This document shows, piece after piece, positions 1-64,000 of a stretch of 64,000 bases of DNA. Source of the DNA: Marivivens geojensis (GTDB taxonomy: Bacteria; Pseudomonadota; Alphaproteobacteria; Rhodobacterales; Rhodobacteraceae); the NCBI RefSeq assembly GCF_023540835.1, contig NZ_JALKCU010000001.1, forward strand, positions 992,001 to 1,056,000, given 5' to 3'. Position numbers and translations under genes: made by a program. Under the pieces are notes generated by a model. It made no database searches. It was not told the DNA's origin and saw only the letters and a list, made by a program, of their open reading frames with translations. How positions within the stretch are numbered: the stretch's first letter is position 1; every line of letters begins with the position of its first letter.

Positions 1-625
1 ACATGCCCGACTGTCGCAATGTCATCAGAAGGTTCATCATATGCGCCGTACCGTCATAGATCGCGGCATCGACAACGGTGCCTTTGCCTGTTGCGCGAGC
101 CTTGAGGATGGCGGCCAGCATTCCCACGGCCAGATACATTGCACCGCCGCCAATATCGCCAACCAAGGTCGGGGGCGTCATCGGCTGCGCCCCAGTTTCG
201 CCTGCATACCACGCACCACCCGCCAGCGAGATGTAGTTCAGGTCATGCCCCGCCGCATGCGCCAGCGGTCCGTCTTGGCCCCAGCCCGTCATGCGCCCAA
301 AAACCAGCGCTGGGTTCACCTGATGGCAAACCTCTGGCCCGAGGCCGAGTTTCTCCATCACGCCGGGGCGGAACCCTTCGATGAGTCCGTCCGCGCTCGC
401 CACCAGTTGAAGCGCGGTCGCCACATCATCAGGGGATTTGAGGTCGAGAGCGATGGACCGTTTCCCACGGTCCAATATGGCGCGTTCAGGCATCCCCGGT
501 GTCACGCCGCCGCCCTTGCGGTGAATCACGATCACATCAGCGCCAAGATCGGCCAAGAGCATCGCGGCGAAGGGACCTGGGCCAAGCCCTTCGATTTCGA
601 TAATCCGCACGCCATCCAACATCAT
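1..625 (-). CDS. CaiB/BaiF CoA-transferase family protein, alpha-methylacyl-CoA racemase-like (partial, 3' end outside window)
   Basis: Reading frame stays open from an ATG at 625 to the left edge, so about 208 N-terminal residues are visible. The translation begins MMLDGVRIIEIEG and has the class III CoA-transferase fold signature. Residues R86 (GFRPGVM), M112 (GRMTGWGQDGP), H127 (GHDLNYI) and D157 (GDIGGG) fall at nearly the same numbers as the catalytic or CoA-binding residues of bacterial alpha-methylacyl-CoA racemase (Arg91, Met111, His126, Asp156). That favours a racemase of branched 2-methylacyl-CoA esters over a formyl- or carnitine-CoA transferase. A Shine-Dalgarno AGGAG lies 7 nt before the first of two tandem ATG codons. 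It is divergent from nothing and runs in the same direction as the glycosyltransferase-like gene upstream. Family call is firm; substrate is inferred. Confidence 0.85.
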   Translation of the reverse strand, partial: MMLDGVRIIEIEGLGPGPFAAMLLADLGADVIVIHRKGGGVTPGMPERAILDRGKRSIALDLKSPDDVATALQLVASADGLIEGFRPGVMEKLGLGPEVCHQVNPALVFGRMTGWGQDGPLAHAAGHDLNYISLAGGAWYAGETGAQPMTPPTLVGDIGGGAMYLAVGMLAAILKARATGKGTVVDAAIYDGTAHMMNLLMTLRQSGM

Positions 626-696
626 TGCTGGCTCCTCTCCACCTGAATGTCCCCCAACCAAAGTTATGAAGGGCGAGGCGGACGAAGGCCAGTGCG

Positions 697-1698
697 TCAG
701 CGCATCCAGAACCCGTTGGCTTTGATCCGATTGCGAATCTGGCGCTCTTTGCGGGGGAGGTCGTTCTGATTGAACAGGTCCCGAATCTTTGCCCCGCGCC
801 CCTGATAGACCAATCGTTTGATCGGTTCGTAGAGTTTGAGGATTTTTTTCACCTTATTCGGCGTCGCGACCTGTTCGAGCACCTCAATCACACGGTCGCT
901 TTCGCGCGCATAGAGGAGCGGGAACATGCGGTAGTGACAGGTGATATCCCCATCCAGCCCGTCCAGCTCTGGTCCGGGTCTGCCGCCGCCAAAGGAATGG
1001 ATCACGAGCGGTAGGATTGCTTGATCCAGCCAAGGATCGAGCGACTGAACCGCCAATTCATCAGGACGATTGTCGCGCAGCTCTACCGCCCATTCGGTGA
1101 ACCGTTTCCCGAACTCCGCAGGATCGCGGTAGAAAAACCAGCCCGCATTAAAATAGAGATACCGTTTCCAGTATTCATCGGGTTCGTTCAGGTCGAGCGT
1201 GCTTTCGAATTCCAACCCGAATTTGTCATAGAGCGATTTCCAGACGCCCGTGTAACCGGGCCAATAGAGTTCTTCTTCGGGCCATGTCCCTTCGCGCCGC
1301 ATAGAGGCCGATGGACGGTCGAAATCAAACGGCACCGTGGAAATATCGCCCGTGATCAGCGTGTCGGTGTCGAAAAACACGAAAGGTTCGCCAGCGGGTA
1401 GGGTGCTGAGGCCTTCGATTTTGTTGCCGTAGGGGTAAGCCTGACCGAAATGTTTGCTCTCGAACGGCACGATTTCCGCGCCCAGTTCGATCAATGCCTC
1501 TTTGACAGAGACATCCATCGTGGGGTCCGATTTCCACAACGGCCCCATTTGCGGCTCTGCAACGATCAAACGGCCTTTGAAATCGGGGGAATTCGCCCGC
1601 AGCGAAGCCGCAAACAGCAGGGCCTCATACTGAAGCCGTCCCGATTGTCCGACGATCATAATATTGAACGGCGGAGTGGTTTTCGATTTTCGCGCCAT
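697..1698 (-). CDS. Hypothetical protein with glycosyltransferase-A-like DTD motif
   Basis: A 333-residue soluble protein starting MARKSKTTPP. The stretch FVFFDTDTLI (DTD at about residues 110-112) resembles the metal-binding DxD of GT-A fold glycosyltransferases (GT8-like), and the segment around FNIMIVGQSGRLQYEALLFAAS resembles the N-terminal nucleotide-binding strand. The later half (YFNAGWFFYRDP, LDQAILPLVIH) also fits a GT8-type layout in which an N-A-G-x-x-x-Y motif and a DQ motif follow the DxD. No signal peptide or membrane segment is visible. The frame extends 14 codons upstream to an ATG at 1740, but 1698 gives the more compact start and is preferred; neither has a strong ribosome binding site. 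Donor and acceptor cannot be told from sequence. Confidence 0.6.
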   Translation of the reverse strand: MARKSKTTPPFNIMIVGQSGRLQYEALLFAASLRANSPDFKGRLIVAEPQMGPLWKSDPTMDVSVKEALIELGAEIVPFESKHFGQAYPYGNKIEGLSTLPAGEPFVFFDTDTLITGDISTVPFDFDRPSASMRREGTWPEEELYWPGYTGVWKSLYDKFGLEFESTLDLNEPDEYWKRYLYFNAGWFFYRDPAEFGKRFTEWAVELRDNRPDELAVQSLDPWLDQAILPLVIHSFGGGRPGPELDGLDGDITCHYRMFPLLYARESDRVIEVLEQVATPNKVKKILKLYEPIKRLVYQGRGAKIRDLFNQNDLPRKERQIRNRIKANGFWMR

Positions 1699-1809
1699 AG
1701 CTGCCTCAGGTCTTTTGCAACCACTATAGGGGGAAGTCATGACCTGCGAAACCCGAACACGTCAACGGATGCGCGGAAAACGCTGAGTTATAGCAATATG
1801 TGGGGGAAG

Positions 1810-1893
1810 TGGTGGGCGACCCTGGAATCGAACCAGGCGTGGGTCTCCCCGGCGGAGTTACAGTCCGCTGCCGCACCTTGCAGCTCGTCGCCC
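1810..1893 (-). tRNA. tRNA-Tyr (anticodon GTA)
   Basis: The reverse strand folds as a type II tRNA. The acceptor arm is GGGCGAC paired with GTCGCCC, and the D-arm has a short TGC/GCA stem and GG in its loop. The anticodon stem GCGGA/TCCGC carries loop CTGTAAC (anticodon GTA), followed by a 14-nt variable arm and a T-arm CCTGG-TTCGATT-CCAGG. The 3' ACCA is encoded. A long variable arm with a GTA anticodon is the usual form of bacterial tRNA-Tyr. It is transcribed divergently from the rRNA methyltransferase gene. Confidence 0.95.
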
Positions 1894-2036
1894 GAACCTA
1901 GGCAAAGCCTCGTTCGTGGGGGGCTGAATATGAGTCTTGGCCGAGGGCGTCAACAGGAAAAATGATCGTTTTTCGACACACTTGTGTAAAGTGCCAGTTT
2001 GGCCCATTGAGAGGGCTAGGATATAAGGGGTTCGCC

Positions 2037-2810
2037 ATGCAAAAACCGAAGTGGGTCATCGAAAAAGAACAGGCCAAACGTGCAGCCGCACAAGAAACCG
2101 TCTGGCTGTTTGGTCTCCATGCGGTGCGTGATGCGCTGATGAACCCCCGTCGCAAGCGTTTGCGGCTGGTTGTGACCAAAAATGCTGAGGCAAAACTGGC
2201 GGATGCGATCGCAGCCAGCGGCATGGTTCCCGAAATCTCGGATCCGCGCAAATTTGCAGCCCCCATCGATCCCGACTCGGTCCACCAAGGCGCAGCACTC
2301 GAAGTGAAAGCGCTCGAATGGGGCACTTTGACGGATGTTGTCATGGGGCCGGGCATTGATCCTGCACGGATTATCCTGCTCGACCGTGTGACCGACCCGC
2401 ATAACGTCGGTGCGATTCTCCGCTCTGCCGAAGTGTTCGGTGCCCGCGCTGTGGTCGGTGTGCAGCGCCATTCTGCCCCCGAAACGGGTGCACTGGCGAA
2501 AACCGCGAGCGGCGCGCTAGAACGTCAGCCCTACATCCGCGTGCGCAATTTGGCGGATGCGATGGAAGAGTTGAAACAATTGGGTTTTATCATCCTTGGC
2601 CTCGCGGGTGAGGCGGATCAAACGATCGAAGCCGCATTGGAAGGTCGCAAGGATCGACCCGTCGCGCTGGTTCTCGGTGCCGAAGGCCCGGGTTTGCGGG
2701 AAAAAACCCGCGAAACCTGCGATGCGCTGGTGCGGATCGACTTTGCGGGCGGGTTCGGATCGCTCAACGTGTCGAACGCTGCGGCGGTGTCGCTATATGC
2801 GTCCCGTTAA
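2037..2810 (+). CDS. rlmB: 23S rRNA (guanosine-2'-O-)-methyltransferase, TrmH/SpoU family (RlmB type)
   Basis: A 257-residue SPOUT methyltransferase that would use S-adenosylmethionine to 2'-O-methylate a guanosine of 23S rRNA. An N-terminal RNA-binding substrate domain (WLFGLHAVRDALMNPRR) precedes the catalytic domain, which shows the three family motifs: DPHNVGAILRSAEVFGA, LVLGAEGPGLR and SLNVSNAAAVSLY. The start at 2037 (MQKPKWVIEKEQ) is chosen because AAGGGG lies 7-10 nt before it; the open frame runs 25 codons further upstream through a non-conserved stretch. It is divergent from tRNA-Tyr. RlmB versus a tRNA TrmH paralogue is decided by the N-terminal domain and by the length of about 250 residues. 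Confidence 0.9.
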   Translation: MQKPKWVIEKEQAKRAAAQETVWLFGLHAVRDALMNPRRKRLRLVVTKNAEAKLADAIAASGMVPEISDPRKFAAPIDPDSVHQGAALEVKALEWGTLTDVVMGPGIDPARIILLDRVTDPHNVGAILRSAEVFGARAVVGVQRHSAPETGALAKTASGALERQPYIRVRNLADAMEELKQLGFIILGLAGEADQTIEAALEGRKDRPVALVLGAEGPGLREKTRETCDALVRIDFAGGFGSLNVSNAAAVSLYASR

Positions 2811-2844
2811 GCCTCTGTTCACGTTTTTCTGAACAGTCTTTTCT

Positions 2845-2963
2845 TAGGCAAATCAGTGCCTATCTTTCTTTCATGAGGCAAGCCTCGGAACAGGCTTGCA
2901 ATATCTCACTGTCCCTCGTTCCATACTAGGCGTTCGGGTCCCAATCCCCCGAACGCCTTTTTT
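2845..2963 (+). ncRNA. Structured intergenic segment ending in a terminator: candidate small RNA or rlmB 3' UTR
   Basis: Three hairpins follow each other in 120 bases. TAGGCA/TGCCTA is at 2845-2862, a perfect 8-bp GCAAGCCT/AGGCTTGC stem is at 2878-2899, and a 10-bp GGCGTTCGGG/CCCGAACGCC stem with six Ts is at 2929-2963. The last is a textbook Rho-independent terminator 29 nt before the next start codon. No clear promoter was found, so this may be the processed 3' end of the rlmB message and not an independent RNA. Confidence 0.35.
2929..2963 (+). terminator. Rho-independent terminator after rlmB
   Basis: Perfect 10-bp stem GGCGTTCGGG/CCCGAACGCC with a 9-nt loop, followed by TTTTTT. It separates rlmB from the CoA-binding protein gene. 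Confidence 0.85.
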
Positions 2964-2991
2964 CTGCGAAAATGTTGGGTATATCCGCACC

Positions 2992-3411
2992 ATGACGATC
3001 CAAGACGACATCATCGAAACCGTTCTACGCCAAACCAAAGTCATCGCTCTGGTCGGGGCGTCTTCTAATCCTGAACGCCCATCATATCAGGTGATGGCTT
3101 ATCTTATGGCCAACGGATACCGCGTGATCCCTGTCAATCCGGGCCTCGCAGGGCAGGAATTGATGGGGCAGCTGGTCTATCACGACCTGAACTCGATCCC
3201 CGATGAGGTCGATATGATCGACATTTTCCGCCAATCCGATGCGGTGCCCGCCATCGTCGAAGAGGCGCTGCTGCGCTGGCCCACGCTCAAGGTCGTTTGG
3301 ACCCAGTTGGGCGTTGTCCACGACGGAGCAGCAGCCATGGCAGAGACGCGTGGTGTCACCGTGATCCAAGACCGCTGCCCAAAGATCGAGATCGCGCGCC
3401 TCGGGCTCTAA
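2992..3411 (+). CDS. CoA-binding domain protein (YccU family)
   Basis: A 139-residue single-domain Rossmann protein (MTIQDDIIETVLRQTKVIAL). The glycine-bearing turn ALVGASSNPERPSY near residues 18-31 and the following VNPGLAGQELMG and DIFRQSDAVPAIVEEAL segments match the small CoA-binding proteins related to the succinyl-CoA synthetase alpha N-terminal domain. The usual length of this family is 130-145 residues. The cellular role of these proteins is not established. The ATG at 2992 is chosen over an in-frame start 32 codons upstream because that extension crosses the terminator hairpin. The gene lies convergent with the M20 peptidase gene, 15 bases away. Confidence 0.85.
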   Translation: MTIQDDIIETVLRQTKVIALVGASSNPERPSYQVMAYLMANGYRVIPVNPGLAGQELMGQLVYHDLNSIPDEVDMIDIFRQSDAVPAIVEEALLRWPTLKVVWTQLGVVHDGAAAMAETRGVTVIQDRCPKIEIARLGL

Positions 3412-3426
3412 CGGGGGCGCACCCCC

Positions 3427-4800
3427 TCAGTTGCTCAGAGCGTCCAAGATGCGTGCCCAGCTGCGGATACCTTTGTGGAAGCTCCGCAGATCGTATTTTT
3501 CGTTGGGCGAGTGGATGGAATCATCCTCCATCGCGAACCCGATCAGCATCGAATCCATATCGAGGATGGTTTTGAAATAACCCGCGACGGGAATCGATCC
3601 GCCTGATCCTGTGAAGGCCGCAGGGTTGGGCCATTCATCTGTCAGGGCCGCACGTGCAGCGGCAAAGGCGGGATTGGTTGTTGCCATCACGCTCGCCGGA
3701 CCTGCGCCATGGTCGTGGAACTCGACCGAACAATCAGGCGGAAGCTGATCACGCACCCACTGTCGGAAGTTATCGCGGATTTTCAGCGGGTCTTGGGTTC
3801 CGACAAGGCGGAAGCTGATCTTTGCCTTGGCGACCGACGGCAGAACGGTTTTGAAACCGTCGCCTGTGTATCCACCCGTGATGCCGTTCACCTCTGCCGT
3901 GGGACGCGCCCAAATCTGTTCGAGGACGGTTTTTCCCTTTTCGCCAGCAGGGGTGGTCAGCCCTACGTCACCAAGGAATGCCTTATCGTCAAAGCCCAAA
4001 GCCTCCCACTGGCTGCGCAGTTCATCGGATAGCTCTGGCACGCCCTCATAAAAATCAGGCACCGTGATGCGGCCCGTGTCGTCGTGCAGATTGGCGACGA
4101 TGTTCGACAGCACGCGGATCGGGTTGATCGCAGGGCCACCATACATGCCCGAATGAAGGTCTTTGGACGGACCCGTGATGACCACTTCTTCGCCCAAGAG
4201 GCCGCGCAGCATCGTGGTGATTGCAGGGGTGTTTGCGTCAAATAGGTCGGTGTCACAGATCAGCGCGACATCAGCCGTGAGGTCCTTCGCGTTTGCCTCC
4301 ATAAATGGGACAAGAGAGGGCGAACCGCTTTCTTCCTCGCCCTCAAGGAAGATCGTGATCTTGCACGGCAGCTTGCCTGTTTCTGCGACATAGGCACGGC
4401 AGGCCTCAATAAAGGTCATCAACTGGCCTTTGTCATCAGATGCACCACGGGCGCGGATGACCTTCCCCTTATCAGTCTCTTCGATCGCAGGATCAAAGGG
4501 ATCGCGATGCCAAAGGTTCAGCGGATCAACGGGTTGCACATCATAGTGGCCGTAGAACAAAACATGCGTGCCGCCTTCGCCGCCATGGGCCACGACCATC
4601 GGATGACCTGGCGTCGGACGGGACGCAGCGTCAAAGCCGATGCTCTTGAGGTCCTCAACCAACCAATCCGCCGCCTTTGCGCAATCGGCCTTATACGCAG
4701 GGTCCGTGCTGATCGACGGAATGCGGAGCAATTCCATCAAACGATCCAATGCATTATCCAGATCAGTGTCGATACGGGTGAGGATGGTGGACAGGGTCAT
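3427..4800 (-). CDS. M20 family metallopeptidase (dipeptidase, ArgE/DapE/CPG2 type)
   Basis: A 457-residue cytoplasmic zinc amidohydrolase. The di-zinc site motifs are visible in order: the metal His and catalytic Asp in FYGHYDVQPVDP, the bridging Asp in RGASDDKGQ, and the catalytic/metal Glu pair in EGEEESGSPSL. The dimerisation (lid) domain follows, and a C-terminal metal His lies in DSIHSPNEKY. This layout matches the M20 dipeptidases of about 450-460 residues. The substrate is probably a dipeptide or N-acyl amino acid and cannot be fixed here. The gene is divergent from hemA with about 185 bases between the starts; a single TGGAAAA half-site there (near 4860) has no partner. Confidence 0.85.
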   Translation of the reverse strand: MTLSTILTRIDTDLDNALDRLMELLRIPSISTDPAYKADCAKAADWLVEDLKSIGFDAASRPTPGHPMVVAHGGEGGTHVLFYGHYDVQPVDPLNLWHRDPFDPAIEETDKGKVIRARGASDDKGQLMTFIEACRAYVAETGKLPCKITIFLEGEEESGSPSLVPFMEANAKDLTADVALICDTDLFDANTPAITTMLRGLLGEEVVITGPSKDLHSGMYGGPAINPIRVLSNIVANLHDDTGRITVPDFYEGVPELSDELRSQWEALGFDDKAFLGDVGLTTPAGEKGKTVLEQIWARPTAEVNGITGGYTGDGFKTVLPSVAKAKISFRLVGTQDPLKIRDNFRQWVRDQLPPDCSVEFHDHGAGPASVMATTNPAFAAARAALTDEWPNPAAFTGSGGSIPVAGYFKTILDMDSMLIGFAMEDDSIHSPNEKYDLRSFHKGIRSWARILDALSN

Positions 4801-4986
4801 GATCGCTCCGGCTGTGGTTTCCGATAGGAGACTACGCCGTTCCGATAGGGTGTCCAGTGCTGGAAAAGGTCGTTTTTATCTCTGGCGTGTCAAAAGGTAG
4901 CGTATTGTTAGAACCACTCTAAGGCTATATGGACCCACGAACCTGCCGTTAGCGCATTCGCGCTGCCTGACGTGAAGGATAGACAT

Positions 4987-6210
4987 TTGGACTACAACGC
5001 CCACCTCGACGCTGCACTTGGTAAACTCCACGAAGAAGGCCGGTATCGGACCTTCATCGATATCGAGCGCAAAAAGGGACATTACCCTCACGCGCTTTGG
5101 CGCAAAGAGGATGGTAGCGAACAGCCGATCACAGTGTGGTGCGGCAATGACTATCTGGGCATGGGTCAACACCCCGTCGTTCTCGCGGCTATGCACGAGG
5201 CACTGGACGCAACGGGTGCGGGCTCTGGCGGGACACGGAATATCTCTGGCACGACCGTTTATCACAAACGGCTCGAGGCAGAACTGGCCGACCTTCACCA
5301 GAAAGAAGCGGCGCTACTCTTCACCAGTGCTTACATCGCGAACGATGCAACATTGTCGACTCTGCCGAAATTGTTCCCTGGTCTGATCATCTATTCGGAC
5401 GAGCTGAACCACGCATCGATGATCGAAGGCATCCGCCGCAATGGTGGCGCGAAACGCGTATTCAAACACAACGATCTGGCCGATTTGCGCGCGAAACTGA
5501 TGGCCGACGATCCTGCTGCGCCAAAATTGATCGCCTTCGAATCCGTCTATTCGATGGACGGCGACTTTGGCCCGATCAAGGAACTCTGCGATCTTGCAGA
5601 AGAATTCGGTGCGCTGACCTACCTTGATGAAGTGCACGCCGTTGGCATGTACGGCCCGCGTGGCGGTGGTGTTGCTGAACGTGACGGTCTGTTGGACCGC
5701 ATCGACATCGTGAACGGCACTTTGGGCAAAGCCTTTGGCGTCCACGGTGGCTACATCGCGGCATCGGCGAAAATGTGTGACGCTGTGCGCTCTTACGCGC
5801 CTGGTTTCATCTTTACGACCTCGCTGCCGCCTGTCGTCGCGGCTGGCGCTGCGGCCTCTGTCGCGCATCTGAAAACCGATCAAGCTCTGCGTGACCTGCA
5901 TCAGGAACGCGCTGCGGTTCTGAAACTCCGTCTCAAGGGCATGGGCCTGCCGATCATTGACCATGGGTCGCACATCGTGCCTGTGATCGTCGGCGATCCC
6001 GTCCACACCAAAAAGCTGTCCGACATGCTGCTGAGCCAGTTCGGCATCTACGTCCAGCCGATCAATTTCCCCACCGTTCCACGCGGCACTGAACGCCTGC
6101 GGTTCACGCCGTCGCCCGTTCACGGCCCGAAAGAGATTGATGCATTGGTGAGCGCAATGGACCAACTCTGGAGCCATTGTGCGCTGAATCGTGCCGAAAT
6201 GGCGGGTTAA
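4987..6210 (+). CDS. hemA: 5-aminolevulinate synthase (C4 pathway), TTG start
   Basis: Condenses glycine and succinyl-CoA to 5-aminolevulinate, the first step of tetrapyrrole synthesis in alphaproteobacteria. This PLP enzyme of the alpha-oxoamine synthase family has 407 residues when read from the TTG at 4987. That start aligns with the conserved MDYN N-terminus of Rhodobacter HemA, puts AAGGA 6 nt upstream and places the PLP lysine (NGTLGKAFG) at residue 248, as in Rhodobacter. A GTG at 4972 would add five residues. Other hallmarks are [40 protein letters not shown] and the C-terminal LRFTPSPVH. No FNR box was found upstream, unlike some Rhodobacter hemA promoters. Confidence 0.97.
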
Positions 6211-6323
6211 CTTTTTTCTGCCTGTGCACTGCTCTTTAGTATATGCTAGGGGCAAGAAAAGGCATCGTGATTGGGACGAATCGTAAAGCGGTGCCGCTAA
6301 TTTGAGGCGGTGGGACGGCCCTA

Positions 6324-7538
6324 ATGATCGTTAAAGGTTTTCGGCGTAAAGCTGCACCTGAGGCTGAAGAAAACAAAGGCTTTGACGCCTTTGATCTGCG
6401 CCTTGGTGACCTCATGCGTGGCGAGCGTGCCACCATGGGCAAAAGCCTTTTGGACGTTCAGCGCGAACTCAAAATCAAAGCGGCCTATATCGCAGCGATC
6501 GAGAACGCTGATCCCTCTGCATTTGATACTCCGGGCTTCATCGCGGGCTATGTGCGCTCTTACGCACGCTACCTGAATATGGACCCCGATTGGGCCTTCA
6601 CGACATTCTGCCGCGAAAGCGGATTTGCGACCGCGCACGGTATGTCCAAAGCGGCCTCCAGCACAAAGACCAACCGCACCTTGGCGACCGACCTTGCGTC
6701 CCAGCAGTCAAAACCCAAGGATATGTTCGCGACCCCATCGACCCCGTTCGTTCCTGCGGGCGAGGGATTCTTTGCCAAGATTGAGCCGGGCGCGATTGGG
6801 TCGCTCGCCGTTCTCGTGGCTTTGGTCGCGGGCTTGGGCTACGGCGGCTGGACTGTTCTGAAAGAAGTGCAAAAGGTCCGCTTCGCCCCTGTTGAGAACA
6901 CTCCTGTTGTCGTGGCTGACCTCGACCCTCTTGCAGGTCTTGGCACTGTTGCGGACGACGCTGGTGCCTATGCTGCTGCGTTTGAACCGCCTGCGGCTGA
7001 TGGCCTCGACCGTGTATATCGTCCTCGGGCGCTCGACGTGCCTGTGATGATCGCCCGCGATGGCCCGATTTCTGCGCTTGACCCATCGTCGATCGGCGCG
7101 CTCGCCCCGGAGGTAGAGCAAGGCCCGACCATAATGGCGACTGCACTACCGACCGAGGCCGCAACACCGATTACGGGCACGGTTCAAGTGACCGATGGCC
7201 CAGCGCCTGAACTGGCGATGGTTGCTGTGCGTCCGTCTTGGGTGCGTGTGCGTGCCGCTGACGGTGCCGTCATTTTCGAAGGCATCATGAACGCTGGTGA
7301 CACATGGGCTGTGCCCGCAATGGCCGAACCGCCTGTTCTGCGGACAGGTGAATCGGGCGCGGTCTATTTCCAGATTAACGGTACGATCCACGGTCCGGTG
7401 GGCGAACATGGCGTCGTGACGTCGAACCTTGCGCTGTCGGCTGATGAACTGGCGCAGACCTTTGCGGTTGCTGATCTGTCGGCTGACGATGATCTGGCTG
7501 CGGTGGTGAATGTCGCTCAGGCTGAAATCACTCAGTAA
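6324..7538 (+). CDS. RodZ-like helix-turn-helix membrane protein (HTH_25 plus C-terminal DUF4115-like domain)
   Basis: A 404-residue bitopic inner-membrane protein. An N-terminal Xre/HTH_25 domain spans about residues 25-105 (LGDLMRGERATMGKSLLDVQ, then IKAAYIAAIENADPSAF). A single membrane span lies near residues 155-175 (IGSLAVLVALVAGLGYGGW), followed by a proline/alanine-rich periplasmic linker and a C-terminal beta-rich domain near 300-370 (RPSWVRVRAADGAVIFEGIM) resembling DUF4115. This is the layout of RodZ, which links MreB to the cell-shape machinery. Linkage to ispG directly downstream is also typical of RodZ-type genes. Whether it acts in cell shape in this organism is inference. Confidence 0.8.
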   Translation: MIVKGFRRKAAPEAEENKGFDAFDLRLGDLMRGERATMGKSLLDVQRELKIKAAYIAAIENADPSAFDTPGFIAGYVRSYARYLNMDPDWAFTTFCRESGFATAHGMSKAASSTKTNRTLATDLASQQSKPKDMFATPSTPFVPAGEGFFAKIEPGAIGSLAVLVALVAGLGYGGWTVLKEVQKVRFAPVENTPVVVADLDPLAGLGTVADDAGAYAAAFEPPAADGLDRVYRPRALDVPVMIARDGPISALDPSSIGALAPEVEQGPTIMATALPTEAATPITGTVQVTDGPAPELAMVAVRPSWVRVRAADGAVIFEGIMNAGDTWAVPAMAEPPVLRTGESGAVYFQINGTIHGPVGEHGVVTSNLALSADELAQTFAVADLSADDDLAAVVNVAQAEITQ

Positions 7539-7631
7539 TCCGCCTTTCCGATCACATCTTTTCGTTGACCCGTTGCCTGTCGGGGTGCCGCGCTTTAGGT
7601 AAAGCGCCGAGGCTTATTTCAAAGGTGTCCC

Positions 7632-8753
7632 ATGTCGCACAACCCGATCCGTCCGTGGCGTAATATCGACCGTCGTAAATCGCGTCAGATCATGGTTGGC
7701 AATGTGCCCGTGGGTGGGGATGCACCGATCACGGTGCAGACCATGACGAACACCTTGACCCATGACGTAAAGGCGACGCTGGACCAGATCATCCGCGCGG
7801 CCGAAGCGGGCGCTGACATCGTGCGCGTTTCTGTGCCCGACGAGGCATCCTCTGCCGCGATGAAAGAGATTTGCCGCGAAAGCCCCGTGCCGATCGTGGC
7901 CGACATCCATTTCCACTACAAACGCGGCATCGAATCCGCCCTCGCGGGCGCGGCCTGCCTTCGCATCAATCCGGGTAACATCGGCGATGAAGCGCGGGTG
8001 AAAGAAGTGATCAAAGCCGCCCGCGACAACAACTGCTCCATCCGGATCGGCGTGAATGCGGGGTCGCTGGAAAAGCACCTCTTGGACAAATACGGCGAAC
8101 CGACCCCCGACGCGATGGTGGAAAGCGGCCTCGACCATATCAAAATCCTTCAGGACAATGACTTCCATGAGTTCAAGATCAGCTGCAAAGCCTCGGACGT
8201 GTTCATGGCAGCGGCAGCGTATCAACAACTGGCAGAGGCGACCGACGCCCCCATTCACCTCGGTATCACAGAGGCAGGTGGCCTGACCTCGGGCACGATC
8301 AAATCGGCGATTGGCCTCGGGAACCTGTTGTGGATGGGCATTGGCGATACGATCCGCGTTAGCCTCTCGGCGGACCCCGTTGAAGAAGTCAAAGTCGGCT
8401 ATGAAATCCTCAAATCCCTCGGTCTGCGCCACCGTGGTGTGAACATCATTTCCTGCCCGTCCTGCGCGCGTCAGGGCTTTGACGTCATCAAGACCGTTGA
8501 GGCCCTAGAGGACCGCCTGTCCCACATCAAAACTCCGATGAGCCTCTCGATCATTGGTTGTGTGGTGAACGGTCCCGGTGAGGCGCTGATGACCGACGTT
8601 GGGTTCACTGGCGGCGGGGCAGGGTCGGGCATGGTCTATCTGGCGGGCAAGCAGAGCCATAAGCTCGGCAACGATCAGATGATCGACCACATCGTTGAAC
8701 AGGTCGAAAAGAAAGCCGCAGAGATCGAAGCGGACCAAGCCAAGACCCTCTGA
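7632..8753 (+). CDS. ispG: 4-hydroxy-3-methylbut-2-en-1-yl diphosphate synthase (IspG/GcpE)
   Basis: Penultimate enzyme of the MEP isoprenoid pathway, reducing MEcPP to HMBPP with a [4Fe-4S] cluster. The 373-residue protein has the TIM-barrel N-terminal part ([41 protein letters not shown]). The C-terminal cluster domain carries CPSC ([13 protein letters not shown]) and the third cysteine in [11 protein letters not shown]. Length fits the short bacterial form. The ATG at 7632 is preceded by AAAGGTG. A strong terminator follows at 8831-8872. Confidence 0.97.
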
Positions 8754-8830
8754 TCAACGCGTCCCCGCTTTTCGATCCGCATAAAAACTGAGCAAACGCC
8801 TCTGTTTTTGACCAAGCGTGCAAAAAATTT

Positions 8831-8873
8831 AAACCGCCGATTTCGTGCTGCATTGCAGGAAATCGGCGGTTTT
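8831..8873 (+). terminator. Rho-independent terminator after ispG
   Basis: Perfect 14-bp stem AAACCGCCGATTTC/GAAATCGGCGGTTT with a 14-nt loop and flanking A and T tracts, so it can work in both directions. Confidence 0.9.
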
Positions 8874-9015
8874 TGCGTCTAACCACTTCCCTAAGGTCAC
8901 CCCGCAATCCCCTGTTTTGGAACGGTTTCCGTAGTTTCCCTGCGAACGGTCACGGCTTTTCTGCATTGCGCGAAGGTGACGCGCCACTCAAATCCCGTGC
9001 GTTTTTGTCGGATTA

Positions 9016-9033
9016 TTTTACCAATTGATAAAA
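9016..9033. promoter_or_regulatory. RutR-like operator in the preT promoter region
   Basis: TTTTACCAATTGATAAAA is a palindrome with 8 of 9 pairs matching. Its core TTTACCA-AT-TGATAAA agrees at 11 of 14 positions with the E. coli RutR consensus TTGACCA-N2-TGGTCAA. RutR is a uracil-responsive TetR-family repressor. The location 52 bases before the preT start fits repression of pyrimidine degradation. Confidence 0.6.
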
Positions 9034-9042
9034 AATAAAACC

Positions 9043-9059
9043 TTGGCAGTCTTTTGGCA
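9043..9059 (+). promoter_or_regulatory. TTGGCA direct repeat, weak sigma-54-like spacing
   Basis: Two TTGGCA copies start at 9043 and 9054, one helical turn apart. They place GG and GC ten bases apart as in a -24/-12 promoter, but the -12 element is TTGGC in place of the usual TTGC, so the match is weak. Confidence 0.25.
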
Positions 9060-9084
9060 AAACCAATGACAACAGGGACCACAA

Positions 9085-10398
9085 ATGACCACGCCGATGA
9101 CCCCCGGTATCCAATCCGGCCGTTTGTCAGCCGACGCGCTTTCGCGGAACTTTGAAGACCTCCATGCGCCGCTTGATGCGCATGAGGCCCGCGTTGCAGC
9201 CGACCGCTGTTATTTCTGTCACGATGCGCCGTGTATGACGGCCTGTCCGACGTCGATCGATATTCCGCTGTTTATTCGTCAGATCCAAACGGGCACGCCC
9301 GAGGCGGCTGCGAAAACGATACTATCGCAGAATATCCTCGGCGGTATGTGCGCCCGCGTTTGCCCGACAGAGACGCTCTGCGAAGAGGCCTGCGTGCGCG
9401 AAGAGGCCGAAGGAAAACCTGTCATCATCGGTCAGCTTCAGCGCTATGCGACTGACACGCTGATGGCAAAGGGCGTGCACCCGTTCACCCGCGCTGCCCC
9501 CACGGGCAAGTCCATCGCCGTGGTTGGGGCAGGGCCTGCAGGGCTGTCCTGTGCGCACCGCCTCGCCATGAAAGGCCACGATGTCACCCTCTACGATGGC
9601 CGCGCCAAAGCGGGTGGCCTGAATGAATACGGGATCGCATCCTATAAATCGACCAATGACTTTGCCGCGCGTGAGGTCGCTTGGCTGTTGGAAATCGGTG
9701 GCATCACGGTCGAGACAGGCAAGATGCTCGGCGCTGATCTCACCTTAGATGCGCTGAAATCCGACCATGATGCGGTGTTCCTCGCCGTTGGCTTGGGTGG
9801 CGTGAACGCGCTGCGCATCGAAGGCGAAGACCAGGCGATCGCTGCCGTTGATTTTATCGAAGAGCTTCGTCAATCCACCGACCTGACGACACTCCCCGTG
9901 GGTCGGAATGTGGTGGTGATCGGCGGCGGTATGACCGCCGTCGATGCTGCTGTTCAATCTAAATTGCTTGGCGCGGATACGGTGACAATCGCCTACCGCC
10001 GCAGCCGCGCTGAAATGGCAGCCAGCCCGTTTGAACAAGACCTCGCCGCTGCCAAAGGCGTGCGCTTGATGTTCAACGTGATGCCGACCGCGATTGCCGA
10101 TGGCACAATCACGCTGGAATACACCGCGACCAAGGATGGCAAACTCTCTGGCACGGGCGAAACCGTGACCTTGCCCGCCGATCAGGTGTTCAAAGCCATC
10201 GGTCAAACCCTCACCACGGACGCTGGCCTCAAACTTGAGGGCGGTAAGATTGCCGTTGATGCCGCAGGCCGGACGAGCCTCGCAGGGGTTTGGGCTGGTG
10301 GCGACTGTGCCACGGGTGGCGAAGACCTCACCGTAACGGCCGTCGCCGAAGGACGCGACGCCGCCGAAGATATCCACGCTGCAGTGATGGGAGCGTAA
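9085..10398 (+). CDS. preT: NAD-dependent dihydropyrimidine dehydrogenase subunit PreT
   Basis: Flavoprotein subunit that takes electrons from NADH and passes them to PreA for reduction of uracil or thymine to the 5,6-dihydro compound. The 437-residue protein resembles the glutamate synthase small subunit. An N-terminal cysteine-rich domain for two [4Fe-4S] clusters (CYFCHDAPCMTACPT, then GGMCARVCPTETLCEEAC) is followed by an FAD motif VVGAGPAGLSCA near residue 150 and an NAD(P) motif VVIGGGMTAVDAA near residue 275. The C-terminal GVWAGGDCATGG closes the FAD domain. It is first gene of the pyrimidine operon, and preA starts 1 base after its stop codon, so the two are surely co-translated. A RutR-like palindrome lies upstream. 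Confidence 0.95.
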   Translation: MTTPMTPGIQSGRLSADALSRNFEDLHAPLDAHEARVAADRCYFCHDAPCMTACPTSIDIPLFIRQIQTGTPEAAAKTILSQNILGGMCARVCPTETLCEEACVREEAEGKPVIIGQLQRYATDTLMAKGVHPFTRAAPTGKSIAVVGAGPAGLSCAHRLAMKGHDVTLYDGRAKAGGLNEYGIASYKSTNDFAAREVAWLLEIGGITVETGKMLGADLTLDALKSDHDAVFLAVGLGGVNALRIEGEDQAIAAVDFIEELRQSTDLTTLPVGRNVVVIGGGMTAVDAAVQSKLLGADTVTIAYRRSRAEMAASPFEQDLAAAKGVRLMFNVMPTAIADGTITLEYTATKDGKLSGTGETVTLPADQVFKAIGQTLTTDAGLKLEGGKIAVDAAGRTSLAGVWAGGDCATGGEDLTVTAVAEGRDAAEDIHAAVMGA

Positions 10399-10399
10399 C

Positions 10400-11701
10400 A
10401 TGGCCGATCTGACGACAAACTTCTTGGGTATTACCTCCCCGAATCCGTTCTGGCTCGCTTCTGCGCCGCCGACCGACAAGGAATACAATGTTCGCCGTGC
10501 GTATGAGGCGGGTTGGGGCGGTGTCGTGTGGAAAACGCTCGGCTCCGAAGGCCCGCCCGTCGTGAACGTTTCTGGACCGCGCTATGGCGCGATCTGGGGC
10601 GCGGATCGACGGCTCCTTGGGTTGAACAACATCGAATTGATCACCGACCGTCCGCTGCAAACCAACCTCGAAGAAATCACCCGCGTTAAAAAGGACTACC
10701 CCGACCGCGCGTTGATCGTGTCGCTGATGGTTCCTTGTGATGAGGACTCGTGGAAAGCCATTTTGCCGATGGTCGAGGAAACAGGCGCCGATGGGATCGA
10801 ACTCAACTTTGGCTGTCCGCATGGCATGGCCGAACGCGGGATGGGCGCCGCCGTGGGGCAGGTGCCTGAATACATCCAAATGGTCACGGAATGGTGCAAG
10901 AAATACTATTCCAAACCCGTGATCGTAAAGCTGACGCCGAATATCACCGATATCCGCAACCCAGCCCGCGCCGCAAAGGCAGGCGGCGCTGATGCGGTGT
11001 CTTTGATCAACACGATCAACTCGATCACCTCTGTGGACCTCGACCTGATGGCCCCGCAACCGACCATCGGCGGCAAGGGCACCCATGGCGGTTATTGTGG
11101 CCCTGCGGTGAAACCAATCGCGATGAACATGGTAGCCGAAATCGCCCGTGATCCGCAGACCGCTGGTCTGCCCATTTCGGGCATCGGTGGCGTGACCACA
11201 TGGCGTGATGCGGCAGAGTTCATGGCGCTCGGCGCGGGTAACGTTCAGGTCTGCACGGCAGCGATGACCTATGGCTTTAAGGTCGTCCAAGAGATGATCA
11301 GTGGTCTGTCGGAATGGATGGACGACAAAGGCTACACATCGACCGCCGACTTTATCGGCAAGGCCACGCCGAACGTCACCGATTGGCAGTATCTCGACCT
11401 GAACTACGTCACAAAGGCCAAGATCGACCCAGATGCCTGCATCAAATGTGGTCGTTGTTACATCGCCTGCGAAGACACCAGCCACCAAGCGATCCTGATG
11501 AAAGAGGGCCGCGTGTTCGAGGTGGACGACAGCGAATGCGTCGCCTGTAACCTTTGTGTGGATGTCTGCCCTGTTGAGGACTGCATCACCATGGTCGAAC
11601 TGCCCAAGGGCGAGCTGGACGAACGCACAGGCCGCAAACGCGGTGACTATGCGAACTGGACGACCCACCCGAACAACCCCTCGGCACAGGCTGCGGAGTA
11701 A
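10400..11701 (+). CDS. preA: NAD-dependent dihydropyrimidine dehydrogenase subunit PreA
   Basis: Catalytic FMN subunit that reduces the pyrimidine ring. The 433-residue protein has a dihydroorotate-dehydrogenase-like barrel (FLGITSPNPFWLASAPPTD, ELNFGCPHGMAERGMG, the substrate/FMN segment SLINTINSITSVDLD, SGIGGVTTWRDAAEF). A C-terminal ferredoxin domain carries two CxxCxxC..C clusters (CIKCGRCYIACEDTSHQ and CVACNLCVDVCPVEDC). It is immediately downstream of preT. The operon continues after a 180-base gap that holds a hairpin and a second RutR-like box. Confidence 0.95.
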   Translation: MADLTTNFLGITSPNPFWLASAPPTDKEYNVRRAYEAGWGGVVWKTLGSEGPPVVNVSGPRYGAIWGADRRLLGLNNIELITDRPLQTNLEEITRVKKDYPDRALIVSLMVPCDEDSWKAILPMVEETGADGIELNFGCPHGMAERGMGAAVGQVPEYIQMVTEWCKKYYSKPVIVKLTPNITDIRNPARAAKAGGADAVSLINTINSITSVDLDLMAPQPTIGGKGTHGGYCGPAVKPIAMNMVAEIARDPQTAGLPISGIGGVTTWRDAAEFMALGAGNVQVCTAAMTYGFKVVQEMISGLSEWMDDKGYTSTADFIGKATPNVTDWQYLDLNYVTKAKIDPDACIKCGRCYIACEDTSHQAILMKEGRVFEVDDSECVACNLCVDVCPVEDCITMVELPKGELDERTGRKRGDYANWTTHPNNPSAQAAE

Positions 11702-11709
11702 GGAAAAAA

Positions 11710-11763
11710 CGTTGCGCGGTTGCCTGTTTCTTGGGCAAGCTGCCTGAAACCTGCCGCGCAACG
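11710..11763 (+). other. Strong intercistronic hairpin between preA and the carbamoylase gene
   Basis: Perfect 10-bp stem CGTTGCGCGG/CCGCGCAACG closes a 34-nt loop that can form a second stem. There is no T-tract, so it looks like an mRNA-stabilising or processing element and not a terminator. Confidence 0.5.
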
Positions 11764-11836
11764 GTTCAGAATTGGGCTTACGCTCGAAATTTTAGCACTT
11801 TGTTTTGATCAAAAAAGCGGTCAGCATGAGGATGCT

Positions 11837-11852
11837 TTTACCGCTTGGTCAA
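11837..11852. promoter_or_regulatory. Second RutR-like box, upstream of the carbamoylase gene
   Basis: TTTACCG-CT-TGGTCAA matches the E. coli RutR consensus TTGACCA-N2-TGGTCAA at 12 of 14 positions. It lies 28 bases before the start codon at 11880, suggesting that the carbamoylase-hydA-ABC unit has its own regulated promoter. Confidence 0.55.
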
Positions 11853-11879
11853 AAGAGACTCGGACATCAGGAGACAGGA

Positions 11880-13130
11880 ATGGCTGCACTTACCGGCAAT
11901 CTGACCGTAAATGGGGATCGACTTTGGGACAGCTTGATGGAGATGGCCAAGATCGGTCCAGGGATCGCCGGCGGATGTAATCGCCAGACCTTGACCGACG
12001 AAGACGCCGAAGGCCGCGCGCTGTTCAAATCGTGGTGCGATGCAGCGGGGATGACGATGGGCGTCGATACCATGGGCAATATGTTCATGACCCGCGAAGG
12101 CACTGATCCTGATGCTCTGCCGATTTATGTGGGGTCTCACCTCGACACGCAGCCCACGGGCGGGAAATACGATGGTGTTCTCGGCGTGCTCGGCGCACTT
12201 GAGGCCGTTCGGACGATGAATGACCTCGGTATCAAGACCAAACACCCGATTGTCGTGGTGAACTGGACCAACGAAGAGGGCGCGCGGTTCGCCCCTGCGA
12301 TGCTCGCCTCTGGTGTGTTTGCTGGGATGCATACGCAGGACTACGCCTATGCGCGGACCGACCTCGACGGTAAATCCTTTGGCGATGAACTCGCGCGGAT
12401 CGGTTGGAAGGGTGACGAAGAGGTTGGCGCCCGTAAGATGCATGCCTATTACGAATTGCACATCGAACAAGGCCCGATCCTAGAGGCAGAGGGCAAAGAC
12501 ATCGGTGTCGTTACCCATTGTCAGGGTCTTTGGTGGCTCGAATTTACCCTCACGGGTAAAGAAGCGCACACGGGCTCTACCCCTATGCCATTGCGTGTGA
12601 ACGCGGGCCTCGCCATGTCGCGCATTTTGGAAATGGTCCAAGAGGTCGCGATGAAAAACCAGCCCAATGCTGTGGGCGGTGTAGGCCAGATGCGGTTCTC
12701 TCCGAACTCGCGCAACGTGCTGCCGGGTAAGGTGGTCTTTACCGTCGATATCCGCACGCCCGATCAGGCCAAACTCGACGCGATGCGGGCAGAGATTGAA
12801 ACCCGCGGCGCTGAAATCGCAGCCGAACTGGGCGTCGGATGCTCAGTCGAGGCAGTCGGCCACTTCGACCCCGTCACTTTTGCCCCTGACCTCGTGTCTA
12901 ACGTCCGCAACGCGGCAGAGCGGTTGGGCTACAGCCACATGAACATCATCTCTGGCGCTGGGCATGATGCCTGCTGGGCGGCCCGTGTGGCCCCCGCGAC
13001 CATGGTCATGTGTCCTTGCGTCGATGGCCTGTCGCACAATGAGGCCGAAGAGATCAGCCCAGAGTGGGCCAAGGCAGGCACCGATGTCCTGCTCCATGCC
13101 GTGCTCGAAAGCGCGGTCATCGTCGAATAA
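11880..13130 (+). CDS. Zn-dependent N-carbamoyl amidohydrolase (beta-ureidopropionase / N-carbamoyl-beta-alanine amidohydrolase, M20 family)
   Basis: Third step of reductive pyrimidine catabolism: N-carbamoyl-beta-alanine to beta-alanine, CO2 and ammonia. The 416-residue protein has the M20 hydantoinase/carbamoylase layout: GSHLDTQPTGGKYDGVLGVL (metal His/Asp and bridging Asp), WTNEEGARFAPAMLASGVF (metal Glu pair), YYELHIEQGPILE, and the C-terminal SGAGHDACW and LSHNEAEE metal/substrate His. Allantoate amidohydrolase and L-carbamoylase share these motifs, but the position between preA and hydA decides for beta-ureidopropionase. The start at 11880 has GGAGACAGGA in front; the open frame extends 25 unconserved codons upstream across the operator. 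Confidence 0.9.
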   Translation: MAALTGNLTVNGDRLWDSLMEMAKIGPGIAGGCNRQTLTDEDAEGRALFKSWCDAAGMTMGVDTMGNMFMTREGTDPDALPIYVGSHLDTQPTGGKYDGVLGVLGALEAVRTMNDLGIKTKHPIVVVNWTNEEGARFAPAMLASGVFAGMHTQDYAYARTDLDGKSFGDELARIGWKGDEEVGARKMHAYYELHIEQGPILEAEGKDIGVVTHCQGLWWLEFTLTGKEAHTGSTPMPLRVNAGLAMSRILEMVQEVAMKNQPNAVGGVGQMRFSPNSRNVLPGKVVFTVDIRTPDQAKLDAMRAEIETRGAEIAAELGVGCSVEAVGHFDPVTFAPDLVSNVRNAAERLGYSHMNIISGAGHDACWAARVAPATMVMCPCVDGLSHNEAEEISPEWAKAGTDVLLHAVLESAVIVE

Positions 13131-13145
13131 GAGGGAGATCAGACC

Positions 13146-14600
13146 ATGACCACAGTCATCAAAAACGGCACCATCGTCACCGCCGACCTCACTTATAAGG
13201 CTGACGTCCTGATTGAGGGTGGCGTCATCACCGCAATCGGGCAAGAGTTCAAGGGCGATAAGGAACTGGACGCCACGGGGTGCTACGTCATGCCGGGTGG
13301 TATCGACCCTCATACGCACCTCGAAATGCCATTCATGGGCACCTATTCCACCGATGATTTCGAGAGCGGCACCCGTGCGGCGCTCGCGGGTGGCACGACA
13401 ATGGTCGTCGACTTTGCGCTGCCATCTCCGGGGCAGGGGCTGCACGATGCGCTGCAAATGTGGGACAACAAATCGACCCGCGCGAACTGTGACTACTCGT
13501 TCCACATGGCGGTCACGTGGTGGGGCGAACAGGTCTTTAACGAAATGGAATCCGTGATCCGTGATCGCGGCATCAATACGTTCAAACACTTCATGGCCTA
13601 TAAGGGCGCGTTGATGGTGAACGACGACGAAATGTATGCCTCGTTCCAGCGTCTCGCTGAACTGGGCGGCATCGCTATGGTGCACGCTGAAAACGGGGAC
13701 GTTGTTGCCGAACTCTCGGCCAAGCTTTTGCGCGAAGGCAATACAGGCCCCGAGGCCCATGCCTATTCCCGCCCGTCTCAGGTCGAAGGTGAAGCCACCA
13801 ACCGCGCGATTATGATCGCCGATATGGCGGGCGTGCCTCTTTATGTCGTGCACACCTCTTGCGAAGAGGCCCACGAGGCCATCCGCCGTGCGCGTATGAA
13901 TGGCAAACGGGTTTGGGGTGAACCGCTGATCCAGCACCTGACCTTGGATGAAAGCGAATACTTTAACCCTGACTGGGACCACGCCGCACGCCGCGTCATG
14001 TCCCCTCCGTTCCGCAATAAGAAACATCAGGACAGCCTATGGGCGGGCCTGCAATCTGGGTCGCTCTCGGTTGTGGCGACAGACCACTGCGCCTTTACCA
14101 CGGATCAAAAACGCTACGGCGTTGGGGACTTTACGAAGATTCCGAACGGCACGGGTGGCCTAGAGGACCGTATGCCGATGCTCTGGACACATGGCGTTAA
14201 CACAGGCCGCCTGACCCCGAATGAATTTGTCGCTGTAACCTCAACGAATATCGCGAAAATTCTGAACTGCTACCCGAAAAAAGGTGCTGTTCTTGTCGGG
14301 GCCGATGCAGACCTCGTTGTGTGGGATCCAGAGAAAGAAAAGACCATTTCCGCCTCTTCGCAACAGTCGGCAATCGATTATAACGTGTTCGAGGGACAGA
14401 CGGTGAAGGGCCTACCACGTTTCACTTTGACCCGCGGGCATGTGGCCATCCATGATGGAGAAATCCGCACCCAAGAAGGTCATGGTGAGTTCGTGAAACG
14501 CGGTCCAAACACTGCCGTGAACAAGGCCCTGTCCACGTGGAAAGAACTGACCGCACCGCGTCCTGTCGAACGCAGCGGCATCCCGGCAACGGGCGTATAA
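13146..14600 (+). CDS. hydA: Dihydropyrimidinase (D-hydantoinase)
   Basis: Opens dihydrouracil or dihydrothymine to the N-carbamoyl-beta-amino acid, the second step of the pathway. This 484-residue amidohydrolase-superfamily enzyme shows the metal pair in GGIDPHTHLEMPFMG and the carboxylated bridging Lys in FKHFMAYKGALM. The metal His residues follow in MVHAENGD and LYVVHTSCEEAHEAI, and the catalytic Asp is in VVATDHCAF. Length matches the family (about 460-485). It starts 15 bases after the carbamoylase stop codon and is followed 19 bases later by the ABC transporter genes. Annotation as hydantoinase would be equivalent biochemically; the operon indicates pyrimidines as natural substrates. 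Confidence 0.95.
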   Translation: MTTVIKNGTIVTADLTYKADVLIEGGVITAIGQEFKGDKELDATGCYVMPGGIDPHTHLEMPFMGTYSTDDFESGTRAALAGGTTMVVDFALPSPGQGLHDALQMWDNKSTRANCDYSFHMAVTWWGEQVFNEMESVIRDRGINTFKHFMAYKGALMVNDDEMYASFQRLAELGGIAMVHAENGDVVAELSAKLLREGNTGPEAHAYSRPSQVEGEATNRAIMIADMAGVPLYVVHTSCEEAHEAIRRARMNGKRVWGEPLIQHLTLDESEYFNPDWDHAARRVMSPPFRNKKHQDSLWAGLQSGSLSVVATDHCAFTTDQKRYGVGDFTKIPNGTGGLEDRMPMLWTHGVNTGRLTPNEFVAVTSTNIAKILNCYPKKGAVLVGADADLVVWDPEKEKTISASSQQSAIDYNVFEGQTVKGLPRFTLTRGHVAIHDGEIRTQEGHGEFVKRGPNTAVNKALSTWKELTAPRPVERSGIPATGV

Positions 14601-14619
14601 GAAGAAAGAAGAAGACCTG

Positions 14620-15393
14620 ATGAGTGTCATCGAAGCCAAAGGCCTCAACCTTACCTTTCAGACCAACGACGGGCCCGTTCATGCCCTTCGCGACGTCAAC
14701 CTGACCATTGAGAAAGGCGATTTCGTTTCATTCATCGGGCCATCTGGCTGCGGTAAAACGACGTTCCTGCGCTGCATCGCGGGTCTGGAACATCCGACGG
14801 GCGGCACGCTCTCTGTCAACGGCATGACTCCTGACGAGGCTCGTAAGGCGCGGGCCTATGGCTACGTGTTTCAGGCGGCGGGCCTTTATCCTTGGCGTAC
14901 TATCGGGGGCAACATTCGCCTGCCTCTCGAAATCATGGGCTTTTCCAAAGAGGATCAAGCCGAGCGTGTGAAAAAGACGCTCGATCTCGTGGACCTCACA
15001 GGGTTCGAAAAAAAATTCCCGTGGCAACTCTCTGGTGGGATGCAGCAGCGGGCGTCCATTGCCCGCGCTCTGGCTTTTGATGCCGATATTCTGTTGATGG
15101 ACGAACCCTTTGGTGCGCTCGATGAAATCGTCCGCGATAAACTGAACGAAGAGCTTTTGAAACTCTGGGCCCGCACGGAAAAAACCATCGGCTTCGTCAC
15201 CCACTCCATCCCCGAGGCGGTCTATCTCTCGACCAAGATCGTCGTGATGTCACCCCGTCCGGGCCGGATCACAGATGTTATCGAAAGCACCCTGCCGCGC
15301 GAACGTCCTTTGGATATCCGTGACAGCGCAGAGTTCATCGAAATCGCCCACCGTGTCCGCGAAGGCCTGCGTGCGGGGCATCTGGATGACTAA
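14620..15393 (+). CDS. ABC transporter ATP-binding protein (NitT/TauT/ThiZ type), probable pyrimidine importer
   Basis: A 257-residue cytoplasmic ATPase. Walker A is GPSGCGKTTFL (about residues 40-50), the Q-loop is in YVFQAAGLYPW, the signature is LSGGMQQRASIARAL, Walker B is ILLMDEPFGALD and the switch His is in FVTHSIPEAVYLS. Sequence type is that of the nitrate/sulfonate/taurine and thiamin-precursor (ThiZ) importers. It follows hydA by 19 bases and its end overlaps the start of the first permease gene by 8 bases, so it belongs to the pyrimidine operon. Import of uracil, thymine or a related base is inferred from that context only. Confidence 0.92.
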   Translation: MSVIEAKGLNLTFQTNDGPVHALRDVNLTIEKGDFVSFIGPSGCGKTTFLRCIAGLEHPTGGTLSVNGMTPDEARKARAYGYVFQAAGLYPWRTIGGNIRLPLEIMGFSKEDQAERVKKTLDLVDLTGFEKKFPWQLSGGMQQRASIARALAFDADILLMDEPFGALDEIVRDKLNEELLKLWARTEKTIGFVTHSIPEAVYLSTKIVVMSPRPGRITDVIESTLPRERPLDIRDSAEFIEIAHRVREGLRAGHLDD

Positions 15394-16333
15394 GGCTGGC
15401 CCGATCCTGACTGTCGTCCTCGCGATCATGGCGCTCTGGTATGTCGCCTGTATCCCGATGAACGTGCAGGAAACGCTCACCGCAGCCGAACGGGCAGGGG
15501 CCGTAGTAACCCCTGACAACGCCCGCGCCCGTGCAGAGGTCGGACGTTTTTCCCTGATGTTGCAAAACACCGATACCCTAGCGGGGAGCTGGTCGGTCGA
15601 ACGCGCCCGTCTGCCCGCGCCACATCAGATCGTGGCAGAACTTTGGGACAGCACTTGGACCGAAGAGGTCTATGGCCGCCGTGGCATCGTGAACTCGGGC
15701 AGCCTGTCGAATAAATCGCTGATCTATCACGGCTGGGTCACGCTATCCGCGACCGTTGTCGGCTTTGCCATTGGTGCTGGCCTCGGCGTCCTGCTCGCCG
15801 TTGGTATCGTGCACAGCAAAACCATGGATATGTCGGTCATGCCTTGGGCGATTGTCAGCCAGACGATCCCGATTGTGGCTCTGGCCCCAATGATCATCGT
15901 GGTCCTTTATTCCTTTGGCATCCAAGGCCTCATACCCAAGGCCGTCATCAGCGCCTATCTGTCCTTTTTTCCTGTCGTTGTCGGCATGGTCAAAGGTCTG
16001 CGGAGCCCCGACGCGATGCAGTTGGACCTCCTCCACACTTACAACGCTGGCCAAGGGGCGACCTTCTGGAAGCTCCGCCTGCCGTCCTCGGTGCCTTATC
16101 TCTTTACCTCGCTCAAGGTCGGCATCGCGGCATCGCTCGTCGGGGCTATCGTTGGCGAACTGCCTGTGCAGCGTGGCGGGCTTGGCGCGCGGATGCTGGG
16201 CGGGTCGTATTATGGCCAGACCGAACAAATTTGGGCGGCGCTGTTCTTTGCCGCTGGTATGGCCGCGCTCTTGGTCGCGCTGATTGGCTGGATTGAGGCC
16301 CGCACCCTTAAACGGATGGGAGTGCAGGCATGA
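15386..16333 (+). CDS. ABC transporter permease (NitT/TauT type), first of a pair
   Basis: A 315-residue inner-membrane protein. A first span lies at residues 5-22, followed by an unusually long periplasmic segment (about residues 23-110). The usual BPD_transp_1 core then begins with WVTLSATVVGFAIGAGLGVLL and contains an EAA-like loop near YNAGQGATFWKLRLPSSVPYLF. The ATG at 15386 overlaps the ATPase stop codon (8-base overlap); the open frame extends further upstream but that part lies inside the ATPase gene. It pairs with the next permease gene, which starts at an ATGA overlap. Two different permease subunits imply a heterodimeric channel. Confidence 0.9.
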   Translation: MTKAGPILTVVLAIMALWYVACIPMNVQETLTAAERAGAVVTPDNARARAEVGRFSLMLQNTDTLAGSWSVERARLPAPHQIVAELWDSTWTEEVYGRRGIVNSGSLSNKSLIYHGWVTLSATVVGFAIGAGLGVLLAVGIVHSKTMDMSVMPWAIVSQTIPIVALAPMIIVVLYSFGIQGLIPKAVISAYLSFFPVVVGMVKGLRSPDAMQLDLLHTYNAGQGATFWKLRLPSSVPYLFTSLKVGIAASLVGAIVGELPVQRGGLGARMLGGSYYGQTEQIWAALFFAAGMAALLVALIGWIEARTLKRMGVQA

Positions 16334-17178
16334 TCTACGTCCTCTTTGCCGCTCTGATCTGGGCCATGGGCTGGGGCTTGAACACTGTGATCGCCAATGG
16401 TCGTGCCGCCAAAACCTCTGCCGCGCAAATCGGCGTGCCGCTGATTTTCGGTGCAACTGTGCTGATCATCTGGGAACTTTTGGTTACGGGGCTGAACATT
16501 TCCGCTGTGATCCTGCCAGCGCCCACGGCCATCGCGACAGCCTTTGGTGCGAACCTCACGATCCTCTGGGCCGACTTTTTCCAGACCTTCGTCAAAGGCG
16601 CGTTCAGCGGCTATGTGATCGGCTGTGGCGCGGCCTTCCTCGTGGCGATTGTCGTGGACCGCTACGATTTCCTGCGCCGTGGCCTCTTGCCTGTCGGCAA
16701 CTTCGTCGCGGCTCTGCCCATCGTGGGCACCGCACCCATCCTCGTCATGTGGTTCGGCTTTGATTGGCAGTCCAAGGCTGCGGTCGTCGTGGTCATGGTG
16801 TTCTTCCCGATGCTGGTGAACACAGTCGCGGGTCTGCGCGATACCTCGACGATGCAGCGCGATCTGATGCGCACCTATGGCGCATCCTACACGCAAACGC
16901 TTTTGAAACTCCGGATCCCTGCTGCCATGCCCTTTGTTTTCAACGGGCTCAAAATTGCGACATCTTTGGCGCTCATTGGCGCGATTGTAGCCGAATTTTT
17001 CGGCTCACCTGTTTTGGGCATGGGATTTAGAATTTCGACATCGGTCGGTCAGTTGGCCCTTGATATGGTCTGGGCAGAGATCGTTGTCGCCGCAATCGCG
17101 GGCAGCCTTTTTTACGGGCTGGTCGCCAAGATCGAGCAATGGGTGACCTTCTGGCATCCATCGCAACGAAAACACTAA
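16330..17178 (+). CDS. ABC transporter permease (NitT/TauT type), second of a pair
   Basis: A 282-residue inner-membrane protein with about seven hydrophobic spans. The core begins near FFQTFVKGAFSGYVIGCGAAFLV, and the EAA-type coupling loop is in TYGASYTQTLLKLRIPAAMPFVFNGL (split: TYGASYTQTL and LRIPAAMPFVF). Its ATG overlaps the stop codon of the preceding permease by 4 bases (ATGA). The substrate-binding protein gene follows after about 40 bases with its own strong ribosome binding site (AAGGAG). The long periplasmic domain of its partner is absent here. Confidence 0.9.
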   Translation: MIYVLFAALIWAMGWGLNTVIANGRAAKTSAAQIGVPLIFGATVLIIWELLVTGLNISAVILPAPTAIATAFGANLTILWADFFQTFVKGAFSGYVIGCGAAFLVAIVVDRYDFLRRGLLPVGNFVAALPIVGTAPILVMWFGFDWQSKAAVVVVMVFFPMLVNTVAGLRDTSTMQRDLMRTYGASYTQTLLKLRIPAAMPFVFNGLKIATSLALIGAIVAEFFGSPVLGMGFRISTSVGQLALDMVWAEIVVAAIAGSLFYGLVAKIEQWVTFWHPSQRKH

Positions 17179-17219
17179 CCGGCGCAAAAGTCGGATCACC
17201 ACCAACAAGGAGTAACCCA

Positions 17220-18200
17220 ATGAAGACCTATATGATCGGCGCAGTGGCCGCCCTTTGCACCGCCACCACAGCCTTTGCAGACGATGTGACGCTTCAGCTG
17301 AAGTGGGTCACCCAAGCTCAGTTCGCAGGCTATTACGTCGCGCTAGAGCAGGGCTTTTACGAGGCCGAAGGGCTCGATGTGACGATCCTCGCAGGTGGTC
17401 CCGACATTGCACCGGGTCAGGTGCTCGCTGGTGGCGGCGCTGACGTGATGATCGACTGGCTGCCCTCGGCGCTCGCGGCTCGCGAAAAAGGTCTGCCGAT
17501 CGTAAACATCGCACAGCCCTATAAATCCTCGGGCCTTATGCTGACCTGCTGGAAAGACAGCGGTATCACTGGCCCCGCAGACTTCCCTGGTCACACCATC
17601 GGCGTTTGGTTCTACGGCAACGAATATCCGTTCCTGTCGTGGATGAGCCAAGAGGGTATCTCGACCGATGGCGGCGAGGGGGGCGTAACCGTCCTCAAGC
17701 AGGGCTTCAACGTCGATCCGCTGTTGCAGCGTCAGGCCGATTGTATCTCTACCATGACCTATAACGAATTCGGTCAGGTGCTTGAGGCTGGCGTTTCACC
17801 CGATGAACTCGTCACCTTCAAATACGAAGACGTGGGCGTCGCAACCCTTGAGGACGGCCTCTATGTCCTCGAAGAGAACCTCAACGATCCGGCATTTGCT
17901 GACAAAATGGTCCGGTTTGTTCGTGCATCGATGCAGGGCTGGAAATGGGCTGAAGAGAACCCAGAAGACGCAGCCATGATCGTTCTCGACAACGACGAGA
18001 CAGGCGCACAGACCGAAGAGCACCAGATCTACATGATGGGTGAAGTTGCAAAACTGACCGCTGGATCGAATGGCGCGCTGGATGTTGCGGACTATGAACG
18101 CACTGTTGCGACACTGTTGGCTGGCGGCTCTGATCCTGTGATCACCGTTGAACCGACGGGCGCATGGACCCATGCGATCACGGACGCTGCACTTCAGTAA
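17220..18200 (+). CDS. ABC transporter substrate-binding protein, NMT1/THI5-like
   Basis: A 326-residue periplasmic binding protein. A Sec signal peptide is clear (MKTYMIGAVAALCTATTAFA, cleavage after AFA). The mature part opens with VTLQLKWVTQAQFAGYYVAL, EQGFYEAEGLDVTIL and GGPDIAPGQVLAGGGADVMI, typical of the NMT1/THI5-like family that binds pyrimidine precursors, sulfonates or nitrate. The link to a THI5-like fold fits a pyrimidine ligand. The start at 17220 has AAGGAG 9 nt upstream; the track of open codons before it lies inside the permease gene. It is the last gene of the operon and is followed at once by a bidirectional terminator. Confidence 0.92.
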   Translation: MKTYMIGAVAALCTATTAFADDVTLQLKWVTQAQFAGYYVALEQGFYEAEGLDVTILAGGPDIAPGQVLAGGGADVMIDWLPSALAAREKGLPIVNIAQPYKSSGLMLTCWKDSGITGPADFPGHTIGVWFYGNEYPFLSWMSQEGISTDGGEGGVTVLKQGFNVDPLLQRQADCISTMTYNEFGQVLEAGVSPDELVTFKYEDVGVATLEDGLYVLEENLNDPAFADKMVRFVRASMQGWKWAEENPEDAAMIVLDNDETGAQTEEHQIYMMGEVAKLTAGSNGALDVADYERTVATLLAGGSDPVITVEPTGAWTHAITDAALQ

Positions 18201-18208
18201 AACGAAAA

Positions 18209-18240
18209 CGGGCAGGAGAGTAATCTCCTGCCCGACGTTT
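18209..18240. terminator. Bidirectional Rho-independent terminator
   Basis: Perfect 11-bp stem CGGGCAGGAGA/TCTCCTGCCCG with a 4-nt loop, flanked by AAAA on the left and TTTT on the right. It ends both the ABC operon (+) and hisF-hisE (-). Confidence 0.9.
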
Positions 18241-18242
18241 TA

Positions 18243-18548
18243 TCAGCGTGATGCCTTTTCGGCGATGCCAGACTGCGACGTGCGTTTGTCCAGCTCTGCC
18301 TCAATATCAGAGAGCGTCACATCGCGGGCCGCACACATCACCAACAGGTGATAGAGACTATCCGCCGCTTCTCCGATCAGCTTTTCACGGTCGCCTTTGA
18401 CCGCTTCGATGATCGCCTCAACGGCCTCTTCGCCAAATTTCTCAGCGCATTTTTCAGGGCCTTTGGAAAACAGCTTGGCTGTCCAAGAGCTCTCTGGGTC
18501 AGCGCCCTTGCGCGACTGGATTGTTTTATCGAGATCGTAAAGCGACAT
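18243..18548 (-). CDS. hisE: Phosphoribosyl-ATP pyrophosphatase
   Basis: Second step of histidine synthesis: phosphoribosyl-ATP to phosphoribosyl-AMP. The 101-residue protein has the all-alpha NTP-pyrophosphohydrolase (MazG-like) metal motif KFGEEAVEAIIEAVKGD followed by EAADSLYHLL. Its length is that of the stand-alone HisE, not the HisIE fusion. The start codon overlaps the stop codon of hisF (TGATG), so the two are translationally coupled. Confidence 0.95.
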   Translation of the reverse strand: MSLYDLDKTIQSRKGADPESSWTAKLFSKGPEKCAEKFGEEAVEAIIEAVKGDREKLIGEAADSLYHLLVMCAARDVTLSDIEAELDKRTSQSGIAEKASR

Positions 18549-19306
18549 CAGAGCCTCACTGGAATGCCGGCAGCGGCCATGTGTTCTTTGGCCTCACCGA
18601 TTGTGTAGGTGCCGAAGTGGAAAATCGACGCGGCCAGCACAGCCGACGCACCACCTTTGGTCACACCTTCAACAAGGTGATCAAGGTTCCCCACACCGCC
18701 CGAAGCGATCACGGGAATATCCACTGCGTCCGAAATGGCTTTGGTCAGGGGCAGGTTAAAGCCCGCCTTGGTGCCGTCGCGATCCATTGAGGTCAGCAGG
18801 ATTTCCCCTGCGCCTTTTTCCATCGCGGTGATAGCAAACTCGACCGCATCAATGCCTGTGGGCTTTCGTCCGCCGTGGGTGAAAATCTCCCAACGGCCGG
18901 GTTCAACGGTTTTCGCGTCGATCGCACAGACGATGCACTGCGACCCGAACCGCATCGCGGCGTCCGTCAGCACATCAGGGTCAGCAACAGCTGCCGAATT
19001 GAACGACACCTTATCCGCCCCTGCGAGAAGAAGCGCCCGCACGTCATTGTGCGTCCGAACACCGCCACCCACTGTCAGGGGCATAAAGCAGGCCTCAGCC
19101 GTGCGGGTGACCAGATCGAACATCGTGCCACGGTTTTCATGGGTCGCATGAATGTCGAGGAAACACAGTTCGTCCGCACCTGCGGCGTCATACGCCTTTG
19201 CAGCTTCGACGGGATCACCGGCGTCAATGAGGTCAACGAAATTGACGCCCTTGACCACGCGGCCATCAGCGACATCTAGGCAGGGAATGATACGGGTCTT
19301 TAGCAT
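18548..19306 (-). CDS. hisF: Imidazole glycerol phosphate synthase subunit HisF (cyclase)
   Basis: Cyclase half of the HisH-HisF complex, making imidazole-glycerol phosphate and AICAR. A 252-residue (beta/alpha)8 barrel with catalytic Asp11 ([15 protein letters not shown]) and the second catalytic Asp in [10 protein letters not shown] (about residue 130). Phosphate-binding loops are in [15 protein letters not shown] and [12 protein letters not shown]. It is coupled to hisE, but hisB, hisH and hisA are not in the neighbourhood, so the his genes are split in this genome. It is divergent from the sugar dehydrogenase gene with 88 bases between. Confidence 0.97.
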
Positions 19307-19394
19307 GACCTTTCCTTACGCGGGCAGGGCGCAACGGGCAAGTTGTCGTTTGCGCCGTGGTGTGAAATGGTCCGCACAAATAAGGAGAATACGA

Positions 19395-20147
19395 ATGACA
19401 TTCGCAAACTACCCGAGCCTAAAAGACAAAGTCGTTTTCGTCACAGGCGGTGCGTCAGGCATTGGTGCGGATATTGTGCGGGCTTTTGCTGCCCAAGGCG
19501 CGCAGGTCGGCTTTATCGACATCGATGAGGACGCTGCCGTAAAACTTATGGACGAGGTTGACGGCGATCTGACCTTTGCGGCTGCCGATCTCACAGATAT
19601 CGAAGCCCTCCGTGTGGCATTTGCCGCGCTTGAGAATGAGGTCGGCTATGCGGACGTTCTCGTGAACAACGCGGCTCGCGATGACCGTCACGATTGGCGC
19701 GATGTCACGCCCGAATACTGGGACCAGCGTCAGGCGACGAACCTGCGCCATATGTTCTTTGCGATCCAAGCCGTGGCCGATGGTATGATCTCCAAAGGCG
19801 GCGGCTCGATCATCAACATGGGGTCAAACAGCTGGTGGGAAGCCGCAGGTGGTATGCCCTCTTACACCACCGCAAAGGCCGCTGTGCACGGGATGACTCG
19901 TGGCATGGCGCGTGACCTTGGCCCGCATCGCATCCGTGTGAACACCGTGGTGCCTGGTTGGATTATGACCGAACGTCAGAAACAGCTCTGGGTTACGCCC
20001 GAAGGCATCGCGAAACACAAAGAACGTCAGTGTCTGCCCGATCTGATTGATCCGGTTTACGTCGCACGCATGGTGCTGTTCCTTGCCTCTGACGACGCAA
20101 AGATGTGCACGGCGACGAACTACGTTGTTGATGCAGGCTCGATCTAA
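19395..20147 (+). CDS. SDR family oxidoreductase, XylB-like (D-xylose/D-galactose 1-dehydrogenase type)
   Basis: A 250-residue classical short-chain dehydrogenase. The nucleotide motif is TGGASGIGADIV near residue 20, the NNA motif is VNNAARDDRHDW, the catalytic Ser is in NMGSNSWWEAAGG and the YxxxK is YTTAKAAVHG. Several stretches recall Caulobacter XylB: the DDRH segment, NLRHMFF, VVPGWIMTERQKQLW and LFLASDDAKMCTA. I therefore suggest an aldose 1-dehydrogenase of the oxidative pentose/galactose pathways. The ATG at 19395 has AAGGAG upstream; the longer frame crosses the promoter. It stands alone, 3 bases from a convergent lipoprotein gene, with no sugar transporter nearby. Confidence 0.8.
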   Translation: MTFANYPSLKDKVVFVTGGASGIGADIVRAFAAQGAQVGFIDIDEDAAVKLMDEVDGDLTFAAADLTDIEALRVAFAALENEVGYADVLVNNAARDDRHDWRDVTPEYWDQRQATNLRHMFFAIQAVADGMISKGGGSIINMGSNSWWEAAGGMPSYTTAKAAVHGMTRGMARDLGPHRIRVNTVVPGWIMTERQKQLWVTPEGIAKHKERQCLPDLIDPVYVARMVLFLASDDAKMCTATNYVVDAGSI

Positions 20148-20150
20148 CGA

Positions 20151-20468
20151 TCAGCCACGACACATGGTTTCGGCGGTCTGAGCGAAGTTCTTATAACGCA
20201 GCCAAAACGCCTCGGTCGCGGGGTTATCGGATTGGCGCGTATCTTGGGCTTTTTGCGGATCGCCGAACAGTTCCGCGGCACGCGATTGGTCCGACCCGCG
20301 CAGGGTCTGGTTCGCAGCGCGCTGAATACAGGAACACAATGCAGGGTTCGCTGCGGAACGATGGCTCGACATACAGGCCCGCGCAATATCTCCAGACGCA
20401 CCGGAGCGTCCACCGCCACAAGACATCAGTGCCAAACATGCCATTCCGGCCATCACAAAACGGACCAT
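20151..20468 (-). CDS. Small lipoprotein of unknown function
   Basis: A 105-residue protein starting MVRFVMAGMACLALMSCGGGR: a short hydrophobic signal ending in a lipobox-like LMSC, so Cys17 is the probable lipidation site. The mature part has three further cysteines (ARACMS, LCSCIQRAAN) and one near the C-terminus (ETMCRG), and the conserved-looking segment TEAFWLRYKNFA. I recall similar small proteins in Rhodobacterales that are sometimes labelled arginine transporter, a label I see no basis for here. The frame extends 34 codons upstream, but the lipobox distance supports the 20468 start. Confidence 0.65.
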   Translation of the reverse strand: MVRFVMAGMACLALMSCGGGRSGASGDIARACMSSHRSAANPALCSCIQRAANQTLRGSDQSRAAELFGDPQKAQDTRQSDNPATEAFWLRYKNFAQTAETMCRG

Positions 20469-20591
20469 TGAAAACCTCTGCCGATTAAACGCCCCACCCA
20501 TCAGCGTGGGTTTTGTTGGGCTGATTTGCCTCTGAGGTGCAGAGTGCCAGAGAGGGGGCCGAATGTCCACGCGGCATAAGGCTCAAACGAA

Positions 20592-20617
20592 AACAGGGCG
20601 CAAAACTGCGCCCTGTT
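20592..20617 (-). terminator. Rho-independent terminator after the cold-shock gene
   Basis: Perfect 11-bp stem AACAGGGCGCA/TGCGCCCTGTT with a 4-nt loop. On the minus strand it is followed by TT and a T-rich tail, 31 bases after the csp stop codon. Confidence 0.8.
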
Positions 20618-20647
20618 CCGGTCCCGAAGGACATATTCGATCGGCGA

Positions 20648-20854
20648 TTATGCCAGAGCGAGGTTCGCAGCCGACTCACGACCGTCACGGCCGGATTCGA
20701 TGTCGAAAGTAACCGCTTGACCGTCTTTCAGACCGGTCAGGCCAGCGCGCTCAACAGCGGAGATGTGAACGAAAACGTCGTTACGTGCGCCTTCAACTTC
20801 AATGAAGCCGAAGCCTTTGGTCGAGTTAAACCATTTTACGGTACCATTAGCCAT
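20648..20854 (-). CDS. Cold-shock protein (CspA family)
   Basis: A 68-residue single OB-fold (CSD) RNA chaperone: [20 protein letters not shown] with RNP1 KGFGFI and RNP2 VFVHISAV. The length is that of CspA-type proteins. The 280 bases between this start and the divergent AEC gene probably contain a long 5' leader, as is known for many csp messages. A 62-codon open frame in that leader (20867-21055) has no coding character I recognise. Confidence 0.95.
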
Positions 20855-21135
20855 GGTGTAGTTCCTTTATGTTAAGGCGTCCGCAAAACGCGACGCCGCC
20901 GGCAGCTCAACGTCGAATAGCTGGGCCGGGTAAGGAACAGTGTCGAAATTCAGATTGCACTCGCCGTCTAACAGAGTGTCCCCCTTTACGCAAACGAAAA
21001 CGGGGACCGCCGTTGCTGGGCACACTTGCCCGACTGTGAACCCGCTCTGTTTCATGAAAGTTGGTGCCTTGACGTTACATGGGAAACCGCTGCCTTATTG
21101 AACCAAAGCGAGCGGTCTAAAGAAATGCGGGACAC

Positions 21136-22011
21136 ATGATTTTCCAAATTCTCGAAGTTGTCCTGCCCATCTTCATCATCATCTCGGTCGGATTTGTTTA
21201 CAGCCGCGCGGTAAAGCCTGATTTATCTGGCATAAACCGCATGATCGTCGATATCGCGCTTCCCGTTTTAATTTTCACCTCGCTCTCCGATAAAGACTTC
21301 GATCCGATGTCTGCTGCGACGTTTGCAATGGCTTCGGTTCTGCTGATTATCGCCAGTGGTGTATTGGTCTTCCCTTTCGCACGGTTCTCGGGCGCGAATT
21401 GGCGATCCCTTTTGCCCTGCGTCATGTTCGGAAATGTCGGACCTGTTGGTATTCCTCTGATCGTGCTTGCGTTTGGGCCCGAAGGACTGCCGATTGCAGT
21501 GGTTTTGCTCGTCCTCTCCAATATCCTTCATTTCACGCTTGGCGCGGGCGTGATGAGCGGTCGAACCCATTGGCGGATCGTGTTCACCAATCCTCTGGTC
21601 TGGGCGACCGTTGCGGGAATAGCCGTTTCACAGCTTGGCCTGACCTTCCCGAAATGGGTTGATACACCGCTGACGATGATCGGGAATATCCTCGTACCAA
21701 CGATGCTCTTGTCACTCGGTGCTCGGCTGTCCACCAGTGAAATCAGCGATCTTGGGGTCGGCGTGCGGGGAACTGTTTTTACCACGCTGGCGCGGCTTTT
21801 TGCCTGTTATATCATATTGTTGGTCATTCCGCTCGAAGGGATCGAACGCGGCGCTCTGATCCTGTTTGCCTGTCTGCCGTCCGCTGTGTTCAACTACATG
21901 CTCGCCGACAAATACAACGCCGAGCCGAACAAGGTCGCCTCGATGGTTGTCGCAGGTCATTTCAGCAGCCTGATCGTTTTGCCGCTCGGGTTATGGCTGG
22001 CCTTGATCTGA
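21136..22011 (+). CDS. AEC family transporter (auxin efflux carrier-like permease)
   Basis: A 291-residue inner-membrane protein with about ten hydrophobic spans. The N-terminal bundle begins FQILEVVLPIFIIISVGFVY. The central region contains MFGNVGPVGIPLIVLAFGPEG, the conserved N-x-G-x-x-x-x-P element of AEC carriers, and its C-terminal counterpart is LPSAVFNYMLADKYN. Bacterial members carry malate, malonate or other small acids. The gene is followed by the hydroxyacid dehydrogenase genes, so a small carboxylate is a reasonable guess. No regulatory site was recognised in front of it. Confidence 0.88.
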   Translation: MIFQILEVVLPIFIIISVGFVYSRAVKPDLSGINRMIVDIALPVLIFTSLSDKDFDPMSAATFAMASVLLIIASGVLVFPFARFSGANWRSLLPCVMFGNVGPVGIPLIVLAFGPEGLPIAVVLLVLSNILHFTLGAGVMSGRTHWRIVFTNPLVWATVAGIAVSQLGLTFPKWVDTPLTMIGNILVPTMLLSLGARLSTSEISDLGVGVRGTVFTTLARLFACYIILLVIPLEGIERGALILFACLPSAVFNYMLADKYNAEPNKVASMVVAGHFSSLIVLPLGLWLALI

Positions 22012-22148
22012 TAGCAGGGCCGAAAACAAGACCGTTGAGGGCGATCAGGAATGACGCCCGAAACGCTGCAAATGCAAAAAGTTTTGTGCTTGCAAAATTA
22101 GACCTAACTATTCACCAATTCCAAGAATTCGAATGAGGGAGGATGTCG

Positions 22149-23021
22149 ATGACAAAGGTAGCATTTTTAGGGCTTGGCGTGATGGGTTACCCGATGGCGG
22201 GCCATTTGCAGGCCAAGGGGCATGACGTCACCGTCTATAACCGCACTGCGGCCAAGGCCGAAAAATGGGTCGCGCAGCATGGAGGCGCGATGGCAGCCAC
22301 CCCGCGAGAGGCCGCTGAGGGTGCGGACATTGTATTCGCCTGCGTCGGCAATGACGATGATTTGCGCGGCGTGTGCACGGGTGCGGATGGTGCCTTTGCG
22401 GGCATGTCAAAGGGCGCGATTTTTGTAGACCACACCACCGTGTCGGCTGCGGTGACCCGCGAAATGTTTGCCGCTGCTGAGGCTCTCGGCCTTGGCTTCG
22501 TGGACGCGCCCGTTTCGGGCGGGCAGGCGGGTGCCGAAAATGGCGTCCTGTCGGTCATGTGTGGTGGTGTTCAGGCGCAATATGACGCGGCTGAGCCCGT
22601 GATTGCCTCTTACGCCCGTATCTGCCGTCGCATCGGTGACTCTGGCGCGGGCCAGATGACCAAGATGTGCAACCAGATCGCCATCGCGGGCCTCGTTCAG
22701 GGTCTGTCAGAGGCGCTGCATTTCGCGGAAAAAGCAGGTCTCGACGGTGCATCCGTGGTTGAAGTTATCAGCCAAGGCGCCGCAGGCAGCTGGCAAATGT
22801 CCAACCGCTATCAAACCATGATCGACGACCATTTCGAACATGGCTTTGCCGTGGATTGGATGCGCAAGGACCTTGGTATTTGCCTGTCGACTGCCGATGA
22901 AACAGGGGCGAGCCTGCCCGTCACAGCGCTGGTCGATCAGTTTTATAAGGACGTTCAAAAGATGGGCGGCGGGCGTTGGGATACGTCATCGCTCATCAAA
23001 CGTCTTCGTGCTGCGGGGTAA
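22149..23021 (+). CDS. NAD(P)-dependent oxidoreductase, 3-hydroxyisobutyrate / tartronate-semialdehyde reductase family
   Basis: A 290-residue beta-hydroxyacid dehydrogenase. The N-terminal Rossmann motif is FLGLGVMGYPMAGHL, the substrate-binding signature is FVDAPVSGGQAGAENG, and the catalytic Lys is in GAGQMTKMCNQ (G-x-G-x-x-x-K-x-x-x-N). Members reduce tartronate semialdehyde (GarR/GlxR), oxidise 3-hydroxyisobutyrate or act on succinic semialdehyde. The glyoxylate context of the neighbours favours tartronate semialdehyde, which is inference. An ATG at 22143 lies directly against the GAGGGAGG ribosome binding site, so the ATG at 22149 is the better start. Confidence 0.85.
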   Translation: MTKVAFLGLGVMGYPMAGHLQAKGHDVTVYNRTAAKAEKWVAQHGGAMAATPREAAEGADIVFACVGNDDDLRGVCTGADGAFAGMSKGAIFVDHTTVSAAVTREMFAAAEALGLGFVDAPVSGGQAGAENGVLSVMCGGVQAQYDAAEPVIASYARICRRIGDSGAGQMTKMCNQIAIAGLVQGLSEALHFAEKAGLDGASVVEVISQGAAGSWQMSNRYQTMIDDHFEHGFAVDWMRKDLGICLSTADETGASLPVTALVDQFYKDVQKMGGGRWDTSSLIKRLRAAG

Positions 23022-23076
23022 ATCCTCGCTTCACATCTAACGATACGAACCGCCGCGCCCCACAAAGGAGACGACC

Positions 23077-24039
23077 GTGACCAAGCCGAAACTGCTGATT
23101 ACGCGTAAACTACGACCTGACGTGGAGGCGCGCGCGGCGCGTGATTATGACGTTACCTTTAACCCCGAGGACCGTCTGTTCAGCCGCGATGAATTGATCG
23201 CGGCCTGTCGCTCCGTTGACGCCGTTCTGCCCTGCCATTCCGAACATTTCAGTGCCGATGTGATCTCGGAAATCGGCGCGGGGCTAAAGATTATCGCCAA
23301 CCATTCGGTCGGCACCGATCACGTTGACCTCGCCGCGGCCAAAGCGGCGGGCATTGTCGTCACCAACACCCCTGATGTGCTGTCAGATGCGACCGCCGAA
23401 ATCGCGATGCTCTGCATGCTCGGCGCTGCGCGGCGCGGGGCCGAAGGCGACGCTATGGTGCGCTCTGGTCAGTGGAACTTCTGGTCGCCCGCTTTCATGG
23501 TGGGGCGTCAGGTGACGGCCAAACGGTTTGGCGTTCTGGGCATGGGGCGGGTCGGTCAAGTCACCGCCGAACGGGCGCGTGGGTTCGGAATGGAAATCCA
23601 TTACCACAACCGTCGCCGTCTGCCCGAGCATCTCGAAAAAGGGGCGATCTACCACGACACCCTCGAAGGACTTCTCGCCTGTTCCGACGTGTTGAGCCTT
23701 CATTGTCCATCGACCGCTGAAAACGCTGGAATTATCAACGCAAAAACCCTCGCGCTTTTGCCTGATCGGGCGATTTTGGTGAACACGGCGCGGGGCGCAT
23801 TGGTTGACGAATCCGCTCTCATTGATGCTTTGACGTCAGGTAAATTGTTCGCGGCTGGTTTGGATGTGTTCCAAACAGAGCCAGGCGGAAATCCAAAGCT
23901 TGCCGCATTGCAGAATATTTTCATGTTGCCGCACATCGGCTCTGCCACCGAAGAGACCCGAGATGCCATGGGGTATCGTGCGCTGGACAATTTAGACGCC
24001 TATTTCAAGGGTGAAGACCCGCATGACCGCGTTGCATAG
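23077..24039 (+). CDS. D-2-hydroxyacid dehydrogenase (glyoxylate/hydroxypyruvate reductase type), GTG start
   Basis: A 320-residue NAD(P)-dependent dehydrogenase. The nucleotide-binding motif is FGVLGMGRVGQVTAERARGF near residue 150 (GxGxxG), and the catalytic residues are visible as R in VNTARGALVDE, the E in FQTEPGGNP, and H in LPHIGSATEETR. A length of 320 and the GRHR-like segment NHSVGTDHVDLAAAKAAGI support glyoxylate or hydroxypyruvate reductase (GhrB/GyaR) over lactate or phosphoglycerate dehydrogenase. The GTG at 23077 has AAAGGAG 8 nt upstream. It follows the preceding dehydrogenase gene by 55 bases and may be co-transcribed with it. Confidence 0.88.
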   Translation: MTKPKLLITRKLRPDVEARAARDYDVTFNPEDRLFSRDELIAACRSVDAVLPCHSEHFSADVISEIGAGLKIIANHSVGTDHVDLAAAKAAGIVVTNTPDVLSDATAEIAMLCMLGAARRGAEGDAMVRSGQWNFWSPAFMVGRQVTAKRFGVLGMGRVGQVTAERARGFGMEIHYHNRRRLPEHLEKGAIYHDTLEGLLACSDVLSLHCPSTAENAGIINAKTLALLPDRAILVNTARGALVDESALIDALTSGKLFAAGLDVFQTEPGGNPKLAALQNIFMLPHIGSATEETRDAMGYRALDNLDAYFKGEDPHDRVA

Positions 24040-24077
24040 TTCTGAAAATAATAAATAAATTTAACTTTTTCGGCAAT

Positions 24078-24096
24078 ATTTCCATCTGGTGGAAAA
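24078..24096. promoter_or_regulatory. IclR-type operator before the TRAP operon
   Basis: Inverted repeat TTTCCA-TCTGG-TGGAAA about 98 bases before dctP. The same arms and 5-base spacer (TCAGG) occur before glcD at 32454-32472, and a degenerate copy lies in the glcB/iclR intergenic region. The adjacent IclR-family regulator is the likely binder. Confidence 0.6.
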
Positions 24097-24192
24097 GATA
24101 AATTTATTTCCTTGATTTTGATGAAAGGCCTTCTACCGTAGGAAATAGATTAACGACACACGATGTGTCTGAAATCGTCTGGGAGGACATCA

Positions 24193-25332
24193 ATGACTAA
24201 GAAAAATGACACTGCGCGTCTGTCGCGCCGTTCCTTTATTCGTACCGGTGCCCTAGGTGGTTCGGCTGCTGCCGCGACCGTTCTGGCGGCTCCGCCGGTA
24301 TTGGCCCAATCGCCGATCGTAATGAAAATGCAGACCTCGTGGTCTGCGTCTGACATCTGGATGGACTTTGCACGCGAATATGTTGACCGCGTCGAAGCGA
24401 TGTCCGGTGGCCGTATCAAGATCGACCTTCTGCCAGCAGGCGCAGTTGTTGCCGCGTTCCAGGTGATGGATGCTGTGCATGACGGCGTTCTTGACGCTGC
24501 GCACTCTGTGCCTGTGTACTGGTATGGTAAATCCAAAGCGGCGTCGTTCTTCGGCACCGGCCCTGTATTCGGTGGCTCTGCTACAACGATGCAGGCTTGG
24601 TTCTATCAGGGCGGCGGTGCAGAACTGTATCGCGAACTGACCCAAGACATTCTCGGCCTGAACGTCATCGGCATGATGGGTATGCCGATGCCTGCACAGC
24701 CATTCGGCTGGTTCAAAGAAGAAGTAAACACCGTCGCTGACCTCAACGGCTTTAAATACCGTACCGTGGGTCTGGCTGCTGACCTTCTTCAGAGCATGGG
24801 CATGTCGGTTGCACAGCTTCCGGGCGGCGAAATCGTTCCCGCGATGGAGCGTGGCGTGATCGACGCGTTCGAATTCAACAACCCGTCGTCGGACCGTCGT
24901 TTCGGCGCACAGGACGTTGCTAAGAACTACTACCTGTCGTCCTATCACCAAGCGTCGGAATCGTTCGAATTCCTCTTCAACAAAGACTTCATGGAAGATC
25001 TGCCGGAAGACCTGCAGGCGATCCTCAAGCACGCAGTTGAAGCGTCTTCGACCTCGAACACCGCTCTGGCGATGCGCGAATACTCCAAAGACCTCGCAGA
25101 ACTTCAGTCGGATGAGGGCGTCACTGTTCACCGCACCTCGAAAGACATTCTCGCAGGTCAGTTGGCCGCTTGGGACACGCTGATCGCTGATCTGGCAACA
25201 GATGAGTTCAACGCACGTGTCATGGAAAGCCAGCGTGCTTGGACCGAAAAAGTTGCGTACTACGAACTGATGAACGCACCTGACCTCGGCCTCGCATACG
25301 AGCACTATTTCCCGGGTAAGCTGAAGCTCTGA
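24193..25332 (+). CDS. dctP: TRAP transporter substrate-binding protein DctP (Tat-exported)
   Basis: A 379-residue periplasmic binding protein of a sodium-driven tripartite carrier. The N-terminus MTKKNDTARLSRRSFIRTGA carries a twin-arginine motif (SRRSFIR) and a hydrophobic stretch ending AAPPVLAQS, so export by Tat is expected. The mature part contains TSWSASDIWMDFAREYVDRV and the ligand-loop segment YRTVGLAADLLQSMGMSV, with a Arg that in DctP proteins binds the substrate carboxylate. Homologues that I recall of this long type bind 2-oxo acids or lactate. The ATG at 24193 has GGGAGGACA in front. A terminator-like attenuator separates it from dctQ. Confidence 0.92.
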   Translation: MTKKNDTARLSRRSFIRTGALGGSAAAATVLAAPPVLAQSPIVMKMQTSWSASDIWMDFAREYVDRVEAMSGGRIKIDLLPAGAVVAAFQVMDAVHDGVLDAAHSVPVYWYGKSKAASFFGTGPVFGGSATTMQAWFYQGGGAELYRELTQDILGLNVIGMMGMPMPAQPFGWFKEEVNTVADLNGFKYRTVGLAADLLQSMGMSVAQLPGGEIVPAMERGVIDAFEFNNPSSDRRFGAQDVAKNYYLSSYHQASESFEFLFNKDFMEDLPEDLQAILKHAVEASSTSNTALAMREYSKDLAELQSDEGVTVHRTSKDILAGQLAAWDTLIADLATDEFNARVMESQRAWTEKVAYYELMNAPDLGLAYEHYFPGKLKL

Positions 25333-25340
25333 TCATCAGC

Positions 25341-25368
25341 AAAAAGGCGCGGGGGACCGCGCCTTTTT
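25341..25368 (+). terminator. Intra-operon attenuator between dctP and dctQ
   Basis: Stem AAAAAGGCGC/GCGCCTTTTT (10 bp, plus two inner GC pairs) with a T-run. It would let the binding protein be made in excess of the membrane subunits. Confidence 0.8.
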
Positions 25369-25399
25369 CACCTAGGATTGGTCCGGACTGGAGTTACGA

Positions 25400-25969
25400 A
25401 TGCTAAAATATATCCGATTTGCCGATACTGTATCTGCGTGGTTCGGCAAGGCTTTTGGATGGCTGATCATCCTGATGACCCTTGGCATGAGCTACGAGGT
25501 CTTCGTTCGGTATCTGTTGAACAGCCCCACGCCGTGGTCGCTGGACATCAGCTTTATCATGTATGGGACGTTGTTCATGATGGGCGGCGCCTACACCCTG
25601 TCGCGCGGCGGTCACGTGCGCGGCGACTTCCTCTACCGACTGTGGCGGGAACGGACGCAGGCGATCGTCGATTTGACGCTCTATGTGTTCTTCTTCTTCC
25701 CCGGTATCCTCGCTCTGATCTTTTCGGGCTGGAAATACGCAAGCCGGTCATGGAGCTACACCGAGGTCTCGGTGAACAGCCCCGCAGGCATTCCAATCTA
25801 TCAGTTCAAAACTGTGATCGTCGCGGCGGGCCTTTTGCTCTTTATCCAAGGCATCGCGCAAGTCTTCCGCTGCATCATCTGCATCAAAGAGGGCAAGTGG
25901 CCCCCGATGGCGTCGGACGTCGAGGAAACCGAAACCCTACTTATGAAACAGGCATCTGAGGGCAAATAA
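25400..25969 (+). CDS. dctQ: TRAP transporter small permease subunit DctQ
   Basis: A 189-residue inner-membrane protein with four hydrophobic spans (FGKAFGWLIILMTLGMSYEVF, SFIMYGTLFMMGGAYTLS, LTLYVFFFFPGILALIF and TVIVAAGLLLFIQGIAQVF). The charged pair region GGHVRGDFLY is typical of DctQ. It has a good ribosome binding site (CTGGAG) and sits between dctP and dctM. A second long open frame in another phase (from 25378) has the composition of a shadow and was not used. Confidence 0.93.
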   Translation: MLKYIRFADTVSAWFGKAFGWLIILMTLGMSYEVFVRYLLNSPTPWSLDISFIMYGTLFMMGGAYTLSRGGHVRGDFLYRLWRERTQAIVDLTLYVFFFFPGILALIFSGWKYASRSWSYTEVSVNSPAGIPIYQFKTVIVAAGLLLFIQGIAQVFRCIICIKEGKWPPMASDVEETETLLMKQASEGK

Positions 25970-26028
25970 TCAGGTCCCCATCAGGCTGAGACCTACTCAT
26001 CTGCCGTCCTATTACTGGAGTTCACACC

Positions 26029-27453
26029 GTGACCGATCCACAAATCGCTCTTACCATGCTGGGCATCTTTATTGCCTGCGTGTTTTTGGGCTTCCCGATT
26101 GCCTATACGCTCATGGCGATTGGCCTCGGCTTTGGCTACTACGCCTATTTCGACGCTGGCCGCATGTGGCGCAGCTTTAACCGACTGACCGAAGACGCGA
26201 GTTGGTGGGACTCGACCTCTCTCTGGCTAGAGGGGTTCTATAACAACCGTATCTTCGACCTCTTCATCAACCAAACCTACTCAGTCATATCAAACGAAGT
26301 TCTCACGGCGATCCCGCTGTTCCTCTTCATGGGGTACATCGTGGAACGCGCGAACATCGTAGATAAACTGTTCAGCACGCTTGCGCTTGCATCGCGCAAC
26401 ATCCCGGGTTCGCTCGGTGTGGCCGCTCTGATCACCTGCGCACTCTTCGCGACGGCAACAGGTATCGTGGGCGCGGTTGTGACCCTGATGGGCCTCTTGG
26501 CACTGCCGCAGATGCTCAAGATGCGGTACGATCACAGCTTTGCGGCCGGTATCATCTGTGCTGGCGGTACGCTGGGTATTCTGATCCCGCCGTCGATCAT
26601 GTTGATCGTTTACGCTGCATCTTCAGGTGTTTCGATCGTGCGCCTCTACGCTGCGGCTCTGCTGCCGGGTCTGGTGCTGGTTGGCCTTTACATCACCTAC
26701 ATCGTGGTGCGGTCTATCCTGAACCCGAACCTCGCGCCGAAACCGACCAAGGAAGAACTCCCCGAGGTTCCGCTGGGCAAGATGCTTTGGATGCTGGCAA
26801 CCAGCTTCTTGCCGCTTGCGATCCTGATCCTCTCGGTTCTTGGTTCGATCCTCTTTGGTCTGGCAACCCCAACCGAAGCCGCGTCCATCGGTGCGCTGGG
26901 TGGCATGGTGCTGGCGATTGCTTACCGTGCGATGACCTTTGATCGCCTGCGTGAAAGCGTCTATCTGACCGTCCGCACCACTGCGATGGTGTGCTGGCTG
27001 TTCGTTGGCTCTTATGTGTTCTCGGCCGTGTTCAGCTACTTGGGCGGTGAACAGGTGATCGCAGAGTTTGTGACCCACCTTGATCTGACACCGATCCAAT
27101 TCCTGATTATCGCTCAGTTGATCATCTTCCTTCTCGGCTGGCCGCTGGAATGGTCCGAAATCATCATCATTTTCGTGCCAATCTTCTTGCCGCTTCTGCC
27201 GATGTTCGGGATTGATCCGCTGTTCTTTGGTGTGCTCGTGGCGCTGAACCTTCAGACCAGCTTCTTGACCCCACCAATGGCGATGAGTGCGTACTACCTC
27301 AAAGGTATCGCACCGCCGCAGGTCAAACTGCTCGAGATCTTCAAGGGCGTGCTGCCGTATTGCGGTATGGTCGTGATAGCCATGTTACTCATGTACACCT
27401 TCCCGCAGATTGTCTTTAGCCTACCGGATGCCGTCTATGGTCCGCAGCGCTAA
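26029..27453 (+). CDS. dctM: TRAP transporter large permease subunit DctM, GTG start
   Basis: A 474-residue sodium-coupled permease of the IT superfamily with about 12 spans. Conserved elements: FLGFPIAYTLMAIGLGFGYYA, FLFMGYIVERANIVDKLF, ATGIVGAVVTLMGLLALPQM and GGTLGILIPPSIMLIVYA, and in the second half GLATPTEAASIGALG. It is longer than typical DctM (about 425-440) because of a loop around residues 45-85 (TEDASWWDSTSLWLEGFYNN), a feature I associate with the TRAP subgroup for 2-oxo acids and aromatic acids. The GTG at 26029 is supported by the TGGAG ribosome binding site. The amidase gene begins inside its 3' end. Confidence 0.93.
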   Translation: MTDPQIALTMLGIFIACVFLGFPIAYTLMAIGLGFGYYAYFDAGRMWRSFNRLTEDASWWDSTSLWLEGFYNNRIFDLFINQTYSVISNEVLTAIPLFLFMGYIVERANIVDKLFSTLALASRNIPGSLGVAALITCALFATATGIVGAVVTLMGLLALPQMLKMRYDHSFAAGIICAGGTLGILIPPSIMLIVYAASSGVSIVRLYAAALLPGLVLVGLYITYIVVRSILNPNLAPKPTKEELPEVPLGKMLWMLATSFLPLAILILSVLGSILFGLATPTEAASIGALGGMVLAIAYRAMTFDRLRESVYLTVRTTAMVCWLFVGSYVFSAVFSYLGGEQVIAEFVTHLDLTPIQFLIIAQLIIFLLGWPLEWSEIIIIFVPIFLPLLPMFGIDPLFFGVLVALNLQTSFLTPPMAMSAYYLKGIAPPQVKLLEIFKGVLPYCGMVVIAMLLMYTFPQIVFSLPDAVYGPQR

Positions 27454-28795
27454 GACACAGACCATACTCGGTTTGGGGGCGGTCGCTTTGCGCGACCGCC
27501 TCGCTTCGGGTGAATTTACGGCCGTCGATGTGGTCGAGGCCTGCCTTGACCGCATTACTGAATTTGAACCGCAGGTTGGCGCTTGGGCGTGGCTCGATGG
27601 CGACCATGCCATTCAACAGGCGCAACGCTTGGATCAATGGCGGCAAATGGGACGGCCCTTGGGTCCGCTGCATGGGCTGCCTGTCGGTCTAAAAGACATC
27701 ATCGACACCAAAGGCATCCCGACCGAAAACGGAACGCCCATCGATGCGGGACGAGTTCCCGATGAAGATGCTTGGATCGTCTCGCGCCTACGGGCTGCGG
27801 GTGCGATTATCATGGGGAAAACGGTTACGACTGAGGCCGCATTTATGCATGCGGGCAAAACCCGCAACCCGCATAACCCCGATCACACCCCGGGTGGATC
27901 ATCCTCTGGCTCTGCAGCTGCGGTTGCGGCGGGCATGGTGCCATTTGCTATCGGCACACAAACCGGCGGTTCCGTCATTCGTCCTGCATCTTTCTGTGGT
28001 GTCGTAGGGTTCAAACCCACGTTCGGCCTGATCCCGCGGACGGGTATTCTGCCACAATCGCCCCACCTCGACACCGTGGGCGTTTTTGCCCGCTCCGTCG
28101 AAGATGCTGCGCTCTTGACCGAGGTCATCGCAGGCCACGACCCGTTGGACCGTGCAACATCCCCAGTTCCAATGCCACGGATGCTCGACGTGGCTACGTC
28201 GAAACCTCCTGTGCTGCCTGACTTTGCCTTGGCCCGAATCCCTGGATGGGATCAGGCCGATCCGCAAATGACCGCCGCGATCGAAGAACTGGTCGACCTC
28301 TTGGGCGACAAATGCATCGAAGCCCCGCTGCCCGAACTGAGCCAAGCCGCCAAAACCCGCGAACTGATCAACTTCGCAGAAATGGCGAAATGCTACTACC
28401 ACTTCGAGGCCCGTGGTCGTGATCAACTATCGGACAAGCTCCGCACCGCCATCGACAAAGGCAAAGACGTCATGGCCCGCGACTATATCTCTGCGCTCGA
28501 CTGGCGCGAGGTGTTGAACGCTGGGTTTGAGGCGATCTTTAACCGCGCGGACGCGATCATCTGTCCCGCCGCCCTCGGCTCTGCGCCCGAAGGGTTAGAG
28601 GATACAGGCAACCCGATCTTTAACGGGCTTTGGACCTTGGCAGGGATGCCATCGGTCACGATCCCGCTCTTTGTCGCGGAAAACGGAATGCCGATGGGTG
28701 TTCAGCTTGTGGGCCGTCGCAACGATGATGCGCGGCTCTTGCGGACCGCCAAATGGCTCAATTCACATATAGAAACACTCGAAACAGGGAACTGA
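27437..28795 (+). CDS. Amidase (amidase signature family)
   Basis: A 452-residue hydrolase with the Ser-cisSer-Lys triad: Lys in LPVGLKDIIDTKGIPTENG, cis-Ser and nucleophile Ser in the glycine/serine-rich GGSSSGSAAAVAAGM and GTQTGGSVIRPASFCG. The substrate could be a carboxamide, allophanate-like compound or nitrile-derived amide; nothing fixes it. Its start overlaps the end of dctM (ATG at 27437 or 27428, 17-26 bases inside), so it is translated with the TRAP subunits. That suggests the imported compound, or a precursor, is an amide that yields an acid for the glycolate/glyoxylate route; this is inference. Confidence 0.9.
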   Translation: MVRSAKTQTILGLGAVALRDRLASGEFTAVDVVEACLDRITEFEPQVGAWAWLDGDHAIQQAQRLDQWRQMGRPLGPLHGLPVGLKDIIDTKGIPTENGTPIDAGRVPDEDAWIVSRLRAAGAIIMGKTVTTEAAFMHAGKTRNPHNPDHTPGGSSSGSAAAVAAGMVPFAIGTQTGGSVIRPASFCGVVGFKPTFGLIPRTGILPQSPHLDTVGVFARSVEDAALLTEVIAGHDPLDRATSPVPMPRMLDVATSKPPVLPDFALARIPGWDQADPQMTAAIEELVDLLGDKCIEAPLPELSQAAKTRELINFAEMAKCYYHFEARGRDQLSDKLRTAIDKGKDVMARDYISALDWREVLNAGFEAIFNRADAIICPAALGSAPEGLEDTGNPIFNGLWTLAGMPSVTIPLFVAENGMPMGVQLVGRRNDDARLLRTAKWLNSHIETLETGN

Positions 28796-28799
28796 GACT

Positions 28800-28961
28800 A
28801 TGAACAATACGATTGCTGTATTTGCGTTTTTGGTGGTCATCGCCTTCTTGTCGATCCTTGTGATCCATGTCCCGCGCGTTGACTTGGTCGCAGTGATCGC
28901 AATCACTGTGGCACTGGGTCTTTGGGACCTCTACACCACCTGCTTTGCTAAAAAGAGCTAA
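28800..28961 (+). CDS. Small two-span membrane protein (53 aa) ending the TRAP-amidase operon
   Basis: An ORF that begins 4 bases after the amidase stop codon and encodes MNNTIAVFAFLVVIAFLSIL and onward to LWDLYTTCFAKKS. Two hydrophobic segments (about residues 5-22 and 29-44) are joined by a short HVPRVD turn, and the C-terminus is basic. The spacing and the terminator right after it make it a real operon member. I do not recognise a family. It could be an accessory subunit of the transporter or an unrelated small protein. Confidence 0.6.
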   Translation: MNNTIAVFAFLVVIAFLSILVIHVPRVDLVAVIAITVALGLWDLYTTCFAKKS

Positions 28962-28970
28962 GCACAAATA

Positions 28971-29004
28971 AAAACGGGCGGCCCTAGAGCCGCCCGTTTT
29001 CGTT
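28971..29004. terminator. Bidirectional Rho-independent terminator
   Basis: Perfect 12-bp stem AAAACGGGCGGC/GCCGCCCGTTTT with a 6-nt loop. It ends the TRAP operon (+) and the glcB-glcG unit (-). Confidence 0.92.
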
Positions 29005-29017
29005 TATTTATCCAACC

Positions 29018-29440
29018 TCAGAGCGTGGCGAGGAAGTGTTCAATGCCCGCCTGAGCGACCTCGCGGTCTTGGGCAGGGGTGCCTGATGACACACCGATGC
29101 CACCCACAACGTCCCCATCCACGATCACAGGCAGACCGCCACCGACGACCATCAAACGGCCTCCGATTGCAGAGTCGATGCCATAGGTCGGGCCACCGGG
29201 TTGGCTGATCGCGCCGTAATCATGCGTCGCTTTTTTCGCCGCCGACGCGGTAAAGCTTTTGTCGATGGCGATGGTGATCGACGTGACCTTGCCGCCGTCC
29301 ATTCGTTCAAACGCCACCAGATTGCCGCCTTCGTCTGTGATTGCGATGCACATCGGCACGCCAATCTCACTCGCTTTGGCTCGCGCACCCTCAAGGAGGA
29401 TGCGCGCGTCGCTCAGGTCTAGTCGCTTGATGATTTGCAT
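29018..29440 (-). CDS. glcG: GlcG/HbpS family heme-binding-like protein
   Basis: A 140-residue single-domain protein (MQIIKRLDLSDARILLEGAR) of the GlcG/HbpS (DUF336) family. It shows the conserved core AKASEIGVPMCIAITDEGGNL, GGRLMVVGGGLPV and the turn GGIGVSSGTPAQDREVAQAG. Members are found in glycolate and diol utilisation clusters; their role there is unclear, some bind heme. It is directly downstream of malate synthase G and so probably co-transcribed. The ATG at 29440 is preferred over a TTG at 29452, because it has a GGA ribosome binding site and gives the family length. Confidence 0.85.
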   Translation of the reverse strand: MQIIKRLDLSDARILLEGARAKASEIGVPMCIAITDEGGNLVAFERMDGGKVTSITIAIDKSFTASAAKKATHDYGAISQPGGPTYGIDSAIGGRLMVVGGGLPVIVDGDVVGGIGVSSGTPAQDREVAQAGIEHFLATL

Positions 29441-29452
29441 GACGCTATCCAA

Positions 29453-31585
29453 TCACTTCGCAGCGGCTTTGACGCGCAGGCGCGCCTTATACAAAAGCGG
29501 TTCAGTGTAGCCCGACGGTTGCGAAATGCCTTCGAGCACCAGCGCCCGTGCCGCATTGAATGCTTCGCCATCGAACGACGGTGCCATCGGTTTATAGGCC
29601 GGATCGCCCGCGTTCTGCGCGTCTACCTTCGGGGCCATACGGCGGAAGGCGGCCTCGACCTGATCAACGGTGCAGATGCCATGCTCGATCCAGTTGGCGA
29701 GGTATTGCGACGAAATCCGCAGGGTCGCGCGGTCTTCCATCAGGGCCACATCGTCGATGTCGGGCACTTTGGAACAGCCGATACCCTGATCGACCCAACG
29801 CACCACATAGCCCAGAATGGACTGGCAGGCGTTGTCCAACTCGCGGGTCACATCTTCGTCCGACACATTGCGGCCGATCATGACAGGCGGTGTCAGCAGC
29901 GCGTTCTGCGAGGCATGGTCACGCGACCGCAGTTGGTTCTGAACCTCGGACACATTCACATGGTGATAATGCGTGGCGTGCAGGGTCGCAGCGGTGGGCG
30001 AGGGAACCCACGCGGTGTTTGCGCCTGCCTTCGGATGGCCGATCTTGGCCTTGAGCATATCCGCCATGTCGTCAGGACGTGCCCACATGCCTTTGCCGAT
30101 CTGCGCCTGCCCCGTGAGGCCGGCCGCCAGACCTGTGTCCACGTTACCGTTCTCATACGCGCCGAGCCATGTGCTCCCCGCCATTTCGCCGCGCGGGATA
30201 ACAGGGCCCGCTTGCATCATGGTGTGGATTTCATCGCCCGTACGGTCAAGGAAGCCGGTGTTGATGAACACACAGCGCGTTTTGACCGCGTTGATACAAG
30301 CCGCGAGGTTTGCCGACGTACGGCGTTCTTCGTCCATGATGCCGAGCTTGACCGTATCACGCGGCAGCCCCAGCAAGTCCTCAACCCGTGAATAAAGCGT
30401 ATTCGCAAACGCAACCTCTTCGGGACCGTGCATCTTGGGCTTCACAACATAGACCGACCCGCTGCGCGAATTCCGCATACCGTCGGTTTTCGCCAGATCG
30501 TGCATCGCACAGGCCACGGTGATCACCGCGTCCATGATGCCTTCGGGGGTTTCTTCGCCGTTCATCAGAACCGCGTTGTTGGTCATCAAGTGACCGACGT
30601 TACGCACCAGCATCAGCGCACGACCGGGGTGGGTCACAGCGTCGCCGTTCGGCGCTGTGTAGGTCACATCGTCGTTCAGACGACGGGTCATGACCTTCCC
30701 GCCCTTGTCAAAGCTCTCTTCCAGCGTGCCTTTCATCAGGCCCAGCCAGTTTGCATAAACAACGCATTTGTCCTCGGCATCGACAGCCGCGACAGAGTCT
30801 TCGCAGTCCTGAATAGCGGTCAGTGCGCTTTCCAGGCGGATGTCCGAAATACCAGCCGGATCAGTTGCGCCAATCGCGCTCTCACGGTCGATCTTAATCT
30901 CGATCAGCAGGCCGTTGACGCGCAGCATCACGTCGCCGTTCGCGCGGTAGCCTGCGTATTGGCTCGCGTTTTTCAAAGTGGTTGCAGCGCCACCAACGGT
31001 GATCGACAGAGCCTCACCCGCGTCCAGCGCCTCAACATCGGCCCACGATCCATTGGCCAGCGGTGCAACCTCATCCAGGTGTGCACGTGCCCACGCGACA
31101 ACCTTTGCGCCGCGCTCTGCGTCATAGCCTTTGCCCGCAGGTTTCCCTTCGATGGCATCCGTGCCGTAGAGCGCATCATACAGCGATCCCCAACGTGCGT
31201 TCGCCGCGTTCAGCGCAAAGCGTGCATTCATCACAGGAACAACCAGCTGCGGCCCCGCGATGCTCGCGATCTCTGGGTCTACATTCTCGACCTTGATTTC
31301 AAACGGTGCAGGTGCTGGTTGAAGATAGCCGATCTCGCGCAGGAATGCGTTCGCTTCTTCCACGTCAAAGGTTTTACCCTTTTGCGCCTTATACCAGCCG
31401 TCAATTTGCGCCTGCAGATCCTCACGCTTTTCAATCAATGCGCGGTTCACGGGTACGAGGTCTTTGAGAAGTGCGGAATACCCATTCCAAAATGCGTCGG
31501 CATCAATGCCGAGCAGGATTTCGTTTTCAATGAGAGCCGCCAGATCAGCAGACACCTCAAGTTCAGAGCGTTTTACGTAAGTCAT
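29453..31585 (-). CDS. glcB: Malate synthase G
   Basis: Condenses glyoxylate with acetyl-CoA to malate. The 710-residue length is that of the single-chain isoform G. Visible landmarks are the N-terminal clasp ([20 protein letters not shown]) and [21 protein letters not shown]. The barrel has [40 protein letters not shown] and [19 protein letters not shown], and the catalytic-loop region [19 protein letters not shown] follows. The C-terminal plug has [19 protein letters not shown]. The start at 31585 follows GGAGGCCGCT; an upstream ATG at 31597 is less likely. It is divergent from the iclR-type regulator, with a degenerate operator between them. Confidence 0.97.
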
Positions 31586-31650
31586 AGCGGCCTCCATTTT
31601 TTAAAAATGTAGACCGAGGGCAGGCGGGGTGTTAACCATCGACGAAATAG

Positions 31651-31669
31651 TTTTTCACGATGCGGAAAA
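31651..31669. promoter_or_regulatory. Degenerate IclR-type operator in the glcB/iclR divergent region
   Basis: TTTTTCA-CGATG-CGGAAAA matches the arms TTTTCCA-N5-TGGAAAA with one mismatch per arm and the same spacer. It overlaps the first possible start codon of the regulator gene, so binding would repress the regulator itself and could also affect glcB. Confidence 0.5.
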
Positions 31670-32445
31670 TGTTGATGAAACAGAAAGTCGGATCAGTTCA
31701 GTCGGTGCAACGGGCGATGACCCTGCTCAAGGCCCTCGCGGCGTCAGATGAAGGCCATCGTGTCAGCGACCTTGCCAAGGGCGCGGGCCTCGCCGTGTCC
31801 ACCACCCACCGCCTATTAACCACGCTCGAAATCGACAACTTCGCCTACTTCGATCCAGAGCGCGCGCTCTGGCATATCGGGCGCGAGGCTTACTCTGTCG
31901 GGTCGGCCTATGTGCAGAAATATAACTTTGTCACACCCGCCTTGCCCTACCTGCGTAAACTGCGGGACGAGACCCGCGAAACCGCGAACCTAGGTGTGCT
32001 GGATGGAGAGCAAATTGTTACTATTTCTCAAGTAGAAAGCCGCGAAATCGTCCGCGCCATTTCCCCCACGGGCGGGCGTGTTCCAGCCTTTTGTTCGGGC
32101 ATGGGTAAGGCCATTTTGGCCACATGGTCAGACAATCAAATCGAACGCTTTGCGGAGCGGGCAGGGTTCCACCCGATGACCCCCCGATCGCACCGAAACC
32201 TCGACACACTGATGAAGGAAATCCGCCACATCCGCGAGGTCGGCTATGCCGTCGATGACGAAGAACATGCCGCTGGTCTGCGCTGCGTTGCAGCAGTGGT
32301 TCTCTCGCGAGCGGAGGATGCAGTCTGTGCGATTTCCGTCTCTGCGCTCTCCTCGCGGCTTTCTCCTGACCGTATCAGTGAAGTCGGTGTTCGCATCCGC
32401 GATATGGCACAATCATTGACAGATTCGCTGCGCGGGGCCGCATAA
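31660..32445 (+). CDS. IclR family transcriptional regulator
   Basis: Up to 261 residues; the winged-helix N-terminal domain covers about residues 12-75 (SVQRAMTLLKALAASDEGHR, DLAKGAGLAVSTTHRLLTTL). An effector-binding GAF-like IclR domain follows, with AISPTGGRVPAFCSGMGKAI and the C-terminal VAAVVLSRAEDAVCAISVSA. IclR proteins of glyoxylate and allantoin pathways bind small acids such as glyoxylate. Located between glcB and glcDEF, with matching inverted repeats at 24078, 31651 and 32454, it is the probable regulator of all three units. Starts at 31669 or 31675 are possible because the operator overlaps the ATG at 31660. Confidence 0.88.
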   Translation: MRKMLMKQKVGSVQSVQRAMTLLKALAASDEGHRVSDLAKGAGLAVSTTHRLLTTLEIDNFAYFDPERALWHIGREAYSVGSAYVQKYNFVTPALPYLRKLRDETRETANLGVLDGEQIVTISQVESREIVRAISPTGGRVPAFCSGMGKAILATWSDNQIERFAERAGFHPMTPRSHRNLDTLMKEIRHIREVGYAVDDEEHAAGLRCVAAVVLSRAEDAVCAISVSALSSRLSPDRISEVGVRIRDMAQSLTDSLRGAA

Positions 32446-32453
32446 TCACGCAC

Positions 32454-32481
32454 TTTTCCATCAGGTGGAAAAACTGGAAAA
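32454..32481. promoter_or_regulatory. IclR-type operator before glcDEF
   Basis: Perfect inverted repeat TTTTCCA-TCAGG-TGGAAAA at 32454-32472, followed by an extra TGGAAAA half-site at 32475-32481. It is 56-83 bases before the glcD start. Confidence 0.65.
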
Positions 32482-32536
32482 ATTACGTTGGTCTTTCCGC
32501 GTTTCGGCCTATTGTTAAGACAGGGAGGACGAACCG

Positions 32537-33967
32537 ATGGACATGCCAATTCCAAGCGCAGAGATTTTGTCGCGCCGCGCAGATCATATTGCTGCGCTCA
32601 AATCCGTGGTGCCTGCGGACCGCGTGATTGAGGACGTGATTGGCCTGCGCGCTTACGAATGTGACGCGCTTACCGCCTATCGCTGCACGCCCCTCGCTGT
32701 GGTTTTGCCTTGCAACACCGAAGAGGTCGCTGCCGTCCTAAAGCTATGCCATGACCGTGGTATCCCTGTTGTCCCACGTGGTGCAGGCACCTCGCTTGCG
32801 GGTGGGTCGCTGCCGACGGCCGACGCCGTTGTTGTGGGCGTTGCCCGCCTGACGGACGTGCTTGAGGTCGATTACGACGACCGGATTATGCGCATCCAAA
32901 CGGGCCGCACGAACCTGTCTGTCACAGCCGCAATCGAAGAAGACGGCTGGTTCTACGCTCCCGATCCATCATCGCAGCTCGCTTGTGCGATCTCTGGCAA
33001 TATCGGCATGAACTCTGGCGGGGCGCATTGCCTCAAATACGGGGTGACGGTGAACAACCTCTTGGGTCTGCGGATGGTGCTGATGGACGGCACGATCATC
33101 GATCTCGGCGGCGCGCATATGGATGCAGGCGATATTGACCTTCTCCCCGTGGTTTGCGGTGCGGAGGGTCAGTTGAGCATCGTGACCGAAGCCACGCTCC
33201 GCATCCTGCCTAAACCCGAAGGCGCACGCCCTGTCATGGTGGCCTTTGGGTCCTCCGCCGTCGCGGGCGCCTGTGTGTCTGACATCATCAAGGCAGGCAT
33301 CGTCCCCGTTGCCATCGAATTCATGGACCGCCCCTGCATTGAAGCCTGCGAAGCCTTCGCCAAAGCGGGCTACCCCGATTGCGAGGCGCTCTTGATCATC
33401 GAGGTCGAAGGATCTGACCGCGAAATCGATCACCAACTTGCCCTCATCCGCGAGATTGCCGAACGGCATAACCCCGACGAAATCCGCGAAAGCCGTTCGG
33501 CCGATGAATCCGCTCGCATCTGGCTGGGCCGTAAATCGGCCTTTGGCGCGATGGGGCAGATCAACGACTACATGTGTCTCGACGGCACGATCCCTGTGTC
33601 CGAACTGCCCTATGTCCTCGAACGGATCGGTGAACTGTCCAAGGAATACGGCCTCGGCGTTGCGAACGTGTTCCATGCGGGCGACGGCAACATGCACCCG
33701 CTGATCCTCTTTGATGCGAACAAACCCGGTGATCTCCAACGATGCGAGGCGATGGGCGCAGACATCCTCCGTCTTTGCATTGAGGTTGGTGGCTGTCTGA
33801 CAGGCGAACATGGCGTTGGCATCGAAAAACGCGACCTCATGCACGCGCAATTCAACGCCCAAGACCTCGAGGCGCAGATGATCGTTAAGGATGTGTTCGA
33901 CCCGAAATGGCTGTTGAACGCGGCCAAAGTGTTCCCGCTTGATGCGTCAGAGGCCCGCCGCGCATGA
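32537..33967 (+). CDS. glcD: Glycolate oxidase FAD-binding subunit GlcD
   Basis: Catalytic subunit that oxidises glycolate to glyoxylate in the GlcDEF complex at the inner membrane. The 476-residue protein has the FAD-binding type 4 (PCMH) domain with VVPRGAGTSLAGGSLP near residue 80 and GNIGMNSGGAHCLKYG near 155. The C-terminal oxidase domain ends with HAGDGNMHPLILFD and GCLTGEHGVGIEKR. The ATG at 32537 follows GGGAGGACGA. It is first gene of an overlapping three-gene operon with an IclR-type inverted repeat in its promoter. A D-lactate dehydrogenase would look similar, but the GlcE and GlcF partners settle it. Confidence 0.95.
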   Translation: MDMPIPSAEILSRRADHIAALKSVVPADRVIEDVIGLRAYECDALTAYRCTPLAVVLPCNTEEVAAVLKLCHDRGIPVVPRGAGTSLAGGSLPTADAVVVGVARLTDVLEVDYDDRIMRIQTGRTNLSVTAAIEEDGWFYAPDPSSQLACAISGNIGMNSGGAHCLKYGVTVNNLLGLRMVLMDGTIIDLGGAHMDAGDIDLLPVVCGAEGQLSIVTEATLRILPKPEGARPVMVAFGSSAVAGACVSDIIKAGIVPVAIEFMDRPCIEACEAFAKAGYPDCEALLIIEVEGSDREIDHQLALIREIAERHNPDEIRESRSADESARIWLGRKSAFGAMGQINDYMCLDGTIPVSELPYVLERIGELSKEYGLGVANVFHAGDGNMHPLILFDANKPGDLQRCEAMGADILRLCIEVGGCLTGEHGVGIEKRDLMHAQFNAQDLEAQMIVKDVFDPKWLLNAAKVFPLDASEARRA

Positions 33968-35040
33968 CCCAAACGACATTTACCCCGACGACCGAAGAGG
34001 AACTGTCCGACATCATCGCATCCGCCTCGGCACCGTTCGACATCGTCGGCGGTGGCACACGCCATACGCCTGCAGGCCATCAGCGTCTCTCGACCGCTGG
34101 GCTGTCGGGCGTGCGCCTCTACGAACCCGGTGCGTTGACTCTTGTGGCAGGGGCAGGGACCACCATGGCAGAGATCAACGCGCTCTTGGCCGACAATGGT
34201 CAGCGTCTTCCCTTTGAACCGATGGATCACCGCGCCGTTCTCGGCACCTCGGGCGAACCGACGCTCGGCGGGATGGTCGCACTGAACCATTGTGGTCCGC
34301 GCCGTGTTCAGGCGGGTTCAGCACGTGACATGCTCTTGGGCCTGCGGTTTGTCGATGGCAGTGGGCGCATTGTGAAAAACGGTGGCCGCGTGATGAAAAA
34401 CGTGACGGGCTATGATATTGCCCGCCTCCATTGTGGCGCGCGCGGGAAGCTGGGCGTTATGACCGAAATCTCGCTCAAGGTGCTGCCACTGCCCGAACGC
34501 ACGGCGACGATGGCACTGGCTGAACCTTCGCCCATTGCCGCTGTAGCCGCCCTGTCCAAAGCGCTCGGTTCCCCGTTCGAGGTCAACGGTGCCGCATGGC
34601 ATCAGGGTCGTATTCTCCTTCGTATCGAAGGGTTTAACGATTCCGTCAGCTACCGCGCCGACCAGCTCTCGCGCTTGCTGCCGGGTCTGACCCTCGTCGA
34701 TGAAAACCCGTGGGATGACCTGCGCGACGCCCGCTTTGCGGCCACCTCAGATCGCGACATCTGGCGCGTGTCTCTGCGGGCCAGCAATGGGGCCAAGGCA
34801 GCCGAGCGACTGATGGGCATGGGCGTCGATGTGACCTTGGATTGGGGCGGCGCGCTCCTCTGGGCGAGCACGGATAACGGCTTTGACCTGCGCTCCGCCC
34901 TCGGTGGGCTTCACGGGCACGCAACGCGTCTGCGTGGGGCAGGGGATACGCCTGCGCTTGAGCCCGCCGCTGACGGCGTTGCGCAACTGACCTCTGCATT
35001 GCAAAAAGCCTACGACCCACGCGGGTTGTTCAACAGGTGA
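33964..35040 (+). CDS. glcE: Glycolate oxidase subunit GlcE
   Basis: A 358-residue second FAD-binding type 4 subunit of glycolate oxidase. The N-terminal half carries FDIVGGGTRHTPAGHQ and LGTSGEPTLGGMVALNHCGPRR (split: LGTSGEPTLGG and MVALNHCGPRR), and GRVMKNVTGYDIARLHCGA. The shorter C-terminal part lacks the metal/His motifs of GlcD, as is normal for GlcE. Its ATG overlaps the glcD stop codon (ATGA). Confidence 0.95.
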   Translation: MTQTTFTPTTEEELSDIIASASAPFDIVGGGTRHTPAGHQRLSTAGLSGVRLYEPGALTLVAGAGTTMAEINALLADNGQRLPFEPMDHRAVLGTSGEPTLGGMVALNHCGPRRVQAGSARDMLLGLRFVDGSGRIVKNGGRVMKNVTGYDIARLHCGARGKLGVMTEISLKVLPLPERTATMALAEPSPIAAVAALSKALGSPFEVNGAAWHQGRILLRIEGFNDSVSYRADQLSRLLPGLTLVDENPWDDLRDARFAATSDRDIWRVSLRASNGAKAAERLMGMGVDVTLDWGGALLWASTDNGFDLRSALGGLHGHATRLRGAGDTPALEPAADGVAQLTSALQKAYDPRGLFNR

Positions 35041-35043
35041 TCC

Positions 35044-36318
35044 ATGAAAACTGAATTCACAGAAGAACAGCTCGCCATTCCCGCCATCGCGCGGTCTAAC
35101 GAAATCCTGCGGTCCTGCGTCCACTGTGGGTTCTGCACGGCGACCTGTCCGACCTATCAAATCCTTGGTGACGAAATGGATAGCCCCCGCGGGCGCATCT
35201 ACCTGATCAAGGATATGCTGGAAAACAACCGTCCTGCGGATGCGGAAACGGTCAAGCACATCGACCGTTGTCTGGGCTGTTTGGCTTGCATGACCACATG
35301 CCCGTCGGGGGTGCATTATGCGCATCTCTTGGACCACGCTCGCAGCCATATTGAGGCGACCTATAAACGCCCGCTCTTTGATCGGATGCTGCGTTGGACC
35401 TTGGCGCGGATCATTCCTTATCCGTCGCGGTTCCGCCTCGCGCTGCGGGCGGCCCGTATCGGTCGTATCCTCGGCCCACTTATGCCTGATCCGCGACTAC
35501 GCGCCATGCTCGCGCTGGCCCCTGACCGCATCGTGCCACCCGCCGATCACGACCGCCCGCAAACCCACGCAGCCCAAGGCACCGCGCGGAAACGTGTGGC
35601 CCTGATGACAGGCTGTGCGCAAAAGGCGCTCGATTCAGAGATCAACGCTGCCACCATCCGGCTTTTGACCCGCCTCGGCGTCGAAGTGGTCATCCCAGAG
35701 GGCGAAGGCTGCTGCGGCGCCATCGTCCACCACATGGGCCGCGAGTCCGAGAGCCACAGCTTTGCCCGTCAGAACATCCAGACATGGGCGCGGGAAATGG
35801 ATGGCAAAGGGCTCGACGCGATCATCATCAACACCTCGGGCTGCGGCACTACGGTCAAGGACTACGGCCACACCTTCCGCAACACCGATCTGGCCGAAGA
35901 TGCCGCGCGCGTGTCAGGCATCTGCCGCGACATCACCGAATTCCTCGCCACGCTGGACCTGCCCGAACAGCCCAAACAAAACATGCGCGTGACCTACCAT
36001 GCGGCCTGTTCGCTTCAGCATGGTCAAAAGGTCAAAGATGCGCCAAAGGCGCTCTTAACCCGTGCAGGGTTCGAGGTCGCAACGCCCAAGGATTCCCACC
36101 TCTGCTGCGGTTCTGCGGGGACCTACAACCTCTTGCAGCCAGAGATCGCGAACGAACTGAAGGCCCGCAAGCTAGCGACGATCAACGACACGAAACCCGA
36201 TGTGATCGTGGCAGGCAACATCGGCTGTATGACCCAGATCGGATCGGGCGCAAACGTGCCAGTCTTCCATACGGTTCAACTGCTCGACTGGGCCTACGGC
36301 GGACCAAAGCCAGAGTAG
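35044..36318 (+). CDS. glcF: Glycolate oxidase iron-sulfur subunit GlcF
   Basis: A 424-residue electron-transfer subunit. Two N-terminal [4Fe-4S] motifs are present: CVHCGFCTATCPTY near residue 24 and CLGCLACMTTCPSG near 78. Two CCG-domain motifs follow in the C-terminal half: GEGCCGAIVHHMG and DSHLCCGSAGTYN. Electrons from GlcDE probably pass to quinone. It starts 3 bases after glcE and ends in a perfect stem-loop that includes its stop codon. Confidence 0.96.
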   Translation: MKTEFTEEQLAIPAIARSNEILRSCVHCGFCTATCPTYQILGDEMDSPRGRIYLIKDMLENNRPADAETVKHIDRCLGCLACMTTCPSGVHYAHLLDHARSHIEATYKRPLFDRMLRWTLARIIPYPSRFRLALRAARIGRILGPLMPDPRLRAMLALAPDRIVPPADHDRPQTHAAQGTARKRVALMTGCAQKALDSEINAATIRLLTRLGVEVVIPEGEGCCGAIVHHMGRESESHSFARQNIQTWAREMDGKGLDAIIINTSGCGTTVKDYGHTFRNTDLAEDAARVSGICRDITEFLATLDLPEQPKQNMRVTYHAACSLQHGQKVKDAPKALLTRAGFEVATPKDSHLCCGSAGTYNLLQPEIANELKARKLATINDTKPDVIVAGNIGCMTQIGSGANVPVFHTVQLLDWAYGGPKPE

Positions 36319-36332
36319 GGGACTACTCTGGC
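36309..36332. terminator. Stem-loop at the glcF/SDR convergent junction
   Basis: Perfect 10-bp stem GCCAGAGTAG/CTACTCTGGC with a 4-nt loop. It contains the glcF stop codon and has only a weak T-tract, so termination is probable but not certain. Confidence 0.5.
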
Positions 36333-36343
36333 CTCTTGCCCGT

Positions 36344-37078
36344 TCACCCGCGTCCGATAAACGGCATCGCGGTCGCCATGATGGTCATGAACTGAACGTT
36401 CGTCTCGAGCGGCAGGCCCGCCATATACATCACGCTCGTCGCCACTTGCGCCACGTCCATCGTCGGCTCGACCTTGATCGATCCATCCGCCTGCGCAATG
36501 CCCTTGGTCATCGGTGCGGCCATTTCCGTCAGCGCATTGCCGATGTCGATCTGCCCACAGGCGATGTTGAATTGCCGCCCATCAAGGCTCAGCGTCTTTG
36601 TCAGTCCCGTCACCGCATGTTTTGACATGGTGTATGGCACCGATCCGACCCGCGGCGCGTGGGCAGAGATCGACCCGTTGTTGATGATCCGTCCGCCCTG
36701 CGGCGACTGGTGCCGCATCATCCCATAGGCCGCACGGGCACATAGGAACATACCCGTGATATTGATGTTCGACAGGTTAAGCCAATCCTCGACCTTGATC
36801 TCGTCGATATGGGCGGCTGGAACGCCGACGCCTGCATTGTTGAACAACACATCGAGCCGCCCCCAGGTGTCGCGCAGCGTGGCAAAGCCCGCCTCGACCT
36901 CGCTCGGCACGGTCACATCGAACGGCAGGACGAGCGCGTTCTCATGCCCCTGCGCCGTCTCGGACAGCGTTTCAGCGCGGCGACCGACCAGAGCCACCTG
37001 CCACCCATTTTCCAGAAAATGACGCGCCGTGGCCCGTCCGATGCCGCTTCCGGCACCCGTGATCATGATTGTTTTCAT
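36344..37078 (-). CDS. SDR family NAD(P)-dependent oxidoreductase
   Basis: A 244-residue classical short-chain dehydrogenase. Features: MITGAGSGIGRATARHF at the N-terminus, NNAGVG, catalytic Ser in NNGSISAHAPRVGS and YTMSKHAVTG. The C-terminal EPTMDVAQVATSVMYMAGLP and TNVQFMTIMATAMPFIGRG is a little unusual but common in YdfG/CsgA-like members. Substrate unknown. The ATG at 37078 is preferred to a TTG at 37093. It is 26 bases downstream of the quinone reductase gene on the same strand and may share its transcript. Confidence 0.85.
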   Translation of the reverse strand: MKTIMITGAGSGIGRATARHFLENGWQVALVGRRAETLSETAQGHENALVLPFDVTVPSEVEAGFATLRDTWGRLDVLFNNAGVGVPAAHIDEIKVEDWLNLSNINITGMFLCARAAYGMMRHQSPQGGRIINNGSISAHAPRVGSVPYTMSKHAVTGLTKTLSLDGRQFNIACGQIDIGNALTEMAAPMTKGIAQADGSIKVEPTMDVAQVATSVMYMAGLPLETNVQFMTIMATAMPFIGRG

Positions 37079-37103
37079 CGTGTTATCGCCCAAGGCATCC
37101 CCC

Positions 37104-38078
37104 TTAAACCGTCAGCAATACTGCGCCTGTGACACCGCCTGCTTCAATCGCGGCATGGGCCTCTGCGGCCTGTGCCAATGGGAACCGACGCCAGACGTTC
37201 GGCTTGATCACGCCGCGCTCTACCGCATCGAATACAGCCTTTGCGCGGGCACGGTATTCAGCCTCCTCCACCGCATGGTTCGCAATGGTCGGGCGGGTGA
37301 TGAACAGCGATCCCTTGGTGTTCAACGTCGACATCTCGACCGCAGCAGGCGCCCCAGAGGAGGCCCCCATCGACACCATCAACCCACGCGGGGCAAGGCA
37401 GTCGATGGACGTGTCAAAGGTCGCACGCCCCACGCCGTCATACACAACCTGAACCTTCGCGCCCTTGGTAAAGGTGCTCACCTCATCAACGATGTTATCT
37501 GTGCCCCAGATCAGCACCAGATCACAGCCTGCGGCCTTGGCCGTTTCAACGCTATGCGCACCAGACACAACACCGATCACCGTCGCGCCGATCTCTTTGG
37601 CCAAGGCGGTCAGGATCTGACCCACACCGCCCGCAGCACCGTAAACAAGGATCGTATCGCCCGCTTTGACCTCACCCGTCGCGGTCAGCAGATATTCCGC
37701 CGTGATGCCCTTAAATAAAATCGCAGCCGCATCTTCAAAACTCAGCGCATCGGGGATTTTGATTGCCCGCGCTGCAGGGATATTGCGGGCAGAGGCATAG
37801 GCCCCGACAGGTCCCAGAATATAGGCGATCCGATCCCCGACATTGTAGCCCGTGACACCGTCGCCAATCGACACAACGCGTCCGGCCCCCTCAAGGCCCA
37901 GCCCATTCGGCACAGCAAACGGCGCGGTCCCCTTGCGCTGCATCACGTCGAGATAGTTGATCCCAATCGCCTCATGTTCGATCCGTAATTCCCCTGCTGC
38001 GGGGGCCACTGGCTCTACGTGCACGGCGTGCAAAACTTCGGGCGCACCGGTTGTCTCCAACCTGATCACTGTATCCAT
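37104..38078 (-). CDS. NADPH:quinone reductase (zinc-independent MDR family, QorA-like)
   Basis: A 324-residue medium-chain oxidoreductase. The GroES-like N-terminal domain has INYLDVMQRKGTAPFAVP and GLEGAGRVVSIGDGVTGYNV. The cofactor domain has VYGAAGGVGQILTALAKEIG (AxxGGVG) and the C-terminal HAAIEAGGVTGAVLL. The cysteine and histidine zinc ligands of alcohol dehydrogenases are absent, which fits quinone reductases. A strong ribosome binding site (GGGAGGAGGAG) precedes the ATG. It is divergent from lepA across 266 bases. Confidence 0.88.
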   Translation of the reverse strand: MDTVIRLETTGAPEVLHAVHVEPVAPAAGELRIEHEAIGINYLDVMQRKGTAPFAVPNGLGLEGAGRVVSIGDGVTGYNVGDRIAYILGPVGAYASARNIPAARAIKIPDALSFEDAAAILFKGITAEYLLTATGEVKAGDTILVYGAAGGVGQILTALAKEIGATVIGVVSGAHSVETAKAAGCDLVLIWGTDNIVDEVSTFTKGAKVQVVYDGVGRATFDTSIDCLAPRGLMVSMGASSGAPAAVEMSTLNTKGSLFITRPTIANHAVEEAEYRARAKAVFDAVERGVIKPNVWRRFPLAQAAEAHAAIEAGGVTGAVLLTV

Positions 38079-38242
38079 CGTCGGGCTCCTCCTCCCTGTT
38101 ATTCTGAAACGCTAGCGACCGTTTGGACGGTTCACAATCATTTACCCAAGGGAACTGGCGCGGCCTGCCATGATTGCCAGCAATTTCCGAAAATTCGTTC
38201 GGACAGAGCGCCCAATCCACCGCTTTTTTCCGACATTCCGCC

Positions 38243-38261
38243 CATAGGCGCCATGCCTATG
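38243..38261. promoter_or_regulatory. Perfect inverted repeat between the quinone reductase and lepA
   Basis: CATAGGC-GCCAT-GCCTATG, 7-bp arms with a 5-base spacer, lies about 85 bases before lepA. A half copy (CATAGGC) recurs at about 38329. It could be an operator; I do not know the binder. Apart from this I see nothing in the 266-base gap. Confidence 0.35.
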
Positions 38262-38344
38262 CGGTTGGCAGTATCTGCCCCCTTGCAAAACGGACCTTTC
38301 CCCTACATAGACAGGCGCTGAACCCCACATAGGCTGCCTTTTCC

Positions 38345-40144
38345 ATGACCGACCTGTCCCACATCCGGAACTTCTCGATCGTTGCTCACATTGACCACGG
38401 TAAATCCACGCTTGCGGACCGTCTGATCCAGTCGACGCAAACCGTTGCTGACCGCGATATGAAAGCGCAGCTTCTCGACAGCATGGACATCGAACGCGAA
38501 CGCGGGATCACCATTAAGGCGAACACCGTCCGTATCGATTACCTCGCTGACAATGGTGAGAAATACGTTCTCAACCTGATCGACACCCCTGGTCACGTCG
38601 ACTTTGCTTACGAAGTCTCCCGCTCCATGCGCGCGGTCGAAGGCTCGCTCTTGGTCGTGGACTCGACCCAAGGCGTTGAGGCACAGACCCTTGCCAACGT
38701 GTATCAGGCCATCGACGCGAACCATGAAATCGTCCCCGTCCTGAACAAGATCGACCTCCCCGCCGCAGACTGTGAACGCGTTGCCGAACAAATCGAAGAC
38801 GTGATCGGCATCGACGCCTCCGAGGCGCTTCAGGTCTCTGCGAAATCTGGCATCGGCATCAAAGAAACACTCGAAGCTATCGTCCACCGTCTGCCCGCGC
38901 CCAAAGGCGACCGCGATGCGCCGCTCAAGGCGATGCTCGTCGACTCTTGGTATGATAGCTACCTCGGCGTTGTGGTCCTCGTCCGTATCGTCGACGGCGT
39001 TCTGCGCAAGAACGACAAGGTCAAATTCATGTCCAACGGCACAGTCCACCACGTGGACCGCATCGGCGTCTTCAAACCCGCCATGCTTGCCGTTGATGAA
39101 CTCGGACCGGGCGAGATCGGCTTCCTCACCGCATCGATCAAACAGGTGCGCGACACCCGCGTTGGCGACACCATCACCCACGACAAAAAGGGCGCCGAGA
39201 CGCCGCTTCCGGGCTTTAAGCCGTCGATCCCTGTGGTGTTCTGTGGCCTGTTCCCCGTCGACTCCTCTGAATTCGAGGACATGCGCGACGCGATCGAAAA
39301 ACTCGCCCTCAACGACGCCTCCTTCTCTTACGAGATGGAATCCTCTGCCGCCCTCGGCTTTGGCTTCCGCTGTGGCTTCCTCGGCCTGCTCCACCTCGAA
39401 GTGATCCGTGACCGCATTGAGCGTGAATATAACATCGACCTGATCACCACCGCGCCGTCCGTGGTCTATCACCTCCACATGAAATCGGGCGAAGTGCGCG
39501 ACCTGCACAACCCCGCCGACATGCCCGATCAGACCCTCATCGACCACATCGAAGAGCCCCGCATCAAAGCGACCATCCTCGTGCCCGATGAATACCTCGG
39601 TGACGTGCTTAAACTCTGTCAGGACCGCCGCGGCATCCAGCTGAACCTCACCTACGCAGGCTCGCGCGCGATGACCGAATACGACCTGCCTCTGAACGAG
39701 GTCGTCTTTGACTTCTACGACCGCCTGAAATCCGTGACCAAGGGCTATGCCTCCTTCGACTACCACCTTGTCGGCTACCGCGAGGACAACCTCGTGAAAA
39801 TGTCGATCCTCGTGAACGAAGAACCCGTGGACGCGCTCTCCATGCTGGTCCACCGTGACCGTGCCGAAACCCGTGGCCGCGCCATGTGTGAAAAGCTCAA
39901 GGACCTGATCCCGCGTCACATGTTCAAAATCCCGATCCAAGCCGCCATCGGTGCCAAGGTGATCGCCCGCGAAACCCTCTCTGCCATGCGCAAAGACGTG
40001 ACGGCCAAGTGTTACGGCGGCGACGCCACCCGTAAACGCAAACTTTTGGACAAACAGAAGGCGGGTAAGAAGAAGATGCGCCAGTTCGGCAAAGTCGAAA
40101 TCCCGCAGGAAGCATTCATCTCTGCGTTGAAAATGGACGATTGA
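38345..40144 (+). CDS. lepA: Translation elongation factor 4 (LepA)
   Basis: Ribosome-bound GTPase that acts on mis-translocated or stalled ribosomes. The 599-residue length is standard. G motifs: [14 protein letters not shown] (G1), the G2 region [20 protein letters not shown] (G3) and NKIDLPAAD (G4), followed by domain II, the EF-G-like domains and the LepA-specific C-terminal domain with [13 protein letters not shown] and the basic [18 protein letters not shown] Rho-independent terminator follows 30 bases after the stop codon. Confidence 0.98.
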
Positions 40145-40170
40145 TCAACGCGCTAAGGTGTAGTTACATG

Positions 40171-40200
40171 AAAGCCGCTCCGGTTCGGGGCGGCTTTTTT
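40171..40200 (+). terminator. Rho-independent terminator after lepA
   Basis: Stem AAAGCCGCTCC/GGGGCGGCTTT (11 bp including one T-G pair) with a 5-nt loop and six Ts. Confidence 0.85.
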
Positions 40201-40216
40201 GTTTGGGGGGGGTAGC

Positions 40217-40822
40217 ATGAGAAAAGTTTTTAATTTGATTTTGGTTCTGTTTGTTTTGAGTGCAGGTTTTGGATTCATGTTTTGGTTCTTCGACACTCTT
40301 TATTCTGTTTTTCAAGGTGCGTCCGATAACATCAAGGCTGCAAGTATAACTGCGATTGTCACCGTTTTTACTTTGATCTTAGGGCGCTTTTTAGAAGGGA
40401 GGCGTGAGACTCAAAATCGAATTAATCTCGAACGAATTAAAATATATTCGGAGTATTTCGATTTCTACTTTGTTATGTTGACACCTCCGAACCTTCGTCC
40501 TGAACAAGACGAATTAGAAATCGCAAAGAAAATAAGAGAGTTTAATAAGAAATTCTTGTTGTGGGCTTCGGACGAAGTTTTGAAAGCTCAGGACGATTTC
40601 AATCAGTGTTTGGCTGATTTTGGCGCAAAATTACAGGGCAGTAGAGAGCGGAATGAGATTGAACCAAGCTTGGCTGACCCTATCAAGGCGTCTGCTAACT
40701 TATTGCGTCAAATGAGGCGCGATGTCGGATACCGTTATACAAAAGTAACCGATCAACAGTTTGCCCGAATGCTCCTTAAACTTAATGATGAAGGTGCTGT
40801 CGAATTGATTAAAGGACTTTGA
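40217..40822 (+). CDS. AT-rich two-span membrane protein of unknown function
   Basis: A 201-residue protein starting MRKVFNLILVLFVLSAGFGF. Two membrane spans (about residues 5-30 and 42-61) are followed by a long, mostly helical, charged cytosolic region rich in Glu, Lys and Asn (RETQNRINLERIKIYSEYFD, LEIAKKIREFNKKFLLWASD). Codon use is visibly AT-rich (ttt, aat, att, aaa, tta), unlike the GC-rich neighbours, which points to recent acquisition. A G-rich ribosome binding site lies just before the ATG at 40217. It is isolated between the lepA terminator and a palindromic repeat. I do not recognise a family. Confidence 0.65.
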   Translation: MRKVFNLILVLFVLSAGFGFMFWFFDTLYSVFQGASDNIKAASITAIVTVFTLILGRFLEGRRETQNRINLERIKIYSEYFDFYFVMLTPPNLRPEQDELEIAKKIREFNKKFLLWASDEVLKAQDDFNQCLADFGAKLQGSRERNEIEPSLADPIKASANLLRQMRRDVGYRYTKVTDQQFARMLLKLNDEGAVELIKGL

Positions 40823-40826
40823 GTAA

Positions 40827-40904
40827 GCCCGCGTAGCGGGCAGCGCCCGACCCGCCCCCACGGGCGGGCGCTTCGCTTCCCACCCTCGGGTCGGGCGCTG
40901 CCCG
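40827..40904. repeat. GC-rich palindromic intergenic repeat (REP/BIME-like)
   Basis: A perfect 18-bp inverted repeat (CGGGCAGCGCCCGACCCG at 40837-40854 and its complement at 40887-40904) encloses inner CCCGCCC/GGGCGGG arms. It is preceded by a small GCCCGC-GTA-GCGGGC hairpin (40827-40841). I recall elements of this build as multi-copy repeats in Rhodobacterales genomes; copy number cannot be checked here. It lies between the AT-rich orphan and the Phd-like gene. Confidence 0.8.
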
Positions 40905-40908
40905 TCCC

Positions 40909-41214
40909 TCACCTCTTCCTTGTCCGTAACTCCTGCTCGCGCATCATCATTTCGATTTTGTGGTCGTAGGCGGCCCACATCACGCGGCGGCGTTTGGCGT
41001 CGATGTCTCGTTCGTGGTCAGTGATGTCTTTGCCCATAAGCCGCTCCATTGCGCGGAGTTGGTAGAACGGCACCACCCCCGCGACGAGGCGGCGGTGTTT
41101 GGTGATCCAGACGTGGGTGCCCATGTGGTCGACCCATTCGACATAGGCATTGGCGCGGGTGCGGAACGTGGTGAGCGACACTTTCTTATACTGAGGCAAC
41201 GGATCGAGGTGCAT
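40909..41214 (-). CDS. Phd/YefM antitoxin-like protein without a visible toxin partner
   Basis: About 101 residues from the ATG at 41214 (MHLDPLPQYKKVSLTTFRTR); the open frame extends to 41343 through a poorly structured stretch. The segment VSLTTFRTRANAYVEWVDHM, followed by THVWITKHRRLVAGVVPF, has the layout of the Phd/YefM dimerisation domain (VxxxxFRxxxxxxxxxV...VxITRHGxPVAxxVP). The C-terminal part is basic and helical (DIDAKRRRVMWAAYDHKIEM). No toxin-like ORF lies next to it, so it may be a solitary regulator. Confidence 0.5.
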   Translation of the reverse strand: MHLDPLPQYKKVSLTTFRTRANAYVEWVDHMGTHVWITKHRRLVAGVVPFYQLRAMERLMGKDITDHERDIDAKRRRVMWAAYDHKIEMMMREQELRTRKR

Positions 41215-41426
41215 TTGGGGCAAAACCTTCCATGAGGATTTCGAAATACGTCCTGTTTTTCGGCATTTCGGACTCTTTACGGGGTTTTGGGCCAGTAACG
41301 GACCGTTCGGTGCCCCCGTTAATACGTCCTGTTTTTGCCTCAAACAGGTGCGATTAGGTTACCAAAAACCGCCTAACGTCCCGTTACAGCACCGTACGGC
41401 GGGATTTGGGCCACAAGATATAGAGA

Positions 41427-41440
41427 TTGACGCAGATCAA
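41427..41440. promoter_or_regulatory. FnrL/FNR-type box
   Basis: TTGACGCAGATCAA fits the FNR consensus TTGAT-N4-ATCAA with one change (the TTGAC arm is common in Rhodobacter FnrL sites). It lies 63 bases before the start of the small membrane protein at 41503. Confidence 0.65.
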
Positions 41441-41502
41441 CGCGGGGCTGTGTTAATATGAGTTAATATTGATGTATTGGCATTTGTTGACAGGAGGCAT
41501 CC

Positions 41503-41685
41503 ATGCTCCGCCTTGCATCTATTCTCTATTCTTTGATCGGCACGACCCTCGCGGGTTCGCTCGTTGTTGCAGCACTTACAATGGGTTACGATACGTTGAA
41601 CCCCATCCTGATGGCGGCTGGCGCTGGCTTTGTTGCGGCGGTGCCGGTGACATGGTTGGTGGCGCGCGCGATCCAAAACGCATAA
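41503..41685 (+). CDS. Small two-span membrane protein (60 aa)
   Basis: MLRLASILYSLIGTTLAGSL followed by a second span ILMAAGAGFVAAVPVTWLVA, ending in ARAIQNA. Two hydrophobic helices joined by GYDTLNP. I recall near-identical short proteins in Rhodobacterales that databases call CTP synthetase, which is plainly a mislabel for a 60-residue membrane protein. AGGAGG lies 8 nt before the ATG. The FNR-type box upstream suggests oxygen-dependent expression. Function unknown. Confidence 0.7.
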   Translation: MLRLASILYSLIGTTLAGSLVVAALTMGYDTLNPILMAAGAGFVAAVPVTWLVARAIQNA

Positions 41686-41735
41686 ATCGCGACGGAAATC
41701 AGGGGCTGCGGCGTTTACTTTTAAAGGAGACGCCA

Positions 41736-41807
41736 ATGCCCACGATTTATCTGTTTATAATCAGTGTTTTAGCCGTTTTCGCGGTCTATTCGTCCTCAAT
41801 AGTCTAG
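41736..41807 (+). CDS. Candidate 23-residue membrane microprotein
   Basis: MPTIYLFIISVLAVFAVYSS followed by SIV and a stop. It is almost entirely one hydrophobic helix, and a strong AAAGGAG ribosome binding site lies 9 nt before the ATG. It follows the 60-residue membrane protein gene by 50 bases, so both could share the FNR-associated promoter. Its last 12 bases overlap the 3' end of the convergent hydrolase gene. Too short for similarity arguments. Confidence 0.45.
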   Translation: MPTIYLFIISVLAVFAVYSSSIV

Positions 41808-42548
41808 ATTGAGGAACGTTCTGACAGCCATTTCAAATTCCCGCGGCTTTTCCGCATGCAGCCAATGCCCCGTTCCGGGGATTTTGGCGAAATGCGCGTT
41901 GGGGAATAACTCTTTGATTTTGTTTCTGTATTCGGGCAGGACGTAAGTCGAATTTGCGCCCGACAGGAACAGCGTTTCGCCCTCAAATCGCTTGCCCGTG
42001 ACCTCAGGAAAGCCCAAAATCGCAGGCATATTCGCCTCAAGCGCATCCAGATTGAGCTTCCAGCGTTTCTCTTTTAAATCAAGGGATTGCAGGAAAAACG
42101 CCTGTAGCCCTTCGTCCAAATGCGCCAGCTGAGCCATCGCATCCTGCCGCTTTTCCACAATATTTAGGTCCACAGCCCGCATCGCATCAATATTTTGTGT
42201 CTGCGTATGGCTATAAGCAATCGGCGCTATATCTGCGACAATCAGCCTGTTAACCTTTTCGGGGAAATTCAAAGCCAACATCATCGCCGCCTTACCACCC
42301 ATGGAGTGGCCGAGGATATCGCATTTGTTTTCAATCACTTCCGCGAGGTCATCGGCCAGTTCGGGGTAGGTGTGGCTGTCGTTCCAAGGGCTGCTGCCGT
42401 GGTTGCGCATATCGACGGCCACGACCTCACGTTCGTCCGAGAGACGTTTGGCGATGACACCCCAATTGCGGCCTGATCCGAAAAGTCCGTGCGCAATCAA
42501 GAGGTTCGGTTTGGCCGTCGGTTCGCCGTGATGGATCGTGTTTAGCAT
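41796..42548 (-). CDS. Alpha/beta-fold hydrolase (YbfF-like esterase)
   Basis: A 250-residue serine hydrolase. The oxyanion-hole segment is LLIAHGLFGSGRNWGVIAKR, the nucleophile elbow is ILGHSMGGKAAMML (Ser near residue 92), and the triad His is in GTGHWLHAEKP. The N-terminal VAVDMRNHGSSPW is typical of the YbfF/ABHD11 group of short-chain acyl esterases. It is 100 bases downstream of glyA and beyond the glyA terminator. Confidence 0.88.
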   Translation of the reverse strand: MLNTIHHGEPTAKPNLLIAHGLFGSGRNWGVIAKRLSDEREVVAVDMRNHGSSPWNDSHTYPELADDLAEVIENKCDILGHSMGGKAAMMLALNFPEKVNRLIVADIAPIAYSHTQTQNIDAMRAVDLNIVEKRQDAMAQLAHLDEGLQAFFLQSLDLKEKRWKLNLDALEANMPAILGFPEVTGKRFEGETLFLSGANSTYVLPEYRNKIKELFPNAHFAKIPGTGHWLHAEKPREFEMAVRTFLNLDY

Positions 42549-42596
42549 GATTTATCCCCAATTCAGCATTGGTATATCGGGCGATTGGGCAAAGAA

Positions 42597-42626
42597 AAAG
42601 GGCCGCGAAATCCATCGCGGCCCTTT
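42597..42626 (-). terminator. Rho-independent terminator after glyA
   Basis: Perfect 12-bp stem AAAGGGCCGCGA/TCGCGGCCCTTT with a 6-nt loop. On the minus strand it is followed by TT and a T-rich tail, 23 bases after the glyA stop codon. Confidence 0.88.
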
Positions 42627-42648
42627 GGCTATCTGGCTCTGACTGACC

Positions 42649-43938
42649 TTAGAGGGTCGGGTAGAGCGGGAACTTTTCGCACAGGGCTTCAACTTCGGCT
42701 TTGACCTTAGCTTCGACCTCTGCGTTGCCGTCCGCGCCGTTTGCAGCCAGGCCGTCAACAACCTCAACGATCCAGTCAGCAATCTGACGGAATTCAGCTT
42801 CTTTGAAGCCGCGGGTGGTGCCAGCCGGCGAACCCAGACGAACGCCCGAGGTTACAGTCGGATTTTCAGGGTCAAACGGGATGCCGTTTTTGTTGCAGGT
42901 GATGTTTGCACGACCCAGAGCGGCTTCGGTTTCGTTGCCTTTTACGCCTTTGGGGCGCAGGTCAACGAGCATCAGGTGGCTGTCGGTGCCACCAGTTACG
43001 ATGTCGAGGCCGCCTTTCATCAGTTGATCAGCAAGCGCCTGAGCGTTTGCGACAACTTGCTTCTGGTAGTCTTTGAATTCGGGGCGCAGTGCTTCACCGA
43101 AGGCAACCGCTTTACCAGCGATGACGTGCATCAGCGGGCCACCCTGAATACCCGGGAAGATCGCCGAGTTCAGTTTCTTTGCGATGGCTTCGTCGTTGGT
43201 GACGATCATGCCGCCGCGCGGACCACGAAGGGTCTTGTGGGTGGTGGTGGTTGCAACGTGTGCATGTGGGAACGGCGACGGGTAGAGGCCAGCAGCCACG
43301 AGACCCGCAAAGTGCGCCATGTCCACGAGGAGGTATGCGCCAACGCTGTCCGCGATTTCGCGCATTTTAGCGAAGTCGATGATGCGCGGGATAGCGGAAC
43401 CACCTGCGATGATCATTTTCGGCTGGTGTTCGGTGGCAAGAGCTTGGATCTGGTCGTAGTCGATCTGGCTGTCCTGCTGGCGAACGCCGTATTGGATCGC
43501 GTTGAACCACTTGCCCGACTGGTTCGGCTTTGCGCCGTGGGTCAGGTGGCCGCCTGCGTCGAGCGACATGCCGAGGATGGTGTCACCCGGCTGGAGGAGG
43601 GCTTGGAACACGCCTTGGTTCGCTTGCGAACCAGAGTTCGGCTGAACGTTCGCGAATTCGCAGTTGAACAGCTGTTTTGCGCGTTCGATCGCGAGGTTTT
43701 CCGCGATGTCTACGTATTCGCAACCACCGTAGTAACGCTTACCAGCATAACCTTCGGCGTATTTGTTGGTCATGACAGAGCCTTGGGCTTCCATCACGGC
43801 TTTGGATACGATGTTTTCCGAAGCGATCAGTTCGATCTCGTGGCGCTGACGGCCCAGTTCAGAGCGGATCGCAGCGAAAAGATCGGGGTCACGGGTTTCA
43901 AGGCTTTCGGTGAAAAAACCAGCGTCGGTGGCAGTCAT
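42649..43938 (-). CDS. glyA: Serine hydroxymethyltransferase
   Basis: PLP enzyme interconverting serine and glycine with tetrahydrofolate. The 429-residue protein shows [39 protein letters not shown] (the conserved substrate Tyr region), the THF/PLP segment [20 protein letters not shown], the PLP Lys in [14 protein letters not shown] and the C-terminal [17 protein letters not shown]. The ATG at 43938 follows GAGGAAG; a GTG two codons earlier is less likely. No glycine or folate riboswitch is recognisable in the 200 bases between it and nadK. Confidence 0.97.
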
Positions 43939-44148
43939 ACGCACTTCCTCAGAGTAGGAGTTTTGATTGCCTGTTGTTTAGGGGTTCTTAGGGCGCTGGG
44001 AAAGTCGCGAAAACGTCATAATCATCATGAAAGCGAAGCAAAGACGGGAAACGGGGCCATGATCGGGGATATTTTCGCGCATCGGCAACTTTGGCGGTGC
44101 AGGGCGGCGGTTCCTTTGCTACCCATTGATCATTGACCGGAGGGGACA

Positions 44149-44907
44149 ATGACGAAAATTGCCTTTGTTGCCAGTGATGCACCCACCGCCCAGAATGCTC
44201 TGGAGCGTCTTTTGGCGCGTTATAAATCGGTGCCCGTCGAAGAGGCGCAGGTCATCGTCGCCTTGGGCGGGGATGGGTTTATGTTGCAGACCTTGCACGG
44301 GACAGAACATCTGGACCTGCCTGTTTACGGGATGAACCGTGGCACGGTCGGGTTCTTGATGAATGAATATCACGAGGACGATCTGCTGTTTCGTCTCGCG
44401 GCCGCAGAGGAAGAACAGTTTAACCCGCTTTCCATGACCGCTGAGACAAATGATGGCAAAGTGCATCATGCGCTGGCGATTAACGAGGTGTCGCTCTTGC
44501 GCGAGGGCCCTCAGGCGGCGCGATTGCGGATCACGGTCGATGGCAAGCTTCGGATGGCTGAATTGGTGTGTGATGGTGCGCTTCTCGCGACGCCAGCGGG
44601 CTCCACGGCCTATAACTATTCGGCCCACGGCCCTATTTTGCCGATCGGGGCGGATGTTCTTGCACTGACAGCGGTCGCTGCGTTCCGTCCACGACGGTGG
44701 CGCGGGGCGTTGTTGCCGAAATCGGCGGAGGTTCAGTTCGATGTGATCGACCCTAAAAAGCGCCCTGTCATGGCGGATGCAGATGGGCGGTCTGTGCGGG
44801 ATGTTGCGCGGGTTCGGATTAAGACCGCGACGGATGTGGTGCACCGCATCATGTTCGACCCAGGCCACGGGTTAGAAGAACGTCTGATCCAAGAGCAGTT
44901 CGTATAG
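44149..44907 (+). CDS. nadK: NAD kinase
   Basis: Phosphorylates NAD to NADP. A compact 252-residue member with the GGDG motif (VALGGDGFMLQTLH) near residue 42, NRGTVGFLMNEY near 66, and the second-domain motif DGALLATPAGSTAYNYSAHG near 140, followed by LPIGADVLALTAVAAFRPRRW. The alphaproteobacterial form is of this short length. Ribosome binding site GGAGGGG precedes the ATG. Confidence 0.96.
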   Translation: MTKIAFVASDAPTAQNALERLLARYKSVPVEEAQVIVALGGDGFMLQTLHGTEHLDLPVYGMNRGTVGFLMNEYHEDDLLFRLAAAEEEQFNPLSMTAETNDGKVHHALAINEVSLLREGPQAARLRITVDGKLRMAELVCDGALLATPAGSTAYNYSAHGPILPIGADVLALTAVAAFRPRRWRGALLPKSAEVQFDVIDPKKRPVMADADGRSVRDVARVRIKTATDVVHRIMFDPGHGLEERLIQEQFV

Positions 44908-44914
44908 AATAAGA

Positions 44915-44943
44915 AAAGGCGGCAGGATGATCCTACCGCCTTT
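44915..44943. terminator. Bidirectional terminator between nadK and prpE
   Basis: Stem AAAGGCGGCAGGA/TCCTACCGCCTTT (12 of 13 pairs) with a 3-nt loop, A-rich on one side and T-rich on the other. Confidence 0.85.
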
Positions 44944-44964
44944 GTCTATTGGTGTTCCTGTCTG

Positions 44965-46857
44965 TTACGACTTCGCATAGCCCATCGGGATCAAAGCCGC
45001 GCGGATTTCGTCCAAGATCGCGGGATCGTCGATGGTCGCGGGCATCTTGAACTCTTCGCCGTCCGCGATTTTCACCATCGTTGCGCGCAGGATTTTGCCC
45101 GAACGGGTTTTCGGCAGGCGATCCACCACGGTTGCGAGTTTGAACGCAGCCACTGGGCCGATCTGATCACGGACCAGTTTGACGACCTCTTTGATGATGT
45201 CCTCGTGCGGGCGGTCGCAGCCCGAGTTGAGGCAGAGGAAGCCCATTGGCAACTGGCCTTTGAGGTCGTCGCCAACACCGATCACAGCACATTCGGCCAC
45301 GTCAGGGTGCGAAGCGAGCACTTCTTCCATCGCGCCAGTCGACAGGCGGTGGCCTGCCACGTTGATCACGTCATCGGTGCGGGCCATGATGTAGAGGTAA
45401 CCGTCCTCGTCCTTCATACCTGCGTCACCGGTTTCATAGTAACCGGGGAAGGTGTTCAGGTAGGATTTGCGGAAGCGTTCTTCGGCGTTCCACAGGGTCG
45501 GCAGCGTGCCCGGAGGCAACGGGAGTTTCACCGCAATCGCGCCCAGTTCCCCGTCTGGCACAGGGTGGCCAGCATCGTCGAGGATCTGCACATCGTAGCC
45601 AGGCATCGGAACGGTCGGGGAGCCGATCTTAACGGGGAGCGCTTCGATCCCTGCGGGGTTGCCCGCGATGGTCCAGCCCGTCTCGGTCTGCCACCAGTGG
45701 TCATAGACAGGCACGCCTAGAATGTTCTGCGCCCAAACGATGGTGTCAGGGTCAGCGCGTTCACCCGCAAGGTAGAGCGCACGCAGGCACGAGGTGTCGT
45801 ATTTCTTAATGAACTCGCCCTTCGGGTCTTCGCGTTTGATCGCGCGGAAGGCGGTCGGAGCGGTAAAGAACGAACGGACGTTGTGTTCTTGGATCACGCG
45901 CCAGAAGGTGCCAGCGTCGGGGGTGCCAACAGGTTTGCCTTCGAAAACGATGGTGGTGTTACCGTGTACGAGCGGACCGTAGGTGATGTAGGAGTGACCT
46001 ACGACCCAACCCACATCCGACGCAGCCCAGAACACGTCACCCGGATCGACGTTGTAGATGTTCTTCATCGTCCAGTTCAGCGCGACCAGATGGCCTGCGG
46101 TTGGGCGAACAACGCCTTTGGGCTGACCCGTGGTGCCCGAGGTGTAGAGGATATAGGCGGGGTGGTTGCCCTCAACTGGGACACATTCCGCAGGCTCAAC
46201 ACCGAACTGGAAGCCGTGCCAGTTAAAGTCACGACCTGGGATCAGTTCTGCGACTTCTTGCTCGCGCTGGAAGATCACGCAGAAGTCGGGCTTGTGAGTG
46301 GCCTGTTCGATTGCACCGTCGAGGAGCGGTTTGTAGTGCACAACGCGGTTCGGTTCCAAACCGCAGGACGCCGCGATGATCGCTTTGGGTTTCGCGTCGT
46401 CGATCCGAACAGCCAGTTCGTGCGCCGCAAAGCCACCAAACACGACCGAGTGGATCGCGCCGATACGGGCACAGGCCAGCATCGCCTCAAGCGCTTCGGG
46501 GATCATCGGCATATAGATGATGACGCGGTCACCTTTTTCTATGCCTTTGGCACGGAGCGCACCAGCGAGCGATGCAACACGGTTGCGCAGTTCGACGTAA
46601 GAGATCGACCGTTTGGTGTGGGTGATCGGGCTATCGTAGATGATTGCAGCCTGTTCGCCGCGACCGGCCTCTACGTGGCGGTCTACAGCGTTGTAGCATG
46701 TGTTCACCTTTGCATCCGAGAACCATTCGTAAATCGGAGCATTGTCATCAAACAGCGCCTTGGTCGGAGCTTCGACCCAGTCGATTGCCTTGGCCTGTTC
46801 CATCCAGAACCCTTCGGGATCAGATTTCCAGCTGTCGTATACGTCTTTGTAGGTCAT
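44965..46857 (-). CDS. prpE: Propionyl-CoA synthetase (PrpE), acyl-adenylate family
   Basis: Activates propionate to propionyl-CoA with ATP via an acyl-AMP. The 630-residue length and the N-terminus MTYKDVYDSWKSDPEGFWME match PrpE and acetyl-CoA synthetases. Core motifs are YILYTSGTTGQPKGVVRPT (P-loop), WAASDVGWVVGHSYITYGPL, DHWWQTETGW (A5), GYYETGDAG (A7), ARTDDVINVAGHRLSTGAME (A8) and the adenylation Lys in PKTRSGKILRATM (A10). GWVVGHSYITYGPL with a small acyl pocket and the RPTAGHLVAL segment favour PrpE over Acs. PccR-like boxes in its promoter support a propionate role. Confidence 0.92.
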   Translation of the reverse strand: MTYKDVYDSWKSDPEGFWMEQAKAIDWVEAPTKALFDDNAPIYEWFSDAKVNTCYNAVDRHVEAGRGEQAAIIYDSPITHTKRSISYVELRNRVASLAGALRAKGIEKGDRVIIYMPMIPEALEAMLACARIGAIHSVVFGGFAAHELAVRIDDAKPKAIIAASCGLEPNRVVHYKPLLDGAIEQATHKPDFCVIFQREQEVAELIPGRDFNWHGFQFGVEPAECVPVEGNHPAYILYTSGTTGQPKGVVRPTAGHLVALNWTMKNIYNVDPGDVFWAASDVGWVVGHSYITYGPLVHGNTTIVFEGKPVGTPDAGTFWRVIQEHNVRSFFTAPTAFRAIKREDPKGEFIKKYDTSCLRALYLAGERADPDTIVWAQNILGVPVYDHWWQTETGWTIAGNPAGIEALPVKIGSPTVPMPGYDVQILDDAGHPVPDGELGAIAVKLPLPPGTLPTLWNAEERFRKSYLNTFPGYYETGDAGMKDEDGYLYIMARTDDVINVAGHRLSTGAMEEVLASHPDVAECAVIGVGDDLKGQLPMGFLCLNSGCDRPHEDIIKEVVKLVRDQIGPVAAFKLATVVDRLPKTRSGKILRATMVKIADGEEFKMPATIDDPAILDEIRAALIPMGYAKS

Positions 46858-46952
46858 AAGAGCTCCTCCTCTTGCTTGGGTAATGGTCTAAGCGAGAGGG
46901 GATCAGGCAAGCAACAATGTTAGCGTCCAGAGCGACGCTTTGGCGCAAAAAA

Positions 46953-47041
46953 TTTGCAGAAAAGAGGTGCTGCGGGTTGCAAACTTTTGCAAATTTTACA
47001 GAAATATACGGATTTCGGTAAAAATAGACGAAGTTTGCAAA
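46953..47041. promoter_or_regulatory. Cluster of TTTGCAAA-type boxes before prpE
   Basis: Four TTTGCAAA-like elements: TTTGCAGA at 46953, GTTGCAAA at 46976, TTTGCAAA at 46986 and TTTGCAAA at 47034. In Rhodobacter sphaeroides the regulator PccR (ScfR family) binds paired TTTGCAAA sequences in front of propionyl-CoA assimilation genes. The central pair here is spaced 2 bases, not the 4 I recall. Confidence 0.55.
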
Positions 47042-47086
47042 GTTTGGTGTCAGATTTTGTAAATCTGTCTTGCTGGGGATTCTGGC

Positions 47087-47116
47087 TGTGGCGCCCCTGT
47101 TGCCAAGAGCGCCACA
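47087..47116 (-). terminator. Stem-loop after the malic enzyme gene
   Basis: Perfect 8-bp stem TGTGGCGC/GCGCCACA just after the stop codon, without a T-tract; weak terminator or 3' stabiliser. Confidence 0.4.
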
Positions 47117-47124
47117 ACCCGAAT

Positions 47125-49404
47125 TTAGCCGTAGTGCGACACCGGCGTGCCCGCGATTGCCGACATATTCAGCAGGCCACGTGCGGTGATCGACGGGGTG
47201 ACGATGTGGGCGCGGTTGCCCATGCCCATGAGGATCGGACCGACTTCAAGGCCGCCGCCTTTCATCTTGAGAATGTTGCGCACACCAGAGGCCGCATCAG
47301 AGTTTGCAAAGATCAGCACGTTGGCCGAGCCCTTCATGCGGCTCTGCGGGAAGATGCGTTCGCGCAGTTCGGGATCGAGCGCTGCGTCGATGTGCATTTC
47401 GCCCTCGTAGCAGAAATCGCGTGTCTCTGCGTCCAAGAGCGCCATCGCGGCCCGCATCCGACGGCCCGAGTCAATATCGAGGCTACCGAACTGCGAATGT
47501 GAACAGAGCGCGATATTTGGTGTGATGCCAAAGCGTTTCGCGTGGCGTGCGGCACCGATCACGGTTTTCGCAATTTGCGCAGGGGTCGGTTCGGGGTGAA
47601 GGTGGGTGTCTGCGATGAACAGCGGGCCATCCTCAAGGATCATCATCGATAGGGCGGCGGTCGGTTCATGCCCGTCGCGGCCCAGTACTTGGGTCACATA
47701 GTTGAGGTGCCAGAGGTATTGACCAAAGGTGCCGCAGATCATGCTGTCGGCCTCGCCACGCTGCACCATGATTGCCGCAATCGCGGTGGTGTTGGTGCGC
47801 ATGATGGCCTTTGCCAGATCGGGGGTCACGCCCTGACGTTCCATGAGGCTGTGATAGGTGGTCCAGTAGTCATAATAGCGCGGATCGTTTTCGGGGTTCA
47901 CGATCTCAAAATCGACCTGCGGACGGATTTTCAGTCCAGCGCGTTCACAGCGGCGTTCGATGACTTCGGGACGACCGATGAGGATCGGGGTCTCTGTGGT
48001 TTCTTCGAGAACGGCCTGCGCGGCACGCAGTACGCGTTCGTCTTCGCCCTCAGAGAAGACGATGCGGCGCGACGCGGTGCGGGCAGCTTCGAATACGGGG
48101 CGCATGAGAAGTGCGGATTTAAAGACCGACCCGTCGAGGCGTTTCTTATACTCCGCCATATCGTCGAGCGGGGTTTTCGCGACGCCCGTTTCCATTGCGG
48201 CCTTTGCCACGGCAGAGGCCACAACGCCCATGAGGCGCGGGTCGAACGGTTTGGGGATCAGGTAATCCGCACCAAAAGTCAGCTTTTCGCCTTGATAAGC
48301 AGCGGCAGCTTCGGCGCTGGTGGTCGCGCGGGCGAGGGCGGCGATGCCTTCAACGCAGGCGATCTGCATTTCGTCGTTGATCTCTGTCGCGCCGACGTCG
48401 AGGGCGCCGCGGAAGATGAACGGGAAGCAGAGCACGTTGTTCACTTGGTTCGGATAGTCCGAACGGCCTGTGGCGATGATCGCATCGGGCGAGGCTTCGC
48501 GGGCGAGGTCGGGCAGAATTTCGGGTGTTGGGTTCGCCAGTGCAAACACGATCGGGCGGGCCGACATTTTCTTGACCATCTCGGGTTTCAGAACACCCGG
48601 ACCAGATAGGCCGAGGAAGAGGTCCGCGCCTTCGATCACCTCATCCAGAGTGCGCAGGTCAGACGCCTGAGCGTAGGCTTCTTTTTGCGGGGTCATTTCT
48701 TCGGTGCGGCCTTGATAGACCAGACCCGCGATGTCGCAGAGCCAAACGTTTTCACGCTTAACGCCGAGTTTCAGGAGCATGTTGAGGCAGGCGATACCCG
48801 CCGCACCGCCGCCTGTGGAGACGACCTTAATGTCTTCGAATTTCTTGCCTGCGACGTGAAGCGCGTTGGTGGCAGCAGCGCCCACAACAATCGCGGTGCC
48901 GTGCTGGTCGTCGTGGAACACAGGAATGTTCATGCGTTCGCGGCAGATCTTTTCAACGATAAAGCAATCGGGCGCTTTGATGTCTTCGAGGTTAATCGCA
49001 CCAAAGGTCGGTTCGAGCGAACAAACGATCTCTGCCAGTTTGTAGGGGTCGGGTTCGTTGAGTTCGATGTCGAAACAGTCGATGTTCGCGAACTTCTTAA
49101 AGAGAACCGCTTTGCCTTCCATAACGGGCTTGGATGCCAATGCACCGATATTGCCGAGGCCCAAAACCGCCGTGCCGTTTGTTACAACACCAACAAGGTT
49201 CCCGCGCGAGGTATACGCGCGTGCGGTGTCCGCGTCGGCTTTGATCTCGAGGCAGGCTTCGGCCACGCCGGGGCTATAAGCGCGGGCAAGGTCACGTCCG
49301 TTTGCCAGAGGTTTGGTCGCGCGGATTTCCAGTTTCCCCGGTTTCGGGAACTGGTGGTAGTCCAGCGCTGCCTGACGCAGGTTGTCCTTGCTCTTGTCGG
49401 TCAT
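47125..49404 (-). CDS. maeB: NADP-dependent malic enzyme with C-terminal phosphotransacetylase-like domain (MaeB type)
   Basis: Decarboxylates malate to pyruvate. The 759-residue two-domain form has an N-terminal malic enzyme domain ([20 protein letters not shown] with the catalytic Tyr upstream, [55 protein letters not shown]). A C-terminal phosphate acetyl/butyryltransferase-like domain spans residues 430-759 ([56 protein letters not shown]). The latter is regulatory, not catalytic, in studied members. Promoter carries a perfect 9-bp palindrome shared with the divergent cdd intergenic region. Confidence 0.95.
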
Positions 49405-49417
49405 GTGGTCATTCCTT

Positions 49418-49440
49418 TTTAGTTTAGCGTTAAACTAAAT
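49418..49440. promoter_or_regulatory. Perfect palindrome before maeB
   Basis: Half-sites TTTAGTTTA and TAAACTAAA separated by 4 bases (GCGT), about 15 bases before the maeB start codon, so a bound protein would block translation start or the +1 region. The binder is unknown; the arms differ from the Irr (TTTAGAA) box. Confidence 0.5.
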
Positions 49441-49557
49441 TTTCTGTTGGTCCAAGGCCTCCATACAGGGGATTGACCTCTCGTTGCAAACCTTATCGGC
49501 TGATATAGTCCGTATTTAAGTCATAGCGCTTGCAACCGTTCGCTTCGCGCTGCACAT

Positions 49558-49573
49558 TTTACCAAACGATCAA
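49558..49573. promoter_or_regulatory. RutR-like box immediately before cdd
   Basis: TTTACCA-AA-CGATCAA matches the E. coli RutR consensus TTGACCA-N2-TGGTCAA at 11 of 14 positions. It touches the ribosome binding site (AAAGGGGG) and lies 11 bases before the start codon, a position suited to repression. Confidence 0.5.
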
Positions 49574-49583
49574 AGGGGGTCCT

Positions 49584-49976
49584 ATGTCGTTGCTCGATCA
49601 TGCCAAAGCCGTTCGCGAAAATGCCTATGCGCCCTATTCAAATTTCAAGGTGGGGGCGGCGGTCCAGACCGCAAGCGGGACGATCTATACAGGCGTCAAC
49701 GTTGAAAACGTCGCTTATCCCGAAGGCACCTGTGCCGAAGCGGGCGCGATTGCGGCTATGTGTGCGGCAGGCGACCGCAAGATTGTTGAGGTTGCCGTGA
49801 TTGCGGATAGTCCAACACCTGTGACGCCCTGCGGCGGGTGCCGTCAGAAAATCGCAGAATTTGCGCAGCCTGAAACGATTGTGCGGATGTATACGACGGG
49901 TGGGGCGCAACTAGATATGACCGTGGCGCAATTGCTACCCGGTGTGTTCACCGCAGATCATATGGCCAATACCTAA
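49584..49976 (+). CDS. cdd: Cytidine deaminase
   Basis: Deaminates cytidine and deoxycytidine to uridine and deoxyuridine. The 130-residue tetrameric form shows YAPYSNFKVGAAV, the first zinc-ligand motif with catalytic Glu in GTCAEAGAIAAMCAAG and the second in PCGGCRQKIAEF. All three zinc ligands are Cys. The ATG at 49584 follows AAAGGGGG. It heads the overlapping salvage operon cdd-deoA-deoB-add-upp; deoA starts 1 base after its stop codon. Confidence 0.95.
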   Translation: MSLLDHAKAVRENAYAPYSNFKVGAAVQTASGTIYTGVNVENVAYPEGTCAEAGAIAAMCAAGDRKIVEVAVIADSPTPVTPCGGCRQKIAEFAQPETIVRMYTTGGAQLDMTVAQLLPGVFTADHMANT

Positions 49977-49977
49977 A

Positions 49978-51282
49978 ATGGACGCCCGCGCAGTCATCGC
50001 CAAAGTCCGCGACCGCCAGTCGCCCACGACCGAAGAGCTTCGGTGGTTCGCCAATGGGCTTGCCTCTGGCGCGGTGTCGGACGCTCAGGCAGGGGCCTTT
50101 GCGATGGCGGCGCTGTTGAATGGGCTGGGCGAAGAGGGGCGAATTGCCCTGACGCTCGGTATGCGCGATTCTGGCGATGTGCTGAAATGGCGGATGGATG
50201 GTCCAGTGATGGACAAACATTCGACAGGCGGTGTGGGGGATTGCGTGTCGTTGATCCTTGCGCCCGCATTGGCGGCTTGTGGTGTGTTTGTTCCGATGAT
50301 TTCCGGTCGGGGGCTGGGGCATACGGGCGGCACATTGGATAAAATGGAAGCCATCCCCGGTGTCACGGCTCAGATTTCTGAGGCAGAGTTGCGCCGTATC
50401 GTGGCTAAGGTCGGCTGCGCGGTCGTTGGCGCTACGGGGTCAATCGCGCCTGCGGACAAACGGCTTTATGCGGTGCGGGACGTATGCGCGGCGGTGGAAA
50501 GCGTGGACCTGATCACGGCGTCGATTCTGTCCAAGAAATTGGCGGCGGGACTAGAGGGTCTGATCCTCGACGTGAAAGTCGGCACGGGCGCGTTCATGAA
50601 AACGCCCGATGAGGCGCGAGCCTTGGCGCGGTCGTTGGTGGATACGGCGAACGGGGCAGGGTGCCCGACGGCTGCGATGATCACCGATATGAACGAACCG
50701 CTAGCGCCGACATTGGGCAATGCGCTCGAGGTTGCGACGTGTTTGGAGGTAATGGGCGGGGATAGGCTTGCGGCGCCTCGGCTCTTTGACCTGACGGTTG
50801 CGCTGGGCGGGCGGCTTTTGGCGCTGGCTGGTGGAGCCGAAGGTGAGGGCGAAGAGAAAATCCGCGCTGCGATCGAAAGCGGTGCTGCGATGGATCGTTT
50901 TGCCCAGATGGTGTTCGAAATGGGTGGGCCGCCCGATATGGATAAGGACTGGCGCACTCATTTGCCTGATGCGCCGATTGTGGTGCCTGTTCCCGCGCCC
51001 GAGGCTGGGATGGTCTCTGGCTGGAACGGTCAAGCCCTAGGCCTCACCGTTGTGGGACTGGGTGGTGGACGTCAGGTTGAGACGGACAAGGTCGATCCTG
51101 CGGTCGGTCTATCCGCTGCGATCCCGCTGGGTCGTGAGGTGCAAAAGGGTGATCCGATCGCCTTTGTTCATGCGCGGCGGGATGACGATGCGGCCCGCGC
51201 GGTGGCAGAGGTTCAAGCGGCGGTATCGATTGGCGGAGCAGACCCCGATCACCCCTTGGTGCATGAAAGGATCGACCCATGA
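49978..51282 (+). CDS. deoA: Thymidine phosphorylase
   Basis: Phosphorolysis of thymidine and deoxyuridine to base plus deoxyribose-1-phosphate. The 434-residue homodimer subunit has the phosphate-binding signature MDKHSTGGVGDCVSLILAPA near residue 80, SGRGLGHTGGTLDKMEAIPG and KKLAAGLEGLILDVKVGTGA. These are the glycine-rich and lysine/arginine features of nucleoside phosphorylase family 2. Start chosen 1 base after the cdd stop codon; the longer frame lies within cdd. Overlaps deoB by ATGA. Confidence 0.96.
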   Translation: MDARAVIAKVRDRQSPTTEELRWFANGLASGAVSDAQAGAFAMAALLNGLGEEGRIALTLGMRDSGDVLKWRMDGPVMDKHSTGGVGDCVSLILAPALAACGVFVPMISGRGLGHTGGTLDKMEAIPGVTAQISEAELRRIVAKVGCAVVGATGSIAPADKRLYAVRDVCAAVESVDLITASILSKKLAAGLEGLILDVKVGTGAFMKTPDEARALARSLVDTANGAGCPTAAMITDMNEPLAPTLGNALEVATCLEVMGGDRLAAPRLFDLTVALGGRLLALAGGAEGEGEEKIRAAIESGAAMDRFAQMVFEMGGPPDMDKDWRTHLPDAPIVVPVPAPEAGMVSGWNGQALGLTVVGLGGGRQVETDKVDPAVGLSAAIPLGREVQKGDPIAFVHARRDDDAARAVAEVQAAVSIGGADPDHPLVHERIDP

Positions 51283-52469
51283 GCCGTGCGTTTCTGGTCG
51301 TGATCGACTCTGTCGGGATTGGTGGCGCGCCTGACGCGGATAGCTATTTCAACGACGACCGCCCTGATACGGGGGCGAATACCGTGGGCCATATCGCGCA
51401 GGCGATGGCGCAGGCGGGGAAACCGTTGCAGGTCGGCACCTTGGATGCGCTGGGATTGGGCGCGGCAATGCGGCTTGCCTCTGGGCTAGAGGTAGAGGGC
51501 TTGGGCGCTGACCCCGTGGGCGCGTGGGCCGCGGCGACCGAAGTGTCAAAGGGCAAGGATACGCCGTCAGGTCACTGGGAATTGGCGGGCGTGCCAGTGC
51601 CGTGGGACTGGGGCTATTTCACTGAGCACGAGAATTCGTTCCCTGAGGCCGTGATTGCCGAGGTCTGCAAGGTCGCGGGTGTCGATGGAATTTTGGGTAA
51701 CTGCCACGCCTCTGGCACCGAGATCATCGCGCGTCTTGGTGCTGAACATCTGCGGACGGGCTATCCGATCTGCTATACTTCAGCCGATAGTGTGTTTCAG
51801 ATCGCCGCGCATGAAGATGCCTTTGGCCTTGATCGCCTGTTGGACCTCTGTAAGGGCATCGCGCCGATGCTGCACGAGATGAAAATTGGGCGCGTGATTG
51901 CGCGGCCTTTTGTGGGAGAAGTCGGTGCCTTTACACGCACCGCAAACCGTAAGGATTTCGCGATTGAACCGCCTGCGCCGACTCTTTGTGATTGGGTGCA
52001 GGGCGCTGGGCGGCATGTCTATGCCGTTGGTAAGATTGGTGATATTTTTTCTATGCGGGGCATCAACGAGGTTCGAAAGGGTCGCGATGATGTGCTGATG
52101 GCGCATCTGTCCGATCTCGTGGATGAGGCTGTAGATGGGTCGCTGACCTTTGCTAATTTCGTCGAGTTTGACAGCGAATACGGGCATCGTCGGGATGTCG
52201 TTGGATATGCTAAGCATCTAGAGTGGTTTAGTGTTAAACTAAATGAAATTTTGCCACGATTGCGTGAAGGCGACCTGCTGGTTGTCACTGCCGATCACGG
52301 CAATGATCCGACATGGACAGGCACGGATCACACCCGTGAACGTGTGCCTGTTTTGATCCACGGACTTGGGCCGCGCGCGCTGGGGCACATCGGGTTCTCC
52401 GATGTGGCCGCGACGATTGCCGCCCATCTGGGCGTTCCCGCCCAAGGCACAGGAAAATCAGTGATATGA
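51279..52469 (+). CDS. deoB: Phosphopentomutase
   Basis: Converts (deoxy)ribose-1-phosphate to the 5-phosphate. The 396-residue member of the alkaline phosphatase superfamily has the dimetal motifs: IDSVGIGGAPDADSYFND (Asp), DTGANTVGHIAQ (phosphorylated Thr), NFVEFDSEYGHRRDV, VVTADHGNDPTWTGTDHTRE (Asp-His pair and His). The start overlaps the deoA stop and the end overlaps add. A 3' segment (about 52226-52244) has half of the maeB palindrome, probably by chance. Confidence 0.96.
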   Translation: MSRAFLVVIDSVGIGGAPDADSYFNDDRPDTGANTVGHIAQAMAQAGKPLQVGTLDALGLGAAMRLASGLEVEGLGADPVGAWAAATEVSKGKDTPSGHWELAGVPVPWDWGYFTEHENSFPEAVIAEVCKVAGVDGILGNCHASGTEIIARLGAEHLRTGYPICYTSADSVFQIAAHEDAFGLDRLLDLCKGIAPMLHEMKIGRVIARPFVGEVGAFTRTANRKDFAIEPPAPTLCDWVQGAGRHVYAVGKIGDIFSMRGINEVRKGRDDVLMAHLSDLVDEAVDGSLTFANFVEFDSEYGHRRDVVGYAKHLEWFSVKLNEILPRLREGDLLVVTADHGNDPTWTGTDHTRERVPVLIHGLGPRALGHIGFSDVAATIAAHLGVPAQGTGKSVI

Positions 52470-53455
52470 GCTATCAATCTACCCCAAAGGTCGAGCTTCA
52501 CCTCCATTTCGAGGGGGCAGCACCACCTGATTTCATTCGCCAATTGGCGTTTGAACAGAAGGTCGATTTGTCCAAGATTTTCAATGAGGATGGCAGCTAT
52601 AAGTATCGCGACTTTGACCATTTCCTTGAGGTCTATGAAGCTGCGACTTCGGTCCTGAAAACGCCTGAGCATTTTGCGCGGCTTTGCACCGCCGTGTTGG
52701 AGCGCAGCGCGGAAAACGGCGTTGTCTACTGTGAAACCTTCTTGTCGCCTGATTTCTGCGGTGGTGCGGATGTCACTGCGTGGCGCGAATATCTCTGTGC
52801 GATCGAAGAGGCCGCGGCGAAGGCTGACAGCGAAATGGGCATTACGCTGCGCGGGATTGTGACGCCGATCCGCCATTTCGGACCAGAACAGGCGAAAAAA
52901 GCGGCCTTGTGTGCGGCTGAGACGAAGGGTGACTTTATCGTTGGCCTCGGTATGGGTGGGGCAGAGATGATGCATCGACCCGGTGATTTCGCCTATTCGT
53001 TCGACATGGGGCGTGAGGCTGGGCTGCGACTGACCTGTCATGCGGGCGAATGGGGTGGGCCAGATATGGTGGCCGACACCATCCGCGATCTAAAGGTCGA
53101 ACGCATCGGTCACGGTATCAACGCGATCAAGGACCGCAAACTGGTCGACGATATCGCTGAAGCAGGGATCGTGCTGGAGGTTTGTCCGGGGTCGAACGTG
53201 TTCCTTGGCGCGTCTGGCGATTGGGCGGATCACCCGATCAAGCCGCTCCGTGATGCGGGCGTTAAGGTTACTGTGTCCACCGACGACCCGCCGTTTTTCC
53301 ACACCACCATGACCAAAGAATACGACATGTTGGCCAAGACCTTTGGCTGGGGTGACGAAGACTTTGCCGAATTGAACAAGACCGCGATTGAGGCTGCATT
53401 CTGCGATGCGGCCACCCGCGACATCATCATCAAACGATTGGAGACTGCCCAATGA
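52466..53455 (+). CDS. add: Adenosine deaminase
   Basis: Deaminates (deoxy)adenosine to (deoxy)inosine. The 329-residue TIM-barrel has the zinc His pair in [17 protein letters not shown], the third His in [13 protein letters not shown] with the catalytic Glu, HGINAIKD, and the DD motif in [14 protein letters not shown]. The first His-x-His is HLH, with F-E-G where many enzymes have L-D-G/H-L-G. Adenine deaminases (ADAL type) share this layout, so adenine as substrate is possible; the nucleoside operon favours adenosine. Confidence 0.9.
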
Positions 53456-54084
53456 CTGACCATCTGACCGTTGTGGATCACCCGCTGGTTCAACACAAAC
53501 TGACCTTGATGCGCGAGTCTCGGACATCGACGGCACAGTTTCGCCAGTTGCTGCGCGAGATTTCCTTGCTGTTGGCCTATGAGGTGACGCGTGGGTTGCC
53601 GATGACGACACGGACGATTGAAACCCCGATGTGCAGCATGGAGGCCCCACAGATCGAGGGTAAGAAGCTCGCGCTGGTGTCGATCCTGCGGGCGGGCAAC
53701 GGGCTGCTTGATGGTATTCTTGAGCTGATCCCTGCCGCGCGTGTCGGTTTTGTTGGGCTCTATCGTGACGAAGAAACGCTGCAACCTGTGCAGTATTACT
53801 TCAAAGTGCCAACCCAGCTTGAGGATCGCACGGTGATTGTCGTTGATCCGATGTTGGCGACAGGTAACTCTTCGGCGGCGGCGATTGACCTGATCAAACA
53901 GGCTGGCGCCAAGGATATTCGGTTCCTCTGCCTACTCGCTGCACCCGAAGGGGTTGAACGGATGAAAGAAGCGCATCCAGACGTTCCGATTGTGACAGCA
54001 TCGGTAGACGAGCGCCTGAATGACCATGGATATATTGTTCCTGGTCTAGGGGATGCGGGTGACCGCATGTTTGGCACAAAATAA
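53452..54084 (+). CDS. upp: Uracil phosphoribosyltransferase
   Basis: Salvages uracil with PRPP to UMP. The 210-residue protein begins [20 protein letters not shown] and contains [18 protein letters not shown], the PRPP loop [18 protein letters not shown] and the uracil-binding C-terminus [17 protein letters not shown]. Length and motifs are standard. It is the last gene of the salvage operon, starting at an ATGA overlap with add. Confidence 0.97.
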
Positions 54085-54171
54085 TGGGCGTAAACTAGCG
54101 TTTAGCGGGTGCGGACTCTTTACAGATTCACCGATCTGCGGCATTGTCCCGCTTAATTAATGGGGACATTC

Positions 54172-55308
54172 ATGTCGGATTTTCGTTTTATTGCAGCTGT
54201 CGTTGTTGGTCTTGCCGTTCAATCGCAAGGCGTACTGGCCGATACACTCCCTGCGGAAATCCCGCCCGCGTCTTTTACGGGTAACCAATATGTTGATAGC
54301 AAGGGCTGCGTGTTTATTCGTGCGGGCCTTGCCGGTTCGGTGAATTGGGTGCCGCGTGTAAACCGTGATCGCCAGCAATTGTGCGGGTTTGAACCGTCGA
54401 TTGGCGGTCGGGTTGCGTCACCTCTGCCTGCGAATGTGCCGATCATTGGGGTGAGCGAACCAACGACGACTGTTGCGGCTGCGGCGCCTGCTGTTGTGGC
54501 GCCAGCTGCGACACGTGATCCGATCCAGATCGTTGCGTCGATTGGCGTGTCCCCACGTGTTGTCGCGCCTGCACCTGCGCCCGTTGTTGCAACGCCACAA
54601 GTGACACGGCCAGAGCCGCGTCGTGTGACCTTGGCTGAGATTTGTCAGGGGCAGAGCGGGATATTGGCGGGCTATGTGAACGCTGCAAATGGTCAGCCCA
54701 TCAACTGCGGTCCTGCGCGTCCTGTGACGGTTGCCTCTGTTGCGCCGACTATGGTGCCTTCGGTTGGGGCTTCGGCCTGTCCGTCGATTGGTCAGGCGTA
54801 TCTGACGGGCGGCGCGGGCATGACTGTTCGTTGTGGCCCGCAGGCCCAAACCATTTCGCGCTATAGCAACCGCGTTCCAGCAAGCAATCCTGTCGCCGTC
54901 AACACCACCGCTGCAAGTGGCGTATCGACGACGACCTATGTGCCGCGTCAGCCTGCGATGGCCGCGCCTGTTGTATCGGTCCCGACCGTGACCGTTCCAG
55001 CCCCCGCTGTGCGGTCGAGCGGCTGCAATTTTGATAGCGTAAGTGCGCAATATACAGGGGGCGCTGGTGTTCGCTGCACCCCGCAACAACAATCGCCGTC
55101 TGCCAGCCGTTATGTGACGGGATCAGTTGGTGTCGACGCAACACGCGCGACCTCGATTGTGACGGGAAGTGGGTTGTTCGGGCCTGTCGTGCCCGCATCG
55201 AACCCAGTGGGCGTGAGCAGCGTTGGACCTTATTCGCCACCCGAAGGCTATATCGGTGCGTGGTCGGACGGTCGTTTGAACCCGCAGCGCGGTCTGACTG
55301 GTTACTAA
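54172..55308 (+). CDS. Secreted protein with repeated cysteine-pair modules
   Basis: A 378-residue exported protein with signal peptide MSDFRFIAAVVVGLAVQSQG ending near VLA. The N-terminal module IPPASFTGNQYVDSKGCVFI resembles a region I have seen in front of SPOR domains in Rhodobacterales. Four Cys pairs follow one plan (46-71, 158-179, 203-221, 285-302); the last three bracket YVNAANGQPINCGP, YLTGGAGMTVRCGP and YTGGAGVRCTP, so they look like a tandem module of about 20 residues. Long Ala/Pro/Val-rich linkers join them. No SPOR domain is visible at the C-terminus. Envelope role probable, function unknown. The start at 54172 is preferred over 54160. Confidence 0.7.
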   Translation: MSDFRFIAAVVVGLAVQSQGVLADTLPAEIPPASFTGNQYVDSKGCVFIRAGLAGSVNWVPRVNRDRQQLCGFEPSIGGRVASPLPANVPIIGVSEPTTTVAAAAPAVVAPAATRDPIQIVASIGVSPRVVAPAPAPVVATPQVTRPEPRRVTLAEICQGQSGILAGYVNAANGQPINCGPARPVTVASVAPTMVPSVGASACPSIGQAYLTGGAGMTVRCGPQAQTISRYSNRVPASNPVAVNTTAASGVSTTTYVPRQPAMAAPVVSVPTVTVPAPAVRSSGCNFDSVSAQYTGGAGVRCTPQQQSPSASRYVTGSVGVDATRATSIVTGSGLFGPVVPASNPVGVSSVGPYSPPEGYIGAWSDGRLNPQRGLTGY

Positions 55309-55318
55309 GCCGCTGGGG

Positions 55319-56338
55319 TTAGTTTCCGCAGATCCCTTGCAACGCGACCCAATCGCCATCTGACAAAATGAGCGGTGCCTGTGCTGGGTCCACTGGATCG
55401 GCTTCGATCAGGTCGAGTGTTCGTTCCCCTGTGATGTCCAAGGCAAAGGCAAAGGGTTTCGTGGAAACCTCTGCTTCGCCGAAGGCTTTGATCAGGCTAT
55501 CGGTCGATATGGGTGGCGCTTTGTCTGTGACGGCGATTTCGGCGTAGTCGCGCAGGGTCGCGCTGCTCATGTCGCCTGTGGTCAGGAGTTGGAACGTGGC
55601 CTGAATGCCCGAGGTTTTCATCAGGTGGCCGAGTGGGTCGTCGGACTGACGGGCCAATTCGGCTGCAATTAGGAACCCTGTCGGGACGCCAGGGTCCTCG
55701 TAATCTTCGACGAGGGCGCGGTTCATCAGAATGATCCCGCCAGGCAGGGCGAGGGTGGTTGCTATGCCTTCGGGGACGATGAGCACACGGATATCACTGT
55801 CCGCGCCCAATGCGCGATCTTTGAGCCGTTCGAGGGCTTGGATGCCACGAGGACTGCGGCAGACGGACCCCGTCAGACGTTGGACATGACCCAAGAGCGT
55901 CGCGCCAATCGACGCACGGCTGGCTTGGGACACGGCAGAGAGCGTATGGGTGCGCAGCGCAGAGGGCAGCCAAAGAACGCCCAAGGCCAGCACGGCAGCG
56001 ATAGAAAATGACAGCCCCGCACCGCGCAGACGCCCCGGTTTTGGACGGCGTTTGGAGAGCGCTTTGCGCACCTTTTCAATCGCTTCGATCATCAGTTCGT
56101 CGTCGATTTCCAGCGTTTCATCACCGCTGTCGTCGGGCGCAAAGAGGGCAGGCACTTCGTTAGGGTTCAGGCGTTCAATCGCGGGGAGGGACCAGTGGGT
56201 CAGAGGCCGATTGGCCGTGTCGCGGATGATCAATGTGGCATCGCCAAAGCACACAGCCACCTCGCGGCGCTGTGCCTGTCCGTCGGCCCGCCATAGGCCC
56301 AAACTTTCTAACCGAGTGTACTGTTTAAGTGCTGTCAT
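55319..56338 (-). CDS. Membrane-anchored M48-like protein lacking the HExxH zinc motif
   Basis: A 339-residue protein with an N-terminal cytoplasmic part carrying an acidic patch (APDDSGDETLEIDDELM), one membrane span (about residues 108-127) and a periplasmic domain. In the latter, ALPGGIILMNRALVEDY (about 197-213) matches the PGG..x..N/R segment that precedes the active helix in M48 peptidases. Where HExxH should stand the sequence is AAELARQSDDP (about 225-235), so the zinc site is absent. It is thus a probable pseudo-protease. It is convergent with the Cys-pair protein gene, 10 bases away. Confidence 0.6.
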   Translation of the reverse strand: MTALKQYTRLESLGLWRADGQAQRREVAVCFGDATLIIRDTANRPLTHWSLPAIERLNPNEVPALFAPDDSGDETLEIDDELMIEAIEKVRKALSKRRPKPGRLRGAGLSFSIAAVLALGVLWLPSALRTHTLSAVSQASRASIGATLLGHVQRLTGSVCRSPRGIQALERLKDRALGADSDIRVLIVPEGIATTLALPGGIILMNRALVEDYEDPGVPTGFLIAAELARQSDDPLGHLMKTSGIQATFQLLTTGDMSSATLRDYAEIAVTDKAPPISTDSLIKAFGEAEVSTKPFAFALDITGERTLDLIEADPVDPAQAPLILSDGDWVALQGICGN

Positions 56339-56490
56339 CTGCTCTTATTCTATTTTGCGTCACTTTACCCTGTCCCAGCGATATTGGATAGGGCGGACAA
56401 TCAGACAAAATTTGATCAAATATGTCGCTAAGGGACAAGTCAGGTCGTTTTAGGTTTTGCATAACCCTAGCAACTGTTTGAGGGAAATTT

Positions 56491-57444
56491 ATGACTGCAC
56501 TCTCCTCCTCGTCGCACAACCGCGCTGGATTGGCCGCGTTTCTGATTATGTCAGCTATGGCTTGGTTCGGTCTGATCGATAATTTCGTGCGCTTGGTCGC
56601 CGAAGAGGCAGGGCTGTGGCAGTTCCAATTGTTGCGTGGGGCTGTCGCTTTGGCGGGATTGGGTGCGATTTCGTTGGTGACGGGCTATAGCCTCAAACCC
56701 AAACGGCGCCGGAATGTCTATGCACGCTCTGTGGTATCATCGGGGGCGCTGGTTCTCTATTTTGCCTGCCTCGGCATCATGCCGATCGCCCAAGCAGTTG
56801 CGGGCCTCTTTACATCTCCGATCTGGGTGATCCTGATTTCAGTGGTGTTCTTTGGGGAAAAGGTCGGACCACGGCGTATTTTTGCAGTGGTGATCGGCTT
56901 TACGGGGGCCGTGTTGGCCTTGGGCGGCGGAGCAGGGGAGCTGTCCTTGGTCAGTCTGCTGCCGATCCTTGCGGGGGCGGCCTATGCCATGGGGAATATG
57001 GCGACGCGCCGTTGGTGCGAGGGCGAAACCACACTGTCGCTTTTGACGGGCTACACGGTGATGATCACGATCTGGGGCGCGGTTGGGCTTGTGATTGTGA
57101 CATGGATGGCTGTGCCTGATGTGGGTGGTTCTGCTGGTTACGTGACCCGTGGGTGGGTTGCGCCCGTTGGCGTTTTCCTTGGCCTGATCGTTTTGCACGG
57201 CTTTGGGTCGCTCTTGGGCGTGGGGCTGACCATTCGCGCGTATCAAGCCGCAGACGCTACATTCGTATCGGTGTTTGAAAACACGCTACTGGTGTTTGCG
57301 ACGATTTGGGCATCGATCCTCTGGGGTGAGTTTCCGACACCGCTGATGATTGTGGGACTGATCATGATTGCGACTTCTGGGGTGATCATCGCGATCCGTA
57401 CAGACTCGCCCCCGATGGCAAGAACCGATAATATCGTGGAATGA
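56491..57444 (+). CDS. EamA/DMT family transporter
   Basis: A 317-residue inner-membrane permease with ten spans in two EamA repeats (first ASAMAWFGLIDNFVRLV through ALGGG near residue 150; second from VSLLPILAGAAYAMGNMATR). Typical substrates are amino acids, metabolites or nucleotide derivatives exported from the cell. Its stop codon overlaps the ATG of the sulfotransferase gene (ATGA), so the two are translationally coupled and probably act in one process. Confidence 0.9.
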   Translation: MTALSSSSHNRAGLAAFLIMSAMAWFGLIDNFVRLVAEEAGLWQFQLLRGAVALAGLGAISLVTGYSLKPKRRRNVYARSVVSSGALVLYFACLGIMPIAQAVAGLFTSPIWVILISVVFFGEKVGPRRIFAVVIGFTGAVLALGGGAGELSLVSLLPILAGAAYAMGNMATRRWCEGETTLSLLTGYTVMITIWGAVGLVIVTWMAVPDVGGSAGYVTRGWVAPVGVFLGLIVLHGFGSLLGVGLTIRAYQAADATFVSVFENTLLVFATIWASILWGEFPTPLMIVGLIMIATSGVIIAIRTDSPPMARTDNIVE

Positions 57445-58091
57445 TAATTTCCCACGGCCGTCGTTATATCTTTGTCCATATCCCGAAAACGGGGGGCACC
57501 TCGCTGGCGCTCGCGCTTGAGGCGCGGGCGATGGCTGATGACGTGTTGATTGGCGATACGCCCAAGGCGATCAAGCGGCGGCGTCGGCTGCGCGGGTTAG
57601 AGACGTCAGGGCGTCTGTGGAAGCACTCGCGCCTCGCAGATATCGAAGGCTTGGTCACGCGAGAGCAGATGGCGGAGTATTTCACTTTTACGCTGGTGCG
57701 GAACCCGTGGGATCGGATGGTGAGTTATTACCATTGGTTGCAGGATCAAATGTTCGACCATCCCGCCGTGACGCTGGCGAAGACCACGGATTTCACGGGT
57801 TTCATGGCCCATCCGCATACCCATGCAAGCCTCAAATCATCGCCCTATGATAGCTATATGAGGGATACCGCTGGGGTTGAGCATTGCAACGCCTACATCC
57901 GGATCGAGCATTTGGTGGAGGATCTGGCATTATTGTCAGAGCACCTTGAATTTGTGCCAGAAATTCCTGTGGTGAATACGTCAAAGCGCGAAAAAGATTG
58001 GCGCGGGTATTATGACGAATCAACCAAAGCGGTCGTGGATTCGCTCTGCGCTGCGGACATCGAACGCTTTGGATATCGGTTCGATTGTTGA
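57441..58091 (+). CDS. Sulfotransferase family 2 protein
   Basis: A 216-residue PAPS-dependent sulfotransferase. The 5'-phosphosulfate loop is FVHIPKTGGTSLALAL near residue 12, and the 3'-phosphate-binding segment is FTLVRNPWDRMVSYYHWL near residue 88. A C-terminal EHLVEDLALL and NTSKREKDWRGYYDE segment also matches the family. In bacteria such enzymes sulfate glycans or small polar molecules. Coupling to an EamA exporter hints that a sulfated product, or the acceptor, crosses the membrane. No signal peptide or membrane span. Confidence 0.85.
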   Translation: MIISHGRRYIFVHIPKTGGTSLALALEARAMADDVLIGDTPKAIKRRRRLRGLETSGRLWKHSRLADIEGLVTREQMAEYFTFTLVRNPWDRMVSYYHWLQDQMFDHPAVTLAKTTDFTGFMAHPHTHASLKSSPYDSYMRDTAGVEHCNAYIRIEHLVEDLALLSEHLEFVPEIPVVNTSKREKDWRGYYDESTKAVVDSLCAADIERFGYRFDC

Positions 58092-58252
58092 GGGATTGTG
58101 GTGAAATCTGGGGGCTTCGTCTGGGTTTTGCCGCATATCCCCGAACAATGCCCCAATTTAACCACGATCCGTCCCAAACTCTGACGCGGGAAGAGGTGAA
58201 TTCTTCTTTAACGGGAGTGCAGAAGGTGCTCTGACCGCGAAGGAAGACGCAA

Positions 58253-58912
58253 ATGTATGCTTGGAACGACAAAAGCTGGACAAACGCCCATGCCGCTCTC
58301 GGTCATGATGCGACCCTTTCCGATGTAGATCACGGGATGCTGGCTGGTACCCGCGTTGCGACCGCCATGGGATGGCGCAAGGTCGAAGCGATCTGCGAAG
58401 GCGATCAAGTGCTGACTTTTGATGGTGGGTTGCAGACCGTTGTGGCTGTGCGCCGTCAGGTGATCTTTGCTGGTGAAACCGCAGCGGCGATTGAGGACTG
58501 GCCGATGTTGGTTCCTGCTGGCGCTCTCGGCAATCGCGAAGAGATGCGTATCCCCGCCCGTCAGGCCGTTCTGATCGAAAGCGATACCGCAGAGGACGTG
58601 TTTGGTGATCCCTTTGCGCTGATCCCTGTTGCATCTCTTGAAGGCTTCCGTGGCATCACACCGTCCCGCCCTGCGGACCGCATCGAAATCGTCACCCTGC
58701 ACTTCGCGGGCGATGAGATCGTATTCGCGAACACTGGCGCATTGTTCTACTGCCCGAAAGCAACCGACATCCTGTCTGACATCGTTGACAAAGGTGAGCC
58801 GTCTTATTCGGTGCTATCGCAAGAGCAAGCGGATCTGTTGGTCAGTTTCCTCGAACTTGAGAGCGAAACCCATGGTTCGGTCGCTCCAACTTGTGCCCAA
58901 CTGGCAGCCTGA
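58253..58912 (+). CDS. Hint (Hedgehog/intein) domain protein with the catalytic cysteine replaced
   Basis: A 219-residue protein whose middle begins GMLAGTRVATAMGWRKVEAI and continues CEGDQVLTFDGGLQTVVAVR, the standard opening of Hint_2 domains (C-x-x-x-G-T-x-[IV]-x-T-x-x-G). In place of the splicing Cys1 there is a Met/Gly (residues 28-29), so self-cleavage by the usual N-to-S shift is not possible. The rest (RIPARQAVLIESD, LFGDPFALIPVASL-like) fits the fold. Rhodobacterales often carry such inactive Hint proteins near RTX-type proteins; here an RTX-like gene follows after 210 bases. AAGGAAG precedes the ATG. Confidence 0.75.
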   Translation: MYAWNDKSWTNAHAALGHDATLSDVDHGMLAGTRVATAMGWRKVEAICEGDQVLTFDGGLQTVVAVRRQVIFAGETAAAIEDWPMLVPAGALGNREEMRIPARQAVLIESDTAEDVFGDPFALIPVASLEGFRGITPSRPADRIEIVTLHFAGDEIVFANTGALFYCPKATDILSDIVDKGEPSYSVLSQEQADLLVSFLELESETHGSVAPTCAQLAA

Positions 58913-59122
58913 GTCGAAATCGAGAGGCGGCGAAATAGGCAGTACTCACCTAAAACGTGCGTTAATTCGAAAATTCGCGCACCCATAGAGTGTATTTCGT
59001 CAAAATATCGACAAATTTACTGATATTTGCTTTCAAAAGTATAGGGTGTATTAAACCTTCGAGATTTATGATGTATCCCCACGATCAGCAGATAATGCTA
59101 TGTTGTTTCGCTGGAGTTTCAA

Positions 59123-59878
59123 ATGGGTTTCCTGTTTCTTCTGTTGGGTGCTGCGGCCGCAAGTGGTCTCGTCATACCTGAGCTAATGGGGCAGACAGAC
59201 GGTGAAGATGTACCGGCTGACGATCAAACTGACGATTTCGCAGCGACGACCGATCTTTCCAGCTTTTTCGACGATGACATCACGCTCACCAACGAGGGCA
59301 GCGCTGATGGCGGCGAAGGTGACGATACCATCGTTGCTGAAACCAACGACGACGAAGATGACTACACCAACGAAGACGTGGTCTACAGCTTTGACATCAG
59401 CGGCGGTAACGGCAACGACGATATCACGCTGGACGGCGCTGCAGAACAAGACGGTCTGGACAGCACCAACACCGTTGATGCGGGTGCCGACGACGACACT
59501 GTAGAGCTGAAGGGTGATTTCGGGTCGCACGTTGACGAACTTGACCTCGGTGCCGGCGATGACAGCGTGACACTGGGCTACGGTTCGGTCGTTGAGAGCC
59601 TGACCTTGGGCGCGGGCGCGGACGAGGTGGTGATGGGCGACATCGCGACTGAGGCAACGATTGAGGACTTTGATCCCGAAGAAGACGTTCTGGTCTTTGA
59701 TCTGGGTTTGACCCACATCACCGAAGACAACATCGACGACTTCCTTGGCTTCAAAGAAGATGACGACGGTCTGTTGGTCACTGTGACCGATGACTGGAGC
59801 GGCGAGATTTATTCGATGGTCTACCTCAAAGGTTTGACCATGGCGGACATTCCCGCGCTGACGTTCGCTTACGCGTAA
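59123..59878 (+). CDS. Acidic RTX-like calcium-binding protein with N-terminal membrane anchor
   Basis: A 251-residue, strongly acidic protein. Residues 2-20 (GFLFLLLGAAAASGLVIPE) form a hydrophobic anchor or uncleaved signal. The region 55-185 has imperfect RTX-type nonapeptides: GGEGDDTIV, GGNGNDDIT, AGADDDTVE, GAGDDSVTL and GAGADEVVM. A C-terminal FDPEEDVLVFDLG resembles the module that ends many RTX domains. Calcium binding and a location outside or at the membrane are likely. The 210 bases before it are AT-rich with a GTGCG/CGCAC stem near 58961, otherwise featureless. A strong terminator follows. Confidence 0.8.
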   Translation: MGFLFLLLGAAAASGLVIPELMGQTDGEDVPADDQTDDFAATTDLSSFFDDDITLTNEGSADGGEGDDTIVAETNDDEDDYTNEDVVYSFDISGGNGNDDITLDGAAEQDGLDSTNTVDAGADDDTVELKGDFGSHVDELDLGAGDDSVTLGYGSVVESLTLGAGADEVVMGDIATEATIEDFDPEEDVLVFDLGLTHITEDNIDDFLGFKEDDDGLLVTVTDDWSGEIYSMVYLKGLTMADIPALTFAYA

Positions 59879-59899
59879 TCGATCAGTTTTCAGATAGAG

Positions 59900-59930
59900 A
59901 AAGGGCGGGGAATTTCCCCGCCCTTTGTTG
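59900..59930. terminator. Bidirectional Rho-independent terminator
   Basis: Near-perfect palindrome with 12-bp arms AAAGGGCGGGGA/TCCCCGCCCTTT and a 3-nt loop. It serves the RTX-like gene (+) and the fad operon (-). Confidence 0.9.
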
Positions 59931-59932
59931 TT

Positions 59933-62131
59933 TTAAGCTGCTTGCTCTGCGGCGAAGCGGTTGTAGAACTCTTGGCCCTTATCCGCCATTTCGCGCAGCA
60001 ACGCGGGGCAGGCAAAGCGGTCGCCGTAGGCTTCGGTCAGTTGATCGCAGACCTCTGCCGCATAAGGCGTGCCGATGATGTCGAGCCAGCTGAACGGGCC
60101 GCCAGACCACGGAGCAAAGCCCCAGCCGAGGATCGCGCCCACGTCACCCTCGCGGATGTCTTCGAGAACGCCTTCTTCCAAAGCGCGGACCGCTTCGAGA
60201 ACCTGAGCGAAGAGCAGGCGGTGCTGAACGGTGTGCAGATCAGGCTGTTCGTCTGCCACTGGGTATTTCGCAGCGAGGCCATCCCAGAGACCCTGACGTT
60301 TGCCTTTTTCGTCGTAGGCATAGAAGCCAGCGGCAGATTTGCGACCCAGACGGCCTTCGTCGGCCATCCAGAACAGAACCTCGTCCACTGCGCCATCGGG
60401 GTAGGCATCGCCCATTGCCGCTTTGGTCGCTTTGGCGATTTTGACGCCGAGATCGATAGAGGTTTCATCCACCAACTGAAGTGGGCCGAGTGGCATACCG
60501 ACCAGTTTCGCGGCGTTTTCGATCAGTGCAGGTTCAACCCCTTCGGCGACCATACGGATGCCTTCGTTGATGTAGGGGATAATGCAGCGGTTCGCGTAGA
60601 AGAACCGCGCGTCATTGACCACGATCGGGGTTTTGCGGATCTGGCGCACGTAATCGAGAGCTTTTGCCACGGCGCGTTCGCCTGTCGCCTTGCCCTTGAT
60701 GATCTCAACGAGCATCATTTTCTCAACAGGCGAGAAGAAGTGGATACCGATGAACTGCTCTGGACGCGTGGACGCTTTTGCCAGCATCGAGATTGGCAGG
60801 GTCGAAGTGTTGGAGGCAAAGATGCAATCCTCGCCCACGGCAGCCTCAACCTTGGCCGTCACGTCAGCCTTAACGGTCGGGTCTTCGAACACGGCCTCAA
60901 TAATCAGGTCACAGCCAGAAAGCGCGGCATAATCGGTGGTCGCGGTGATCAGCGACAGAACCTGTTCTTTTTTCTCTGGTGTGGCTTTGCGTTTGGCGAT
61001 GCCCGTGTCCATGTATTTTTCGGTATAGGCCTTACCACGATCTGCGGCCTCTTGGGTCGCGTCGATGAGGACAACCTCCATGCCTGCCTGAGCCGAGACA
61101 AGCGTGATGCCCGCGCCCATCATGCCCGCGCCGATCACGCCGAGTTTTTTGACCTTCTGGTCCTCGACCTTCGGACGGTTCGCGCCCTTTTCCAGTGCTT
61201 CTTTATTGATAAAGAGGCTACGGATCATTGCGCCAGAGGAGGGGTTCATCAGAACGTTGGTGAACCAACGCGCCTCGATTTTCAGAGCCGTGTCGAACGG
61301 CACCATTGCGCCTTCATAGACGGCAGAGAGCATGGCTTTGGCGGCAGGGTAGACGCCTTGGGTCTTGCCATTCACCATCGCAGAGGCACCAACGTAGGTC
61401 ATGAAGCCAGCAGGGTGATAGGGCGTGCCGCCTGGAATTTTAAAGCCTTTCTGATCCCACGGTTTCACGAGATCAGCATCTTTGGCGTCTAGTACCCATG
61501 CCTTGGCTGCGGCCAAGAGGTCCTCGGCTGGCACCACTTCGTCGATGACACCAGCGGCCTTGGCTTTCTTGGGGTCGTTCAGTTTGCCCTCAAGCAACAA
61601 CGGCGATGCGGCCATCGCGCCAAGCTTGCGCGACAGACGCGTGGTGCCGCCAGCGCCCGGGAAAATACCAACAAGGATTTCGGGCAGGCCGATTTTGGCT
61701 TTTGGGTTATCTGCCGCGAAAATGCGGTGGGTGGACAGCGGCAATTCAAGACCGATGCCAAGAGCGGTGCCGGGGAGGGCAGCGGCCGTCGGTTTGCCAC
61801 CCTTCTGGGTTTTCGGGTCCATTCCTGCGAGTTCGATTTTGCGCAGGATCGCGTGCATCTGCATAGTGCCTTCAAAGAGGCCCTTAGCTGGATCATCGCC
61901 TGCGCTCTCTTTCATCTTGGCGATGACGTTGAGGTCCATGCCGCCCGCAAAGGTATCTTTGCCAGAGGTGATCACGATGCCTTTGACGGCCTCGTCTGCA
62001 TGGGCCTGATCGATAAGATCAGAGAGATGCGCCAATCCTTCGAGGCTCAGCACGTTCATGGATTTGTTGGGCACATCCCAAGTGATAACGGCGACGCCAT
62101 CGGCGTCTGTGGTCATGGTGAAATCGGTCAT
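59933..62131 (-). CDS. fadJ: Fatty acid oxidation complex alpha subunit (enoyl-CoA hydratase / 3-hydroxyacyl-CoA dehydrogenase)
   Basis: A 732-residue bifunctional beta-oxidation enzyme. The N-terminal crotonase part (MTDFTMTTDADGVAVITWDV, ITSGKDTFAGGMDLN, PEILVGIFPGAGGTTRL with the catalytic Glu) is followed by a linker. The dehydrogenase part begins LGVIGAGMMGAGITLVSAQA near residue 335 and has the catalytic His in FIGIHFFSPVEKMMLVEIIK and the substrate segment DARFFYANRCIIPYINEG. FadB and FadJ cannot be separated by eye; alphaproteobacterial members are mostly called FadJ/FadN. The start at 62131 follows GGGAGGTAAGA. It is 13 bases downstream of the thiolase gene, on the same strand. Confidence 0.93.
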   Translation of the reverse strand: MTDFTMTTDADGVAVITWDVPNKSMNVLSLEGLAHLSDLIDQAHADEAVKGIVITSGKDTFAGGMDLNVIAKMKESAGDDPAKGLFEGTMQMHAILRKIELAGMDPKTQKGGKPTAAALPGTALGIGLELPLSTHRIFAADNPKAKIGLPEILVGIFPGAGGTTRLSRKLGAMAASPLLLEGKLNDPKKAKAAGVIDEVVPAEDLLAAAKAWVLDAKDADLVKPWDQKGFKIPGGTPYHPAGFMTYVGASAMVNGKTQGVYPAAKAMLSAVYEGAMVPFDTALKIEARWFTNVLMNPSSGAMIRSLFINKEALEKGANRPKVEDQKVKKLGVIGAGMMGAGITLVSAQAGMEVVLIDATQEAADRGKAYTEKYMDTGIAKRKATPEKKEQVLSLITATTDYAALSGCDLIIEAVFEDPTVKADVTAKVEAAVGEDCIFASNTSTLPISMLAKASTRPEQFIGIHFFSPVEKMMLVEIIKGKATGERAVAKALDYVRQIRKTPIVVNDARFFYANRCIIPYINEGIRMVAEGVEPALIENAAKLVGMPLGPLQLVDETSIDLGVKIAKATKAAMGDAYPDGAVDEVLFWMADEGRLGRKSAAGFYAYDEKGKRQGLWDGLAAKYPVADEQPDLHTVQHRLLFAQVLEAVRALEEGVLEDIREGDVGAILGWGFAPWSGGPFSWLDIIGTPYAAEVCDQLTEAYGDRFACPALLREMADKGQEFYNRFAAEQAA

Positions 62132-62144
62132 TGTCTTACCTCCC

Positions 62145-63356
62145 TCAGACGCGTTCGATAATGGTTGCGGCACCCATGCCGGATGCGATGCACAGGGTGG
62201 CAAGGCCTGTGCCTTTGCCTGTGCGCTCTAGTTCGTCGAGCAGGGTGCCGATGATGATCGCGCCTGTCGCACCCAAGGGGTGGCCCATCGCAATCGAACC
62301 GCCGTTGACGTTGACGACCGATGGATCGACGTTGAACGCCTGCATGAAGCGAAGAACGACCGAAGCGAAGGCTTCGTTCACTTCAAACAGATCAATGTCA
62401 GAAATCGACATACCGCTGTCGGCGAGGATCTTTTCGGTCACAGGAACAGGACCCGTGAGCATGATCGTCGGATCGGTCCCGATTTTCGCGGTGGCGCGGA
62501 TGCGAGCACGCGGTTTCAAGCCATATTTTTCGCCGAACTCTTTGTTACCGATCAGAACGCCAGCAGAGCCGTCTACGATGCCCGAAGAGTTCCCTGCGTG
62601 GTGGATATGATTGATCCGTTCCAAATGTGGGTATTTCATCAGGGCGATTTTGTCGAAACCTGGCATCACTTCGCCCATGTCCTTGAATGACGCCTTGAGC
62701 CCGCCGAGCATCTCTGTGGTCGTGCCGGGGCGCATGTATTCGTCATGATCAAGAATGGTGAGACCGTTTTGGTCAATCACAGGCACCACCGATTTGGCAA
62801 AGCGGTTATCGTCCCATGCGGCCTTGGCGCGCCGTTGAGATTCAACCGCGAGCGCGTCTGCGTCCTCACGGCTAAAGCCGTACTCGGTCGCAATGATGTC
62901 TGCCGAAATGCCTTGGGGGACGAAATAGGTGTCCATCGCAATCGACGGATCAACGGCAATCGCGGCACCATCACTGCCCATTGCAACGCGGCCCATCATT
63001 TCAACGCCGCCTGCGATGTAAGCCATGCCCGCGCCGCCCTTAATCTGGTTCGCGGCAATATTCACGGCTTCCATGCCTGAGGCGCAGAACCGGTTGATGG
63101 CAAGGCCCGGGATCGATTGGTCAAGGTCAGAGGCCAAAACCGCAGTCCGCGCCAAACAGCCGCCCTGTTCACCAACTTGGGTCACGTTGCCCCAGATCAC
63201 ATCTTCAACCGCGTGACCGTCTAGGCCATTGCGGGATTTTAGAGCGTTCAGAACATTTGCCGACAGGCGCACGGATGTCACTTCGTGCAGGCTACCGTCT
63301 TTGCGGCCCTTGCCCCGCGGCGTTCGGATCGCGTCGTAGATATAGGCTTCGGTCAT
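62145..63356 (-). CDS. fadA: Acetyl-CoA C-acyltransferase (thiolase, FadA/FadI type)
   Basis: Thiolytic cleavage of 3-ketoacyl-CoA, last step of beta-oxidation. The 403-residue protein has the acyl-Cys in INRFCASGMEAVNIAA near residue 90, the NEAF motif in FEVNEAFASVVLRF, HPLGATGA (GGSIAMGHPLGATGA) and the second Cys in LCIASGMGAATIIE. It precedes fadJ in a two-gene operon and follows the glutathione transferase gene by 10 bases. The order thiolase-then-alpha subunit is the reverse of E. coli fadBA. Confidence 0.95.
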   Translation of the reverse strand: MTEAYIYDAIRTPRGKGRKDGSLHEVTSVRLSANVLNALKSRNGLDGHAVEDVIWGNVTQVGEQGGCLARTAVLASDLDQSIPGLAINRFCASGMEAVNIAANQIKGGAGMAYIAGGVEMMGRVAMGSDGAAIAVDPSIAMDTYFVPQGISADIIATEYGFSREDADALAVESQRRAKAAWDDNRFAKSVVPVIDQNGLTILDHDEYMRPGTTTEMLGGLKASFKDMGEVMPGFDKIALMKYPHLERINHIHHAGNSSGIVDGSAGVLIGNKEFGEKYGLKPRARIRATAKIGTDPTIMLTGPVPVTEKILADSGMSISDIDLFEVNEAFASVVLRFMQAFNVDPSVVNVNGGSIAMGHPLGATGAIIIGTLLDELERTGKGTGLATLCIASGMGAATIIERV

Positions 63357-63366
63357 TCAGTCCTCC

Positions 63367-63999
63367 TCAGGCCGCAGGAAATGCGCGGCGCATCAAATCG
63401 TATGGGTGTTTCCAACCGGGCAGAGCCGCGATGCGGTCGAGCCAACGGTCGATATTGGGATAATCCTTGCGGTCGAACCCAAAGGGTTCGGGGTAATAAA
63501 GGTAGGCACAGCAGGACAGATCAGCATTGGTGACAGAGTTGCCAACGATCCAGTCGCGCCCTTCGAGGTGCGTCTCCAGCGTTGCAAAAGCCGCCTTCAG
63601 TCGACCGCTGACAAATCCGATGACCTCTTGTGGGCGTTTCTCTTCGGGTAGGAAATTCATCAGGAACCGCAGCATCCCCGCTTGGGACGAGAATTTGTGG
63701 TTATCCCAAAGGACCCAGCGCAGCACTTCGGACGCTTCACGGTCGTTCGCGCCACCGAATTTGCCTGTCTCTTTTGAGAGGTGATCCAAGATCGCGCCCG
63801 ATTGGGTCAGCACCAATTCGCCATCCACATAAACGGGGCATTCGCCCATCTCGTTCACTGCGCGAAACTCTGGGCTGCGCGATCCGCCTGCGAAGAAATC
63901 GACATAAATCGGGTCCCAGTCGACCTTGGCCAAGGTCAGAGCGAGTGCCACTTTGTACGAATGGCCGCTCTCCCCAAAACAATAGAGTTGTTTGGTCAC
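63367..63999 (-). CDS. Glutathione S-transferase family protein, GTG start at the window edge
   Basis: A 210-residue protein. The thioredoxin-like N-terminal domain (MTKQLYCFGESGHSYKVALA, SPEFRAVNEMGECPVYVDGE with the cis-Pro, LTQSGAILDHLSKETGKFGG with the glutathione-binding Gln-Ser) is followed by an all-helical C-terminal domain. The Ser of GESGHSYK is a candidate catalytic residue. The start is read as GTG at 63999; the upstream region is beyond the window, so a longer N-terminus cannot be excluded. It may be the first gene of the fad operon. Confidence 0.82.
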   Translation of the reverse strand: MTKQLYCFGESGHSYKVALALTLAKVDWDPIYVDFFAGGSRSPEFRAVNEMGECPVYVDGELVLTQSGAILDHLSKETGKFGGANDREASEVLRWVLWDNHKFSSQAGMLRFLMNFLPEEKRPQEVIGFVSGRLKAAFATLETHLEGRDWIVGNSVTNADLSCCAYLYYPEPFGFDRKDYPNIDRWLDRIAALPGWKHPYDLMRRAFPAA

Positions 64000-64000
64000 T

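Follow-up and report, generated by a model that had tools for sequence, protein, structure and literature searches.

In Escherichia coli, RutR is a uracil-responsive regulator of the TetR family, and its rutR/rutA operator has the sequence TTGACCA-N2-TGGTCAA. In the accessible part of PMC10891134, the operator is described as "approximately 16 bp palindromic", and residues W77, Y97, W167, Q171, and Q179 of the protein are assigned to uracil and K52 and K62 to the DNA side. RutR regulons have been reconstructed in 68 proteobacterial genomes from 13 groups (Leyn et al. 2016, PMC5343134); as far as that paper was accessible, they concern pyrimidine catabolism, with a mean of 10.9 target genes per genome and taxon-specific changes of the motif. 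In Rhodobacteraceae, the common locus consists of preT-preA, a divergent rutR, and hyuC-hydA. This order, with rutR between preA and hyuC, was present in 61 of 80 related loci, which are the best 80 of at least 581 confirmed ones; several come from one genus, and many are closely related, so that conservation counts among them are not independent.

The DNA analyzed here, a stretch of 64 kb from Marivivens geojensis (the window), has the same genes and operators as the common locus, and the genome encodes the orthologous regulator. However, rutR lies about 760 kb away from the operon, and in the close relative G006 it is located on another contig. The sites are of the same 16-bp palindrome type as in E. 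coli, and the regulator is 55% identical to E. coli RutR over 176 residues, with the same uracil and key DNA-side residues. In contrast to E. coli, the predicted targets are genes of the reductive pathway and a nucleoside salvage operon, and rutR is neither adjacent to them nor preceded by its own operator. Pyrimidine catabolism is common to these targets and the reconstructed regulons, within the accessible part of PMC5343134. No description of these RutR targets in Rhodobacteraceae was found in openly searchable literature listings or in the accessible parts of PMC5343134, PMC10891134, PMC4344238, PMC6397444, PMC7685610, and PMC5017801. The Bradyrhizobium TetR gene blr7984 was followed as a lead; the accessible part of PMC5017801 does not mention RutR. 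While RutR regulons as such are familiar, a regulator gene separated from its targets and a salvage operon among them are less expected.

Gene content of the window

Family searches agreed with the gene content described in the original prediction (Table 1); hyuC starts at 11880. By their families, the target genes belong to pyrimidine catabolism. For preT, no NCBIfam model exceeded its cut-off among the matches listed. The hyuC product matched NF006769, named allantoate amidohydrolase, with 696 bits (cut-off 452) and TIGR01879, the hydantoinase/carbamoylase family, with 396 bits (cut-off 204); the operon context suggests a role as beta-ureidopropionase. It is an ordinary orthologue, with best segments of 69-87% in 66 loci. 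The pyrimidine operon is flanked by genes read as ispG and hisF. Similar DNA was found in 46 plasmid records, all at 60-80% identity, so no close plasmid copy is present in that collection. RutA exceeded its cut-off in none of eight genomes searched, five of which gave weak matches of 51-54 bits; the Rut pathway is therefore not an evident target. A search against Rfam yielded no match within 8750-12000.

Table 1. Features of the window and further high-scoring places in the genome (positions without a contig refer to the window)
Feature	Position	Strand	Basis or remark
RutR-type operator 5' of preT	9017..9032	+	TTTACCAATTGATAAA; found in related loci; 2nd in window by matrix
Putative -35 hexamer TTGATA	9025..9030	+	within preT operator; 16 bp before conserved CAnnCT
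Putative extended -10, TGG then CAGTCT	9044..9052	+	conservation in motif-anchored rows
preT, dihydropyrimidine dehydrogenase electron-input subunit	9085..10398	+	Fer4_20, Pyr_redox_2 over cut-off
preA, dihydropyrimidine dehydrogenase subunit	10400..11701	+	NF006183, 729 bits (cut-off 335)
GC-rich inverted repeat 3' of preA	11707..11766	+	possible hairpin without T run
RutR-type operator 5' of hyuC	11837..11852	+	TTTACCGCTTGGTCAA; found in related loci; 1st in window by matrix
hyuC, carbamoylase-type M20 amidase	11880..13130	+	NF006769, TIGR01879
hydA, dihydropyrimidinase	13146..14600	+	TIGR02033, 601 bits (cut-off 393)
ABC importer ATPase	14620..15393	+	ABC_tran
ABC importer permease 1	15386..16333	+	weak matches (best 38 bits); operon position
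ABC importer permease 2	16330..17178	+	BPD_transp_1
ABC importer NMT1-type substrate-binding protein	17220..18200	+	PF09084 (searched from 17217)
RutR-type operator 5' of cdd	49558..49573	+	TTTACCAAACGATCAA; 10 bp before cdd; 3rd in window by matrix
cdd, cytidine deaminase	49584..49976	+	NF004064
deoA, thymidine phosphorylase	49978..51282	+	NF004490
deoB-like phosphopentomutase	51279..52469	+	overlaps deoA; name read from sequence, without family search
add-like adenosine deaminase	52466..53455	+	name read from sequence
upp-like uracil phosphoribosyltransferase	53452..54084	+	name read from sequence
Further place	C10:1337147		16.0 bits; inside gene
Further place	C11:25223		15.7 bits; inside gene
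Further place	C10:373908		20.1 bits; phage-like stretch
Further place	C14:111599		20.8 bits; between unidentified gene and resolvase-like gene
Further place	C15:9983		18.3 bits; start of secreted-protein gene
Further place	C10:760418		19.5 bits; before amino-acid ABC gene

Putative operator sites and their conservation

The original prediction had placed RutR-like sites before preT and hyuC, and both positions and the fit to TTGACCA-N2-TGGTCAA (11 and 12 of 14, respectively) were correct. The site before cdd, absent from that prediction, fits in 11 of 14 positions. With up to three mismatches, the pattern occurred at 10 places in the window compared with 2.4 expected, a number reached in 0 of 100 shuffles; a looser, half-fixed pattern occurred at 40 places compared with 22 expected. 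A pattern match by itself is modest evidence for RutR sites. Scoring was performed with a matrix built from 58 hyuC-upstream sites and no preT sites, with L026, L027, and L088, recognized as genus members, kept out of the training set. The hyuC, preT, and cdd sites reached 20.05, 17.48, and 15.7 bits, for which 0.01, 0.02, and 0.075 occurrences, respectively, were expected per simulated 64 kb; the top score over 200 such simulations was 20.38 bits. A further place in the window, 32116-32131 (11.9 bits), is located within a gene whose product was read as an IclR-type regulator.

When a relaxed pattern was allowed one mismatch, eight places were found genome-wide compared with four for a reversed control; in six genus relatives, the corresponding numbers were 3-12 and 0-7. 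This one-mismatch search gave six further places in the M. geojensis genome with scores of 15.7-20.8 bits, as high as those in the window; two or more of these fall inside genes (Table 1; gene names read from sequence). C10:1337147, C11:25223, C10:373908, and C14:111599 were treated as background, by position alone. The original prediction had counted many random genomic hits as evidence against it: matches to the loose pattern are common and a few score equally high, and the argument for these sites therefore relies on their conservation and on the genes around them.

In footprinting, the upstream regions of all 80 loci had a preT site that matched in at least 12 of 14 positions; each C of the upstream arm TTTACC is kept in 79 of them, and operator position 12 is an A in 75. 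Within 300 bp upstream of hyuC, a site of at least 12/14 was present in 60 of 66 loci scanned among the same 80, and all six remaining loci have a 13-14/14 site upstream of rutR. In the relative G005, a 12/14 site precedes hyuC at another place in the genome. The cdd site reaches at least 12/14 in all seven genus genomes, in five sequence versions; outside the genus, its occurrence is scattered, with 4 of 29 genomes. Other members of the genus carry sites before deoC and an aminotransferase gene, whereas the corresponding M. geojensis loci reach at most 11/14.

Where the region upstream of preT could be read in RutR-bearing relatives, the operator was present in 16 of 16, a tally that leaves out eight RutR-bearing preA genomes not taken in and six unreadable ones. 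Of just three RutR-less preTA genomes compared, whose PreT is divergent (61-66%), two near-complete ones have no operator and one assembly of 86% completeness has it. The hyuC-upstream site was found in seven of eight RutR-bearing genomes compared with none of four RutR-less genomes (best 11/14). In G029, RutR is present but no hyuC site was found within 300 bp, and G002 has RutR, although neither PreA nor HyuC was matched there at the thresholds applied.

At the preT site, a promoter-like element is conserved across loci. For the window and the 80 loci, the frequencies in the extended -10 element were 0.80 for T27, G28, and C30, 0.85 for A31, 0.88 for C34, and 0.84 for T35. The operator would cover the putative -35 box, and its downstream half may double as this box. 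A scan for consensus sigma-70 promoters gave no plus-strand match at preT and a single match on the other strand (1.2 expected), so the -35/-10 assignment is made from conservation alone. A sigma-54 promoter at preT was rejected, because a GG-N10-GC match seen by eye in the window was not kept in the aligned rows. For hyuC, the search for a promoter gave nothing convincing. At cdd, the operator shares one base, the last, with a putative -10 box and would cover the likely start.

The RutR orthologue

A RutR-type protein encoded outside the window had been predicted, and one strong match was detected at C10:239533-240138 (minus strand), on the same contig as the operon and beside an ABC operon. 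Its score against TIGR03613 was about 244 bits, compared with 39.6 bits for the runner-up among nine TetR matches in the genome. The curated cut-offs were missed (244.6 versus 368 for TIGR03613, 226.8 versus 230 for NF011584); by this measure, the protein is a close RutR orthologue rather than a model-certified RutR. The name is given because of the identity to E. coli RutR (96/176 residues) with the same uracil contacts and because orthologues adjoin the operon in most of the 80 loci. Over residues 29-66, 25 of 38 positions are identical, with SKPNLLYYF in place of SKTNLLYYF, and the TetR_N and YcdC-type TetR_C_3 domains both exceed their Pfam cut-offs. All five uracil contacts and both K52 and K62 are conserved, as they are in 77 of 77 compared orthologues (at least 55% identity). 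No operator was found at the promoter of rutR itself, where the best place matched 10/14 and scored -2.16 bits, so autoregulation seems lost.

Proposed regulation and alternative explanations

The three sites are very probably operators of the distant RutR orthologue, which would exert uracil-relieved repression on preTA, hyuC-hydA-importer, and the cdd operon. The sequence evidence thereby supports the original interpretation of RutR control over both pyrimidine units, with the importer in the second. When uracil is absent, a RutR dimer on the operators would block transcription of preTA and likewise of hyuC-hydA-ABC importer and cdd-deoA-deoB-add-upp; binding of uracil in the conserved pocket would cause release. 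Because uracil would release RutR, imported or salvaged pyrimidines would induce the genes that turn them into uracil as well as those that degrade uracil reductively. As for the direction of the separation, we infer an ancestor with rutR between preA and hyuC and a single operator that served the two genes rutR and hyuC. M. geojensis and G006 now carry the catabolic genes, with operators, away from rutR, which has none.

Similar palindromes may serve other regulator families, and the genome has eight further TetR-type matches. It is nevertheless improbable that the sites bind another TetR-type or an unrelated palindrome-reading regulator, with the likeness to the RutR operator common to a neighboring family: the score gap to the next TetR protein is wide, rutR adjoins the operator-bearing gap in the common gene order, neither of the two near-complete preTA genomes without RutR has the operator, and residues 29-66 agree with E. 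coli RutR in 25 of 38 positions. Conservation of the preT site chiefly for its promoter function (-35 TTGATA), and not for repression, would agree with its nearly invariant half TTGATAAA, which lies 16 bp upstream of a conserved -10-like element. However, the upstream half TTTACC is equally invariant though outside the -35 box, the hyuC and cdd sites have the palindrome without this -35/-10 layout, and the whole site is missing in two RutR-less relatives, which makes this reading very unlikely. The frequent loose matches and equally scoring genome places could also point to chance matches or to non-functional remnants after the separation of rutR; given the low expectations for the three scores and a preT site of 13/14 here compared with 12/14 in three genus members with the joined gene order, we give this hardly any credence.

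Beyond repression by RutR at the three sites, the orthologue may, after operon and regulator separated, have become a constitutive, distant uracil sensor of a scattered regulon that covers reductive uracil breakdown, its importer, and the salvage of cytidine and deoxynucleosides, including upp; an amino-acid importer might also belong to it. Operators would have moved with or re-arisen at each relocated gene set (M. geojensis, G005), with RutR persisting even in G002. We regard this extension as evenly balanced.

Under the proposed regulation, a uracil sensor known from the Rut pathway would here serve reductive pyrimidine breakdown instead, and an operator-regulator pair seems to have been kept through genome rearrangement. 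The ABC transporter encoded in the second unit is predicted to be a likely pyrimidine importer, and uracil-responsive salvage genes are predicted in a common marine family.

Predicted operators upstream of preT, hyuC and cdd

Two RutR-like operators had been proposed, one before preT and one before the carbamoylase-type gene hyuC. Both 16-mers were found at the predicted positions in the window, and their fit to the E. coli RutR pattern TTGACCA-N2-TGGTCAA, with the letters as used in the original prediction, was confirmed. Counts of the pattern gave modest evidence: 10 places in the window with up to three mismatches versus 2.4 expected, 40 versus 22 for a looser pattern and, in the whole genome, 8 places at one mismatch to a relaxed pattern versus 4 with the reversed control. 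The claim would not stand on these counts alone, and therefore a matrix was built from 58 sites before hyuC in related loci. No preT site was included, and three recognized genus members (L026, L027, L088) were excluded. The matrix ranked the hyuC and preT sites first and second in the 64-kb window. Third was a site before cdd that the original prediction did not contain; the fourth place scored 11.87 bits. In 200 simulated windows, the mean numbers of matches at the scores of the hyuC, preT and cdd sites were 0.01, 0.02 and 0.075, with a top score of 20.38 bits. As counter-evidence, a genomic search allowing one mismatch also turned up six further places with scores of 15.7-20.8 bits.

RutR-type sites and related features (matches of 14 arm positions, for the preT and hyuC operators to the E. 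coli pattern; matrix score in bits)
Feature	Position	Matches	Bits	Remark
preT operator	window 9017-9032	11/14	17.48
hyuC operator	window 11837-11852	12/14	20.05
cdd operator	window 49558-49573		15.71	ends 10 bp 5' of cdd
TTGCAA, CACATT	window 49530-49535, 49553-49558			before cdd
hyuC leader	window 11695-11860
Inverted repeat	window 11803-11854			10-nt arms
rutR	C10:239533-240138
preA start	C10:1002400
Amino-acid ABC site	C10:760418 (L207 2919-2934)	13/14
Amino-acid ABC site, G005	L197 1488-1503	13/14
Secreted-protein site	C15:9983-9998 (L206 2584-2599)	13/14	18.3
PreA-like paralogue sites, G005	L198 1518; L200 1556	13/14
Further sites, other genus members	L191 1497; L195 1513; L199 1548, 6384; L190 1545	13-14/14

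A PreT search confirmed 581 stretches, and conservation was followed in the 80 best of them, by name Rhodobacteraceae-type genera or unclassified alphaproteobacterial assemblies, with several sharing a genus. A site with at least 12 matches was present within 250 bp 5' of preT in all 80, and within 300 bp 5' of hyuC in 60 of the 66 loci among them; in each of the six misses, a site scoring 13-14/14 was present upstream of rutR. The same score was reached by 0.2% of mononucleotide-shuffled preT upstream sequences and by 3.0% of 250-bp windows drawn at random from these loci with the operators left in. Position 12 of the preT site was A in 75 of the 80, giving the downstream half TTGATAAA; the corresponding half of the hyuC sites was GGTCAA or GGTAAA, with some GGTCAG. 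Because a conserved TGn-CAnnCT element follows the preT site at almost constant spacing, its downstream half probably doubles as a -35 box. A simple plus-strand promoter scan at this site gave no match. The downstream half of the hyuC operator, TTGGTCAAAA, is also the 3' arm of an inverted repeat whose partner, TTTTGATCAA, lies 32 nt upstream, and folding of the leader gave a z value of -3.5.

Downstream of the third site, five closely packed genes extending to 54084 in the window were read as cdd-deoA-deoB-add-upp; family searches supported cdd and deoA, and the other three were named by reading. The cdd site scored 12-13/14 in all seven genus genomes compared, this one among them, in five sequence versions starting 26-38 bp 5' of cdd. 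Outside the genus it was present in 4 of 29 examined (30 of 37 matches were taken as loci, one being this genome's own). Its TTGCAA and CACATT elements were read by eye as a plausible promoter.

The RutR orthologue

A RutR orthologue (at least 55% identity) lies divergently between preA and hyuC in 61 of the same best 80 of 581 loci, with hydA also in view in 60. Of the others, 14 show preT or preTA only, within the available sequence, and 5 have other gene orders. The RutR-type protein had been expected outside the window, and the genome indeed contains a single strong match (244 bits; second-best TetR match, 39.6 bits), encoded ∼760 kb from preA. It shares 96 of 176 residues with E. coli RutR (PDB 3loc). 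The uracil contacts Trp-77, Tyr-97, Trp-167, Gln-171 and Gln-179 and the DNA-side lysines Lys-52 and Lys-62, roles described in PMC10891134, are retained in it and in all 77 orthologues compared. Its score does not reach the curated cut-off of either RutR model, so the protein is assigned as an orthologue by neighborhood, residues and identity and not by model score. The rutR promoter carries no operator (best 10/14, -2.16 bits), so self-control has probably been lost.

At the thresholds used, RutR and PreA matches were both present in 32 of 61 genomes, and PreA without RutR in 3. The preT operator was found in this genome and in the closely related G006; of the other 30, the preT upstream was read in 16, all with the operator. 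Among the RutR-less genomes it was absent from G020 (98% complete) and G035 (97%) and present in G034 (86%). A 12/14 site before hyuC occurred in 7 of 8 RutR-bearing versus 0 of 4 RutR-less genomes (best, 11), a trend in the expected direction within a set of small numbers and divergent genes that partly overlaps the 80 loci.

Separation of rutR from the pyrimidine genes

Within the genus series of seven genomes (G000, this genome, to G006), the order in G001, G003 and G004 is an ABC operon, which we take to be ynjBCD-like, then preTA, rutR and hyuC-hydA-ABC. In G000 and G006, rutR still adjoins that ABC operon, and preTA-hyuC-hydA-ABC lie together at another place without rutR, presumably flanked by ispG and hisF. 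In G005, rutR stands alone at the same place; hyuC-hydA-ABC are found at another locus, where a 12/14 site precedes hyuC. No PreA match was found in G005 at E 1e-100; two PreA-like paralogues, one presumed from reading (L198) and one scoring 286 bits to the PreA model against a cut-off of 335 (L200), each follow a RutR-type site and possibly provide a replacement dehydrogenase under the same switch. In G002, rutR is by itself and its promoter carries a 14/14 site; neither PreA nor HyuC was matched, at the thresholds used, in G002 or in the further genome G022 (L140, L145), both of which kept the orthologue. The two genes adjoining rutR in G002 have counterparts in G001, G003 and G004 beyond the distal end of the pyrimidine operon, as expected if a genome with the joined order lost the pyrimidine block. 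Because this order is the commonest among the loci compared, the simplest interpretation has the genes moving away from the regulator; RutR gene trees, which are weakly supported, do not conflict with descent within the genus.

RutR-type sites were also seen elsewhere. One precedes an amino-acid ABC binding-protein gene, with a site before its orthologue in G005 and an identical 16-mer in G006 (L177), making this gene a candidate further target. Another lies just 5' of the probable start of a secreted-protein gene, with the same 16-mer in G006. Sites scoring 13-14/14 lie near genes named by reading: deoC/aldehyde dehydrogenase genes (G001, G002), a NasT-like gene (G001), and an allantoinase-like/hydroxyisourate pair and an aminotransferase, the latter a family match under the cut-off (G005).

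Proposed control by uracil

RutR very probably keeps the three units off until uracil binds. Binding at the predicted operators would repress them, and uracil would release RutR and turn them on. We observed the sites, their places, the residues and the co-occurrence, and infer binding, repression, release and promoter positions. RutR regulons have already been predicted across proteobacteria (PMC5343134); what is unusual here is a regulator apart from its predicted targets. In the parts of the literature consulted, no report was found of preTA, hyuC-hydA-ABC or the cdd operon as RutR targets in Rhodobacteraceae. If the cdd site works, RutR control would reach from uracil breakdown to nucleoside salvage.
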